This document shows, one piece after another, positions 1 through 64,000 of a DNA stretch of 64,000 nt. Numbering within the stretch: the first letter of the stretch is position 1; the number at the start of each line of letters is the position of its first letter. The notes under the pieces were generated by a model. It did no database searches and was not told the DNA's origin. It saw only the letters and a program-made list of their open reading frames with translations. The position numbers were made by a program, and so were the translations under genes. Source of the DNA: Terebella lapidaria (taxonomy: Eukaryota > Annelida > Polychaeta > Terebellida > Terebellidae); assembly GCA_949152475.1 (NCBI GenBank), contig OX424555.1, forward strand, positions 61,919,977-61,983,976, written 5' to 3'.

Positions 1-3000
1 TTATTATTATTATTATCTAATCCACAGTGTCATTACTGAAGTTAAGCCTTGCTCGCGGTGGTCCAGTTCCAACATCTGCCGAACTTTCCCGAGTCCGTGC
101 AACAGTTAGTGATGTCCAGATTCAGGCTACTGAGGGCTTTGTCGACTATGTAAGTCTCTAGATCTACAAATTAAGTAAAAGTTATATCATACCTAACAGA
201 TTCAGTAAGCCACTATATTTTGTTTGGACAGTGTCACAATGTGCACGGCTACCTTCCAGTCCAAAGAAGCACTCCTATCGAGTCCTGTCGTTATTTTGGG
301 GACGTTGTTCGTTCCATGACTTCGATTAAAAAACCGACAGATGTGCCTTTCAGTGTTATTAATAAGGTAAGCATATACCTATCCATGCAGAACGATCACA
401 CAGCCTACATGTAGTTTGATATATTCAATAATTACCTTATAATCTTTGGTCGATATAGAACCATCTTGGAACTTTGCACCACGACTTACGTCAGCTGAGC
501 CACACGCTGGAGTCTGTCAAGAACACGGCTGTACAGTCGTTCGTCAGTAACGGTTACTGTAGCGCAGTTCCCGGGAACACTGATCCCTGTTCTCTGGCCT
601 GTGTCGGCTCCAACACTCAACACGAGGCCGATGTCTTCTGCCACTGGAACACTAAGATCTCGCCACGGGTCGAAAACACATTAGTCGCCTTAGAGGCCCT
701 TCTGGACAAAGAGGTTGGTATTTGTGACATTCTTCACAGATAACAAAGTATGAATATAAATGCTAGTCAAACTTTAACGGTTCTTATAGCAAGATAATTG
801 TATGATTTTTTTAGTAATAAGTACTATTTCACAAACTCAGGGCGTGAGTTTCACGGAGGACGGTGCCCTGGTTGATCCGGACTTGAGCCCGGCAGCAAGC
901 AAGTCTACTGTGCGGTATTACACGGTCCTGGTGTCTGACTACACCGAGGAACAGCTCGTCAACACCAAGACTATTGTAGACAAATACATGTGATAACTCG
1001 TCAATTGGACGTGGTATCAAATACACCATGTCAACATATCTTTTAATATTTCCTGTTGTTTGGAAGATTTGTTGCAATAATTGTTTCACGGGTACATATC
1101 TGGGTGTGATATTAGTCGAATATACACATTGTTTCTTAAACAGTTGCTGGTTCAATTCAAATTATTACTTTTTCGGAATGCTGATGTATTATATCATCGT
1201 ATATATAATTGATATATATTTGCAGTCTCAGTTATCATAACAATAATGTCATTAGTTGTTTTCACTAATATTTATTTTACGAATTATACATGTTTATATG
1301 CATTGCTTGTTGTCACTCGTGCAATCGTTTTGCCCCAACATAGGAATCTATATTATCGGTCATGTTATTTTTATGCTATCTTGTCAGGTTCATCGTGTGA
1401 TTATGTTCATTGTTATCTAATATACTATGCCATTTGTTAGAACATATTGTTCGTTCTGTTTCATAATGAGCTCAGTGTATTTTCATTGTTGGTGTGGAAT
1501 ATTTCATCGGTTATTTAGCTATTTTTTAATAAATGTGTTCAGATGAATGAAATCTTTGGAATATATTCCAGAAACGAAACAGCAGTGATTCAGCTCGTGA
1601 ATATTCATATTTTGCCAAAACTGAATGGGGCAATGGTATGATTCCTCTTTCGAAATCACGCTCGTGTTCGTGAAATTCTAGAAGCATTAATTTTGACACA
1701 CAGTTCGATTAGTTTTTGTACTATAAATCCAAATAGATCATATGTATTCCTGTCCGTGTTCGAATTTATAATACACTCAACCCGGAGCTCAACCCTGTCG
1801 AGTCGGAAAAAAATCAGTACAGTTAAAAACTGCATGGTATATAATTGTGACAACTGATATCATAGTGACGTACCACCCAATATGAACAAAATAAATCACT
1901 GCTTTCCTTTTTCAACTTTATTTGGGTAAAAATGCTTTAGTACAAAATTTTATGAAACACAAATAATACCAAATACTAAACGTTGGATCTATAATTATAA
2001 TGTCACAAAATAACCTTTGACCCAGAGTGGTACTTTTTGATTTCATACATATTTAACAATATGCGGATATCATCATGTCAATAAACATTGAAGTTATATA
2101 TTGTTACAGAGGGTTAGCCTAAATATCACAAGTTATATGCTGTCACAAGTCACTAATATTCGTGAAAGCATCAATTTTAGCACACTGTTCGTTTTGTTGT
2201 GGTACCATAAATCCCAATATACCACATGTATTCCTGTCTGAGTTGATTTCTTATTTCAACTTCATTCCTGAAAAGCATGCCTCATTACAGAATATTATGA
2301 AACACTAACATTATAAATAATGAACGTTGGATCTACATGTATACTTATAATACCACAAAATACCCTTTGACCCAGAGTGGTACTTCCTGATTTCATACAT
2401 ATTTAACAATATGCGGATAGCATTCTGTCACTAAACAGTGAAGTTATATATTGTGACAAAGGTAAGCCTGAATATCACAAGTTATATGCTATCACAAGTC
2501 ACTAAGACGTATCACAGTTATGCCTATGTTACATCATGGATATACTAATATTGGTACAAAAGAAAACAGCAGTGGCACAATTATAACAACAATTTGAAAA
2601 ATTATTTTTCCTCAGACACATATATATGACTATGATCAATACAATATGTATCCATATAAATATATAAATAGCTCCTGACAATATTTTTTAAAACGATCAT
2701 TTTAAAGTAATAGTAAAGTACATACATTATGTTGACTGATATGATGAATTTCAATTAGGTGAAGGAAGTGGTCTTGACGCCATGTCAATATCACTATTCG
2801 TTCAAACGTTACAGCTATCTGAAACTCCCACTTCGGCACTACATTTCAGAAGCCTTTTGAAAAGTTTTAGCGATTTCTTATTTATTATGCAGATGTAAAT
2901 GAGAATTCGTGAGGTCATGACGGTAACAAATTTTAATTAGGATACTTTAAGCTATGAAAAAATAATGATTATTATTTAATGTTCTGACGATCTGACTAGT

Positions 3001-3571
3001 GCATAATATTGTATACCATAGACATTCAATATCCACACAAATTGTACTGTTGCTATGGTTACCAATCCTTCCCTAGAACTTTAGTTGTGGATGTCACAGA
3101 CTTTCTGTGGATTATTCATGAATAATATATTAATACATTACTCGAGTGTGCACTGTTTTTATTTGTGCATACCCTGTTCTGAGGTGGTTCCTAGCCCTAA
3201 TATACCAGGTACCAGGTAACTGGTTACCTTGACAATAACAGAGAAAGCGAATATCTGATAATCCATACAGCGTACTATATGGAATAATTACCAGAGTAAC
3301 TAATTAAAACAGCTTCCCCCCGATGACGTCATGAATATCTCATTTGCATATTAATTAGCTAAATGATGTTGAAAAAGCACATTTACCGATTTCAATCTTT
3401 AAACTGTTTTAACTTATGAATTGTGATATTGACATGCCGTAAACATCATTTCGCTCAGATCAATTAATTCTTCCATAGAAGTCATTAGTGACTTTACCAG
3501 TACTTTAATTCAAATACCTAATACCTAGATTATCCAGGAGATATAACGACCACGTCGTCTTGAACACATAA
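1..3571 (+). repeat. Tandem duplication, unit 1 (copy A and its 3' flank)
   Basis: Bases 1-1040 align closely with 5287-6330, and 1037-3571 with 14550-16728 (introns and flanks included). The second unit is split by the LTR retrotransposon. Alignment ends around CAGGAGATATAACGACC in both. Unit 1 carries about 300 extra bases (2938-3238). Intron and intergenic similarity points to recent duplication rather than selection on the exons alone. Confidence 0.85.
28..993 (+). CDS. Secreted six-cysteine four-helix protein, copy A (5' exon outside window)
   Basis: Exons 28-149, 232-366, 459-713 and 841-993, joined by GT-AG introns. The first begins with two bases of a split codon (phase 1); the others join in phase 0. 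Stop TGA at 991-993. The visible part encodes 220 residues; the exon with the start and most of the signal peptide lies left of the window. The first exon encodes the end of a hydrophobic leader and then a long amphipathic helix (TSAELSRVRATVSDVQIQAT...). The second is a loop with two Cys. The third has a helix, a loop with four Cys ending FCHW, and another helix. The last has a loop and a terminal helix. Paralogues B, C and D share this layout. The family was not recognised by sequence. Fold and cytokine-like role are inferred from exon and helix order. A secreted location is inferred from the copy D and C leaders. Confidence 0.8.
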
Positions 3572-5133
3572 GTATTTGGACCCTAGCAGTGACGGTTGCT
3601 TTGGAATATATCAAAATATAAGTTACCTTTGCAACCATTGGTAATAACTTAGCATTGATAACTGTCTAATGTGTAACAATATGCAAAATCAGAACATGTT
3701 TCATATATACGTTTTGAAATATGAGAGTTTCGCAGGCAGTCAATTTATTCGAACGTCGTGTTGTCATAAATACGCATTATAACAGTATATCACCATGACT
3801 GTCATATTTTCACAACCATGTGTGATATTTACATGCCATATTACTATAACGAATCATGAATTCACTCCATTTGAAATGGATACCACCTTCAAACTCAGAA
3901 AATAAATGTTGTTATCTCATTTGATGACAATGACAACCAAATTATATTTGCTTTGAAATACACTGAAAAAAGATATAAAAATACAAGATATATATCCGAT
4001 TGATTTGTTTGGCTAGTACTCAAAATTTCAAGATAGTAGAATGATATGGTATTGATACGTGTTGTTTTAAAAAAACACGTAAAAATTATCCACAGCAATA
4101 TTTTTACTCTGGAAAGCCAAAATTTGAAGAGATACCCACCCTTAATATTATCTTCAATTGAATATAAGTAATTATCGGACATGTGAACCGGAGCGGGATT
4201 GAACCCATGTCGACTGGTGAGTTCCTCTTCATTCAAATCGTGTGACTACAAGCATGTAGTGCTCGATAAAACCATCTATGGTTTTATATAAAACATTTGT
4301 GTCATATTATATATACGTTCATATCTATGTTCACACATTTCCCCTTTGAAACATCACCTATTTCGTTATTAGAACATCCACTGTGCTTTGTTTATATCTG
4401 GTATGGCTAAATGATCCTAAACGATGTCCTTCGAAACTTCTTTAGCCACTTGAAGAATTCAGTGAGCAAACAGGTCGATAGGTTCTAGTGAGATCTATGA
4501 ATGACTTGGGGGTGAAATGGGTAAACTTGTTACGACCACCAAGTGTTTTTAATAGATCTGAATGACAATATACACCTGCATTATTCAAAGGTGGCACACG
4601 TTTGATTTCCTTTGGGTTTTATAGGACATAAATCACGGATATTGACAATCAATCAACATATTGACAAAATGACTGATAACCATTTGCCAGTGCCCTAGTA
4701 ATCACGAGTTTCACAACTTTTTCCCATGTATACTCTCGTATTCCGCATATGATTAAAAAAATGCATTGACCAAAAAATGCATTGACCACAAGCAAATATA
4801 TTGCTTCGTGACAAGAATATTGAAATAATGTGTATACCCACCTATATTTACCGGTTTCAAAATGATTTTACTTAATTCAATCCACTTCTCTAATTTATTT
4901 GATAAAGGTATTCTTCAAGGACAGGAAAACACAACCACTGATGAGACTTGGGGTATTTTTTTCTACATTAGAAGTAGGTGTCCACAAAAAGTTTCACTGG
5001 AAATCAAAGATATTTTCCCCAAAATTATGGTATAAATGCCAGAGAGCACATTCATTTATATATCAGTCAATTAAAAGATAAATACTAAATATCACATTCG
5101 TCTCACATAGCAATAAGGCCTTAATTATAAACA
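994..5133. other. 3' flank of copy A and spacer to copy B
   Basis: AT-rich, no coding exon supported. A candidate poly(A) signal AATAAA lies at 1528-1533, about 535 bases after the copy A stop; the same hexamer occurs in the duplicated flank of copy B at 15048-15053. Bases 2938-3238 are absent from the other copy of the duplication. Two similar stretches, about 1980-2200 and 2340-2520, repeat the sequence around TTTGACCCAGAGTGGTACTT. Confidence 0.5.
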
Positions 5134-6284
5134 ATGGCATCTTCACATGCATGTTTTTGGATGGCAATTGCAGGTAAGTATCTTTATGTTTTCTCTACTT
5201 GGAAACTTAGCTATACAGCACAGAAAAGACACACTGCGTGGAGTGCTGAAACTGCAAGACAATCGCACAACAAACACTGTCCATAACCTCCGCTTATTAT
5301 TATCATCTAATCAACAGTGTCATTACTAAAGTTGAGCCATGCTCGCGGTGGTCCACTTCCAACATCTGCCGAACTTTCCCGAGTCCGTGCAACAGTTAGT
5401 GATGTCCAGATTCAGGCTACTGAAGGCTTTGTTGACTATGTACGTCTCTAGATCTACTAATTAAGTAAAAGTTATATCATACCTAACAGATTCAGTAAGC
5501 CTCTATATTTTGTTTGGACAGTGTCACAATGTGCACAGCTACCTTCCAGTCCAAAGAAGCACTCCTATCGAGTCATGTCGTTATTTTGGGGACGTTGTTC
5601 GTGCAATGACTTCGATTGAAAAAACCGACAGATGTACCTTTCAGTGTTATTAATAAGGTAAGCATATACCGATCCATGCAAAACCATCACACATGCTACA
5701 TGTAGTTTGATAAATACAATAATTACTTTATTATCTTTGGTCGATACAGAATCATCTTGGAACACTGCACCACGACTTGCGTCAGCTGAGCCACACGCTG
5801 GAGTCTGTCAAGAACACGGCCGTACAGTTGTTCGTCAGTAACGGTTACTGTAGCACAGTTCCCGGGAACACTGATCCTTGTTCTCTGGTCTGTGCCGGCT
5901 CCAACACTCAACACGAGGCCGATGTATTCTGTCACTGGAACACCAAGATCACCCCACGGGTCGAAAACACATTAGTCGCCTTAGAGGCTCTTTTGGACAA
6001 AGAGGTTGGTATTTGTGACATTCTTCACAGTTAACAAAGTATGAATATAAATGCTAGTCAAACTTTAACGGTTCTTATAGCAAGATAATTGTATGATTTT
6101 TTTAGTAATAAGTACTATTTCACAAACTCAGGGCGTGAGTTTCACGGAGGACGGTGCCCTGGTTGATCCGGACCTGAGCCCGGCAGCAAGCAAGTCTACT
6201 GTGCGGTATTACACGGTCCTGGTGTCTGACTACACCGAGGAACAGCTCGTCAACACCAAGACTATTGTAGACAGATACATGTGA
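5134..6284 (+). pseudogene. Copy B of the secreted helical protein, frameshifted in exon 3
   Basis: Exons 5134-5173, 5318-5439, 5522-5657, 5750-6004 and 6132-6284. The first exon encodes MASSHACFWMAIA plus one base, so with the next exon a signal peptide running to about ...LLKLSHA. Exon 3 is 136 bases against 135 in copy A: an extra base sits near the A-run at 5618-5624. The shifted frame meets TAA at 5651-5653, two codons before the exon end, leaving only the leader, first helix and part of the loop. Exons 4 and 5 are intact and very close to copy A. Either a recently inactivated gene or, since the indel is in a homopolymer, a sequencing error. The LTR element begins 46 bases after the stop codon, replacing the normal 3' UTR continuity. 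Confidence 0.75.
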
Positions 6285-6326
6285 TAACTCGTCAACTGGA
6301 CGTGGTATCAAATACATCATGTCAAC

Positions 6327-6330
6327 ATAT
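6327..6330. repeat. Target site duplication, left
   Basis: ATAT before the element matches ATAT at 14550-14553 after it. Copy A keeps one ATAT in GTCAACATATCTTTTAAT (1031-1048), so the duplication length of 4 is read directly from the empty paralogous site. Confidence 0.93.
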
Positions 6331-7225
6331 TGTGACGTTTGGTAATGACTTGTTTTCGGTGTGGCCCAAAAAACCTGGTTTCTCTGATCGTATAGACTTT
6401 ATGTAACTCCCGCTCGTTGTGATTCGAGAGCCGTCACTAATCTGGCGTTCCCCAACGCTGGTGTATCATCACTCCGTAGCTTACCGGCTTCACTTAGGCA
6501 AGAAGCAACTCAGATGTAAATAAATTGAAGATTTATATACATCAAATCAACTTACAATTGTATGGCTGGTTACCCACGTGACGTACAAATATGAAGTTCA
6601 GACATAGAGCACTGTATGATCACATTTCAAAAATAAATAGTGCACGAGGGCACAACTAAAAAGAGTTCTTAGCCGGCGGCGTCTCTCTGTCCCTTCCCGT
6701 TGAAGTTTCCCGTCCCGTTTAGTCGAATGGTTTCTCCAGGTAGTCGGTCTAATCCCGGTTGACTCTAAGGCCCTGAAGAAGGAGTCGTCCGCACGGAGTT
6801 CGTCGAGTCCCTTGGATGTGGCGGTGACGATCTCCCCACGGTCGATGTCGCTGTTGCAGTGCTCTCAGAGCGGCCGTCCGCTCTCCCTTATATAGCCAGG
6901 GTGGCTGCGCGCGCATCTTCGTCCGCGAACGTATCTTCCGCACTCTTCTCCACGTGGTGAAGACTGCATCCGCGAACGGTTCTTCCGCGAAGGCTCCTCT
7001 TCCGCGAACGGTGCTTCCGCGACTGATGCTTCCGCTGATGATGCTTCCGCAATCGTGCTTCCGCGAACGGTTCTTCCGCGAACGATGCTTCCGCTGATGA
7101 TGCTTCCGCAATCGTGCTTCCGCGAACGGTTCTTCCGCGAACGGTGTCTTCGCAAGTGGACCTTGTAGATCACGTGACCGTTCCTAACGAACGTTTCAGC
7201 GCGGCAGTTGCATGGTTTTGTTACA
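6331..7225 (-). repeat. 3' LTR (element orientation)
   Basis: Partner of 13655-14549. It starts TGTGACG on the plus strand and ends GTTACA, preceded by the target duplication ATAT. Confidence 0.95.
6921..7150 (-). repeat. TTCCGCGAACG-type repeat cluster in the LTR
   Basis: About a dozen copies of CTTCCGCGAACG-like units separated by GGTT, GCTG or GATG spacers, including a duplicated block (7017-7072 and 7075-7128). The other LTR has the same cluster at 14245-14474. The cluster sits just upstream of the LTR TATA box in transcription order. Confidence 0.85.
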
Positions 7226-7239
7226 ACTCCACCCTTTCT
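7226..7239 (-). other. Polypurine tract
   Basis: Minus strand AGAAAGGGTGGAGT directly abuts the 3' LTR, the position required for plus-strand priming. Confidence 0.75.
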
Positions 7240-7479
7240 GGAGATCAACGTCCCCGTTGATCCTTTCTCTCTCTTCTTTTCTCTTCTTCCTCCTTCTTCG
7301 TCTTTTCCTGCCTGTCTGTTGTTTACAGGGCTCTCTCCCTCCACTTCACTGGCGATCCACCTCGCTTTCGGACGTCTCCGCCAGCCTGTCCCGAGTGTCT
7401 TATATGCTCGGAGCTGTTCCCGGAGCAGCTTGGTCTCTCGGACGTGGGCTCGCAGCTCCTTCCGGTGGCTCTTCTCTCG

Positions 7480-8433
7480 TTAAAAAACCTCCCCTCGCAG
7501 CTGCAGCACCTCGGCCTCGAGCTGTCTCCGCTCCTCCTTGGCTTGGAGCCGAGCCTCCGCTTGGGTGAGGTGGCGTCGTCCCATGGCTATCGTGGATGCC
7601 AGGTCCTCCAGGGCCTTCTCTCCGGCAGTGACCGCTCTGCCCAGGCCCTCCACATACGGTCGCAGTTGGTCCTCCTCCTCCGGAACGGGCTTGAGGTACC
7701 AACTCAGGTCTAGGGGCTTGTAGGTAGGGGCCGAGTCTCTGGGAACGGGGGGTCCGTCGTCCTCGGGGGTGGGGGCCTCCGGGGATTCCGCCTCTCTCCG
7801 CTCCTGCTGAGACTCCGGTTCCTCTTCGCTATTCGGGGGGTCGTCCTCGGGGTCTGGGGCGTCCTCTGACCTGGGGGCGTCCTCCCGGGGGCTTGATGTG
7901 GTCGTCCCGCTGGCCGCAAAGCTGACAGTCTTCAGCTCAGGGGCAGACACAGTAGCCGGACCATCTCGGGGGTCGGACACGGGCGTGTCGGTCGTTGTCC
8001 TCCTCCGCCCTGGCTTGAGGGTGTTGCCGCTGGCATGCGACGTCTCATGCCGGTCTCTGTCGGCTCGGCGGGCGAATCGCTGGCTGCAAATCTTGCAGAG
8101 GTGCCGCCCCTCCTTCTGCGTGTGTTTGGTCGCCACGTGTCGGCTAAAGTTGGATGCCGTCACGTGGATCCGGCAGGGGCTGCACCAGCGTCGCCCTCTC
8201 TCGGTAGACAACTTCCGGGCAGGGGACCGTCGACCTCCTCGGGGCTCCTCACGACGCTCCCGGCTCCTCGAGCGCTCCCGCTTCCGGTCAGGCTTGTCTA
8301 TCTTGGTAGGTGGGTCGCTCATCTTGTCGACTTCAAGGGGCAGAAAGTCAGCCAAGTCGAAATCTGGAACGTCCCCGAAATCTTCGTCTGCAAATGCGGG
8401 TATCTCAATGATCTGCAGAGTTGGTGTGTTCAT
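7480..8433 (-). CDS. C2H2 zinc-finger accessory protein of the retrotransposon
   Basis: 317 codons, ATG at 8433, in the position where some retroelements carry env. The N-terminus is acidic and hydrophobic (residues 1-45), followed by an Arg/Ser/Glu-rich basic stretch (46-82). Two adjacent zinc fingers: C84-x2-C87-x11-H99-x4-H104 and C113-x2-C116-x12-H129-x3-H133. A long acidic Pro/Glu/Ser region (about 180-245) and a charged helical C-terminus (about 260-317) follow. No signal peptide or membrane segment, so it is not an envelope protein. A nuclear or nucleic-acid-binding role is inferred. A TATA box lies 36 bases upstream. The protein could be captured from the host or an element-specific regulator. 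Confidence 0.75.
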   Translation of the reverse strand: MNTPTLQIIEIPAFADEDFGDVPDFDLADFLPLEVDKMSDPPTKIDKPDRKRERSRSRERREEPRGGRRSPARKLSTERGRRWCSPCRIHVTASNFSRHVATKHTQKEGRHLCKICSQRFARRADRDRHETSHASGNTLKPGRRRTTTDTPVSDPRDGPATVSAPELKTVSFAASGTTTSSPREDAPRSEDAPDPEDDPPNSEEEPESQQERREAESPEAPTPEDDGPPVPRDSAPTYKPLDLSWYLKPVPEEEDQLRPYVEGLGRAVTAGEKALEDLASTIAMGRRHLTQAEARLQAKEERRQLEAEVLQLRGEVF

Positions 8434-8468
8434 GGTTGAAGTGATGACGGAATCGTAGGCCGGCCTGC

Positions 8469-8475
8469 TTATATA
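8469..8475 (-). promoter_or_regulatory. Internal TATA box for the zinc-finger ORF
   Basis: Minus strand CTATATAAGCAGG, nearly the same as the LTR box (CTATATAAGGG). It lies 36 bases before the ATG, giving a very short leader, and is preceded by the TTCCGCGAACG cluster at 8545-8660. Confidence 0.55.
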
Positions 8476-8544
8476 GAAAAGGCGCGGACCAGGGATCTGG
8501 GGGAAAAAGCATTGTCGTGGAACGAAATAACGTTTTTCGCTTGC

Positions 8545-8665
8545 TTCCGCGAACGGTTCTTCCGCGAACGCTGCTTCCGCGAACGTGCTTCCGCAAACGG
8601 TACTTCCGCGAACGCTGCTTCCGCGAACGCCGCTTCCGCGAACGGTTCTTCCGCGAACGCTCCCG
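8545..8665 (-). repeat. TTCCGCGAACG-type repeat cluster upstream of the zinc-finger ORF
   Basis: About nine 13-16 bp units of CTTCCGCGAACG with GGTT, GCTG or CCG spacers, upstream (in minus-strand sense) of the internal TATA box. Confidence 0.85.
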
Positions 8666-8672
8666 TCGTCGT

Positions 8673-9308
8673 TTACATCGTTTGGACTGCATTCCCGCTG
8701 TTTTCCACTCGTCCCTCGTCATCACTGGGGGTCCGGACTGGGGTCACATCGTCCGGATTGGGTATCCAGGTGTCAGTTTGAAGGATAAACCAGCACCTTT
8801 TTAAATTGTTGATGGTCCCGGGCTCCAGAATATCCATCGCCACCCTTTCTAGCCGATGGCTCACCGGTCGTGGGGGGCTCCGGTCTTCAGGTAGGGACTC
8901 CTCGGTCGGCTCTGCAGTCGTCCTCGGGTCCTCCTGGCGTCGCACCTCCCAGATCTGGAATATCCCGACTCCATCTCCGCAATAGTGATCTTCCATCAAG
9001 GGCTCAACAGGGACCTCCAATACGATGTTGACTTGAGGTCCTCTTGGGCTCCATCCTTCTCCGCTGATCGGAGGAAGCAAATCCTCATCAGAGAAGTCCT
9101 CCAGGGGTAGGGGACACTCCTCCTGAGTCGGACAGGCCTCCTCTTCTCCTTTGGGTCTTGCTACGCTTCATATCAGGGTACACCAGCAGGGGGCGCTCGG
9201 TCAGAGGTTGACGCAGCGCCTCGAACACCTGCTGATGAGCCTCGCTCCAATGGTTGTCGAACTCCATCTCCGTCGTCCTTCTGATAAGATGTCAAATCTT
9301 TCGTCGAC
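8673..9308 (-). pseudogene. Collapsed reverse transcriptase / RNase H / integrase remnants
   Basis: After the TGA the frame continues for about a dozen residues (VDERFDILSEG) like the next part of reverse transcriptase. The sequence then jumps in another frame (9264 downward) to FDNHWSEAHQQVFEALRQPL, typical of the reverse transcriptase/RNase H junction. A third open stretch (9080-8673, 135 codons) ends with RLERVAMDIL, an integrase-core opening, but the catalytic D,D-35-E region does not follow. At least two internal deletions are needed to explain this. Confidence 0.65.
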
Positions 9309-11042
9309 TCAAGGCAGAGGGTACGCATCCTTCCGGGTGACTTCATTTAGACGGCGGTTGTTGACACAACTGACGACCTCCACCTCCTTCTCCGTCAAGT
9401 CCGGATGCATTCCCTCCAGGAGCGGTTTTAAATGCTCCGGGCACTCTGGTGTCTTCGTCGACGATTCTGCGTGCATGGCGTGCACTCTGGTTTCGGGCTG
9501 CTCAGGCGTCCGGTTCCGCCACTTGGTGGAGTTTGGTGTAAGGGGCTCATGCTCCCTCCCGCTCTCCTCCCGGTACCACTGTTCCCTTTTAGGTTCATTC
9601 TGGGTTGTTTTCCCTCCATCGGGATGAAATCCTAGGTCGATCACGGCCTCTATTCCGTGAAGCTCAGCTAAGATGGTCCCCATCAGCACAGTGCAAGCTC
9701 CAGCGCCGGCGTTCAGAAGTACCACCGGTACCAGGCGTCCTCGGGGTCGTACCAGGGCTCGTCCCACTACGAGGGGGTCGTCCTCCAACGGCTCTCTTGC
9801 GGACTGCACGAGGCCGGCCTTCGGAACTCCTCCCTCACTTCCTGTCAGCTTGAGGTCCACCATCATCTCTGAAAAGGGTGGCAAGACGACCGTCTCCTCC
9901 GTCACCAGTGTGTAGACGGCGTCCTCGTGGCCCGAGCTCATCACTACGGTAGTGTCGCCCACCTGCCACTCGCCCTTACGCAGATCCAGCTGTCCCCCAA
10001 TCTGTTGAAGTACATCAAGCCCCAACACTCCCGGGATCCCTAGTTTGGCTACCAGTACGTCTGCCGACACGAGTCGTGTGCCCAGTAGAAGTTGAACTGT
10101 CATCTCTCCTTGAACCTGTAAGTAGTCTCCGGTTGCTGCCCGTAACCTTATTCTCGTCTGCCTTATCATTGCTTTATGTTCGTCATCCATTTGGTCGAAG
10201 AGACACTCGTCCAGAACGGTGGAAGAGGCACCCGTGTCCACCAACATACGAGTCGCCTTCCCCATAACGTGGCACGCCGCATACCACGCCAATGTGCCTC
10301 GGGCACCGGCTGACAGCGACACCACCTGGCCATTTCTGTCAATCTTAAGAGAGCTGCCACTCTCCTCAGGGACGCCGCCCTGGATAAGTACTGAGTCGTC
10401 CACCCACAGTGATGCACCACCCTGGTCCTCTCTGTCAGTCTTAAGGGAATCACTCCCCTCGGAACCGCCGCTCCGGATAAGTAATGAGTCGTCCACCAGC
10501 AATAGCTGCTGCGCTGGCCCCTTGGTCATTCCGCTCCACCGGCCCTCCGTCTCCTCTTTCACGGCCGCTTGTGGTTCAGTTGCATAGGGGGGTCCCTGCT
10601 GTTTCGCAGCCTCCAGCCTCAAGGTTGTAACCTGTTGGTTCTCCTTGCTGCTAGCAGAAACCTCGTTGATGTCTCCGTGGGTCCCCAGACGCTCCACGGC
10701 TCCATCGGTCTGCATTTCGTCGACGTCTCCGCGGGGCATTAGATGCTCCACGGCTCCATCGGTCTGCATTTCGTCGACGTCTCCGCGGGGCATTAGACGC
10801 TCCACGGCTCCATCGATTTGCTGTACATTGGCACTCTCATCTGTGTTGACAGGCTTACCCTCCAAATAGTCGAGAATTCGATCCTCGAGCTCCTCCTGCG
10901 CCCATCCAGTTACTTCGGATGCACACCGGAAAAACCTATTAAAAATCTGTGAAACTAAAAATCCCCCCCTGGCAATGTGTTCTTCACGTCTTCGTCGAGC
11001 TTCTCGCCTGTGAAGCCGTGCACACACCTGCCAATGGCCCAT
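9309..11042 (-). CDS. Pro-Pol ORF: aspartic protease, truncated at start of reverse transcriptase
   Basis: 577 codons from the first ATG; the frame is open back to the gag TAG at 11072-11070. Features in order: three 18-residue repeats (DVDEMQTDGAVE...) at about 10680-10820; two acidic (V)DDSLLI repeats; a retropepsin active site VDTGASS with the catalytic Asp near residue 269; then GVLGLDVL, the usual downstream motif. The C-terminus reads VNNRRLNEVTRKDAYPLP, the conserved entry to Ty3/gypsy reverse transcriptase, and stops there at TGA (9311-9309). Reverse transcriptase catalytic residues (YxDD) are absent. Confidence 0.8.
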   Translation of the reverse strand: MGHWQVCARLHRREARRRREEHIARGGFLVSQIFNRFFRCASEVTGWAQEELEDRILDYLEGKPVNTDESANVQQIDGAVERLMPRGDVDEMQTDGAVEHLMPRGDVDEMQTDGAVERLGTHGDINEVSASSKENQQVTTLRLEAAKQQGPPYATEPQAAVKEETEGRWSGMTKGPAQQLLLVDDSLLIRSGGSEGSDSLKTDREDQGGASLWVDDSVLIQGGVPEESGSSLKIDRNGQVVSLSAGARGTLAWYAACHVMGKATRMLVDTGASSTVLDECLFDQMDDEHKAMIRQTRIRLRAATGDYLQVQGEMTVQLLLGTRLVSADVLVAKLGIPGVLGLDVLQQIGGQLDLRKGEWQVGDTTVVMSSGHEDAVYTLVTEETVVLPPFSEMMVDLKLTGSEGGVPKAGLVQSAREPLEDDPLVVGRALVRPRGRLVPVVLLNAGAGACTVLMGTILAELHGIEAVIDLGFHPDGGKTTQNEPKREQWYREESGREHEPLTPNSTKWRNRTPEQPETRVHAMHAESSTKTPECPEHLKPLLEGMHPDLTEKEVEVVSCVNNRRLNEVTRKDAYPLP

Positions 11043-11069
11043 ACGGTTGGGGGCCCATACGGATGAGCC

Positions 11070-12731
11070 CTACTGGTTTTCCGACTCCTCGTCTGTCAAA
11101 CTGTTCCGCTCACCAATCTCCTCGATTAGTCGACTCAAGCGCTCCTCCTTGGTCCAAGGTGGCGGCCGATCTGGACACTGGTACTTCCGATGACCCGGCT
11201 TCCCACAGTACCAACAGTCATCTGGTCCTGGCCTAGCGCTTGGTCCCTTGTTCTCAGCAGTGGCGGCCCTCGGCTTGATGGATAGCACCTGCTCACACAG
11301 CTCGATTAGTCGATCCAGCTTCCTGTCTTGGCTCTCAAAGAGCCCCTTGAAGTAGGGAAGTCTGGGTAGACCCGCTACGTTCGGCTGGTTGCTCTGCTGC
11401 CCACTGGTGGTAATCTCGCCTCCCTGCTGGTTCTTTAATAGCTGTAGGACCCGTCCTAGAGCTGGCTCGGAGTCCTCCGACTCTATGGACATTACCGGCT
11501 TCCCAGGCTTGGGTTTGACACATTCGTACTGGGTCACGAACGCTATGGCCTCCTCCATGGTCTTCATCTTCCTCATGAGCGCCATCACCTTCATGTCCCC
11601 ATCTGGATGGCCCTTCCAGAAGTGGTCTAAGGCGATAGCCTCCTGAGCTGCGGAGTTCAGATCCGGATAACCACGGCCGGCCAGTCGCTGCAACTCATAG
11701 CCGTACTGCTGGGGTGTCTCTGCCTTCCTGCGGGTTCTCTGTCCCAAGGTCGCCTTGTAGGACTCCTCCTGACAGTCAGGGTCGAATCGTAGGGTCAGCT
11801 TGTCGGTCAGAACGTCGATGACCCTCCGGTCTGCAGGACTCAGGCTGGTCAGCATTCGTCGTGCCTCTCCTGTCAAGCTCCCGGCTAAGTAGACGCCCTG
11901 TTCCCGCTTGCTCCATCCGTTGACCTCTGCGATGACGTCAAAGTGGGCCCGGTACACCGGCCACTCTATGGAAGTCCCATCGAACTTGTCAGGGGTCAGC
12001 ATCTTCCGGTTCCTTCTGCCGTTCTGATTCCAGGCTGTGCTGTCCTCGGACGACGAGTCCTCCTGCCTCCGTCTCGGCCTAGGGCTTCGTCGGTGCAGTG
12101 GCGGTCCCCGCCTCGGTGGTCTCCTCCCCCGTCCTGGGTAACCATGGCTGCTGTCGGTCCCTCCCTCAGATGAAGGCCCCTCATCGCCCGATGATGAGAA
12201 AGGGTGTTGTCTCCGGCCTCCCTGGGTGACTGAAATAGAAGCTGGATTTCTCCAGGAGGCTGGCTGTCTCGGTTGTCGACTGGGTGAAGACCTCCCTCTT
12301 CCGCGAACGCTGTCTTCCGCGAACCTTCCGCGAACAGACTCCTCCGCCAACAGCTCCCGAAGAAGTTCTTCCGCGAACAGGCCTCTTCCGCGAACGCCGT
12401 CTTCCGCGAGTCTTCCGCGAACGGGCTCGTCCGCCAAGATGTCTCGGAGACGTCCCTCCACAAAAGATGTACGTCCGCGAACGCCGTCTTCCGCGAACCG
12501 GCTCATCCGCGAATGGTCTTCCCCGTCTATTCTGAAAAACTGGAAAGGAAGATTGGTCGCCTGGATCACTCCTTTCGTCGAGCCGCCGTCTGGGTGAAGA
12601 CTCCTCTCTTCCGCGAACACTCTCTTCCGCGAGTCGTCCTCGTCCGCGAACGTGGTCGTCTGCGAAGGGCCCTCCCCGGTCACAAGCGTCCTCGTCACCA
12701 AAGACTCCCCCTCGCCCACGAGCCCGTTCAT
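11070..12731 (-). CDS. gag: Gag capsid and nucleocapsid ORF
   Basis: 553 codons. The N-terminal part is a low-complexity RGR/FAEE repeat. The middle (about residues 240-420) resembles a retrotransposon gag capsid domain: KFDGTSIEWPVYRAHFD, then an Arg-rich helical region. A zinc knuckle C-x2-C-x4-H-x4-C lies at residues 506-519 (CWYCGKPGHRKYQC). The ORF ends at TAG. The following ORF is in the same frame and remains open directly after it, so Gag and Pro are separated by one amber codon. Function: assembly of the element's particle and RNA binding. Confidence 0.8.
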   Translation of the reverse strand: MNGLVGEGESLVTRTLVTGEGPSQTTTFADEDDSRKRVFAEERSLHPDGGSTKGVIQATNLPFQFFRIDGEDHSRMSRFAEDGVRGRTSFVEGRLRDILADEPVRGRLAEDGVRGRGLFAEELLRELLAEESVRGRFAEDSVRGRGRSSPSRQPRQPASWRNPASISVTQGGRRQHPFSSSGDEGPSSEGGTDSSHGYPGRGRRPPRRGPPLHRRSPRPRRRQEDSSSEDSTAWNQNGRRNRKMLTPDKFDGTSIEWPVYRAHFDVIAEVNGWSKREQGVYLAGSLTGEARRMLTSLSPADRRVIDVLTDKLTLRFDPDCQEESYKATLGQRTRRKAETPQQYGYELQRLAGRGYPDLNSAAQEAIALDHFWKGHPDGDMKVMALMRKMKTMEEAIAFVTQYECVKPKPGKPVMSIESEDSEPALGRVLQLLKNQQGGEITTSGQQSNQPNVAGLPRLPYFKGLFESQDRKLDRLIELCEQVLSIKPRAATAENKGPSARPGPDDCWYCGKPGHRKYQCPDRPPPWTKEERLSRLIEEIGERNSLTDEESENQ

Positions 12732-13590
12732 CCACGAAGGATCCCCGGCTGCAAGCGTCCCTGTCGCCGAAGAATGCCTCTCGTCCGCGAATGTTCTCTT
12801 CCGCGAAAAGTCCTCTCCCTCTCGAGCTGCTCTCTTGGGTCGGAGCCCAAGTAACCCGTCCTCCAGTCACTCCCGTTTGTCGACTCGTCACACCCGACCG
12901 CTGCCCTGTTGCACCAGACTGCTGCTCTGTTGCACCAGACTGCTGCTGGGACTGGTCCCAAAGCCGTCTCAATGCTGCATTCTCTGGAGGTGCCACACTT
13001 GGACTCTGCTCCGGTAGCTGTAGCCGATCCCTCCTCGCCCAGATTTCGCCGTCCTCCCCGTCCAGATTGACGTACTCCGGTCCCAGCACTCGTCGGAACT
13101 CGGGGCCCCTCCTAACGCTCTCAAGGTAGGTTGACCTCTCCCTGTCTCGATCGTGCTGCCACCCAGAGTCGTGTCTGAAAAGAAAACGGTTGTCGGGTGT
13201 CTGGCTCCGGGGTCTCTGTTGACTCGTCGACTGGCCCATGGAAGGTCTCGACCTCCCTGGTTGCTCCTCACTCGTCGAAACGTCCCGTCTACCCCTGGCT
13301 GTGAAGCTGCTCTTCCGCGAACGGTCGTCTTCCGCGAACGTTGTCTTCCGCGAACGGTTGTCGGCCTCTTCCGCCAAGGTTGTCTTCCGCGAACGGTTGT
13401 CGTCCGCGAACGTCTTCCGCGAACGGTCGTCTTCCGCGAACGTCTTCCGCGAACGGTCGTCTCCCTCTTCCGCAAAGGTCGGCTTCCGCGAACCGCTGTC
13501 TTCCTCGTCCGCAAGTGAGGCCGTCCGCGAAGAGTCTTCCTCTTCACCTCCTGTCTTCCCTGGGGCAGTTTCGTCGTTTCCGCCGGACAT
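12181..13590 (-). CDS. Gag N-terminal ORF, repeat-rich
   Basis: 469 codons from ATG at 13590, the first ATG after the primer site. No globular domain recognised. It is dominated by charged repeats (RSRKTTFAEDD-like) encoded by TTCCGCGAACG-type units, followed by Gln/Ser/Gly-rich and Arg-rich stretches. It overlaps the next ORF (capsid and nucleocapsid) by 551 bases in another frame. The two either represent one Gag joined by frameshifting, or one frame was lost by an indel in the repeats. The repeat unit has no stop in any minus-strand frame, so this long ORF alone does not prove translation. Confidence 0.55.
   Translation of the reverse strand: MSGGNDETAPGKTGGEEEDSSRTASLADEEDSGSRKPTFAEEGDDRSRKTFAEDDRSRKTFADDNRSRKTTLAEEADNRSRKTTFAEDDRSRKSSFTARGRRDVSTSEEQPGRSRPSMGQSTSQQRPRSQTPDNRFLFRHDSGWQHDRDRERSTYLESVRRGPEFRRVLGPEYVNLDGEDGEIWARRDRLQLPEQSPSVAPPENAALRRLWDQSQQQSGATEQQSGATGQRSGVTSRQTGVTGGRVTWAPTQESSSRGRGLFAEENIRGREAFFGDRDACSRGSFVDERARGRGGVFGDEDACDRGGPFADDHVRGRGRLAEESVRGREESSPRRRLDERSDPGDQSSFPVFQNRRGRPFADEPVRGRRRSRTYIFCGGTSPRHLGGRARSRKTRGRRRSRKRPVRGRTSSGAVGGGVCSRKVRGRQRSRKREVFTQSTTETASLLEKSSFYFSHPGRPETTPFLIIGR
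12297..12800 (-). repeat. TTCCGCGAACG-type units inside gag, distal block
   Basis: Dispersed units (CTTCCGCGAACG, CTTCCGCGAGTC, CGTCCGCGAACG) within the overlapping gag frames. They encode FAEE, RSRK or VRGR-type repeats depending on the frame. Confidence 0.75.
13311..13535 (-). repeat. TTCCGCGAACG-type units inside gag, proximal block
   Basis: About ten tightly packed units near the gag start; same consensus as in the LTR and before the zinc-finger ORF. Confidence 0.8.
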
Positions 13591-13633
13591 GAGTGATGCT
13601 GAGGTTCGTTCCCTGGCAGTAGACCCTCGGGGA

Positions 13634-13651
13634 TCCTGGTCACGTGCGCCA
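13634..13651 (-). other. Primer binding site candidate
   Basis: Three bases after the 5' LTR the minus strand reads TGGCGCACGTGACCAGG. A primer site starting TGG is expected here, complementary to a tRNA 3' end. I cannot assign the tRNA. Confidence 0.6.
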
Positions 13652-13654
13652 AGT

Positions 13655-14549
13655 TGTGACGTTTGGTAATGACTTGTTTTCGGTGTGGCCCAAAAAACCT
13701 GGTTTCTCTGATCGTATAGACTTTATGTAACTCCCGCTCGTTGTGATTCGAGAGCCGTCACTAATCTGGCGTTCCCCAACGCTGGTGTATCATCACTCCG
13801 TAGCTTACCGGCTTCACTTAGGCAAGAAGCAACTCAGATGTAAATAAATTGAAGATTTATATACATCAAATCAACTTACAATTGTATGGCTGGTCACCCA
13901 CGTGACGTACAAATATGAAGTTCAGACATGGAGCACTGTATGATCACATTTCAAAAATAAATAGTGCACGAGGGCACAACTAAAAAGAGTTCTTAGCCGG
14001 CGGCGTCTCTCTGTCCCTTCCCGTTGAAGTTTCCCGTCCCGTTTAGTCGAATGGTTTCTCCAGGTAGTCGGTCTAATCCCGGTTGACTCTAAGGCCCTGA
14101 AGAAGGAGTCGTCCGCACGGAGTTCGTCGAGTCCCTTGGCTGTGGCGGTGACGATCTCCCCACGGTCGATGTCGCTGTTGCAGTGCTCTCAGAGCGGCCG
14201 TCCGCTCTCCCTTATATAGCCAGGGTGGCTGCGCGCGCATCTTCGTCCGCGAACGTATCTTCCGCACTCTTCTCCACGTGGTGAAGACTGCGTCCGCGAA
14301 CGGTTCTTCCGCGAAGGCTCCTCTTCCGCGAACGGTGCTTCCGCGACTGATGCTTCCGCTGATGATGCTTCCGCAATCGTGCTTCCGCGAACGGTTCTTC
14401 CGCGAACGATGCTTCCGCTGATGATGCTTCCGCAATCGTGCTTCCGCGAACGGTTCTTCCGCGAACGGTGTCTTCGCAAGTGGACTTTGTAGATCACGTG
14501 ACCGTTCCTAACGAACGTTTCAGCGCGGCAGTTGCATGGTTTTGTTACA
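13655..14549 (-). repeat. 5' LTR (element orientation)
   Basis: 895 bp, same length as its partner. Differences seen: T/C near 6571, A/G near 6606, A/C near 6816, A/G near 6968 and C/T near 7181 (coordinates of the partner). It contains a TTCCGCGAACG-type repeat cluster upstream of a TATA box on the minus strand. Confidence 0.95.
14212..14218 (-). promoter_or_regulatory. LTR TATA box
   Basis: On the minus strand CTATATAAGGG. The identical site in the other LTR is 6888-6894. It follows the TTCCGCGAACG cluster by about 25-30 bases, so transcription of the element probably starts near 14180-14190. Confidence 0.6.
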
Positions 14550-14553
14550 ATAT
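14550..14553. repeat. Target site duplication, right
   Basis: ATAT directly after the LTR end; see 6327-6330. Confidence 0.93.
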
Positions 14554-16728
14554 CTTTTAATATTTCCTGTTGTCTGAAAGATTTGTTGCAATGATTGTTT
14601 CACGGGTACATATCTGGGTGTGATAATATCATAGTAGTCGAATATACACATTGTTTCTCAAACAGTTGCTGGTTCAATTCAAATTACTACTTTTTCGGAA
14701 TGTTGATGTATTATATCATCGTATACATGTAAATATATTTGCAGTCTCAGTTATCATAACAATAATGTCAATAGTTATTTTCACTAATATGTGTTTCACG
14801 AATTATACATGTGTTCATGCATTGCTAGTTGTCACTCGTGCAATCGTTAGGCCCAAACATAGGAATCTATATTATCGGTCATGTTATTTTTTATGCTATT
14901 TTGTCAGGTTCATTGTGTGATTATGTTCATTGTTATCTAATATACTATGCCATTTGTTAGAACATATTGTTCGTTCTGTTTCATAATGAGCTCAGTGTAT
15001 TTTTATTGTTGGTGTTGAATATCTCATCGGTTATATAGCTATTTTTTAATAAATATATTCGGATGAATGAAATCTTTGGAATGTATTCCAGAAACGAAAC
15101 AGCAGTGATTCAGCTCGTGAATATTCATATTTTGCCAAATCACAGCATGGAACAATGCTGTGATTTCTCTTTCGAAATCACGCTCGTATTCGTGAAATTC
15201 TAGAAGCATTAATTTTGGGACACAGTTCGTTTAGTTTTGTTTCTATAAATCCCAATAGATCATATGTATTCCTGTCCGTGTTAAAATTTATAATACGCCC
15301 AAGCCGGGGCTCAACCCGGTCGAAACGGAAAAAATCAATACAGTTAAAAACTGCATGGTATATAATTGTGACAACTGATATCATAGTGACGTACCACCCA
15401 ATATGAACAAAATAAATCACTGCTTTCCTTTTTCAACTTTATTTGGGAAAAGCATGCCTTATTACAGAATTTTATGACACACAAATAATTTAAATATTAA
15501 ACGTTGGATTTATAATTATAATGTCACAAAATAACCTTTGACCCAGAGTGGTACTTCCTGATTTCATACATATATGCGGATATCATTATGTCAATAAACA
15601 TTGAAGTTATATATTGTTCCAGAGGGTTAGCCTAAATATCACAAGTTATATGCTGTCACAAGTTACTAGTATTCGTGAAATTCTAGAAGCATCAATTATG
15701 ACACACTGTTCGTTTTATTGTGGTACCATAAATCCAAATATACCACAAGTATTCCTGTCCGAGTTGATTTCCTTTTTCAACTTTATTTCTGAAAAGCATG
15801 CCTTATTACAGAATATTATGAAACACAAACATTATAAATAATAAACTTGGTTCTATAATTATAATGCCACAAAATACTCTTTGACCCAGAGCGGTACTTC
15901 ATGATTTCATACATATTTAACAATATGCGGATAGCATTCTGTCAATAAACAGTGAAGTTATATATGGTGAGCAAAAATATCACAAATTATATGCTGTCAC
16001 AAGTCACTGAGACGTATCACAGTAATGCCTATGTTACATCATGGATATAATAATACTTGTACGAAAGAGCTGAAAACAGCAGTGGCACAATTATAACAAC
16101 GATTTGCAAAATGAATTTTCTCAGAAACATAAATATGACTATGATCAGAAATACATAAATTCTGCTATGAACAATACAATATCCATATAAATATGTAAGT
16201 AGCACCTAACAATATAATTTAAAACGATCATTTCGAAATACTAGTAAAGTACATACATTATGTTGACTAATATGATAAATTTCAATGAGTTGAACAAAAT
16301 GGCCATCACTGTATGTCAATATTACTATCGTTTTTTTTGCAATTTCCTAATATGCATATTTTAGAATTCTTTAGGTCATGACGGGAACGAAATAACACAG
16401 AAAGCGAAACTCTGCTTATCCATAGGAAAACTATATGAAATAATTACATTAAAACAGCTTCCCCCGATGACGTCATGAATATCTCATTTGTATACTAATT
16501 AGCTAAGTGATGTTGAAAAAGCACATTTGCCGATTTAAATCTTTAAACTGTTTTAACTTATGAATTGTGATATTGACATGCCGTAAACACCATTTTTGTC
16601 AGATCAGTGAATTCGTTCATAGAAGTCAGTAGTGACTTATTTGCACTTTACCGGTACTTTAATTCAAATACCTAATACCTAGATTATCCAGGAGATATAA
16701 CGACCGTGGACATCGTCTTGAACACATA
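14550..16728 (+). repeat. Tandem duplication, unit 2, part right of the retrotransposon
   Basis: Aligns with 1037-3571 (flank of copy A). With 5287-6330 it forms unit 2, interrupted by the LTR element. Non-coding; candidate poly(A) signal AATAAA at 15048-15053. Confidence 0.85.
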
Positions 16729-16793
16729 ATATGATAAGCGTTTGATCACGGAAGGCACGTGTATATTATACACTATTTTGGTGCCCTGTAAAA

Positions 16794-18890
16794 TTATGCA
16801 TAATCGTTGACGATCCTTTGAGCGCTGGCCATTTGTGCTTCGATATTGTTTGCCACCACAACGGTGTAGTAACGAAAGTGAGCTTTTGAATGGTCCACGG
16901 TCAAGTCAGGATCCACAAATGTGTTATTTGTTGGAATTGAGATCCCCTGCGAAATCGAATACATGTCAATGATAACAAGTGATATCACATGTTGCGTGAT
17001 GGTTTCTATACAAAAGAGTGAATATTTTACCAAAGGCGTCTGTATTATTCACCTAGATATATGGATACCGATAGTGAGACAATTAATGATAAAACGTGAC
17101 ATTTTACCTCAGAGTCTAGGAATACTTCCATGGTGACGAGGGTGTTGAGGAGCCAGGGTTTGACTCTGGAGTCCCAGTCACAGTAGGCGTTCATCTCCTT
17201 CCACGTGCTGGAGGTGTCGGGGCTGCAGTAGAGCGAGCAGGGCTGGTAGTCCCCCGGGACCGTGTAACAGTAACCTTCCTCCAGGAACGACCGCACCCCC
17301 GTGTCTGTCACTGACGTCATCGTGTGGTTCAGCTGGAGCAGGTCCCCATACAGAACTTGTAGGTCCTCCTGTGTGATATGCAAATGTCATTAGGTTTCCA
17401 CCATCGCATAATAGATGGTTTGCTATTACTCAATTCAACACCTTTTAACAAAAGAACACCTTTTAACGGCAACACCTTGATTGGACGGCAATACAATACT
17501 TATCCTGTTCTCAAAACAGGATTATGACGTCATCTGCAAACCATCTAGATCGAACAATGTTTGTTCAATGCCTATTTGTTGCTCTGAGTCCTCTTAGAAC
17601 AAATAAAGAGTCTATATGTGAGTACTTACTGGAGTGACTTCGCCAGATGGCGCTGGTGTCGGTGATGGTATTGTTGTGAGGACGCGGGCGATGTGACCGA
17701 ACTCTCGGCAGGTCTCAGTCAGTGGATCAGTGGGCGGTCCATTGGGTAGGAACCACACAACCTGCCTACACTGTTGCGATACAAAATACATAGGCCTTCA
17801 TGTCATGTGATGATGTGTTACTGAATGGACCCAGGATATTTCACGCGACATATACAGCGTGGAGTCCACTGACTCTATATTACTTCTACAATGAGTGGAG
17901 ATAATTATCTGGTGAGTGTAGTGAATCAGATTTGATTGACAAGTGTGGGATTTAGAGGGGGAAACAGAGTGGTATTAATACGGACATAACCATGACCTCA
18001 CACCTTCGCTACACTATATTTGACCGGGGTCACATAACCTATTGATAAAAGTGCGTCCGAATGGTAATTCATGGCGAATTGAAAGCTTATCACACTGATA
18101 ATAAAGATATGATTTGTGTCAAGTGTCAGTTGTTATTTGTCCAATGACAATTAATCCCAAGATACGTGCAATGACATATTGAATCATTGATGAAAAAAAA
18201 ATACACGAACATCGCGACGACATTTTATTTACACTAGGAAATTGATTCATAAAAATTTAGAATATATGTAATTTTTCTCCGGAGATCACTAATCACAAAT
18301 GCGACTCCCCCCACCCCCTTAGAGCTCGTAGATCACCAAACACTCACGTAATCTCTGAAGCTCTTGCCGGCGTGTGCGCTAGCTATGGTGGTGGTCTGAC
18401 AGAGTTGCGCTAGTTCCGGTGACGGGCTCTGAGCGAGGTCCGTGGTTCCCGCCGGTGGCTCTGTGATGGACTGGCCACTCCCAGTGGTTACTCTTGGCGT
18501 GCCGCCGCCTGGGCCTGTGGTTATCTCGGGTAGTGATGTACTCCCATTGGATGCGACATGACTACTGATGTCATTTTTGGCATTCGATCGGCTGTCGGTG
18601 ATCGGCGACGAATTAGCAGCGTGAAATGCGAAGACTGGAAAAGTTCAACAATATTATTTAACGTTGCTCTTTATGTCGTTTCTTTTGGGAATAGAAATTA
18701 CACCTGAACGCACATCTCGAGACAATTAATTAATTTTAATTCGAGACAATTGATTAATCTTAATTAATCAATTAATTTTTCGAAAGAGATTATTTTCGAA
18801 TATGATTGTGCACGAATGTTTCATCACTACTTTTCGTTTTTTTATAAAATACTTGCCAAAAAGTGTTAAAATGTAAATGAAATTCTTCAT
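16794..18890 (-). CDS. Secreted six-cysteine four-helix protein, copy C
   Basis: Minus-strand exons 18890-18857, 18634-18348, 17770-17630, 17368-17108 and 16946-16794; phases 1-0-0-0; 291 residues. Exon 1 encodes MKNFIYILTLF plus one base and completes a signal peptide ending ...FVFAFHA with exon 2. Its donor is GCAAGT, a GC-AG intron. Exon 2 is 95 codons, longer than in A (40) or D (38), because a Ser/Thr/Pro/Gly-rich segment of about 50 residues precedes the first helix. The six family cysteines are present, plus one extra (QLCQT). Last-exon helix HFRYYTVVVANNIEAQ. It is strongly diverged from A and B but clearly homologous (GYC-x2-VPG-x4-PCSL). Orientation is opposite to A, B and D. Role as for copy A: inferred secreted signalling protein. 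Confidence 0.82.
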
Positions 18891-18963
18891 TGTTGCGTGT
18901 AATGTCGATGCAACGATAGATATATCGATAGATGTTTTTATTCACATATATATACAATCTCGC

Positions 18964-18970
18964 TTATATA
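18964..18970 (-). promoter_or_regulatory. TATA box of copy C
   Basis: Minus strand GGGTATATAAGCG, about 75 bases before the ATG at 18890. Good TATA context in otherwise AT-rich DNA; start of transcription expected near 18935. Confidence 0.5.
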
Positions 18971-21900
18971 CCCTTCCCGATCAGTACATAAAACCATCAA
19001 AATGGAAATCACCACTTTGTCATTGCAAACCTGAATAACCATATTGCAAAACAATTTTTCTTTTTTTCCTTGTCGGTGATTTTTCTTTGTCGTTCACGAG
19101 ATAATCCTTTATCAGTAGGACACGTGTAAGTCACAAAAATCTTCCACACCGGACATAGCCGTGTGACAATCATATGACTTGGAAATCCTAATGTCAGGTG
19201 TAAATTATTATTTTCCGGTACTGTGTTGTTATTGTTGTTATTATGCATTACAATTAATATTCATTAAGAATAGTTTGATGCGTTTTATTTTGGCAATACA
19301 CCTTGTGAAATAGCTACCTTGACAGCCGAGGATTGTTGCAGATGTTCCATTCACTACTCAGAAGTAAATATACAAAACCATATAGCAATTATGCAAAATT
19401 GATTAAAAGTCCTGAATTTACTTTTATTACTTGATATAAACTTGAAAACTAAAAATACGGTTCATTACAGTGTTAACTGAAAAGTATGACTTGCTTACTC
19501 TGTATTTCCGTGAATAAAATATATATTTATCTATAGACAAGGATTTCTGAGGAAACGTGAAAAGTGCAGTAAATTTACCTTATAAGCTAAGATTGCTGAG
19601 GAAATCGGGGTGAATTTTGCTTTGAAGGTCTTGTCATCGAGCACAGCGTACAAATCCCTCAGTCTTTTCGTGTTTTTTTTTATCGGCATGTAGCAGATGT
19701 AGGCTAATTAAGTAATATTCACACGCTTCGGTGTGATATCGACGGTGTAATACAAACACTCACGTCGTCTGTGCACAGGTACTCAATTAACGTCATGGAT
19801 ATATACAGCAGATTTCCCCCCCCTTGTCTGGGATATTGGGATGATTAGGCATTTCACTGTTTCTTTCCCCCAATCCAGCTAGCATTATGCTACATGTATG
19901 TGGACGGACCCCCGCATGGGGTTCAAGACAGTAGCATCTCGTTGTCGAGTTATTCAGTAATACTTGGAACCCGGCAGTTATCGATCATCTCTTGACGTGG
20001 ACCCATCAGGTACATATATCATCTCTCACAACAAGTATAGTTATAAATTAGCTGGATTAGTCTCATTACTACCATTACCAGAAACCCACAAGATAAATGG
20101 GTGCCTGTCATCAAAATATAGTGTTTTGGTTTTAATGATATGAGCATCAATGGAATATTTTACTGAAATGAAAAATCAATCAGTCAAGCATTTGCCCAGT
20201 AATGATTTTTGCATATAGGTATCATGATAACAACATGAATTCCTGACGTCTAATCGTACGTAACAGAATTCTTGAAAAGGCCTATTTACATGGGCTGCCA
20301 ACCACGAATGAAATGTCATCGGAGGTATACATGTTTGCTTTTAGGACATAGACATAATATTAATAATTGTATTTTCGTGTTAGTTCGTTATATCATTAGG
20401 ACATGACATAACGAAATGGGGAAATGGCTATCCGATTTTCAGATCGTAAGATAAAAATTAACGTGGATAATTCAACATACATGTTGATACTGGTTTCTGT
20501 AGTTATTTCTTGTCACGAACTGCAGAAAATGTCCTGCCTTCATATGACTTTACATATAAATGTCATTCCTTTAACAGAAAAAAATGTAACGCGTTATCGT
20601 GTACAGTTCTGCTCATACATAATAGAATCAACGTCTTGTATTGTCTCACGCCTCATGCAAAAAGTGTTTTAATCTATTTATGTGTTTTTCGTCCGACACC
20701 GGCATGTACTCTCTCTGCAGCTAAAAGTTTTTAAAAATAAAATGTTCAAGTGACAGCATAACTGGTTTATATGTATTCGTCAATATCCTGATGTATAAAT
20801 AAAGTTTGTACCTTGCTTCTATACATTTGAAGAAGCCTGTATGGGGCGAATGCTAGTGTCAAATAAACTAATCTAAAGCACTAGTCTTAAATGGCGTTAT
20901 TGAACTTTCATCATAATCATATGTTCTAGTGACTGTTCGGCGTTGAGGATCTACGTGGCCTCAATACGCTAGTGTATGTTTTTGCTTCATGGCACGTTTG
21001 CTGGCTCCCAATAAATCGAGTCAGAAACGAACAGTGAAGTTCCCTAGTAATTACACCCGTATTTCATTGCAATTCAATGAACGGATTGAGCGATGAAAAC
21101 GTAATTGATACACTTCTGAAACTCTGACGTTGCGTCAGATAGAACATGAAAAAGAAATTCCCGGATCATTTGGAACTTTTCGGTAGAAGTCATTTTATGC
21201 ATTTATTAACGTTTTTCACATCCTCGAAACCTAGATAATAGATATTGTAGCAAAACCAACGGTCACGGAAGTTAGCGTCGGTACTTCTATCACCATCATG
21301 TATTCGGTCATGCCTGTCGTTGATTTAATTGCGCACTATCAATCTAATTATAAATGCTATTGTACATCCTCGAATCACATATAAAAAGATTTTCCAAAAA
21401 GGACTATGACTATGACCAGTAAATCATCGTTGTTAAAGTGGAATAATCGGTTAAATTCTGTTATCAATCAATTGGCTAGCATATCAGATGATATAGCACC
21501 GTTACAACCCCCAAAACGTCCGCATGACCCCGTAGTGGAGTTTGAACACACCGTAAAAACACACGATGTGAACTAATTGTTCACATCTGCGCTAACACAA
21601 ACAAAGACACGAATTTTCCTATAATGTCGTTATTTGCAACACAAAAGAATCAAACTGAATATATGGGGTTCCATCACTATAATACACGAGCTTCATTTTG
21701 CATTTACTGCATGGGAACCGTTCCGTGCGAAACTATTTTTAAAATCCGATTTTCAATGTCAAATTTAGACAAGTTTGTGTCCGCATAGGAACGTTTGCAC
21801 TGTCAACTGCTCGGGAACAGCTGTTGATCACTTTCAACCAGAAAAGCAAAAACCGATTAACAAAAAAAAATTATCCTGCGCGACTATGATCCCACAGAAT

Positions 21901-23875
21901 GCCCATGGCGTTGAATGTACTAATCATGAGCAATAATTATTCCATACTGACATTCACAATATACATGTAAAACTTTGAAACATTATGCACTCCACTACTC
22001 TATGTGAATCGTATGGGTACTCTGATTTTTACTTTCCGTGTATTAATTTCCTAAAAAATGAGAATTTCATTCATCGAGCTACTATTGAAACCGGAATGTA
22101 ATCCACGATGGTCAACTCCGTCAGCTAATTGTGTTTGCACATGTATCCGGCTAGCAACGAGAGCCGAACTCGGCCAGACTGGCTGAGGACCTTAGCTTGA
22201 TATTGAGTATCGTATGTCGGCGCCGGAATTTACACAGAAAAGGCACCGGATAACCCATTCCTTTAACCAATTACCAAACAAAACCTAGTCCTAAAATCAC
22301 ATATGACTAACAATGAATCACATGAATAGATTTACATTTCTCTGTACCCTCGACCTTGTATCTACGGAAGCGTATTACTACCAGCTGCAAACGAAATATT
22401 GCAGCATCTAATTCTGGCTTGCTTCAAATGTTGATGTAATATTTCTCCTGAATAATTATATATTAATAAAGCTTATGTAAACCCTAGATGTATTTGAAAT
22501 TACTATGTTTTTCTTACGGAAAAAATACTTTAAGGTATCAAAATATTTTTATTAATTCCCTAGATATTATGACTTTTTATGTCTGAATTTGGTCACCTTT
22601 TCGAAGCTCATTATCTATTATATTTAGTATCAATGACGTCACAGGTGAATATCAGTCTTGATTAGGTGCCTTAGAAGCTAAAATATTTTGCATAGTTTCA
22701 AAATTAATCATGTGGGTTTAATAAGTTATACTGTGCGCAGTTCAACAATTTTGTCATGAATAATTCAATATTCATGGCATGTGTGCCCCTAGCAACAAAG
22801 CAAGGTTTACCCACATTCTCTAACACAAGCATCATGTTATTAAGTTATCATGTTTTATGTGATGAAAAATACAAAGACAGTAATGTACTGGCTAAAGAAC
22901 CGCCATATCTTTAACCGTTATCGATATATTAAGATTTTGTGTCAAGTTTTTACAATATTTGTACTCGAATTATGAAGCTCATCAGCTATTTTAACGAGTA
23001 CTCATTATGTCAGACGAGTAAATGTCTTTGAATAGCTACTTTTACAGCCATTTTCTTAATGACCACACACATAAGATATGTCTGGACACCATGGCAACCA
23101 TACTTACATACACCATGGCAATACATACGGCCCATAGCAACCCGGTTGCTAATAATTTCATTCGGGCCTCGTTTGCAAAAACGAGGCTCGTGCAAAAGTA
23201 CATACCAAATAGAGCAAATGTTTGAAAATAAAAATTTCATTAGCTTAATTAACTTATTTCACCCTTGTGTGTAATACTCATTATGATAGTAAATCAGGTG
23301 TAGAAAAACGTTAGCCCAAAATTTTCACTAAAACTGCCATATATTTTCATAAATAACAGAGATATTGGCATGCTGTAAAAACTATGATAATCCACGAGCA
23401 GCTTTACTTTACCATTTGTAAAAAAATAAGTGTCCTTACATTAGCTGAACTTTAAATTTCATATTAGGCAGCAATAGGCTTCCGTATGTGTCTGAGAGAC
23501 CACCGACATTTAGGGCACATTTCGCGAATAGTGTCTGGGTACATGTACTGATGTATATTTGGACCATTTTCAACACATCAGAGGTAGCGTATACCCCGGA
23601 TTCAAAATGGGATTTTCAATGGAAATTTATGGTTATATGGTTATTTCAGTTTCAGTAGATCGGACATTTGATTCGTGTGTGGATAGCTAAACAATCACGA
23701 CCTTGAATTTCATAGCAGAAAATGAGAAGGTAAGATTATCGTGCCTTGGAAAATTATTGTCGAATTTGTCCTTTCGAAACAAATAGGAAAAAAATCTCGA
23801 AAAACCTGTCATTGCTAGGAGGGAAAGTGGAACATAACAATGCCCAGCTGGGTGGTTAAAAATGTGTGGTAGGCC
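18971..23875. other. Intergenic region between copies C and D
   Basis: No exon supported. AT-rich unique-looking sequence with scattered short repeats. Short open frames here (for example 20424-20734) are not flanked by splice signals and show no recognisable motif. Confidence 0.5.
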
Positions 23876-23883
23876 TATAAATA
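23876..23883 (+). promoter_or_regulatory. TATA box of copy D
   Basis: CCTATAAATATGG, 57 bases before the ATG at 23940, implying a 5' UTR of about 30 bases. Confidence 0.55.
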
Positions 23884-23939
23884 TGGTTAGGTAAGATCAG
23901 GCAGTCAATCTCTCAGAGGAATCTATTCGAAGCATCGTC

Positions 23940-26074
<2,135 letters not shown>

Positions 26075-26100
26075 TATATGTGATGCACTTGTATTGATTA

Positions 26101-26250
26101 TTGATATTTGAAGATGTATTCACAGGCCGTATTCGATATTTGAAGATGTATTCACAGGCCGTATTTGATATTTGAAGATGTATTCACGGACGTATTTGAT
26201 ATTTGAAGATTTATTCACAGGTCGTGTTTGATATTTGAAGATGTACTCAC
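26101..26250 (+). repeat. 32-bp minisatellite in the 3' UTR of copy D
   Basis: Four to five copies of a 32-base unit beginning GATATTTGAAGATGTATTCA, starting 27 bases after the stop codon. Confidence 0.8.
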
Positions 26251-26691
26251 CTATTGTTTATTATAGTTATATTTTTAAAAATATTTATTGTTGCAATACT
26301 ACATTTTCGCTGTATTAGCTATATGTACATTCGGATTTACATTTGTACATTGTGTTTTTGTCCACATGTTACCAATGGCTATAACATATCACATTTTGAG
26401 ATATGCCGTGCACAGGCTATATACTGTTCTATTGTATATTTTTAAACATTTGTTAATCTCACATTCCCGCCGATGTCCACATTTTATTGTGTTGTATAAT
26501 TATTTAACTTTATGAATATTTTTACGATATTTTGCCAGCATTACTCGATAGCATGCATATTATGTTCGTCCAGGAGATTATATCTTCTAATCTATAACAT
26601 ATCAGATTCTGAATTTTTGCATTATATTATTATGTGTTTATCGAGATCTATCAGTATTTTTATTCATATTTTTTTAAATTTTATTTTGCTC

Positions 26692-26697
26692 AATAAA
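26692..26697 (+). terminator. Poly(A) signal candidate for copy D
   Basis: AATAAA about 620 bases after the stop codon; none closer was noticed. Confidence 0.35.
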
Positions 26698-26999
26698 TAT
26701 TTACAAGAGAAGTGTGCATTTGTTGCTGATTGAAATCAAAAATTATAACTGTCTGATCAGACGTCACTTGCTAGTTTTATGGATATAATACCACGAATTT
26801 TATGACTATGATACTAGAATGACTAAAATTGATTAGATGTTACGTTCGCTTTTAGAAAAGACTATGACATTGATATACTTGGAAAAAAATGTCGTATGAA
26901 CATGAAAATGCTGTATATGTATAGTAATAAATAGGTATTTTGACATATATAGTAATTAACTGCTAGTTCCACAATCACTCCTCGACGAACTATAGACGG

Positions 27000-27420
27000 C
27001 AAAGCCTGAAGATGCCTTGGGACATTCCGTGTGAAGCTCTATTCCTATGTAGCATATCCCTGAGAGACACTTGTCTAGAACCATGATGACTCTGAAAACA
27101 TCCGAGGTTCAACTGACATACCTCTTACACATTTTTGTCTGGAGTGAACAGCCTGAAAATACATGTAACATCCCTTCTGCTATATGACGCACCATTTCCG
27201 AGATATCAACGAAAATGAAGAATGCTGACTTAGCAGGAACATTTTAGGCCGAGGTCAAAGTTCACCCAATGCAAACCAAAAACCTCTCTAGGGCCACGAG
27301 TCCGAGCATCCATTTCATTCTGCGATGCAAGTTCTCCGAGATAACGATGAGAATGAAAAATGTCGACTCAGCAAAAAATATGTTTTATATTTTAGATATT
27401 AGCCATTTTGTCCCGAGACC
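27000..27420 (+). repeat. Degenerate repeat preceding the 134-bp array
   Basis: Segments such as CGAGATAACGATGAGAATG and GTCGACTCAGCAAAAA recur in degenerate form at about 36090-36680, so this is a dispersed repeat family and not unique sequence. Confidence 0.5.
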
Positions 27421-28690
27421 TTGAATATCCAGCAAACCTGTGTATCATTCCATATATCTCCACAATGGATTGCAAAGCTGCACATTCAATATCAAGCAAT
27501 AATAGCAAGTTTGTTCTATGACATTGAAGATAAGGTCGAAGGTCAAATTAAAGGTCATCTAAATATTCGGCATACATCATTTCCTATATGTGCACAATTG
27601 ATTTCTAAGCTGTAAAGTTGATATTAAGCGAGATATTAGCCCCTTTGTCCTCTCACCTTAAAATGAGGTCAAAGGTCAAATTAACGGTCATCAGAATAAT
27701 ATGTATATATTATTTCCTAAGCTGTAAAATCGATATGTGAGATATTAGCCATTTTTTCCTGTGACCTTAAAATGAGGTCAAAGGTTGAACTCAAGGTCAC
27801 GAGAACAATATGCATATGTCATTCCCTATATGTTCACAATTGATTCCTAAGCTGCGAACTTGTGAAGTCGATAATTAGTGAGATATTAGCCATTTTGTCC
27901 TGTGACCTTAAAAATTAGGTCAAAGGTCAAATTCAAAGTCACGAGAACATTCAGCATATATCATTTCCTATATGTTCACAATTGATTCCTAAGTCGATAA
28001 TAAACGGGATATTGGCGGGACATTCTGTGTACTGATCTTGAAAATGAGGTCAACGGTCAATTTCAAGGTGATCCGAATATTCAGTGTATATCATTTCCTA
28101 TATGTCCACAATTGAAACCTAAATTGTAAAGTCGATAATAAGCGACATATTAGCCATTTTGTGCATTGACCTTGAAAATGAGGTCAAAGGTCATATTCAA
28201 GGTCACGAGAATATTCAGCATATATCATTTCTTATATCTCCACAATTGATTCCTAACCTGTAAAGTCGATAATAAGCGAGATATTAGCCATTTTGTGCTA
28301 TGACCTTGAAAATGAGGTCAAAGGTCAAATTCAAGGTCGTAAGAATATTCAGCATATATCAATTTCTATATGTCCACAATTGATTCCTAAACTGTAAAGT
28401 TGATAATAAGCGAGATATTAGCCATTTTGTACTATGACCTTGAAAATGAGGTCAAAGGTCAAATTCAAGGTAACAAGAATATTCAGCATATATCATTGCC
28501 TATATGTCCACAATTGATTCCTAAGCTGTAAAGTTGACAATAAGCGATATCAGCCATTTTGTGCTATGACCTTGAAAATGACGTCAAAGGTCAAATTCAA
28601 GGTCACCAGAATATTCAGCATGTATCATTTCCTATTATCCACAATTGATTCCTAGTCCCTAATCTCAATATTAAGTGGGATATTACGCTT
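27421..28690 (+). repeat. 134-bp satellite-like tandem array
   Basis: About nine to ten diverged units containing TTCACAATTGATTCCTAAGC, GATATTAGCCATTTTGT and GAGGTCAAAGGTCAAATTCA. The period, measured where the units are most regular (37891, 38025, 38159), is 134 bases. The same unit recurs at 29150-29570, 32530-33370, 33970-34450 and 37250-39330, and inverted at 54070-54620. Confidence 0.85.
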
Positions 28691-29580
28691 AATGTGTCCC
28701 ATTATAAAGCATAGGAGAATTTAACATGGGAAAGTCCCATTTGGGCCGAGTTTGGGCCCAAAGTGGCCAACTTCGAGCGATTCAAGCGCAACGAAATGTA
28801 TACATGTCACAGGGGTACATATGAGGAGTTTTGTGCATCAATGAGAAACAAAGTTACTGAACAGATTTTGAGGAAACGACCATCAAATTCCAAAATTGGC
28901 CATTTTTCCCATTATAAAGCATAGGAAAATTTAACATGGGGAACATTTTGAAACGAAAATCTCAATACTGATCAGACAGATTTTGAGAAAATAATTTTTG
29001 AAGTTGAAAAACATGAAAAACAGCTATTTTCGTAATAAAACAGCCATTTTCATAAAAATGGCCGCCTAACTGCATAAAGGATTCAATCAAAAAATTAGCC
29101 CGAAGGCTAAGAAAGGTTACTGGACAATGTTTTACATCTTAGATATTAGCCATTTCGTCCCGTGACTTTGAAAACAAGGTCAAAGGTCAAATTCAAGGTC
29201 CCAAGAATATTCAGCATATATATCATTTTATGTCCACAATTGATTCCTAAGCTGCAAAATCGACAATGAGCAAGATATTTATCACTTTGTGCTCTGACCT
29301 TGGAGATGAGATCAAATTCAAAGTCATGAGAATGAGAATATTCAGCATATATCATTTCCTATATGTGCTCAATTGATTGCAAAGCTGTAGGGTCAATAAG
29401 AAGTTGGATATTAGCCGTTTTGTGCTTTGACATTGAAAATGAGGTCGAAGGTCAAATTCAAAGTCATGACAATATTCAGTATATATATCGTTTACCATAT
29501 GTTCACAGTTGATTATTAAGCTGTATAGTTGATAATAAGCGATATATTAGGCACTTTATGCTCGGACTTGAAAACTAGAC
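28690..29580 (+). mobile_element. Composite-element fragments
   Basis: Begins with the conserved block TCCCATTATAAAGCATAGGA...AACATGGGAAAGTCCCATTT that follows the 134-bp units in complete copies. At about 29090 it reaches a new left end (ATTAGCCCGAAGGCTAAGAAAGG...) and further 134-bp units. Overlapping fragments; no coding capacity seen. Confidence 0.6.
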
Positions 29581-29889
29581 GCTTCCGGTCGCCTACGACC
29601 GCTTGGGTGTATCCCCGTAGCCCTATCATCTCTGTTGCCCCAAATATATCACTGTCAAGTGTGAAAAACTAGAGCAAGGGCTAAAAAAGATTACCAGAGA
29701 AATGTTAAATCTCAAGTCACAACTGTTTTCTTTCCCCCACCAAAATTGCTGCACTGATCTTCCGAGGTTATTGAAGGTCGAATTCAAAATCACCACTGAA
29801 ATCTCTTTATATGAATTTCCATTTCGACATGTTTGATAAAATAACGAAAATACAGATAGATCAATCTTTTCACCTATTTATATTTCAAC

Positions 29890-30790
29890 TCCGAATATTT
29901 TACTTACTTGGTTCCAAGTTGAAATTCAAAGTAAAAGTTGACCAAAACTGCATTTCAAGATGACGAAATTGGAGCCAGATCGAACTTCTCACCATAAGTT
30001 ATATTTCGACTCATAATACATGTATATGCCAAACATGGTTTCAAGCTGACATTCAAAGTAAAAGTTAACCAAAACTGCATTTCAAGATGACAAAATTGGA
30101 GCCAGATCAAACTTTTCGTCATAAGTTATATTTTAACTCATAATACCTGCCCAACTTAGTTTCAAGTTGAAATTCAAACTAAAAGTTGACCAAAACTGCA
30201 TTTCAAGATGACGAAATTGGAGCCAGATCAAACTTTTCGCCATGAGTTATATTTCAACTCATAATATGTGCCAAACTTGGTATTAAGTTGAAATTCAATG
30301 TAAGAGTTGACCAAAACTGCATTTCAAGATGAAGAAATTGGAGCCAGATAGAACTTTTCGTCATAAGTTATATTTTAACTCATAATATGTGCCAAACTTG
30401 GTTTCGTGTTGAAATTCAAGCTAAAAGTTTACCAAAACTGCATTTCAATATGAAGAAATTGGAGCCAGATCGAACTTTTCATCATAAGTTATATTTTAAC
30501 TCATAATATGTGCCAAACTTGGTTTCAAGTTGAAATTCAAACTAAAAATTGACCAAAACTGCATTTCAAGATGACGAAATTGGAGCCAGATCGAACTTTT
30601 CACCATAAGTTATATTTCGACTTATAATATGTGCCAAACATGCTTTCAAGTTGAAATTCAAAGTAAAAGTTCACCAAAACTGCATTTCAAGATGAAGAAA
30701 TTGGAGCCAGATCGAATTTTTCACCATAAGTTATATTTTAACTCATACATGTAATTTGTGCCAAACATGGTCTCAAGTTGAAATTCAAAG
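29890..30790 (+). repeat. 121-bp tandem array
   Basis: About seven units; the landmark ACCAAAACTGCATTTCAAGA recurs every 121 bases (30196, 30317, 30438). Confidence 0.85.
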
Positions 30791-30799
30791 TAAAAGTTG

Positions 30800-31830
30800 A
30801 TCAATGTTTTCATGAAAAGCTATTGTGATCAATAATAGACTTAACTAGCAAGAAATAATGTTAACTTATTTGGTCACAGCCATACAATCTCTACTGGACA
30901 AAGCCTTCACCTTGTTGAGCCCAATAATAAACATTTCTTGTCTTAACTATTTTCATTATGGTCAATAATAGACTTAACATGTAAAAATCATGTTAACTTA
31001 TTTGGTTACACCCAGAAATTTCCACCGGACAAAACCTTAACCTTGTTGAGCTTACCTTGTTGAGCCCAATAATAAATATTTCCTGTCTTAACTATTTTCA
31101 TTGTGGTCAATAATAGACTTAACATGTAAAAATAATGTTAACTTATTCGGTTACACCCAGAAATTTCTACCGGACAAAACCTTAACCTTGTTGAGCTCAA
31201 TAATAATTGTTTCTCATCTTAACTATTTTTATTGAGGTCAATAATAGACTTAACTAGCAAAAAAAATGTTAACTTATTCGGTTATAGACATAAAATGTCT
31301 ACTGGACAGAATCTTTACCTTGTTGAGCCCAATAATAAATATTTCTTGTCTTATTGTGGTCAATAATAGACTTACCTAGGAAAAATAATGTTAACTTATT
31401 CAGTACACCCATGAAATACTTTCATACTTTCACCTTGTTGAGATTAATAATAAATATTTCTCCTCTTAACTATTTTTATTGTGGTCAATAATAGACTTAA
31501 CTATTTTTATTGTGGTCAATAATAGACTTAACTAGTGAAAATAATGTTAACTTATTCGGTTACACCAATGAAATTTGTACTGGACAAAACATTTACCTTG
31601 TTGAGGTTAATAATAAATATTTCTTGTCTTAACTATTTTTATTGTGGTCAATAATAGACTTAACTATTAAAAATAATATTAACTTATTCAGTTACACCCA
31701 TGAAATCTGTACTGGACACAACCTTTACCTTGTTGAGCTTAATAATAAACGTTTCTTGTCTTAACTATTTTTATTGTGGACAATAATAGACTTAACTAGT
31801 AAAACTAATGTTAACTTATTCAGTAATATT
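30800..31830 (+). repeat. ~120-bp tandem array
   Basis: About eight to nine units marked by GTCAATAATAGACTTAACTA and TACCTTGTTGAG, with one short internal duplication near 31460-31530. It is adjacent to but different in sequence from the 121-bp array. Confidence 0.85.
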
Positions 31831-32074
31831 GTCCTGTTTTCACTGAAAACATCAGTTCTCCATTCTGAACAAGATACCAGTGTCATTACCTTTCATTGTA
31901 CAGGCTATTGGAATGATCTCACATGTCAAAATGGATATTTCCAAATTCTGTAATAAGATAGGCTGTTAACATATTAATATTTATATGATCATTCTACACA
32001 ACGATTGGTTTCGTGTGACAGCCCTTCCCAACATAACTTCCAAATATTATCGAGATTCGTCAAAAATTGACATC

Positions 32075-32420
32075 AGTAGAGCGTTCACAAGCCATGTGTC
32101 TCAAACAGGCTGTTTTCAATGCAAAATGTGTCCCCAAACGACCAATTCAGTTGCCACGGCAACCAAAATCGATTGGTGTCGGGATCTTACCATAATATAT
32201 TTGCCTGTAAAAAATAATGATGATCGGGTGAGAATTGCGGCCTGTAGCGTGTTCACAAGCCATGTGTCCCAAACAGGCTGTTTTCAATGCAAAATGTGTC
32301 CCCAAACGACCAATTCAGTTGCGACGGCAACCAAAATCGATTGGTGTCGGGATCTTACCATTATATATGTGCCTGCAAAAAATAATGGTGATCGGGTGAG
32401 AATTGCGGCCTGTAGCGCGT
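32075..32420 (+). repeat. Two-copy direct repeat, unit about 171 bp
   Basis: GCGTTCACAAGCCATGTGTC...AACAGGCTG at about 32081 recurs at about 32250, and a third copy of the GCGTTCACAAG start at 32416 leads into a GGACGC run. An open frame across it is produced by the repeats. Confidence 0.8.
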
Positions 32421-32436
32421 TCACAAGAAAATCTCT

Positions 32437-32500
32437 GCGGACGCGGACGCGGACGCGGACACGAACGTGGACGCGGACACGGACGCGGACGCGGACGACG
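32437..32500 (+). repeat. GGACGC hexanucleotide repeat
   Basis: About ten GGACGC/GGACAC units; strongly GC-rich in AT-rich surroundings. Confidence 0.85.
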
Positions 32501-32539
32501 AAGCCAAATCCATAGTATCCGCCGAACTTTGTTCGGGGG

Positions 32540-33765
32540 ATACAATTATATCAAAGGTCAAGTTCAAGGTCTTGACAATATTCAGTATACATATATCACT
32601 GAAGTCAAATGTCAAATTCAGGGTCATCAAAATATTCTACATACATCACTCCTATATGTCCACAATTGATTCCTAAGCTGTAAAGTCAATAACAAGTGAG
32701 ATATTAGCCATTGTGTTCTTTGACCTTGAAAATGATGTCAAATTCAAGGTCATCAGAAGGTGACGGAATATATCATTTCTCATATGTCCACAATAGATTC
32801 CTAAGTTGTATAGTCGATAATAGGCGAGATATTAGCCATTTGAAGCTTTGACCTTGAAAATGAGGTCAACGGTCAAGTTCAAGGTCATGACAATATTCAG
32901 CATATATCACTTCAAGGCCCCAATTGAATTGTAAGATGTGAAGTCGATAATAAGCGAGATTTTAGCCATTTTTTGTTGTGACCTTGAAAATGAAGTCAAA
33001 GGTCAAATTCAAGGTCATCAGAATATTCGGCGTAAATCATTTCCTATATGTCCACAACTGATTCCTAAGCTGTAAAGTCGATAATAAGCAAGATATTAAC
33101 CATTTTGTGCTTTTGACCTTGAAAATGAGGTCAGAGGTCAATTTCAAGGTCATCAGAATATTCGGCGTAAATCATTTCCTATATGTCCACAATTGATTCC
33201 TAAGCTGAAAGTCGATAATAAGTGAGATATAAGCCATTTTGTGCTCTGACCTTAAAACTGAGGTCAGAGGTCAAATTCAAGGTCGCGAGAATATTCAGCA
33301 TATATCATTTCGTATATGTCCACAATTGATTCCTAGTCTCCAATCTCAATATTAAGTGAGATATTAGGCATAATTTGTCCCATTATAAAGCATAGGAGAA
33401 TTTAACATGGGAAAGTCCCATTTGGGCCGAGTTTGGGCCAAAATGGCCCACTTCGAGCGATTCAAGGGCAACGAAATTTATAGACATCATAGGAGTACAT
33501 ATGAGGAGTGTTATGTATCAAAAAGAAAATGGCCGCCAAACTCCAAAATCAGGCATTTTTCGTCGAAAACGGCCGCCATTTTGAAAAAAAATGCGAAAAT
33601 CAAAAAACTAAAAAATACCTCCTTCTTGAATTATTTTTAAGTATTTTTGTGCAAAATTTCAGAAAAATTCGGAAAAGAAAAATGTGGACGACGACGACGA
33701 CGACGGACGACGACGACGGACGCAACGCCACGGCAATAGGTTATCGGACCAAAGGTCCGGTAACC
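32540..33765 (+). mobile_element. Composite element copy with right end GGTCCGGTAACC
   Basis: 134-bp units, then the TCCCATTATAAAGC block, a GACGACGACGG-rich stretch, and the end hairpin with arms GGTTATCGGACC and GGTCCGGTAACC (33739-33765). The left end is not clear. Confidence 0.65.
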
Positions 33766-33959
33766 TTAAAATGAAAAGAACGTCTGGGGGTATTGACCCA
33801 ACAGATAGTCACACAAATTTATGAGCAAATTCATCAGCCCCCCCAAAAAGATAAAAAAAAACGTTAACAGATTATGTGGCGGACGACGACGACGACGACG
33901 GCGGACGACGGACAAAAAACCACGACAATAGATTATCAGCCCTTATGGGCCGGTAAACT

Positions 33960-34450
33960 AAAAATTACCCCAAGGGCTAAGAAAGATTTTAGATATTAGT
34001 CATTTTGTCCCCTGAGCTTGGAAATGAGGTCAAAGGTCAAATTAAAGGTCACGATGATATTCGAATATATATCAATGTCCACAAGTGATTCCTAAGATGT
34101 AAAATCGATAATAAGTGAGAGATTAGCCATCATGTGCTCTGACCTTGAACATGAGGTCAAAACATGAGTTTCAGCATACTAGTATATCATTTCCTATATA
34201 TCCACAATGGATTCCTAGCTGTAAAATCGATAATAAGTGAGATATTGACCATTTTATGTTCTGACCTTGAAAATTAGGTCAAATGTCAAATTCAAGTTCA
34301 CGAGAATAATTGGCGTATATAATTCCCTAGATGCCCTAAATTGATCCCTAAGCTGTAAAGTCGATAATAAGCAAGATATTAGCCATTTTGTGCTCTGACC
34401 TTGAAAATGAGGTTAAAGATCAAATTCAAGGTCACCAGAATATTTGGCAT
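33960..34450 (+). mobile_element. Composite element fragment, left end
   Basis: Starts ATTACCCCAAGGGCTAAGAAAG right after the end of another copy (GGCCGGTAAAC at 33951), so two copies abut head to tail. It contains four 134-bp units and then stops. Confidence 0.55.
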
Positions 34451-37100
34451 ATACCGTAAACTTAGAAAATAAACATAGCACCAAGGGTGCTGTAGCTTAA
34501 AGGCATATCATGCGAATGAGGTATTGATTTTCCAAAATATTAATTGTTACACTGATCTTCAACGCGAAACATGTTCTTAAATGTTCCCAAACATGCATTT
34601 GCTGTATCAACTATAATACGGAAACAAATTACACCTTGAAAGGTTTTCTTTGTTAATGGCGGATATTCACAGGGCGGGATGGGGGGGGTGGAAAAGGGAA
34701 ATTTCCAAGGTCATTGACGGTCAAATTGAAGGTCACTATTCAAACCGCAACATATGATTTCCCATTTGAATGTGCCAATACTTATACTCTATCTCTAAGT
34801 GTTTTAGAAGTTTACTCTGCACAGCTGAAAGTATGAAGGAAAAATTTACAAAATTTGGTAAAGTGATATTCGCAGGGAAACTATTTTTTCAAAATCAATT
34901 ACATAAATGTGTTTTCAGAGAAATAGGTTACAAAACAAACTCTGCTTGATCAGATGGATAAATCAAGCATAATGACAGTACTAGCAGCCGCTTTTCTTTT
35001 GTTTTGTGCGCCACTCAGAGTTACCTCTGACTTAACCTAGTTCACGCTCGATTGGCATACACGAGTAAGCTGGAATCGCACTGCGTCACGAGATACAAAG
35101 CACCGAGAATGTCATTAATGTAAACAAACTCAAAATATCTCCACCAGAAACTCGCAACAAAATCTATCAGAAAGGGGCGTCTGTTTGGGCATACAAGTGC
35201 AGATATATAACTCTTATGTTGTCTTCGTTCGATCAGTAGAAAAATCCACAACTTACTGCCAATATCACTTTAAGTCCAAAAAAAATTTCTATGGCCAAAA
35301 AAAATTGTTTTTGCAGGAAATCACTCAAAACCAATAGTGACTCGTTTTGGGACAATTTTTTTTTCGTCGGCCCGTTAAAAATATTTAAATGGCCGCCACA
35401 AGCAGACCATCATTTCAAAGGGGACAAAAATTATACACATCACAAAGGTACATAAGGAGAACCTAATGCAAGATTTTGAAGAAAACAGTCTGAATAGATT
35501 TTGAGAACAAAAAAGGTTGCTATGCCTTTCCAAGGTCATTGAAGGTCAAATTCAAGGTCACCATTCAAACCGCAATATATGATTTCCCATTTGAATATGC
35601 CAATACTTAGGCTCTATCTTGAAATGCTCTAGGAGTTTACTCCGCACAGCTCCCATTAATTTTCTCTAAGTCTCCAAAATTGTTCAATGGCCAAAAAAAA
35701 TTATTTTTTTTTTTTTTGCTGGAAATGGCTCAAAACGAATAGTGACTTGATTTGGGACTTGATTTTTTCGCCGACCCATCAAAAAATCAAAATGGCCGCC
35801 ACACGCAGACCGGCGATTCAAGGGCAACGAAACTTATACACGTCATAGATATACATGAGAGGAATGTTTTGAAACAAAAATCTCAAGAGAAAATGGCCAC
35901 CAAAGTCCCAAATTGGTCGGTAAGCTAAAAAGTCTTTAGGTACTGGCCCGAAGTATCTTGTGACAAATTTATAGGGAAATTCATCATGTCAAAAAAAAAT
36001 TTACAGACCCGGACGGACGACGGACTGACAACGGATGACGGACGAAAAACCACGATAATAGCTTATCGAAGCTAAAAATGTAGACGGATGGACAAAAGTC
36101 CGAAAATAACGTCTGTTTCGCTCCAGGACGCACTGTTTCTGAGATATCGAAAAACGAAAAATACCGACTCCGCAAAAAAAATTCATCCATAAAACCCCTT
36201 AGACACGTTTGTGTAGGTGACACAAAAAAGGTTGGTTTCCCCGAAAAACGAAAAAATGCCAACTCAGCCAAAATTTTTAAGGTCAATAACATTCATTTCC
36301 TTCTACGACGCGCCATTTTCCTAGATATTGTCGAAAAAGAAAAATGACAAATCGGCAAAAAAATTTCAGGTCAAGGTCAAAGTCATCCATAATACCCCTT
36401 AGACAGGTTTGGCTAGGGCGACGAGTACGAAAATAACATTTTTTCGCTCTACGATGCATCATTTCCGAGATATGAACGAACGAATAATGATAAATGTCGA
36501 CACAGCAAAAAAATTTCAGGTCAAGATTAAACTTCATTCCAATTACACCCGCCCCCCACCAAGTAATATCTAGAGTGACAAGTCTGAAAATAATGTCTGT
36601 TCCGCTCTACGATGCACCGTTTCCAAGATACGAAGGAAGCCTCAAGGATGACTCAGCGAAAACTCTTTTGAGCTCTAGGTCAAAGGTTGTTTGACCATAT
36701 GACCCCAAAATCGACAGGGTTCTTCGCTGGAGATACAAGGTACTCCATGCAAAGTTTTGCAGCCATTGCCTAAGGTTTCTGTGATAACCAGATGGGTAAT
36801 TTTCTATCAACATACATGTATACTGTCAAGGTTGTCTTCTGGATCATTGGACTTATAAGACCAATGAATTCCTATCAATATTTATTTGTTTCACATGCTG
36901 ACTCCCATGATTCTGCAAATAAATAATACAAATTCTTCATCACAGAATTGTTTTACTATACACATACAATCCACTGGTATGAAGTTGATATAGATCAAAC
37001 TCGAACTCATAGGTTTGGTAGCTTATAGTCCAGTGAGCCATTCACATTTGCATTTATATCAACATCTAATAGTATTCCTTTCAGTTTTAGGTCTGATACA
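34451..37100. other. Repeat-derived spacer
   Basis: No exon supported. Contains degenerate pieces of several families: AAGGTCATTGAAGGTCAAATTC blocks near 34710 and 35530, TGGCCGCCA/CACGCAGACC blocks near 35390 and 35800, and a ~140-bp degenerate tandem repeat at 36090-36680 with CGAGATAT and CAAAAAAATTTCAGGTCAAG. Confidence 0.5.
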
Positions 37101-37104
37101 TATA

Positions 37105-40100
37105 CAGTGGTTCCTGTAAGATAAGACCTCACCTTTTGCAGTAAAAATGAGGTCTCATCTTACAGGAAGTCTTATTTCACAGGTTCATTTACATGTTAAT
37201 TTGATCTTTGGGGAATATAAAAAATTAGCCCAAGGGCTAAGAAAGGTTACCGGACCATATACATTTTAGATATTAGCCTTTTGTCCAGTGACCTTGAAAA
37301 TACAGTCACTGGTAAATTCAAGGCCATGAAAATTTCAACAAATATATCACTTCTAGTATGTCCACAATAAATTCCCAAGCTGTAAAGTCAATAATAAGTG
37401 AGATATTAGCCATTCTGTGATGTGACCTTGAAAATGAGGTCAAAGTTCAAGTTCAAGGTCATGAAAATATTCAGTATATATCATTCCTCTATATTCGCAA
37501 TTGATCCCTAAGCTGTGAAGATGATAATAAGCGACATATTAGCCATTTTGTTCTCTGACCTTGAAAATAAGATCAAAGGTCAAATTCTAGATCACCAAAA
37601 TATTCAGCATACATCATTTCCTATATGTTCACTATGGACCCCTAAGCTGTAAATTTGATAATAAGCGAGATATAAGCCATTTTGTATTCTGACCTTGAAA
37701 ATAAAATGACTGACCTTGAAATTTAGGTCAAACGTCAAATTCAAGGTCACTAGAATATTCAGCATATATCATTTCCTATATGTTCACAATTGATTCCTAA
37801 GCTGTAAAGTCGCTAATAAGCAATATATTGGCCATTTTGTCCTGTGACCTTGAAATGAGGTCAAAGGCCAAATTCAAGGTCACGAGAATATTCAGCATAT
37901 ATCATTTCCTATATGTTCACAATTGATTCCTAAGCTGTAAAGTCGATAATAAGCGAGATATTAGCAATTTTGTCCTGTGACCTTTGAAATGAGGTCAAAG
38001 GACAAATTCAAGGTCATGAAAATATTCAGCATATATCATTTCCTATATGTTCACAATTGATTCCTAAGCTGTAAAGTCGACAATAAGCGAGATATTAGCA
38101 ATTTTGTCCTGTGACCTTGGAAATGAGGTCAAAGGTCAAATTCAAGGTCACGAGAATATTCAGCATATATCATTTCCTATATGTTCAAAATTGATTCCTA
38201 AGCTGTAAAGTCAATAATAAGCGAGATAGCCATTTTGTCATGTGACCTTGAAAATGAGGTCAAAAGTCAAATTCAAGGTCACGAGGATATTCAGCATATA
38301 TCATTTCCTATATGTCCACAATTGTTTCCTACTCTCTAATCAGCATATATCATTTCCTATATGTTCACAATTGATTCCTAAGCTGTAAAGTCGCTAATAA
38401 GCAAGATATTGGCCGTTTTGTCCGTTGACCTTGAAAATGAGGTCAAAGGTCAAATTAAAGGTCACGAGAATATTCAGCGTATATCATTTCCTATATGTTC
38501 ACAATTGATTCCTAAGCTGTAAAGTCGATAATAAGCGAGATATTAGCAATTTTGTCCTGTGACCTTGGAAATGAGGTCAAAAGTCAAATTCAAGGTCACG
38601 AGAATATTGAGCATATATCATTTCCTATATGTTCACAATTGATTCCTAAGCTGTAAAGTCGATGATAAGCGAGATATTAGCAATTTTGTTGTGTGACCTT
38701 GGAAATGAGGTCAAAGGCCAAATTCAAGGTCACAAGAATATTCAGCATATATCATTTCCTATATGTTCACAACTGATTCCTATGCTGTAAAGTCGATAAT
38801 AAGCAAGATATTAGCCATTTTGTCATGTGACCTTGAAAATGAGGTCAAAGGTCAAAATCAAGGTCACAAGAATATTCAGTATATATCATTTCCTATATGT
38901 TCACAATTGATTCCTAAGCTGTAAAGTCGATAATAAGCGAGATATTAGCAATTTTGTCCTGTTACCTTGGAAATGAGGTCAAAGGTCAAATTCAAGGTCA
39001 CAAGAATATTCAGCATATATCATTTCCTATATGTTCACAATTGATTCCTAAGCTGTAAAGTCGATAATAAGTAAGATATTGGCCATTTTGTCACGTGACC
39101 TTGAAAATGAGGTCAGAGGTCAAATCCAAGGTCACGAGAATATTCAGCATATATCATTTCCTATATGTTCACAATTGATTCCTAAGCTGTAAAGTCGATA
39201 ATAAGCGAGATATTAGCCATTTTGTCCTGTGACCTTGAAAATGAGGTCAAAGGTCAAATTCAAGGTCATGAGAATATTCAGCATATATCATTTCCTATAT
39301 GTCCACAATTGATTCCTACTCTCTAATCTCAATATTAAGTGAGATATTAGGCTTAATGTGTCCCATCATAAAGCATAGGAAAATTTAACATGGGAAAGTC
39401 ACATTTGGGCCGAGTTTGGGCCCAAAATGGCCCACTTCGAGCGATTCAAGGGCAACAAAATTTATACAGGTCACAGGGGTACATATGAGGAGTGTTTTTC
39501 ATCAATAAGAAAAAAAGTTACTGAACAGATTTTGAGAAAACGACCGTCAAAGTCCAAAATTGGCCATTTTTCGACGAAAACGGCCGCTCTGACCTTGAAA
39601 CCGAGGTCAGAGGTCAAATTCAAGGTCACGACAATATTCAGCATATATCATTTCCTATATGTCCGCAATTGATTCCTAGTCTCTAATCTCAAAATTAAGT
39701 GAGATATTAGGCTTAATGTGTCCCATTATAAAGCATAGGAGAATTTAACATGGGAAAGTCCCATTTGGGCCGAGTTTGGGCCCAAAATGGCCCACTTCGA
39801 GCGATTCAAGGGCAACGAAATTTATACATGTCACAGCGGTACATATGAGGAGTGTTATGCATCAATAAGAAAAAAAGTTACTGAACAGATTTTGAGAAAA
39901 CGACCATCAAAGTCCAAAATTGGCCATTTTTCGACGAAAACGGCCGCCATTTTGAAAAAAATGCGAAAATCAAAAAATTAAAAAAAACCTTTCCTGGAAA
40001 TATGTTTAGGTATTTTTGTGCAAAATTTCAGAAATATTCCATCGTAAACTTTAAAGATAAAAATGTGAACGGACGGACGACGGACGGATGACGGACGCAA

Positions 40101-40203
40101 CGCCACGGCAATAGGTTATCGGACCAAAGGTCCGGTAACCTAAAAAGTCTTTACAGACAGAGAAGTCTCATTTCGGAGGTGTCTTATCTTACAGGGACCA
40201 CTG
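37105..40203. mobile_element. CAGTGGTTCC-ended TA-flanked element carrying a nested composite element
   Basis: Left end CAGTGGTTCCTGTAAGATAA; the right end reads, inverted, CAGTGGTCCCTGTAAGATAA, each flanked by TA. TA duplication and CAGTGG ends fit Tc1/mariner-pogo type elements. Without the nested insertion it would be only about 180 bp, i.e. a MITE. Confidence 0.7.
37224..40140 (+). mobile_element. Full-length composite element, 2,917 bp
   Basis: Left end ATTAGCCCAAGGGCTAAG with AGGTTACCGGACC just inside; right end GGTCCGGTAACC. Flanked by TAAAAA (37218-37223 and 40141-40146), a possible 6-bp target duplication although low complexity. Internally about 15 units of 134 bp (37260-39330), a partial duplication of the TCCCATTATAAAGC block (39360 and 39720), and a GACGGACGACGG run. 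No protein-coding ORF, so non-autonomous. Class unknown. Confidence 0.7.
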
Positions 40204-40572
40204 TATACCGTACACAACATGCCAGTGAAATATACAAAATATCATATCATTACTTTTCTTCCATTCTCTCAACATGAACAGATGAAGTAAGTATGAACAA
40301 CAGTTTCTTTAGTTTATGTCAACAAAGCAACAATATATTCATCGAGATTCATACAAAACATATTCATTATCAGCAGTAAATATTAACTGTAAAGGTAACA
40401 AAATAAATGAAACATTTAACTATTTCAACATATGCATCACTCAGTTTGAATTAATTTTCATAAGTTATATTAAGATATTCATGGACAACATATAACAGAC
40501 ATTTTGCAAGAGGTACATCCATTCACATTACAATGGCCTGAGAGTAGCAATATTTCATGTGGCTGTTCAAGG

Positions 40573-43500
40573 TCAAAAGTCAAGGTCACAGTCGGGACTC
40601 TCCTCAAGATCACTGATACTGTCCTGAACAAGTGTGGGAAAGCTCTGGCCCAGGCTACACAGTGCTCCGTGCAGGCTCCTGAACACCTTGTATGTCTCGC
40701 TGGTGAAGGTAAGGAGACAATCTGTCAATTCTCAAATTTATTGGAATAATTTCAAAATCATTAAAACTACATTCAAAATATACGGTAGTTTCAAAAAAAT
40801 AATTTTTGAAAAGCTTGGATGCAAAATGCCATTGAACACATGCATTTATCTGACCCAAACTCTCAATAATATATGAACAAAACCATGTAGGACAATACAA
40901 TCATGGATTCATCATTGACCACATCTAACGTATGCAGTACAATTTACCTGGAAGTGCTGTCGTTCTCAGCAAATGTGTCTAGGACTAGTTTCAGGTGGTC
41001 TAGGAGGTACCTGGACCACACCAGCACTTGGAGGTGGTGCACCAGGCTTGTGTGCTCTAGAAGCTGTCTCCTGCTTTTGTACAACAACTTTTCTGGGGGC
41101 ATTGGTACTGTTGAGAAAGGGTTTTTTCTTTTAATTCTGACTTACATTTGAATATTCAACAATAACCTACAGAAACTTCAAGCTTGAGTTATGTATCAAA
41201 GGACAAACTTCATGTTCTGTTACTTGGCCTTGCTGTGCGGATATACAATAACATATTTAGGGCTGACGGTTTACTTACATGTGCCAAGACCTGGAGGTAA
41301 CCAATAGACGGCACTTTGTTTAGAATCACGAGTAACCTTTGGGTCTGAAGCAGCTGACTCTTGAATAACACCAGACAGGTCTGAAATAAACATTGGATTC
41401 AACACTGCACATATGTCACCATATCTGGGCCAAGATCTGGTGTGGGTATACATACTTTAACTCACACAACAATTATTAAGACCAAAATGTGGCATGATTT
41501 CTTAATATAGGTATCTTTCAAATGTTTGATAGAGGGTCATCACATACATTCAATGAATCAATACCATTATCAATTGCTGGTAGTGTTGTTCTACAGAAGA
41601 GAACGCTGTCAGGACCAGGTACAGCTTGTGTGTACTCAGGCTGACTTACCATGTACAAGTTGCTGGTAGTGTTGTTCTACAGAAGAGAACGCTGTCAGGA
41701 CCAGGTACAGCTTGTGTTTACTCAGGCTGACTTACCATGTACAAGTTGCTGGTAGTGTTGTTCTACAGAAGAGAACGCTGTCAGGACCAGGTACAGCTTG
41801 TGTTTACTCAGACACACTTACCATGTACAAGTTGCTAGTAGTGTTGTTCTACAGAAGAGAACGCTGTCAGGACCAGGTACAACTTGTGTTTACTTGGGCT
41901 GACTTACCATGTACAAGTTGCTGGTAGTGTTGTTCTACAGAAGAGAACTCTGTCAAGACCAAGTACAGCTTGTGTTTACTCAGGCACACTTACCATGTAC
42001 AAGTTGCTGGTAGTGTTGTTCTACAGAAGAGAACTCTGTCAAGACCAAGTGCAGCTTGTGTTTACTCAGGCACACTTACCATGTACAAGTTGCTGGTAGT
42101 GTTGCTCTACAGAAGAGAACAATGTCAGGACCAGGTACAGCTTGTGTTTACTCAGGCACACTTACGATGTACAAGTTGCTGGTAGTGTTGTTCTACAGAA
42201 GAGAACTCTGTCAGGACCAGGTACAGCTTGTGTTTACTCAGGCTGACTTACCATGTACAAGTTGCTGGTAGTGTTGTTCTACAGAAGAGAATGCTGTCAG
42301 GACCAGGTACAGCTTGTGTTTACTCAGGCACACTTACCATGTACAATTTGCTGGTAGTGTTGTTCTACAGAAGAAAACGCTGTCAGGACCAAGTACAGCT
42401 TGTGTTTACCACGTACAAGTTGCTGGTAGTGTTGTTCTACAGAAGAGAACGCTGTCAGGACCAGGTACAGCTTGTGTTTACTGAGGCACACTTACCATGT
42501 ACAAGTTGCTGGTAGTGTTGTTCTACAGAAGAGAACGCTGTCAGGACCAGGTACAGCTTGTGTTTACTCAGGCTGACTTACCATGTACAATGTGCTGGAA
42601 GTGTTGTTCTACAGAAGAGAACGCTGTCAGGACCAGGTACAGCTTGTGTTTACTCAGGCTGACTTACCATGTACAAGTTGCTGGAAGTGTTGTTCTACAG
42701 AAGAGAACACTGTCAGGACCAGGTACGGCTTGTGTTTACTCAGGCTGACTTACCATGTACAAGTTGCTGGTAGTGTTGTTCTACAGAAGAGAACACTGTC
42801 AGGACCAAGTACAGCTTATGTTTACTCAGGCCGACTTACCATGTACAAGTTGCTGGTAGTGTTGTTCTACAGAAGAGAATGCTGTCAAGACCAGGTACAG
42901 CTTGTGTTAACTCAGGCTGACTTACCATGTCCAAGTTGCTGGTAGTGTTGTTCTACAGAAGAGAACGCTGTCAGGACCAGGTACAGCTTGTGTTTACTGA
43001 GGCTGACTTACCATGTACAAGTTGCTGGTAGTGTTGTTCTACAGAAGAGAACACTGTCAGGACCAGGTACAGCTTGTGTTTACTCAGGCTGACTTACCAT
43101 GTACAAGTTGCTGGTAGTGTTGTTCTACAGAAGAGAACACTGTCAGGACCAAGTACAGCTTGTGTTTACTCAGACACACTTACCATGTACAAGTTGCTGG
43201 TAGTGTTGCTCTACAAAAAAGAACGCTGTCAAGACCAAGTACAGCTTGTGTTTACTCAGGCACACTTACCATGTACACGTTGCTGGTAGTGTTGTTCTAC
43301 AGAAGAGAACGCTGTCAGGACCAGGTACAGCTTGTGTTTACTCACGACACACTTACCATGTACAAGTTGCTGGTAGTGTTGTTCTACAGAAGAGAACGCT
43401 GTCAGGACCAGGTACAGCTTGTGTTTACTCGGGCTCACTTACCATGTACAAGTTGCTGGTAGTGTTGTTCTACAGAAGAGAACTCTGTCAAGACCAAGTA

Positions 43501-46500
43501 CAGCTTGTGTTTACTCAGGCACACTTACCATGTACAAGTTACTGGTAGTGTTGTTCTACAGAAGAGAACTCTGTCAAGACCAAGTACAGCTTGTTTTTAC
43601 CGATGTCTTCTAAATGCTGGTACACTGGTATGCTGGTACAAGCATTGCAAGGTGCATGAACTCAACAATACTGCTCATTTCGTGTATGCCTCAATAAGCC
43701 GCACAATGCTTGTACCAGTATACCAGCGTACCAGCGTTTAGAAGACATCGTGTTTTTACTCAGGCACACTTACCATGTACAAGTTGCTGGTAGTGTTGCT
43801 CTACAGAAGAGAACACTGTCAGGACCAGGTACAGCTTGTGTTTACTCAGGCACACTTACGATGTACAAGTTGCTGGTAGTGTTGTTCTACAGAAGAGAAC
43901 TCTGTCAGGACCAGGTACAGCTCGTGTTTACTCAGGCTGACTTACCATGTACAAGTTGCTGGTAGTGTTGTTCTACAGAAGAGAACACTGTCAGGACCAG
44001 GTACAGCTTGTGTTTACTCAGGCATACTTACCATGTACAAGTTGCTGGTAGTGTTGCTCTACAGAAGAGAACACTGTCAGGACCAAGTACAGCTTGTGTT
44101 TACTCAGGCTGACTCACCATGTACAAGTTGCTGGTAGTGTTGTTCTACAGAAGAGAACACTGTCAGGACCAGGTACAGCTTGTGTTTACTGAGGCATACT
44201 TACCATGTACAAGTTGGTGGTAGTGTTGTTCTACAGAAGAGAACGCTGTCAGGACCAGGTACAGCTTGTGTTTACTGAGGCATACTCACCATGTACAAGT
44301 TGCTGGTAGTGTTGTTCTACAGAAGAGAACACTGTCAGGACCAGGTACAGCTTGTGTTAACTCAGGCACACTTACCATGTACAAGTTGCTGGTAGTGTTG
44401 TTCTACAGAAGAGAACGCTGTCAGGACCAGGTACAGCTTGTGTTTACTCAGGCTGACTCACCATGTACAAGTTGCTGGTAGTGTTGTTCTACAGAAGAGA
44501 ATGCTGTCAGGACCAAGTACAGCTTGTGTTTACTCAGGCACACTTACCATGTACAAGTTGCTGGAAGTGTTGTTCTACAGAAGAGAACGCTGTCAGGACC
44601 AGGTACAGCTTGTGTTTACTCAGGCACACTTACCATGTACAAGTTGCTGGTAGTGTTGTTCTACAGAAGAGAACGCTGTCAGGACCAGGTACAGCTTGTG
44701 TTTACTCAGGCTGACTTACCATGTACAAGTTGCTGGTAGTGTTGTTCTACAGAAGAGAACGCTGTCAGGACCAGGTACAGCTTGTGTTTACTCAGGCACA
44801 CTTACATGTACCATGTACAAGTTGCTGGTAGTGTTTTTTCTACAGAAGAGAACGCTGACAGGACCAGGTACAGCTTGTGTTTACTCAGGCACACTTACCA
44901 TGTACAAGTTGCTGGTAGTGTTTTTCTACAGAAGAGAACGCTGTCAGGACCAGGTTCAGCTTGTGTTAACGCAGGCACACTTACCATGTACAAGTTGCTG
45001 GTAGTGTTTTTTCTACAGAAGAGAACGCTGACAGGACCAGGTACAGCTTGTGTTTACTCAGGCACACTTACCATGCACAAGTTGCTGGTAGTGTTTTTCT
45101 ACAGAAGAGAACGCTGTCAGGACCAGGTTGTTCTGGTCAGCTTGTGTTTACTCAGGCACACTCACCATGTAAAAGTTGCTGGTAGTGTTGTTCTACAGAA
45201 GAGAACACTGTCAGGACCAGGTACAGCTTGTGTTTACTGAGGCACACTTACCATGTACAATTTGCTGGTAGTGTTGTTCTACAGAAGAGAACACTGTCAG
45301 GACCAGGTACAGCTTGTGTTTACTCGGGCTGACTTACCATGTACAAGTTGCTGGTAGTGTTGTTCTACAGAAGAGAATGCTATCAGGACCAGGTACAGCT
45401 TGTGTTTACTCAGGCTGACTTAACATGTACAAGTTGCTGGTAGTGTTGTTCTACAGAAGAGAACACTGTCAGGACCAGGTACAGCTTGTGTTTACTCAGG
45501 CTGACTTAACATGTACAAGTTGCTGGTAGTGTTGTTCTACAGAAGAGAACACTGTCAGGACCAGGTACAGCTTGTGTTTACTCAGGCTGACTTACCATGT
45601 ACAAGTTGCTGGTAGTGTTGTTCTACAGAAGAGAACGCTGTCAGGACCAGGTACAGCTTGTGTTTACTGAGGCTGACTTACCATGTACAAGTTGCTGGTA
45701 GTGTTGTTCTACAGAAGAGAACACTGTCAGGACCAAGTACAGCTTGTGTTTACTCAGACACACTTACCATGTACAAGTTGCTGGTAGTGATGTTCTACAG
45801 AAGAGAACGCTGTCAGGACCAGGTACAGCTTGTGTTAACTCAGGCTGACTTACCATGTACAAGTTGCTGGTAGTGTTGTTCTACAGAAGAGAACACTGTC
45901 AGGACCAGGTACAGCTTGTGTTAACTCAGGCTGACTTACCATGTACAAGTTGCTGGTAGTGTTGTTCTACAGAAGAGAACGCTGTCAGGACCAGGTACAG
46001 CTTGTGTTAACTCAGGCTGACTTACCATGTACAAGTTGCTGGTAGTGTTGTTCTACAGAAGAGAATGCTGTCAGGACCAGGTACAGCTTGTGTTTACTCT
46101 GGCATACTTACCATGTACAAGTTGCTGGTAGTGTTGTTCTACAGAAGAGAACGCTGTCAGGACCAAGTACAGCTTGTGTTTACTCAGACACACTTACCAT
46201 GTACAAGTTGCTGGTAGTGTTGTTCTACAGAAGAGAATGCTGTCAGGACCAGGTACAGCTTGTGTTTACTGAGGCATACTTCACGCCAGTCATCCAGACC
46301 TTTAACACACATATAAGATTGTGAAGCATAATTATATTGATTGCGTAGAGACATTCAAAGCGAAATCAGGACGCAGTAAGATTTAATGTCATATAATGAG
46401 AGATATTCCAGGAATTTCTCGAAAACAGTCATCGAGATCAATTGCAAATAGGAGTCACATTTTCCAACACTTCCTGATGCATGCTATCCACAGAGCGTAC

Positions 46501-48554
46501 AAATTCAGCTGAATTATACCTTGCTCTCTGTGCCTTGTCAGGTCATCAAGCAAGGATTGTAAACAATTGTACAGTGTATTCATTGACAACAGTTTACGGA
46601 GCCTTTGTGCTGAATCACTTCTGTCACGGTCTATCTACAAAAGAAAAATCCCACTGTAAACATGACTTCTAATTGAAAAGGAATATCACTGGTATGCAGG
46701 TTGCAGGTATGTACTTTCAAAGAGGTATACCGGTATGTCTGAGTTTTTAATGTGATTTATTGCTCATGTACACATAAGTCTGGATACAGATGGAATATTA
46801 TTCTTACCAACAATTTCAAATTTTGCACATATTTTGTCCAAAAATTAGTAAGGAAACATATAAACTCACATCCTGTTGTAACATTTGCATGAAGTCCTCT
46901 GCAGGGCTATTCTGATGGCTGAGGCCGGTTGTCATGTACACAACCTTGGCCTTTTCCCGCAGACGACGGTTCTGGGCCAGCAGCTTGTTGAACTTCCCCG
47001 GGAGGCTCAGCTGTTTCCTGAAACAAAATTGCCATATACTATACAATAAGTGTCAAAGCAAGTCACTAAGTTTAATGTAGCCCATGAGATACATACCCTT
47101 GTTGCACCAACAGGAATCGCTCCTCACTTTCAGTAGTAGTAGGAGCCTCTGAGTCCTGTAGTGTTTTACTTGGAGTTTCTCCCTGTATCAGTTGTGATGT
47201 CCCTGGTGCTCCTTCAGCAGCCTTGCCGGGTTTCATTGATGCTGTCACAGAATCACTAATTGTCTTTGTCTTGAATGGTTTTTCTATGACCTCAGCAGAC
47301 TTGCTGCTTGTGTCCTGTACTTGTTGAGCACCCAGCGAAGGCAATTTCTGGTCCTTATTCTCGATACTATGTGCATGTTTCATAGCTACCACATGACCAC
47401 GTCTAGCTGCAGGTAATCCACTAGCCCCTCTGCCAGGTCGGGACTTGGCGCTCGACAAAGCTCCCCTCGCTGACCTGACATGGATCACCGAGCCTCTCCC
47501 CCGTCTACTCACCACAGAATTGGTCTTGAAGGGGGCCGTGGCATGTGCTGGAGTGAAATTTGCCTTCGGTGCCGGTCGGACGGAGGACCGGACGTGTGGT
47601 CTGCCAGCAGGGTCCTGGGAGTCAAGTTGAGGATTGCTGGGCCTCGTACCATGGCTTGATTTGGGTCTTGTCGGTTTTGGGGGTGCTTTGATTTTTGCAG
47701 AGTTGGGTAATGGTTTAAGCGAAGGTTTTGTTTTTAGTTTGGGCTGATTTTCAGTAGAAATTTCCCCATATGCAGCAGGTTTAGTTACGTTTGGGTTGAT
47801 ATTTTCACTTTCCGACAAATTTGAATTTTGCAGTTCTTGAAGCGAGTTGCACAACATGGCTTCTGATTGTTCATTTTGTTCTAACTGCAAGTATGAATGC
47901 ACAGATACAGATACAAAAATGTGACAAATAAGCAACAAAAACACAAAAATAACATGTTCAAATTTCTTTTTATAATAAAACAAATTATGCTGTTGACCTT
48001 TGTATGAAATTTGTTCCTCGTCTTTTCGGCTTTGGCTAGAGCTTTGTCAACTAGGGAAAATCCAGCTTGTTCTTCTGGTGGAACGACTGGAGCTGGAAAC
48101 AACGAAATTAGGCACATATATCATGTAAATTGACAGGTTTGTTATCATGGTAAGACCAGGCATAGAATAGGAAATTCAGTGTGTCTAGTTGGAAATACAT
48201 TATGTACTGGCAAACAAATGGATTTGAAGATACATGTACAGTAATACCTGCTTGATGAGCTGCATCTTCTCTAGCACAAGACTGGTTCCTCACTTCACAG
48301 GCATCTTCTCCCTTTTTCTTTTTCTTTGGCCTGCAGATGGAATTTATAATAAATATTTGAATTTTTATTTAAAAACAAACAATCAAAGATCACAGTTTAC
48401 ACAGACATGTACAGAAGTTCTATGTCCTCATTACAAAATTTCTCATGTACAGCACTTGCATGTACAGCATACAATACAAACCAAGGTTTTAGCACTTGAC
48501 GGCAATCATGGCAGACTTTATCAGTTTGTTTCCGCTGGAGCTGACAGACGACAT
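40573..48554 (-). CDS. TEDC2: TEDC2-like centriole protein (tubulin epsilon and delta complex subunit 2)
   Basis: Nine minus-strand exons: 48554-48496 (least certain, start MSSVSSSGNKL), 48330-48248, 48092-47998, 47884-47097, 47017-46870, 46634-46520, 41380-41279, 41107-40948 and 40699-40573. Every junction keeps frame; 558 residues; stop TGA at 40575-40573. Segments that match my memory of vertebrate TEDC2 in order: FSLVDKALAKAEKTRNK; a long Pro/Ser/Lys-rich disordered exon; LSLPGKFNKLLAQNRRLREK; LRKLLSMNTLYNCLQSLL; LLYKSRRQLLEHTSL; FRSLHGALCSLGQSFPTL. TEDC2 works with TEDC1, delta- and epsilon-tubulin to build stable centriole triplets. The 5.1-kb intron 46519-41381 contains the 86-bp micro-exon-like array. 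Identification is from pattern memory, not a search; exon structure is more certain than the name. Confidence 0.62.
41573..46281 (-). repeat. 86-bp tandem array, about 53 units, each shaped like a micro-exon
   Basis: Period 86 throughout, with rare indels (short unit near 42400, extra bases near 44805 and 45130). On the minus strand a unit holds CTGAC, a pyrimidine run ending TTCTCTTCTGTAG, 27 bases, then GTAAGT. Example: 41676-41650 is the 27-base stretch, donor at 41649. Read in the phase of the enclosing intron (phase 1) the 27 bases give EQHYQQLVH. Most units keep the donor as GTAAGT or GTGAGT. Two units, near 41830 and 43540, carry an in-frame stop, and some units have 28-base stretches. 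The array lies wholly within the TEDC2-like intron. Confidence 0.9.
43601..43750. mobile_element. 150-bp palindromic MITE inside the 86-bp array
   Basis: Ends CGATGTCTTCTAAATGCTGG and, inverted, CGATGTCTTCTAAACGCTGG; inverted arms of about 47 bases. Flanked by TGTTTTTAC at 43592-43600 and 43751-43759, a 9-bp target duplication; the array consensus there is TGTGTTTAC. A 9-bp duplication with long inverted repeats suggests a Mutator-like origin. Confidence 0.8.
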
Positions 48555-49268
48555 ACGTGGCTCTCAACACAGCACACACCCTGATGCGGAAATAACCAAC
48601 AGATATAAACAAAGGCAGGTCAATAGGGTTCATCATGTTCATATTATGTTTGTATATGTATGTGTACGTGGGACATTTAATGAGTTGTTTTGTTTTTTTT
48701 CATTTGTTGTTTTTTTGTTGTTGTTTTTTTTTCATTTCTTTCACGTCAGTGGGCAGGTGAAAACAACAATTAATATGATAAATTAACAAAAAAAGACATG
48801 TTTTTGTTCCCTAAAAACACTGACGACAAGAAGGATAATGATTGGTTTAAATTTTGCTGTTTTATTTTGTTACAATGTAGTATTTATTATCTTAGAAAAT
48901 GGTTAAATACCATTTACTGAACATTTCCGGCATGTGTGAATTTACAATGTTATTATGAAAACAAATATCTGGGTTTTTTTTTGGTTTTTTGTCTTTTTGA
49001 CATTAGAGCGTTGGGGGCGAAGCCCCCAACCCTCTACATGTCTATGTGCTGACTTTTTCATGGAGGTTTCATGCCAACCTATCGACGCACGTTTTGACAT
49101 GTAAACGTTTAGATACCTACTTCAAATGAGGATTTTCTTTGTCCTTGAAATAAAATCTCTCGAATTGATGGTTAACTTTGACTATTCCACAGATATATGA
49201 GGCATGAATCGATGTGCTAGGTTTGAGAAAATAACGTAAATGTTCAAATTATCTAGAAACGTCCCAAA
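48555..49268. other. Region upstream of the TEDC2-like gene
   Basis: Holds poly(T) stretches and no supported exon except the candidate at its right edge. It probably contains the TEDC2-like 5' UTR and promoter. Confidence 0.4.
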
Positions 49269-49433
49269 ATGGCGGAGCCGATGGAAATTGACGTTCCCAG
49301 AATGCAAAGCAAATTTTACCACAATGACGCGTATTTTGAAACAATTCTATTCTGTTCAGCAATTCGTGTATGCATACATGCATGTGTTTATTGTGGGCAT
49401 CTGCGTGTGGACTTTTTTGGCGTTATGAAGTAA
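49269..49433 (+). CDS. Possible first exon of a divergent gene (unidentified)
   Basis: ATG in a strong context (CAAAATGGCGG, also an YY1-like motif) opens 54 codons beginning MAEPMEIDVPRMQSKFYHND, which looks like a genuine cytosolic N-terminus. After about 32 residues the composition turns Cys/His/Val-rich, so splicing out earlier (for example the GTGTAT donor at 49366) is more likely than use of the full frame. It would form a divergent pair with the TEDC2-like gene, about 700 bases apart. No downstream exon found; family not recognised. Confidence 0.3.
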   Translation: MAEPMEIDVPRMQSKFYHNDAYFETILFCSAIRVCIHACVYCGHLRVDFFGVMK

Positions 49434-50683
49434 ACACAGCGATTCGTCTGTGATGCCACGGCTACATTTACCGTAATTTGACGTATTTTATAACATGACA
49501 ATTAAGCTGGTGTTCTGTGCTGGATTGCGAAGTCTTTTTATTCTTAACTGGTATTTTAATTTGCCCAGTAAAGGCATGTGTTAGGCTATATCTGATGTTA
49601 TCAGATGCATATATTCCTCATAGTTTCCAATGTTTTGAGGATATTTTAATGAGGTTCCATATCATTTTAGCAGGCATATCTGTTCCATTGATCGATTTTA
49701 AAATAAATGTTTACTTATTAGTAATATGAATGAAGTAGGCCATGTTTTTCATCCTAGTATACGGAAATGAATTGGAATCACATAGGGGATGAAATTATGG
49801 CTTCTTCTTTCTTTCGTTTTTTCGGAGGGGGGGGGGGGGGGTAGGCCTAACGTTGTGTAAGATATATTCAGCTGTCGTGGTGCTGATGATGTGCTCGAGC
49901 TCTAATGTCGTCTTCCGCAGTTTGCTGCATTTTCTTGTTTCCCGTCTGGTTGGAACATTCTCAAAGTCGAGACACCGAGAATTAAACGTGTATTGATCAC
50001 TAGTCCTGTAACAGTGCAAAACAGGCAGATCGGATGTGGGCTGAATTTTCCTAGAGCGTAATAATAGATATACTGGCCCATGTTTGAAAACAGGGTAGTT
50101 AGCGTAACCATTTAAAGTGACTTTGTATGAACTTTCAACTCAGAAGTTTAGGTTCCTAAACTCAGAAGTTTAGGTTTTTTCTTACCAGAACAATTATATT
50201 AAGACACTTGCCTAATTAAAAATATTCTCCCTTAATTAGCAGAAGTGTTCATCCAGCTTTTGTCATACCCTGCCAAAATGTGACATTCAAATCGCCATAA
50301 TTTTTTAACCAATAGAGATATTGGCATGCGGTAACATTTTACTCAGCAAAACTAGGTCTCTCATTTGAGTTCACATCATATTTTCATGTTACTAGTACTT
50401 GAAGATGCACGTAATAATTTCCGATGCATAAACATAAGAACTGTTTCATACACATCTTAAAGTATTTTCTATGCATCAAAAATGTTTTAGACACATCAGA
50501 AATATTTTAGACCCATCGAAAATAGTTTTAGGCGCACAGAAAAGTTTTAGATGCATCGGAAATCGTATTAGTCTGAAAAATTACTTTTATCTTATTTCTG
50601 CTCGGGAGCAAAACTCAAAATTTTGGCAGATAAAACCCACCATACCATTTGTTTCATTAACTGGTTATAGAGACGAGTGTAGA
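49434..50683. other. Non-coding spacer
   Basis: No exon supported. Contains a G-run (49826-49841) and a short repeat of GATGCATC-type phrases around 50430-50570. Confidence 0.4.
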
Positions 50684-51561
50684 TCTACGATTAGGGCCTG
50701 CATGATTAATAAAAAGTATACCCGGTTAACCGTGGGCTATTAACCCAACCGTAACCGATTAACTGTAAAAAAATTTATGATTTGGAGAAGTATGATGTTG
50801 TTTTGTCATCTGAGTTCTGATCAGCTGGGTATTCCCCTTCTCGTGGAAATACTTCCGGTGCCGTAATACTATGAGTTTTCAAGGTTCAATTGAGCATTAG
50901 ACATCAGAATTTTAAGTGGTATCATGCACATTTATAAAAACGGAGTGAGGTAAATAGTAATTTAAACTTATTTTGTTGGTGGCGTTCTCACTTTTCTGGT
51001 TGTGGGGATACAATATACCCTTCTACCCCACCCGGCAAAGTATACTTTTTCTCCCCTGCGAAAATTGTGTACTGTGTACTATGTAATACGGTAAAGAGAA
51101 CAGTCAAGATTGCGGACGGGTACGGCTGTCAGCAGACTTGTCAGTAGGCCTAGACTAGCACTATTCACGGGCAGAGCCCTATTGCACCACAGGCTAAAAT
51201 GTTTCAATCTAAGATTTGGCGCCAAAAGTCCCAAAAGGGGATATTTCCCGGATTATGACATCACACCCATCATCAGCTGATTACATGATGCTCCCTGATT
51301 GGCTAATTTGAGTGGAAGCTTTGTAGCATGACAAAACTGCACCATGATGACAATGTAAACGAACAGCTGTCAAGTGACAAAGTATGGAATTAACTTAAAA
51401 GTGAGGGACATAAATCGTTGGAAACAACTGAGATGGGAAGAAAATGATACACATTGTGTATTTCATGCATTAAAACCATGTTTTGTTCTGAAATAAGTTC
51501 ATAAATCCTGACCCACTGTGACAGGGTGTCAGGCGAATACCGTTGTCGGCTCAGGAAGGGA

Positions 51562-52131
51562 CTAAACTCAAGTTCAACACAGAACCTCATATGATTTTTG
51601 GTGATAACTTCGTTTAGGATGGTCGGATCAATTTGAAATTTTATTTGTTTCCATTTGGCATAAAACCGTATTTTTTCACCAAATTTCAGACTTTTATCTT
51701 GAAAATTGAAAAAGTTGGCAATCTACTCCAATGTTAAATTTCACATCAAACGTGAAATTTGCAAATTTGAACAGAATTTGGCATGTTGTTCGATGTTCAC
51801 ACAGCACAGTACTTTGTAAGAATGATATTCTATTGGAATACACCTGCATGATTCTTCTAAATCAAGGACTACTCATATCACATTTCTTAGCGGAATAAAG
51901 ATCATGAAATCCCCAAATTAGCTTGAATTCCTGTGATCCGATTAGTGCCCAACATTTAACATTGGAGTAGATTGCCAACTTTTTCAGTTTTCAAGATAGA
52001 AGTATAAAATTTGGTGAAAAAATATGGTTTTGTGCCAAATGGATGCATATAAAATTTCAAATTGATACGACCATTCTAAAAGAAGTTATCGCCAAAAATC
52101 ATATGAGGTTTTGTGTTGAACTTGAGTTTAG
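51562..52131. repeat. Large inverted repeat inside the hAT-type element
   Basis: Arms 51562-51739 and 51953-52131, about 178 bases each and roughly 85-90 percent alike by eye, with a ~213-base spacer. Probably a second palindromic element inserted in the hAT-type one. Confidence 0.8.
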
Positions 52132-52165
52132 CACTTAACTCTGTTATTGGGCTGAACTAGGCCTA

Positions 52166-52220
52166 GACAAACAATATCGTCTTCTCTGAGTGCCCCTCAG
52201 AGAAGACGATATTGTTTGTC
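52166..52220. repeat. Perfect hairpin, 25-bp arms, 5-base loop
   Basis: Arms 52166-52190 and 52196-52220 are exact reverse complements around TGCCC. Confidence 0.9.
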
Positions 52221-52415
52221 GAACTTGTCAGGAGCTTGAGCAGACGGTTTGGTGATCACTTTATTCACTTATCAAGGTTATAAAAGACAGTTAACCGGTG
52301 TTTGACGGTTAACCGGTTAATCGTTTGGAGATTCAACAGCCGGTTATTCGAGGTTATTAAAAAAATGCTAGCCGTCGGCGGTTAACCCATTAATCGTGCA
52401 GGCCCTATCAACGAT

Positions 52416-53523
52416 GTAGCTTTTGAGATTAATAATTGTTTGTTATTTCCTTCATTATCGCCCAGACAAATAGATCTAGATACCGTACACATCGATTCTT
52501 TACCAGTTTACTGATGGCTCGTTTATAAACAATGACCACAAATAAAGAGAATTGAATAAACTGTCATAGATAACCTACTTATCCAATATAATTCAATTTA
52601 TACCGTTCAATGTGCTCTATTTCTATATCAAAACTATTTGTTTTGGCCATTTCCGAAATTCCGATCTCGTTTGCAATAGCCTACATGTAAATGGGTTGCG
52701 TTATGACAAAAATGTCGTAGATCAACCATAACGTAATCTTGAGAAACACACAACAGAAAGAAATCGACCCATTTTATGGGATAAAATAGCCTCACAATTC
52801 CGAGCGTGTTGGTGTTATTTTTGTACTCTAACTGCTTATATAGGCCTAAGTACTTTCTACAATTGTTATATTTTTTTCTTAGTTATTTCCAATCAGGCAG
52901 TTCGGTGGATAGTCCATGATATTAGCACCATATCAATTAGATCTAGGGCCAATTATAGCCCTATTGAGGCCTATATGCATAGGCATAATGTAAATTTTGA
53001 CGCTGGCTCTCTAGGACGCGACGCCGCGAACGCCTTGCTCAATGGCACGGTGATCGCCGGCGCTTGACCTAGCAGTTAGTCCGTCGGACGAGCCGACTCA
53101 TACATGACATGGAGGCGACTCCCAGTAGTGTTGCTGGCCGGCCCCACCGATGGTCCAATCATCATGGGGATAGAACCCTGATATAGCTCGACGGACTGCC
53201 AGATCCTGTACGCATCGCCTCAGGGAAGAATGCGGGCACCAATGCGTGCCTCGTGACAACATACAGTCTCCCCTGAGTTCCCTATAAGTAGGGCCTAGTT
53301 GTCCCCGGGAGCCAAGGACTCGTCTAACATTGAGTGGGACTCGTTGCACTCGCTTGAATCTGCAGACCACCCCCAGAATCCAAGCTGCTGGCAGTATTTT
53401 TGTGTTCACGACCAAAACACTTGTCTTGATCTATGGGCAAAATCGCCACAAATAGACATGGAAGATGTCTATATGGTGTAATGATGGGAAAACGGTTCTT
53501 ACTTAAGAAGTTTTGATCTAGTT
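52416..53523. other. Non-coding or unrecognised region
   Basis: AT-rich to about 52980, then a GC-richer island (53000-53420). A 105-codon minus-strand open frame (53415-53098) lies in the island but shows no recognised motif. It may be a relic of a transposable element; I do not call it a gene. Confidence 0.35.
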
Positions 53524-54668
53524 AGGTTACCGGACCTATGGTCCGATAACCTATTGCCGTCGCGTTGCGTCCGTCGTCCGTCCGTTCACATTTTTATCTT
53601 TAAAGTGTACGGTGCAATATTTCTGAAAATTTGAGAAAAGATAACTTATAATAATAATACGAGAAGGAGGTATTTTTTAGTTTTCAGGTTACCTGACCAA
53701 TGGTCCGATAACCTATTGCCATGGCGTTGCGTCCGTCGTCCGTCCGTCCGTCGTCGTCGTCGTCGGCGTCCGTCCACATCTTTATCTTTAAAGTTTACGG
53801 TCCAGTCTTTCTGAAAATTTGGGAAAAGATACCTTAAATAATTCGAGAAGGAGGTATTTTTTACCTCTTTCATTTTTTCAATTTTCCCAATTTGGGCGGC
53901 CATTCTCTCAAAAACTGTCTGATCAGATTTAAGAGTTTTGTTTCGAAAGATAAGTTTCGTTGCCCTTGAATCGCCGGTCTGCGTGTGGCGGCCATTTTGA
54001 TTTTGTCAACCTGTCCCAAATGACACTTTCCCATGTTGAATTCTCTTATTCTTTATAATGGGACACATTATTGCTAATATCTCACTTAATATTGAGATTA
54101 GAGATTAATAATCAATTGTGGACATATATGAAATGAGATATGCTGGATTTTCTTGTGACCTTGAATTTGACCTTTGATCTCACTTTCAAGGTCAGAAAAC
54201 AAAATGGGTAGTATCTCGATTATTATCAACTTTACTGCTTAGAAATCAATCGTGAGATATATTGGAAATGATATATGCTGAAGACTTTCATGAGCTTGAA
54301 CTTGACCTTCGATGTCATTTTCAAGGTCAAAGCACAAAGTGGCTAATATCTCACTTATTATCGACTTCACAGCTTAGGAATCAATTGTACATATACGGTA
54401 AATGGTATATGCTGAATATTATCATGACCTTGAATTTGACCTTTGATCTCATTTTTAAGGTCAGTGCACAAAATGGCTAATATCTCTTTTATTACTTAGT
54501 TTACAGCTGAGCAATCAATTGTGCACTTATAGGAAATGATATATGCTGAACATCGTTGTCACCTTGAGTGACCAGTGACCTAATTTTCAAGGTCAGGGGA
54601 CAAAAGAGCCAATATCCAAAGTATAATACATAAAGTGTCCAGTAACCTTTCTTAGCACTTGTGCTAAA
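53524..54668 (-). mobile_element. Inverted composite element copy
   Basis: Starts with the hairpin GGTTACCGGACC...GGTCCGATAACC and the CGTCCGTCGTCC run, holds inverted 134-bp units (54070-54620), and ends CAGTAACCTTTCTTAGCAC...GTGCTAA. A second right-end hairpin at 53685-53714 shows one copy inserted next to or into another. Confidence 0.65.
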
Positions 54669-55665
54669 AATTTTTGTTTCAAAATGCGGCCATTTTTGAC
54701 GAAAAACGGTCAATTTTGAACTTTGGCAGCCATTTTCGCAAAAACTGTCTGATCAGTCTCGATATTTTTGTCTCAAAAGGTTCCTCTAATGTACCTCTGC
54801 GATGTGTATAAGTTTGGTTGCCCTTGAATCGCCGGTCTGCGTGTGACGGCCATTTTAATTTTTTGACGGGTCGGCGAAAAAAAATGTTTTTGCTCAAATC
54901 ACATTACTATTTATTTTGGGCCGTTTCTAACCAAAAATAATCCTCCTTTGAAATTTTTTTTGAAATTTTCAGCATTTTTTATCCTCCATAATGGGAGCTG
55001 CCAGGATTGTACTCATGAACGCCTGAAGATAGAGCTTAGACATTGGCACTTTCAAATGGGAATCATATATGGTGATTTGTGTGATCCTGAATTTGACCTC
55101 TGATGATCTTTAAAAGGTCAAAACTGAAATTTTGTGGTAAAAAAATGCCCAAATTTGCCTCTACAGATAAAATGCTTGTGGATAGAGCTTAAATTTGCAT
55201 TACGAGCTATAGGAAGTCATATATGGAACAACTAATGGTGACCTTGAGCTTGACCTTGGATGACCTGGAGTGCTAAATGTCTAACGTGAAATGTGTAAAT
55301 TGGCCACTGAGGCGCAAACACTTGCACATACAGGTTAGGATTGTGTATAGGCTTACAAGAAGTCATGTTTATATGGCACATCTTTTGGTGACCTTGAATT
55401 TGACCTTACACGACCTTGAAGGCCGAATCTAAAAATTTTGCCTGACCTGACATGTGTAAATTGGCCTCCACAGACAGAATACTTGTTGATAAAGCTTATA
55501 TACTTGTATTATGAACATATATAAAGTCATATGCAGCATACCTAATGGTGACATTGAAGGTCGCAAAGATGACCTTCATTGGTAAATGTCAAGGTCATAT
55601 GTCACCTGCAATGCTTAAAACCAAAATAGTCCGGTAACTTATCTTGGCCCTCGAGCTATTTTTTT
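54669..55665 (-). mobile_element. Related inverted element with a different internal repeat
   Basis: Begins with the conserved ATCGCCGGTCTGCGTG and TGACGGCCATTTT blocks, then ~120-130-bp repeats with GACCTTGA and AATTTGGCCTC-like phrases, and ends GTCCGGTAACTTATCTTGGCCC...GAGCTA. Confidence 0.5.
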
Positions 55666-57128
55666 TCAATGGTGCACATATTATTCTGCATATATATGCT
55701 CGGAAGGCCAGCCCCGTTTAACCCAAATGCCCTGATGGGTTTGGGACGACATCAGGCGGAACTATGGTGATGATATGTCAAGTGTTTAGAACTTATTGGT
55801 CCCCAGATGTTCTATCTGTTGGGTGAACCTGGAAGACACAACTAGGTCGTTTTATTGGCTGCAGCAATATCCTCACTGATTCGAGCTCTGTCGCGTCCAT
55901 GGTTGTGAGTCGCGAGATTTCTGTACATTCTATACCACTGGCAGAGACCAAATCTGCAATGGCTAGGCCTAACTGCAACCACCGCGACCTCTCTAGATCT
56001 ATTCAGATGGTAGAGCAATAGGGAGTAGCCGGGCTGACCGCAACACTTCAGGTCGTAGGCCAGCTGCTAGGAATCCTACCACAATGGCTTCTGGACAGGG
56101 CAAGGGGCTCAGATACCACGAGCTATACGTGAGTCCAGGTCGGTTGCTCATGTCACCTCGGTTGCACATGTGCCTTTACAACGATGCCGTCAGGCTGTAT
56201 GCATACAAGCAGCTGCGGAAGGATACACCTCTATCAATCCTAGTCTCAATGTCAAGAACAGAAAGTTGTTCTCCCTCCTCTAGCTTGAGAGGAGTGATCC
56301 TCCAGCCCTGAACAGATGCTGAACTCCATTGACTAGAGCGTGCTGCTCAGGACAAGAGGGAACGCATCGCTGCCCACCTTCCTTCTGATCTCGAAAGGTA
56401 CAAGCAGGGCGCAGACTGTCAGGCAGCCATGGCACCGATGATGACCTCCCGCGTGAGTTACCTCATTGACCGGGTGACCCCTGCTCCGGCTGCGCGAGTT
56501 GTAATAGTCGTGAACCTGATAATAAGTGCTAGGCACAGCCCCCACCACCTCCCCCCTCCCCCCACCTACCAACCTACCTCCATCCCCACCCACGGGTCCC
56601 GCAGCAACAATAGGTTCCTGTTACTTGTTTTAATCGGGTGAATTGTTTTTACAAAATTTATTGTGTATGTTAATCCAGAGATTGTGTAAACCTCCCCATT
56701 TCTACCGGCGACTTTGACTAGTAAAGATTCCACAGTTAGACGCCCTGTGGTTGATTTTGGGCATATATTGACACTATCACTCGGATTCCAGGTTTTCTAA
56801 AGAAATGATTTCTACCACAAATGACATGAAGCTTTTTAAACCTGGGAACTCCAAGGTTTTAAACATTTACAAAGTTCGATATTGAACATGCTACATGAAA
56901 ATACGCCCAATAGTTCAATAAGGTGCACTACGTGGTACCAAATATGAATAATTAGGACAAGAACTTGGATAAGCAATTTACTTGACTAATTTCATTATTA
57001 TACCGTACATTGTATATAAATTAATAAACTACATAATATATCTTGCATCATATTTGCGGAAGGGAATATACATGCATGTATATAATTATTCTTGCCACGG
57101 GGTAATTGGCGCCAACTAAGTAGTTGTT
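55666..57128. other. Unrecognised region
   Basis: GC-richer stretch 55690-56600, unlike its neighbours, with a 75-codon plus-strand frame (56084-56311, MASGQGKGLRYHELYVSPG...) that I do not recognise; probably a relic. 56640-57128 is AT-rich and featureless. Confidence 0.3.
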
Positions 57129-58225
57129 GTCAGGCTACCGCACCTATTGTCCGATAATATTTTTTGTTGTGGCGTTGCGTCCGTCGTCCGTAGTCTGGCC
57201 GCAAAACAGCGAGGGCTTAGGGGCTGCAAAAAAAACCCTAAAAATGTTTTAGACCAACTTGTTGCTTTAGGGGGCTATTTTTCGCTGTTTTAGGGGCTAA
57301 TTTACGAAATTATAAACATGATATTTCACATTTTAAAAAAAACCCCTAACGCTGAAATAATGGGGCGTCCGTCCGTCCGTCCGTCATCCACATTTCTATC
57401 TTCAAAGTTTTTTCAAATCTTCAAATCTTCAAAATCTTCGGATTTTTATGAAATTTAGCACAAAAATACCTAAAATATTTCAAGCAGGAAGTATTTTGTA
57501 GTTCTTCTATTTTCACTTTTTTTAAAATGGCGGCCTTTTCAGATGAAAAACGGTCATTTCAATTTTTTCGACGGCTCGGTAAATTTTTATTGTCCCAAAT
57601 CGCATAACTATATAAGTTTGTGGCCAATTCACCCTTTGAAAAAAAATTGGAATGGACTTTGACCTTGAATTTGACCTTCGATGACCTTGAAAGATCAAAA
57701 CAGCCATTTTTGGGTTTAAAGAATGGCCAAATTTGCTCCTACAGACTAAACGCTTGTAGATAGAGTTAACGTTTGCTTTATGAGCATATAGAAACTCGTA
57801 TATGGAACAACTAATGATGACTTTAAGCTTGACCTCGAAGGCTAAATGACTGACTTGGAATGTGTAAATTGGCCTCTGAGTCTTAATACGCTTGCACCTA
57901 GAAGTCACGATTGTGACATAAGCTTATACGAATTCATATATATGACACATCTTTTGATGATCTTGAACTTGACCTTAGACGAGTTTAGGGCTAAATCTCA
58001 AAGTCTCGCCTGACTTGAAATGTGCAAATTGGCTTCTACATATAAAATACTTGTTGATAGAGCTTATATGTTTGTAATATGAACATAAAAAATCGTACGC
58101 AGCCCACCAAATGGTGAAATTCACAAAGATGACATTGAATGGCAAATGTCAAGTTCATGTGTCACCTACAATGCTTAAAACCGAAATTGTCCGGTAACCT
58201 ATCTTAGCCCGTAGGCTAGTTTTTT
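57129..58225 (-). mobile_element. Inverted composite-type element
   Basis: Starts GGCTACCGCACC...GTCCGATAAT and GCGTTGCGTCCGTCG, ends GTCCGGTAACCTATCTTAGCCCGTAGGCTA. A separate GGGGCT-rich piece (57200-57365) and CGTCCGTCCGTCC run sit near the left end. Confidence 0.6.
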
Positions 58226-58890
58226 CATCATGTCCTATCAGGGGGCTCCGTAATTGGCTGACGCCACATGTCGTGTTTCCTTCTGTTTGTGTTGATAACG
58301 TAATATACACTGATGTTAATATATTGAGTGAAGATAAGTAATTACGATACAATGAGAATGTAACCAATTTTCCGAATGTACCCTGAAAGACCCTGTCGGA
58401 ATTAGTTCGTGGTATTTAATCGTTCTACAACACCAGCAGAAATCAATACTGCTCAATTATTCTCAATTATACACACAATTCCCGGTCATGTGTACCAGCG
58501 TCCCAACGGTCACTCATGTACTCCTTTGACCGGGGTATGGTTTGTAGAGTTTCTTCAAATTATTACTTACATTGTCAATAGTTGATGATGACATGCTGTA
58601 TAGTTTATTACATGAGTGACTCACATGTATCACCAGTTGGACGTTAATTAGTGTATCGGCTGTAGACGTAATTACATTAGGAGGTGACCTTTCTCGACCT
58701 GTAAAAGACACGATAGTGTTAGCAATAACGTCTGACTACAATCATACACAATCAATTCACTTCGTAATCCAAACACGTGCAAATCGTATAATGGACACAA
58801 TGATATTCATGAGGCCTATACATGTATCTACATACTTTAACAGCCTATATAGATGTCCCGACCATAGTTACAAAACTATAGTCGGAACAC
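58226..58890. other. Spacer
   Basis: No exon supported; no repeat family recognised. Confidence 0.35.
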
Positions 58891-59626
58891 CTATAGGATG
58901 TAATAAGGTCACTGGTCAAATCGAAAGTCACAAGGATATTCAGCATATCAGTTCCTGATACATGCTCACAAATGATTTTCAAGTTGTTAAGTCGATGATA
59001 GCGAGATATTAGCCATTTTGTGCTTTGACCTTGAAATGAGGTCGAAGATCAATTTCAAGGTCATGACAATATTCAGAATATATTGTTTATCATATGTTCA
59101 CAATTGATTCCTTATCTCTAATCGCAATATTGAATGAGATATTAGTCCTATCAATAATGTGTCCCATTATAAAGCATAGGAATATAACATGGGAATGTCC
59201 CACTTGAGACTCGTCCAAAAAAAATAAAAACAAGCCGCCACACGTATTACGTGGACCGGCGATTAAATGGCAACGAATCTTATACACATCACAGATGCAT
59301 ATGATGAGAATCGTTTAGAATAAAAATCTCAAAACTAATCCGACAGTTTTTGAGAAAATGGTCGCCAAAGTCCAAAATGCCTTTTTTCGATAAAAATGGC
59401 TGCCATTTTGGTAAAAATGCGGAAATCACAAAATTAAGAAATATCTCCGTCCTGAAATTTTTTAGGCATATTTGTGCAAAGGTTAAGAATGGTTCGACAG
59501 TAAACTTTAAATATACAAATGTAGGAGGACGACGACGACGACGCCGAGGCAAACGACGCCGAGCTGGCGGACGACGGACGCAACGCCACGACCATTAGGT
59601 TAGCGGACCAAAGGTACGGTAACCTA
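58890..59626 (+). mobile_element. Truncated composite element copy
   Basis: Two 134-bp-type units, the TCCCATTATAAAGCATAGGA block, a GACGACGACG run, and a right end TTAGCGGACCAAAGGTACGGTAACC (degenerate hairpin). Confidence 0.65.
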
Positions 59627-60329
59627 AAAAATACCGAATTATGATTTTGATAATTCCAATGAATTGTTCTCCAGCAAAGCATTTCAGCTTCAAGCTTTTC
59701 TCTCCGGAAAGTACGAACATACACGACTGCGGTTTATCGCGTCACAGGATAAAACAGCACTGTACATGTATGTCAACATTGTTTTATAGTCGCTTTAATT
59801 ACAGTACCACACAGAGGGCGGGTGAATCATCCACTCGAAAGAGAAGATCGGTCACCAAGATCTGAACTATGGACCTCAGTGTGTATTTTACAAAGTTTAT
59901 GGACATTTTATTGCGGGACTTGCAGGGAAGTGACCGCGTGAATCACCATATACTGATTACCAATACTATGTAGAAATGGATGGCGAGGCGATACTCCGAG
60001 TTATACTACTGCCTAGTGTCGTATGTCGTTCAATTAGCCAACCCTATGGATATCGTCCAGGCGAGGAAGTATAATGAAAACATACCAAAACGGGCGGCCA
60101 GCCGTCATATCATATTTTACATATATAGACAAGTACACGCGTGTTTAAGTGGATTGTGTTTTTATCTGTAGAACAGACTCTTTATCCTATGTTTTTTTAG
60201 ATTTAGTGGGCGACAGTGGCACCATGCGGATAGTCGACACTGTGCGATAGTAGGCCTAATTTTAGAGGCTTGGTATCTTTCGTTTCACCTCGAAACATAT
60301 ATGACAATATGCCGACTGCACAGCACAAA
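59627..60329. other. 5' flank of the GPCR-like gene
   Basis: No repeat recognised and no exon supported. Promoter not identified. Confidence 0.35.
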
Positions 60330-63300
60330 ATGGAATTGTTATACGGCACAGTGTTCTTTATATCGTTGTTGATAAGAGTCTCGAAGACAGATTTGCCGAA
60401 CTTTACTTCGGATCATTACGTTGAAGATCACGTAACCCTTTACACACACGTGGATTATGTTCAAGGATTGAGATACAACAATGAAGACAAACCAGAACAC
60501 TGCCGAAACGGTATGTTGATTCACTGTAGGCCCTGTGTGATGTTTTTTTGTTGTTGGGAAAATCAAAGCATACTGGAATTCATGTACATGTATAATTACT
60601 CTCTGCGTGTGTCATACGTGCGAGCAGAAATACATAAGAGAAAATACACAGATACGGACTTTTGGAAACAGCCGGAGAAGCCCGGAGATAGCCGGAGTGT
60701 ACTCTGGGAGTCTCCGGCATGCTCCGGGTGCTTTTTGTCGATTTTTTGCGGAAAGGAAGTCAGAGGAGATACGGAGTTGTTGCGGAATGAAGCCAGAGAC
60801 AGACGGAATATATACGGAGAACCCCGGCATATTCCCGACATTAGGGACATCCGGAGTTTCACGTTTAAACCCACGTATACTTATTCGTGTCTACGTACGA
60901 CTAAATCCACGTTTAGGGGGTCGTACATTTTCACATTCACATACTAGTGACGTTTCCTCAATTGCATTCATTACTTGTGGTATGCATAACTATACATTAG
61001 AATATCTTTATGGTGAACATAATCACTCTATATTCTTTATTCAATTACATGTATGTATAGCATACATGTTATGTATGAGAAAAGCATAGCATCTTGTCAT
61101 GTTCTATGTCAAGGTTTAACATATTGTTTGTACCCAATTACAGTTGTATACACTATATTGAACAAGTATACCGACAATAGCAATAAACAAAAAAGTATTA
61201 TGTTGTTGTTCTGTGTCTCTTGGGTAAGTACTGTCCGATGAGGAAAGTATACGAGGAGGACGGTGACACAGACCAAAATACTTGTCAAATTTTATTTGAT
61301 TTGTTTCTCATTTTATCAATTCGATGTTTTTCGCCGCCTTGCGTTTCATCTGTTGTGCATCTAGTCGTCATCTACATTGTTGTCGTTGAAGTTTATGGGT
61401 GAACCTATGAAAATTTGGGGAAAAATATTGGGAAAGAAAATAATTCAAGATTTTTTTTAGAATTTGCTTTTCCTATTTTTGTTCTCAAAATGGCCTCCAT
61501 TTTTGTTGAAAAATGCCAGGTTCTAGAATTTAGAGGCCATTTTATCAAAATCTACCTGTTAACTTTTTCATAATGCATAGGACTCTCCTTGTGTGCTCTC
61601 ATCATGTGTATGCCTATACGTTATTTCCCTCGAATCGCCGGTCTGTGCTGGGCGACAAATCTGATTTTACCCAATTTGATCAAATTGATGAAAATATTTT
61701 ATTAAATCTTAGTAAATGTCCCCCCCCCCCCCCCCAACGTAAAAACAAATTTGCGGGGGGGGGGGGGGATTTGACAACTTACATCCACTTTTTCCTTCAT
61801 AATGAGAGTTGTATGGAGTAAACTGGTGTTACCCTGGTATACTTCAAGGTCGATTTTAAATATTCACACATCCATATGGGAAGTCAATTTTGGTGGGAAA
61901 ACTGTTGTCACCTAACAATATACACTTCTCCTGTAACCTTTATTAGCCCCTGGGTTAATTTTAGATACTGATTTTTTCATTTCGTTGAAGAATAAAAAAG
62001 ATTAAAGAATTACTATAACATGAATCAATTTGTTTTGTATGACTTTGCCATAGTGTACATGGCGATTATCTGGTATCCACTGAGGTATGAAATAATGAGG
62101 CTCCCTTTCATAAACGTGAATTTAGTCGTACGGAGGCACGATTAAATAAACGTGGGTTTAATCGTGGAACTCCGGATGTTCCTATTAGCCGGAGGAAGCT
62201 GACAGACCCCGGCAAAAGCAGTCGCGAGGCGGAATTCTGCCCTTACTCCGTAAATTTGCCAGGGTATAAGTCAGAGTATCCCCGGAGAAACACGGAAACC
62301 GTCTTCCTCCTGGGATTCTCCGTGTATACTCCCGCTTGCCCCGGCTTCCTCCGGTTGCTAAATATCATCCAGGAGTATCCCCGGCGTTTCCCCCAGAGAT
62401 GATCGGAATACCTACGGAGAAAGCAGGCGCATCTATGGACCTACCGGAGCATCCACGGAGATTTCCGCCGTAACACCGGCATATCCCCGGAAAGTGACAA
62501 GAAGTGGAAGATGACCCACTCCGGGAACTCTCCGGCATTTTTTGGGGCAAAAATTTTTGGAACATGTCCAACTTTTCCGGGAGCGCAAAAAAAAATTCCC
62601 GGAGTTCCCCAGCAGCTCCCGATAACTCCCGATAACTCCCGATAAGTCCTGACACAGGCGGGAGTCAGGGCGGAACGTCCACGATGATTCCCGTCAGCTC
62701 CTGGAGTTTTCGATTTCTTGCCGTAGATACGTCGGGAATCCTACGGGTATGACATGTGACCTTATGCTTTGGTCACATGTATTCCCGACACAGATACGGA
62801 CTTTTAGAAACAGCCGAAGAAGCCCGGAGATAGCCGGAGTGTACTCGGGGAACCACCGGCATGCTCCGGGTGCTTTTTGTCGATATTTTTTTTTTTGCGG
62901 AAAGGAAATCAGGAGTAGATACGGAGTTGTTGCTGAAGGAAGCCGGAGACAGACGGAAAATATACGGAGAACCCCGGCATTATTCCCGACATAAGCCGGA
63001 GGAAGCTGACAGACCCCGGCAAAAGCCGTCGCGAGGCCGGAATTCCGCCCTTACTCCGTAAATGTGCCGGTGTATAAGTCGGGGGAAACCCGGAGAAACA
63101 CGGAGAAAGGCGAGGTAACCCCGGAGTAAGTTTTAAAGCTCCGTCTTCCTCCTGGTATTCTCCTTGTATACTCTGGCTTCCTCCGGTTGTTTATGCTATT
63201 GCTATGGTCACACTGCTATGGTACACACCGGCTATCTCCGGGCTTCTCCGCTGTTTCTGAAGATCCGTATCTGTGTCGGGAATACATGTGACCATAGCAT

Positions 63301-63893
63301 AATGATATAATGACAGGAAGATCGAATGCAAAAAAGTGTTTGAGCGTTTAGCTAGATCTGTGTCGTTGAACTTTGTTTCACATGAAAGCTTTGTGAATAT
63401 AACCTACTTGTAGGAAATGAAATATATTTTGTTCTCATAATTTGGGCAATTTCAATGGATTGAACGTATATGGAATGTGATATTCTGTGAGTAGGCCTAT
63501 CACATTTTTTTTATTCTTCCTGAATCATGTGAATGGTGGGGACGAGGTGGGGATGGGGTGGTGTGGAGTGGCGTTGCTCGCCTTCAGATACGCCACTGGA
63601 GAAGGCCTGCAATATCAGGATAATTCTACTATTTTCCAGATTTATGCCTCTTGGATGAAACAATGGACCGACGGAAGGGAGATTTCACTTGGCCAGTGAC
63701 AGTGGTAGGGTATCGCCGTTTGGTCCGATGTCCTTACTCCGTTCACTCGCCTGTCTATGGTAACCGCGACTGCCGTTTAGTTCCCAATGACAACGGCACG
63801 ATGGTACCAGGGTGGGGAGAGGTACACATAGCGGATTGCCCCGGGACCCCGCTCACAGAGTCACTCAAGGCAGCGAAAGCCTATCTCAACCGT
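60330..63893 (+). CDS. Adhesion/secretin-type GPCR, N-terminal exons (HRM domain); runs off the window
   Basis: Exon 60330-60510 begins MELLYGTVFFISLLIRVSKT, a signal peptide. An in-frame ATG at 60309 is possible but makes a poorer leader. It ends with one base of a split codon at GTATGT. Exon 63640-63893 follows TTTTCCAG, restores frame, and ends at GTAGGA in phase 0, so more exons lie right of 64000. It encodes WPVTVVG-x6-CPY, then NRDC, then GW-x6-DC, the spacing of the hormone-receptor (HRM) domain of class B GPCRs, preceded by two more cysteines (EHC, LC). HRM domains sit outside the cell ahead of the GAIN or seven-helix part, which is not visible, so the receptor assignment is an inference. 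The 3.1-kb intron is full of repeats. Confidence 0.55.
60640..60870. repeat. Copy of the CCGGAG-rich palindromic element, half length
   Basis: Closely matches 62790-63000 (ACACAGATACGGACTTTT..., GCATGCTCCGGGTGCTTTTT), inside the GPCR-like intron, and lacks the matching right arm. Confidence 0.75.
61716..61770. repeat. Facing C-run and G-run
   Basis: About 17 C (61719-61735), then AACGTAAAAACAAATTTG, then about 14 G (61755-61769); could fold into a hairpin. Confidence 0.85.
62150..62745. repeat. CCGGAG/CTCCGG-rich repeat, rearranged copy
   Basis: Dense CCGGAG motifs in both orientations and a three-fold TCCCGATAAC repeat (62616-62645). Segments match 62995-63190. Confidence 0.65.
62763..63301. 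mobile_element. 539-bp palindromic MITE-like element
   Basis: Inverted arms 62763-62837 and 63228-63301, about 74 bases, near-identical (both start TATGCT..TGGTCACATG read inward). GC-rich CCGGAG interior, no ORF of note. Target duplication not clear. Confidence 0.7.
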
Positions 63894-64000
63894 GTAGGAA
63901 CTAGTATATTATTTTTTTAACTAACCCTTGTACAATAATTATTTCGAGATGATATCTCATATATATTTATGACAACTCAGAGTATATAGTATACATGTAA

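Follow-up and report, generated by a model that had tools for sequence, protein, structure and literature searches.

Repeated micro-exon architecture of the kind described here has, by analogy, a published precedent in SmPoMuc of Schistosoma mansoni, a multigene family in which a 27-bp exon (exon 2) and flanking intron are described as tandemly repeated, giving 9-residue repeats (PMC2576457). The same report describes repeats of ~1 kb, a maximum of 20 per gene, cDNAs of up to 100 repeats, and homogenisation by concerted evolution (PMC2576457). The schistosome micro-exon genes (MEGs), such as MEG-4/Sm10.3 with its 27-bp exons, also contain symmetric micro-exons, most of which are described as multiples of three that can be skipped with the frame kept (PMC4015677, PMC3961193, PMC10526429). 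LPA kringle IV-2 (KIV-2) is presented as a protein-coding VNTR of 1–40 units per allele, each of 5.6 kb (PMC11462820), and the decoy exons of OGT, ARGLU1 and SF3B1 as exon-like cassettes within one intron that engage the spliceosome (PMC12017769).

Here we describe, in a 64-kb stretch of Terebella lapidaria DNA (the window), an array of 53 tandem ~86-bp units on the minus strand (46281–41562), whose consensus is a 27-nt exon plus a 59-nt intron. The order of the mitochondrial genes likewise points to an annelid. The repetition of a 27-bp exon with its intron recalls SmPoMuc; that multigene family has ~1-kb units and is backed by cDNA (PMC2576457), whereas the 53 copies of 86 bp reported here occupy a single locus, within a conserved-family gene, and are exons predicted from genomic sequence. 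The array shares symmetric micro-exons with the MEGs, whose introns are given as 100 to almost 5000 bp, whereas those separating the near-identical exons here are 59 nt. In LPA KIV-2 every unit contains complete exons of a folded domain, and the array would resemble it as a protein-coding VNTR, on a scale of 86 bp rather than 5.6 kb. Human IFI6 (6-16) reportedly contains a minisatellite that gives multiple splice donors, and thus offers another gene-resident minisatellite supplying repeated splice sites; the IFI6 repeats supply donors, whereas each unit of the array has an acceptor, an exon and a donor.

From the sequence, we lean towards an origin in which a genuine, symmetric micro-exon multiplied in situ along with its intron, such that the VNTR unit is a whole exon, probably used sparingly and mostly decaying. 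A 27-nt phase 1-1 micro-exon of a DUF4693/TEDC2-like gene would have been amplified with its 59-nt intron by unequal exchange or slippage, processes able to copy blocks of units. The spliceosome would recognise the cassettes, and a fraction of transcripts may gain one to several copies of EQHYQQLVH between LTRHREQ and DLSGVIQES, leaving most units redundant and free to decay. Copy number in the array is probably variable. It is conceivable, if doubtful, that this VNTR of exon-intron cassettes sets TEDC2 length in 9-residue steps, through allelic copy number and variable splicing, or TEDC2 dose, through frame-breaking units. If the cassettes are spliced, the locus would be a very compact natural system for following exon-number evolution, with 53 near-identical units at one locus, among which natural mutants of donor, frame and stop are already mapped. 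Spliceosome behaviour could then be examined where dozens of equivalent exons compete across 59-nt introns, as could the amount of length change that a conserved centriole protein tolerates, and the locus would extend repeated micro-exon architecture from schistosome mucin and MEG genes to a conserved-family gene.

Architecture of the array

The array (41562–46281) was delimited by acceptor-anchored unit listing and nhmmer; all features given below lie on the minus strand. A first-pass annotation of this DNA had claimed about 53 tandem units, and we counted 53 acceptor-anchored copies, with the low end placed 11 bases farther out by nhmmer. The unit features that it lists are confirmed: CTGAC (unit positions 65–69), TTCTCTTCTGTAG, a 27-nt block in phase 1 at either end that reads EQHYQQLVH, the donor GTAAGT and 59-nt introns. 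The locus is a genomic tandem repeat whose unit contains a whole exon and intron, the exon being defined by splice signals and frame. Every unit comprises a polypyrimidine acceptor followed by a phase-1 block of ~27 nt; a GTRAGT donor is present in 49 of 53 units, and the acceptor AG is unbroken in all 53, which favours our preferred reading. So does the finding that 46 of the 53 units, each taken alone, constitute a symmetric, in-frame exon whose length is a multiple of three. Against it, no other intron placed in the host gene is as short as the 59-nt introns of the array, the minimum being 79 nt. Successive acceptors are 86 bp apart in 46 of 52 cases, and 87 (twice), 94, 93, 72 and 245 bp apart in the remainder. 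The array opens with a partial unit consisting of intron from donor +3 to the first acceptor (46225–46281; nhmmer model positions 30–86), followed by the 27-nt EQHYQQLVH micro-exon of unit 1 (46198–46224); 12 spliceable in-frame units, beginning with this one, precede unit 15.

Two units had been said to carry in-frame stops, and these proved to be units 30 (TAA; exon 43529–43555) and 50 (TAG; exon 41822–41848). Units 9, 10, 15, 17, 43 and 53, together with an insertion after unit 29, are irregularities absent from that annotation. Units 9 and 10 (exons plus intervening intron, 45424–45536) have both lost the donor GT, now TTAAGT. The unit 15 exon (44985–45012) is 28 nt long owing to an inserted A that shifts the frame, and that of unit 17 (44806–44839) is 28 or 34 nt, with an inserted A and a duplicated donor region. 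Unit 43 is 72 bp long with the donor GTAAAC, and unit 53, the edge copy, has a 26-nt exon (41565–41590) and the weak donor GTATTG. The insertion (43601–43751) is 151 bp long with inverted ends, lies in the intron after unit 29, and is flanked on both sides by the 8-bp GTAAAAAC. Five spliceable units disrupt the frame, so that inclusion in productive mRNAs would have to be sparse; inclusion of every unit is not supported, as the frame is lost at unit 15 if all donor-bearing units are spliced in.

The host gene

The array sits inside a phase-1 intron, 5.1 kb long, whose host gene matches Pfam DUF4693 (PF15764), a family that we take to be TEDC2/C16orf59. With one micro-exon included, the match scored 30.2 bits against a gathering cut-off of 27, so that the earlier naming of the enclosing gene as TEDC2-like holds, given this presumed identity of DUF4693. 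Human TEDC2 is reported to work with TEDC1, delta-tubulin and epsilon-tubulin in centrioles (PMC11896610). The first host exon that we placed (48248–48330) is followed by exons at 47998–48092, 47097–47884 (a low-complexity N-terminal region) and 46870–47017 (QLSLPGKFNKLL...), and by the exon upstream of the array (46520–46634), which ends in ...LTRHREQ plus one base before the donor GTATAA. Downstream of the array, an exon starting (D)LSGVIQES (41279–41380) precedes one encoding the DUF4693 C-terminal part (40948–41107) and the last coding exon (40574–40699), which runs through the TGA after DCDLDF. Searches for homologous proteins returned none, which counts against our preferred reading, and a search of solved structures also returned none. 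A genome-wide PF15764 profile search gave no match at this locus and likewise none in 14 controls, and is therefore uninformative. Rfam and tRNA scans of the window had no matches.

Splice-site strength and diversity of the units

The alternative that survives best, although we judge it unlikely, is that the array is a neutral minisatellite carrying an old or newly arisen cassette that is skipped, with 46520 normally joined to 41380 and no protein made from the repeats. Against this, and in favour of our preferred reading, the cassette sites outscore those of the enclosing intron: median scores in the array were 10.5 bits for donors and 9.8 bits for acceptors, versus 4.5 and 6.1 bits for the intron's own donor and acceptor. 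All seven host donors fell below the array median (3.3–9.4 bits), as did six of eight host acceptors (5.7–11.6 bits), the other two scoring above it. Also against a skipped minisatellite, when the unit was dinucleotide-shuffled 100,000 times and the sites were scored by weight matrix, an equally strong cassette with a length divisible by three and an open phase-1 frame arose once, and 46 times when each site was allowed to be 2 bits weaker. We compared 27 TRF rows with units of at least 60 bp on both strands, 6 within the array and 21 elsewhere in the window. The cassette was found in five of the six array rows, the exception being a 72-bp row, and at array strength in none of the other 21; two of these came within 2 bits, with exons of 98 and 14 nt, neither a multiple of three.

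Diversity was calculated over 52 units, excluding unit 53, with gap letters uncounted as variants and inserted bases set aside; thresholds and region masks were picked after viewing the alignment, and others were also tried, some with non-significant outcomes. Its minimum falls exactly on acceptor, exon and donor, which is a further argument against a skipped minisatellite: this 46-nt segment has the lowest diversity among 86 rotations (p = 0.003 by site permutation; p = 0.011 without CpG), and it also ranks first among 48 unique haplotypes, in a 42-unit subset and in both halves of the array (p = 0.0034–0.0094). Sites whose minor allele occurs in at least five units numbered 0 of 46 in the cassette and 8 of 40 in the intron (9 variants; Fisher p = 0.0014).

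The exon alone was not significantly low in diversity (rank 20 of 86, p = 0.12). The cassette shows no depletion of singletons (rank 30 of 86), as would suit a skipped minisatellite, and the share of variable sites is equal in exon (15 of 27) and intron (22 of 40; Fisher p = 1.0); all three results count against our preferred reading. The 15 exon variants comprise 11 nonsynonymous, 2 nonsense and 2 synonymous changes, where 1.1–1.4 nonsense and 2.4–3.7 synonymous changes are expected without selection, so that purifying selection on the exon was not detected in a comparison of little power, a further point against our preferred reading. This absence of amino-acid constraint, along with the two stops, the frameshifting units and the lost donors, is in keeping with an array that is skipped.

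Effect of the micro-exon on the predicted protein

The Pfam model also lends something to skipping, as the protein without copies is best or equal in it: the C-terminal construct scored 39.9 bits against PF15764 with no copy, 33.4 with one, 34.1 with two, 39.7 with three and 40.8 with four. One-copy controls gave 33.7 and 33.1 bits for scrambles and 33.1 for an unrelated 9-mer, versus 33.4 for the real sequence. Three-copy controls gave 31.9, 34.4, 34.5, 30.8 and 37.9 bits for scrambles, and 32.7 for the tripled unrelated 9-mer. Constructs from EDFMQML onwards scored 28.0 (no copy), 20.6 (one), 19.1 (two), 21.3 (three) and 16.2 bits (triple scramble), and the post-array part alone 19.9 (no copy), 20.5 (one), 22.0 (three) and 19.9 bits (triple scramble). 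Three copies produced a collinear alignment (12–257 with 39–284), as did all five triple scrambles, and collinearity is therefore mainly an effect of length. We also considered whether the micro-exon is an ancestral conserved part of DUF4693; these copy-number and scramble probes of the profile gave no support, its residues do not correspond to PF15764 columns, and the profile contains no conserved 9-residue block.

The first-pass annotation had read the repeats as in-frame exon cassettes that could lengthen a coiled segment. In-frame cassettes with strong sites in a DUF4693 gene are retained in our reading; amino-acid constraint and the coiled segment are not supported. As to the coiled segment, a 9-residue period is no heptad and the helical moment drops as copies accumulate (100 degrees and heptad, respectively: 1.19 and 0.69 with no copy, 1.10 and 1.39 with one, 0.35 and 0.53 with eight). 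The heptad moment at the junction peaks at exactly one copy, a weak point in favour of the amplified exon that 12% of scrambles match; the 100-degree moment with one copy is not above that with none, a point against, and 22% of scrambles equal it.

Less favoured alternatives

Rather improbably, the array could act as a decoy or poison, its repeated sites trapping splicing factors or yielding frame-broken transcripts that tune the amount of protein and not its length. Strong cassettes do adjoin weak host sites, the frameshift at unit 15 would follow if all donor-bearing units were spliced in, and human decoy exons are described as promoting long-intron retention (PMC12017769); however, the 46 of 53 units that keep the frame on their own would be unneeded for a poison function. 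That a minisatellite is merely exon-like by chance is very improbable given the single success in 100,000 shuffles and the 0 of 21 other TRF rows (units of at least 60 bp) in the window, even though the 53 copies count once in this estimate because they have one founder sequence, and the region was selected out of 64 kb.

Origin and spread of the units

The units occupy a single locus among the matches found: with the 27-mer as pattern and up to 3 mismatches allowed, at least 52 matches were identified across the genome, 52 of 52 of them in the array, and with the full unit at least 53, of which 53 of 53 are in the array. A dispersed repeat or transposon family was rejected, as no copies lay outside the array among the matches listed. 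No convincing retro-copy of the spliced repeat junction was found; the genome search gave seven hits, each with 3 mismatches and four belonging to a single repeated sequence, and its reversed-pattern control gave 1+1 hits. Two nhmmer scans of the rest of the window for older, diverged units returned none at E < 0.04 outside the array, and alignments of the array flanks were not significant (p = 0.14 and 0.35). An initial scan for copied runs of at least three units with at most one difference each found none. One four-unit block has been copied within the array: units 27–30 and 45–48 differ at 5 positions in total, the fewest in 1035 comparisons of four-unit blocks (mean 22.6), and a pair this close arose in 23 of 2000 random unit orders, a significance computed after the block had been chosen by eye.

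A putative micro-exon cassette array in a DUF4693 gene

The host gene model covers eight minus-strand exons but no firm start-codon exon; spliced together, they stay open through to ...DCDLDF. With one micro-exon the predicted protein scores 30.2 bits against Pfam DUF4693 (cut-off 27), and its C-terminal part without the micro-exon scores 39.9 bits. We take DUF4693 to be TEDC2/C16orf59. At human centrioles, TEDC2 acts together with TEDC1, delta- and epsilon-tubulin (PMC11896610). The codon that closes the exon upstream of the array (46520-46634) is split after its first base, and its other two bases open the downstream exon (41279-41380), so the enclosing 5.1-kb intron is phase 1.

Within this intron, between 46281 and 41562 on the minus strand (nhmmer span), lie 53 acceptor-anchored units, numbered here from the high-coordinate end and spaced by exactly 86 bp in 46 of 52 cases. 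The consensus exon is a 27-nt block, AACAACACTACCAGCAACTTGTACATG, followed by the donor GTAAGT, and the consensus intron of 59 nt, counting the donor, ends in CTGACAGCGTTCTCTTCTGTAG and has a branch-like A 18 nt upstream of its last base, with CTGAC at unit positions 65-69. A GTRAGT donor is found in 49 of the 53 units, the exceptions being units 9, 10, 43 and 53. Read from TAG to GTAAGT, the 27-nt block preserves the frame and would add EQHYQQLVH with every copy. These results confirm the exon-cassette array reported in a first-pass annotation, which had claimed about 53 tandem copies of an 86-bp unit with the CTGAC motif, 27-nt block, GTAAGT and 59-nt intron; its phase-1 reading of EQHYQQLVH was borne out by joining the block with the host exons.

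The array's first base matches unit position 30 and its last base position 29, a span of whole units; this would be expected had a single exon-bearing segment been amplified where it stood. Because all of the matches listed in the species' own assembly (761.6 Mb) fall inside the array, both for the unit (53/53; at least 53) and for the 27-mer exon with up to 3 mismatches (52/52; at least 52), the array looks to be a single locus, and a dispersed element is unlikely.

Splice-site strength and variation across units

Using donor and acceptor weight matrices, and with the circular unit dinucleotide-shuffled 100,000 times as the null, we found a cassette (acceptor, exon and donor) of equal strength in 4 shuffles, and in 1 it was also a multiple of three in length and open in phase 1. 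When each site was permitted 2 bits less, these counts were 161 and 46. Six of the 27 TRF rows with units of at least 60 bp lie in the array, and five of these contain the cassette, which is absent from the 72-bp row. None of the other 21 such rows in the window has a cassette of array strength; two come within 2 bits, with exon lengths of 98 and 14, neither a multiple of three. It is unlikely that the resemblance of the array units to splice cassettes is mere chance.

Median donor strength in the array is 10.5 bits versus 3.3-9.4 for seven host donors, and median acceptor strength is 9.8 bits (8.1-11.0) versus 5.7-11.6 for eight host acceptors, two of which exceed the array median. Both sites of the enclosing intron itself score lower (donor 4.5, acceptor 6.1 bits). 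We infer that a spliceosome able to use the host sites should recognise the array cassettes.

Variation was counted over 52 aligned units, excluding unit 53 and the insert of unit 29. Variable sites make up 15/27 of the exon, 2/6 of the donor, 22/40 of the remaining intron and 3/13 of the acceptor tract, where all three variants are C to T (Fisher versus intron: exon p = 1.0, donor p = 0.41, acceptor p = 0.059). Minor alleles carried by five or more units, a threshold picked post hoc, occur at 0/46 cassette sites versus 8/40 intron sites (Fisher p = 0.0014). On the question whether substitutions spare splice sites and frame, the 46-nt cassette as a whole has the lowest heterozygosity among 86 rotations (site-permutation p = 0.003; p = 0.011 without its one CpG). 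At carrier thresholds from 2 through 5 it is in first place and at 6 in second, and it keeps first place among 48 unique haplotypes, in a 42-unit subset and in either array half. The acceptor tract alone also shows low diversity (rank 2, p = 0.008), with rank 4 and p = 0.07 in the array's second half. For the exon alone, diversity is not significantly lowered (rank 20 of 86, p = 0.12), and new mutations show no shortage in the cassette, which takes rank 30 of 86 for singletons and rank 16 for all variants. One straightforward interpretation is that variants spread under a splice-cassette constraint that is now being lost in the present array.

Coding content and inclusion

The 15 exon variants comprise 2 synonymous, 11 nonsynonymous and 2 nonsense changes, where 2.4-3.7 synonymous and 1.1-1.4 nonsense would be expected without selection; no amino-acid constraint on the exon is therefore visible among these variants over 52 units, a sample with little power. 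Taken singly, 46 of 53 units keep the downstream frame, 33 of them encoding exactly EQHYQQLVH. The others lack a donor (units 9 and 10), have the wrong length (15, 17 and 53) or carry stops (30 and 50), the last pair matching the two in-frame stops noted previously.

Inclusion of all units is not supported: splicing in every donor-bearing unit would shift the frame at unit 15, after 12 spliceable units, and give a stop ahead of the conserved end. With units included independently of each other, all five frame breakers would be missed with a probability of 90% if per-unit inclusion is 2%, 59% if it is 10% and 3% if it is 50%. Any productive transcript therefore has to carry few units, or ones selected by their position. 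Nor does the proposed length-variable coiled segment find support, as a repeat every 9 residues lacks heptad spacing and helical moments drop with added copies. The heptad moment across the junction is best with one copy (1.39 versus 0.69 with none; matched by 12% of scrambles), but at 100 degrees the moment without any copy (1.19) is just as good as with one (1.10, which 22% of scrambles match). These moments are only weakly consistent with one ancestral copy, and Pfam probes gave no support for a conserved micro-exon block in DUF4693.

Judged from sequence, the most likely reading, which we hold with slightly better than even confidence, is that genuine micro-exon cassettes were amplified and would be sparsely included. 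A minisatellite reportedly supplies splice donors in an interferon-induced transcript, that of the IFI6 gene. Schistosoma mansoni has SmPoMuc genes with genomic repeats of ~1 kb, each with a 27-bp exon, at up to 20 repeats per gene and up to 100 in transcripts, under concerted evolution (PMC2576457, PMC4015677), and 27-bp exons in MEG-4/Sm10.3 (PMC4015677); the array here, by contrast, has its 27-nt exon in an 86-bp unit. LPA KIV-2 is a coding VNTR (PMC11462820). A search of open-licence literature on few terms, mostly at listing level, found no exon-intron unit below 100 bp in dozens of copies. As a regulatory alternative, the array cassettes could act as decoy exons, a class described in PMC12017769.

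Array dynamics

Among 1035 comparisons of four-unit blocks (mean 22.6 differences), the closest is that of units 27-30 with units 45-48, at 5 positions altogether; a pair as close arose in 23 of 2000 random unit orders. Since units 14 and 16 (1 position) and 15 and 17 (3 positions) are likewise near-copies, the array seems to change through copying of blocks. The intron after unit 29 holds a 151-bp insertion (43601-43751) with terminal inverted repeats (CGATGTCTTCTAAA...), bordered on either side by the 8-bp repeat GTAAAAAC. It is absent after unit 47, and so probably arrived later than the four-unit copying. The insertion resembles a short non-autonomous DNA transposon, and the 8-bp duplication presumably marks it as hAT-like.

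Other features of the window and genome

Separate arrays of ~134-bp units (AGATATTAGCCATTTTGT..., TGAGGTCAAAGGTCAAATTCAAGGTCA...), apparently one repeat family, flank the host gene on either side, at 27716-28654, 29141-29574, 32600-33371, 37268-39350 and 54073-54616. A retroelement-like region at 6965-14475 has short TGCTTCCGCGAACGG-type repeats within long open frames, including minus-strand ORFs at 9309-11069 and 11070-12866, judged by eye; the stretches at 6965-7151 and 14289-14475 share one TRF consensus and may be terminal copies.

Elsewhere in the genome, contig C438 is a mitochondrial genome (15,973 bp; protein genes named by eye); the 22 tRNA genes found share a strand and run F-E-P-T-C-M-M-V-L-A-S-L-I-K-S-N-D-Y-G-Q-W-H, which we take to be the annelid ground order. 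Two tRNA-Met genes are adjacent, as reported in Terebelliformia, tRNA-Arg was not found on the contig, and a long simple-repeat stretch at ~13,200-13,600 translates as MYMYMY. Contig C417 has a second COX1-like match at 44633-46450, in two pieces with in-frame TGA, possibly mitochondrial DNA copied into the nucleus or another mitochondrial contig.
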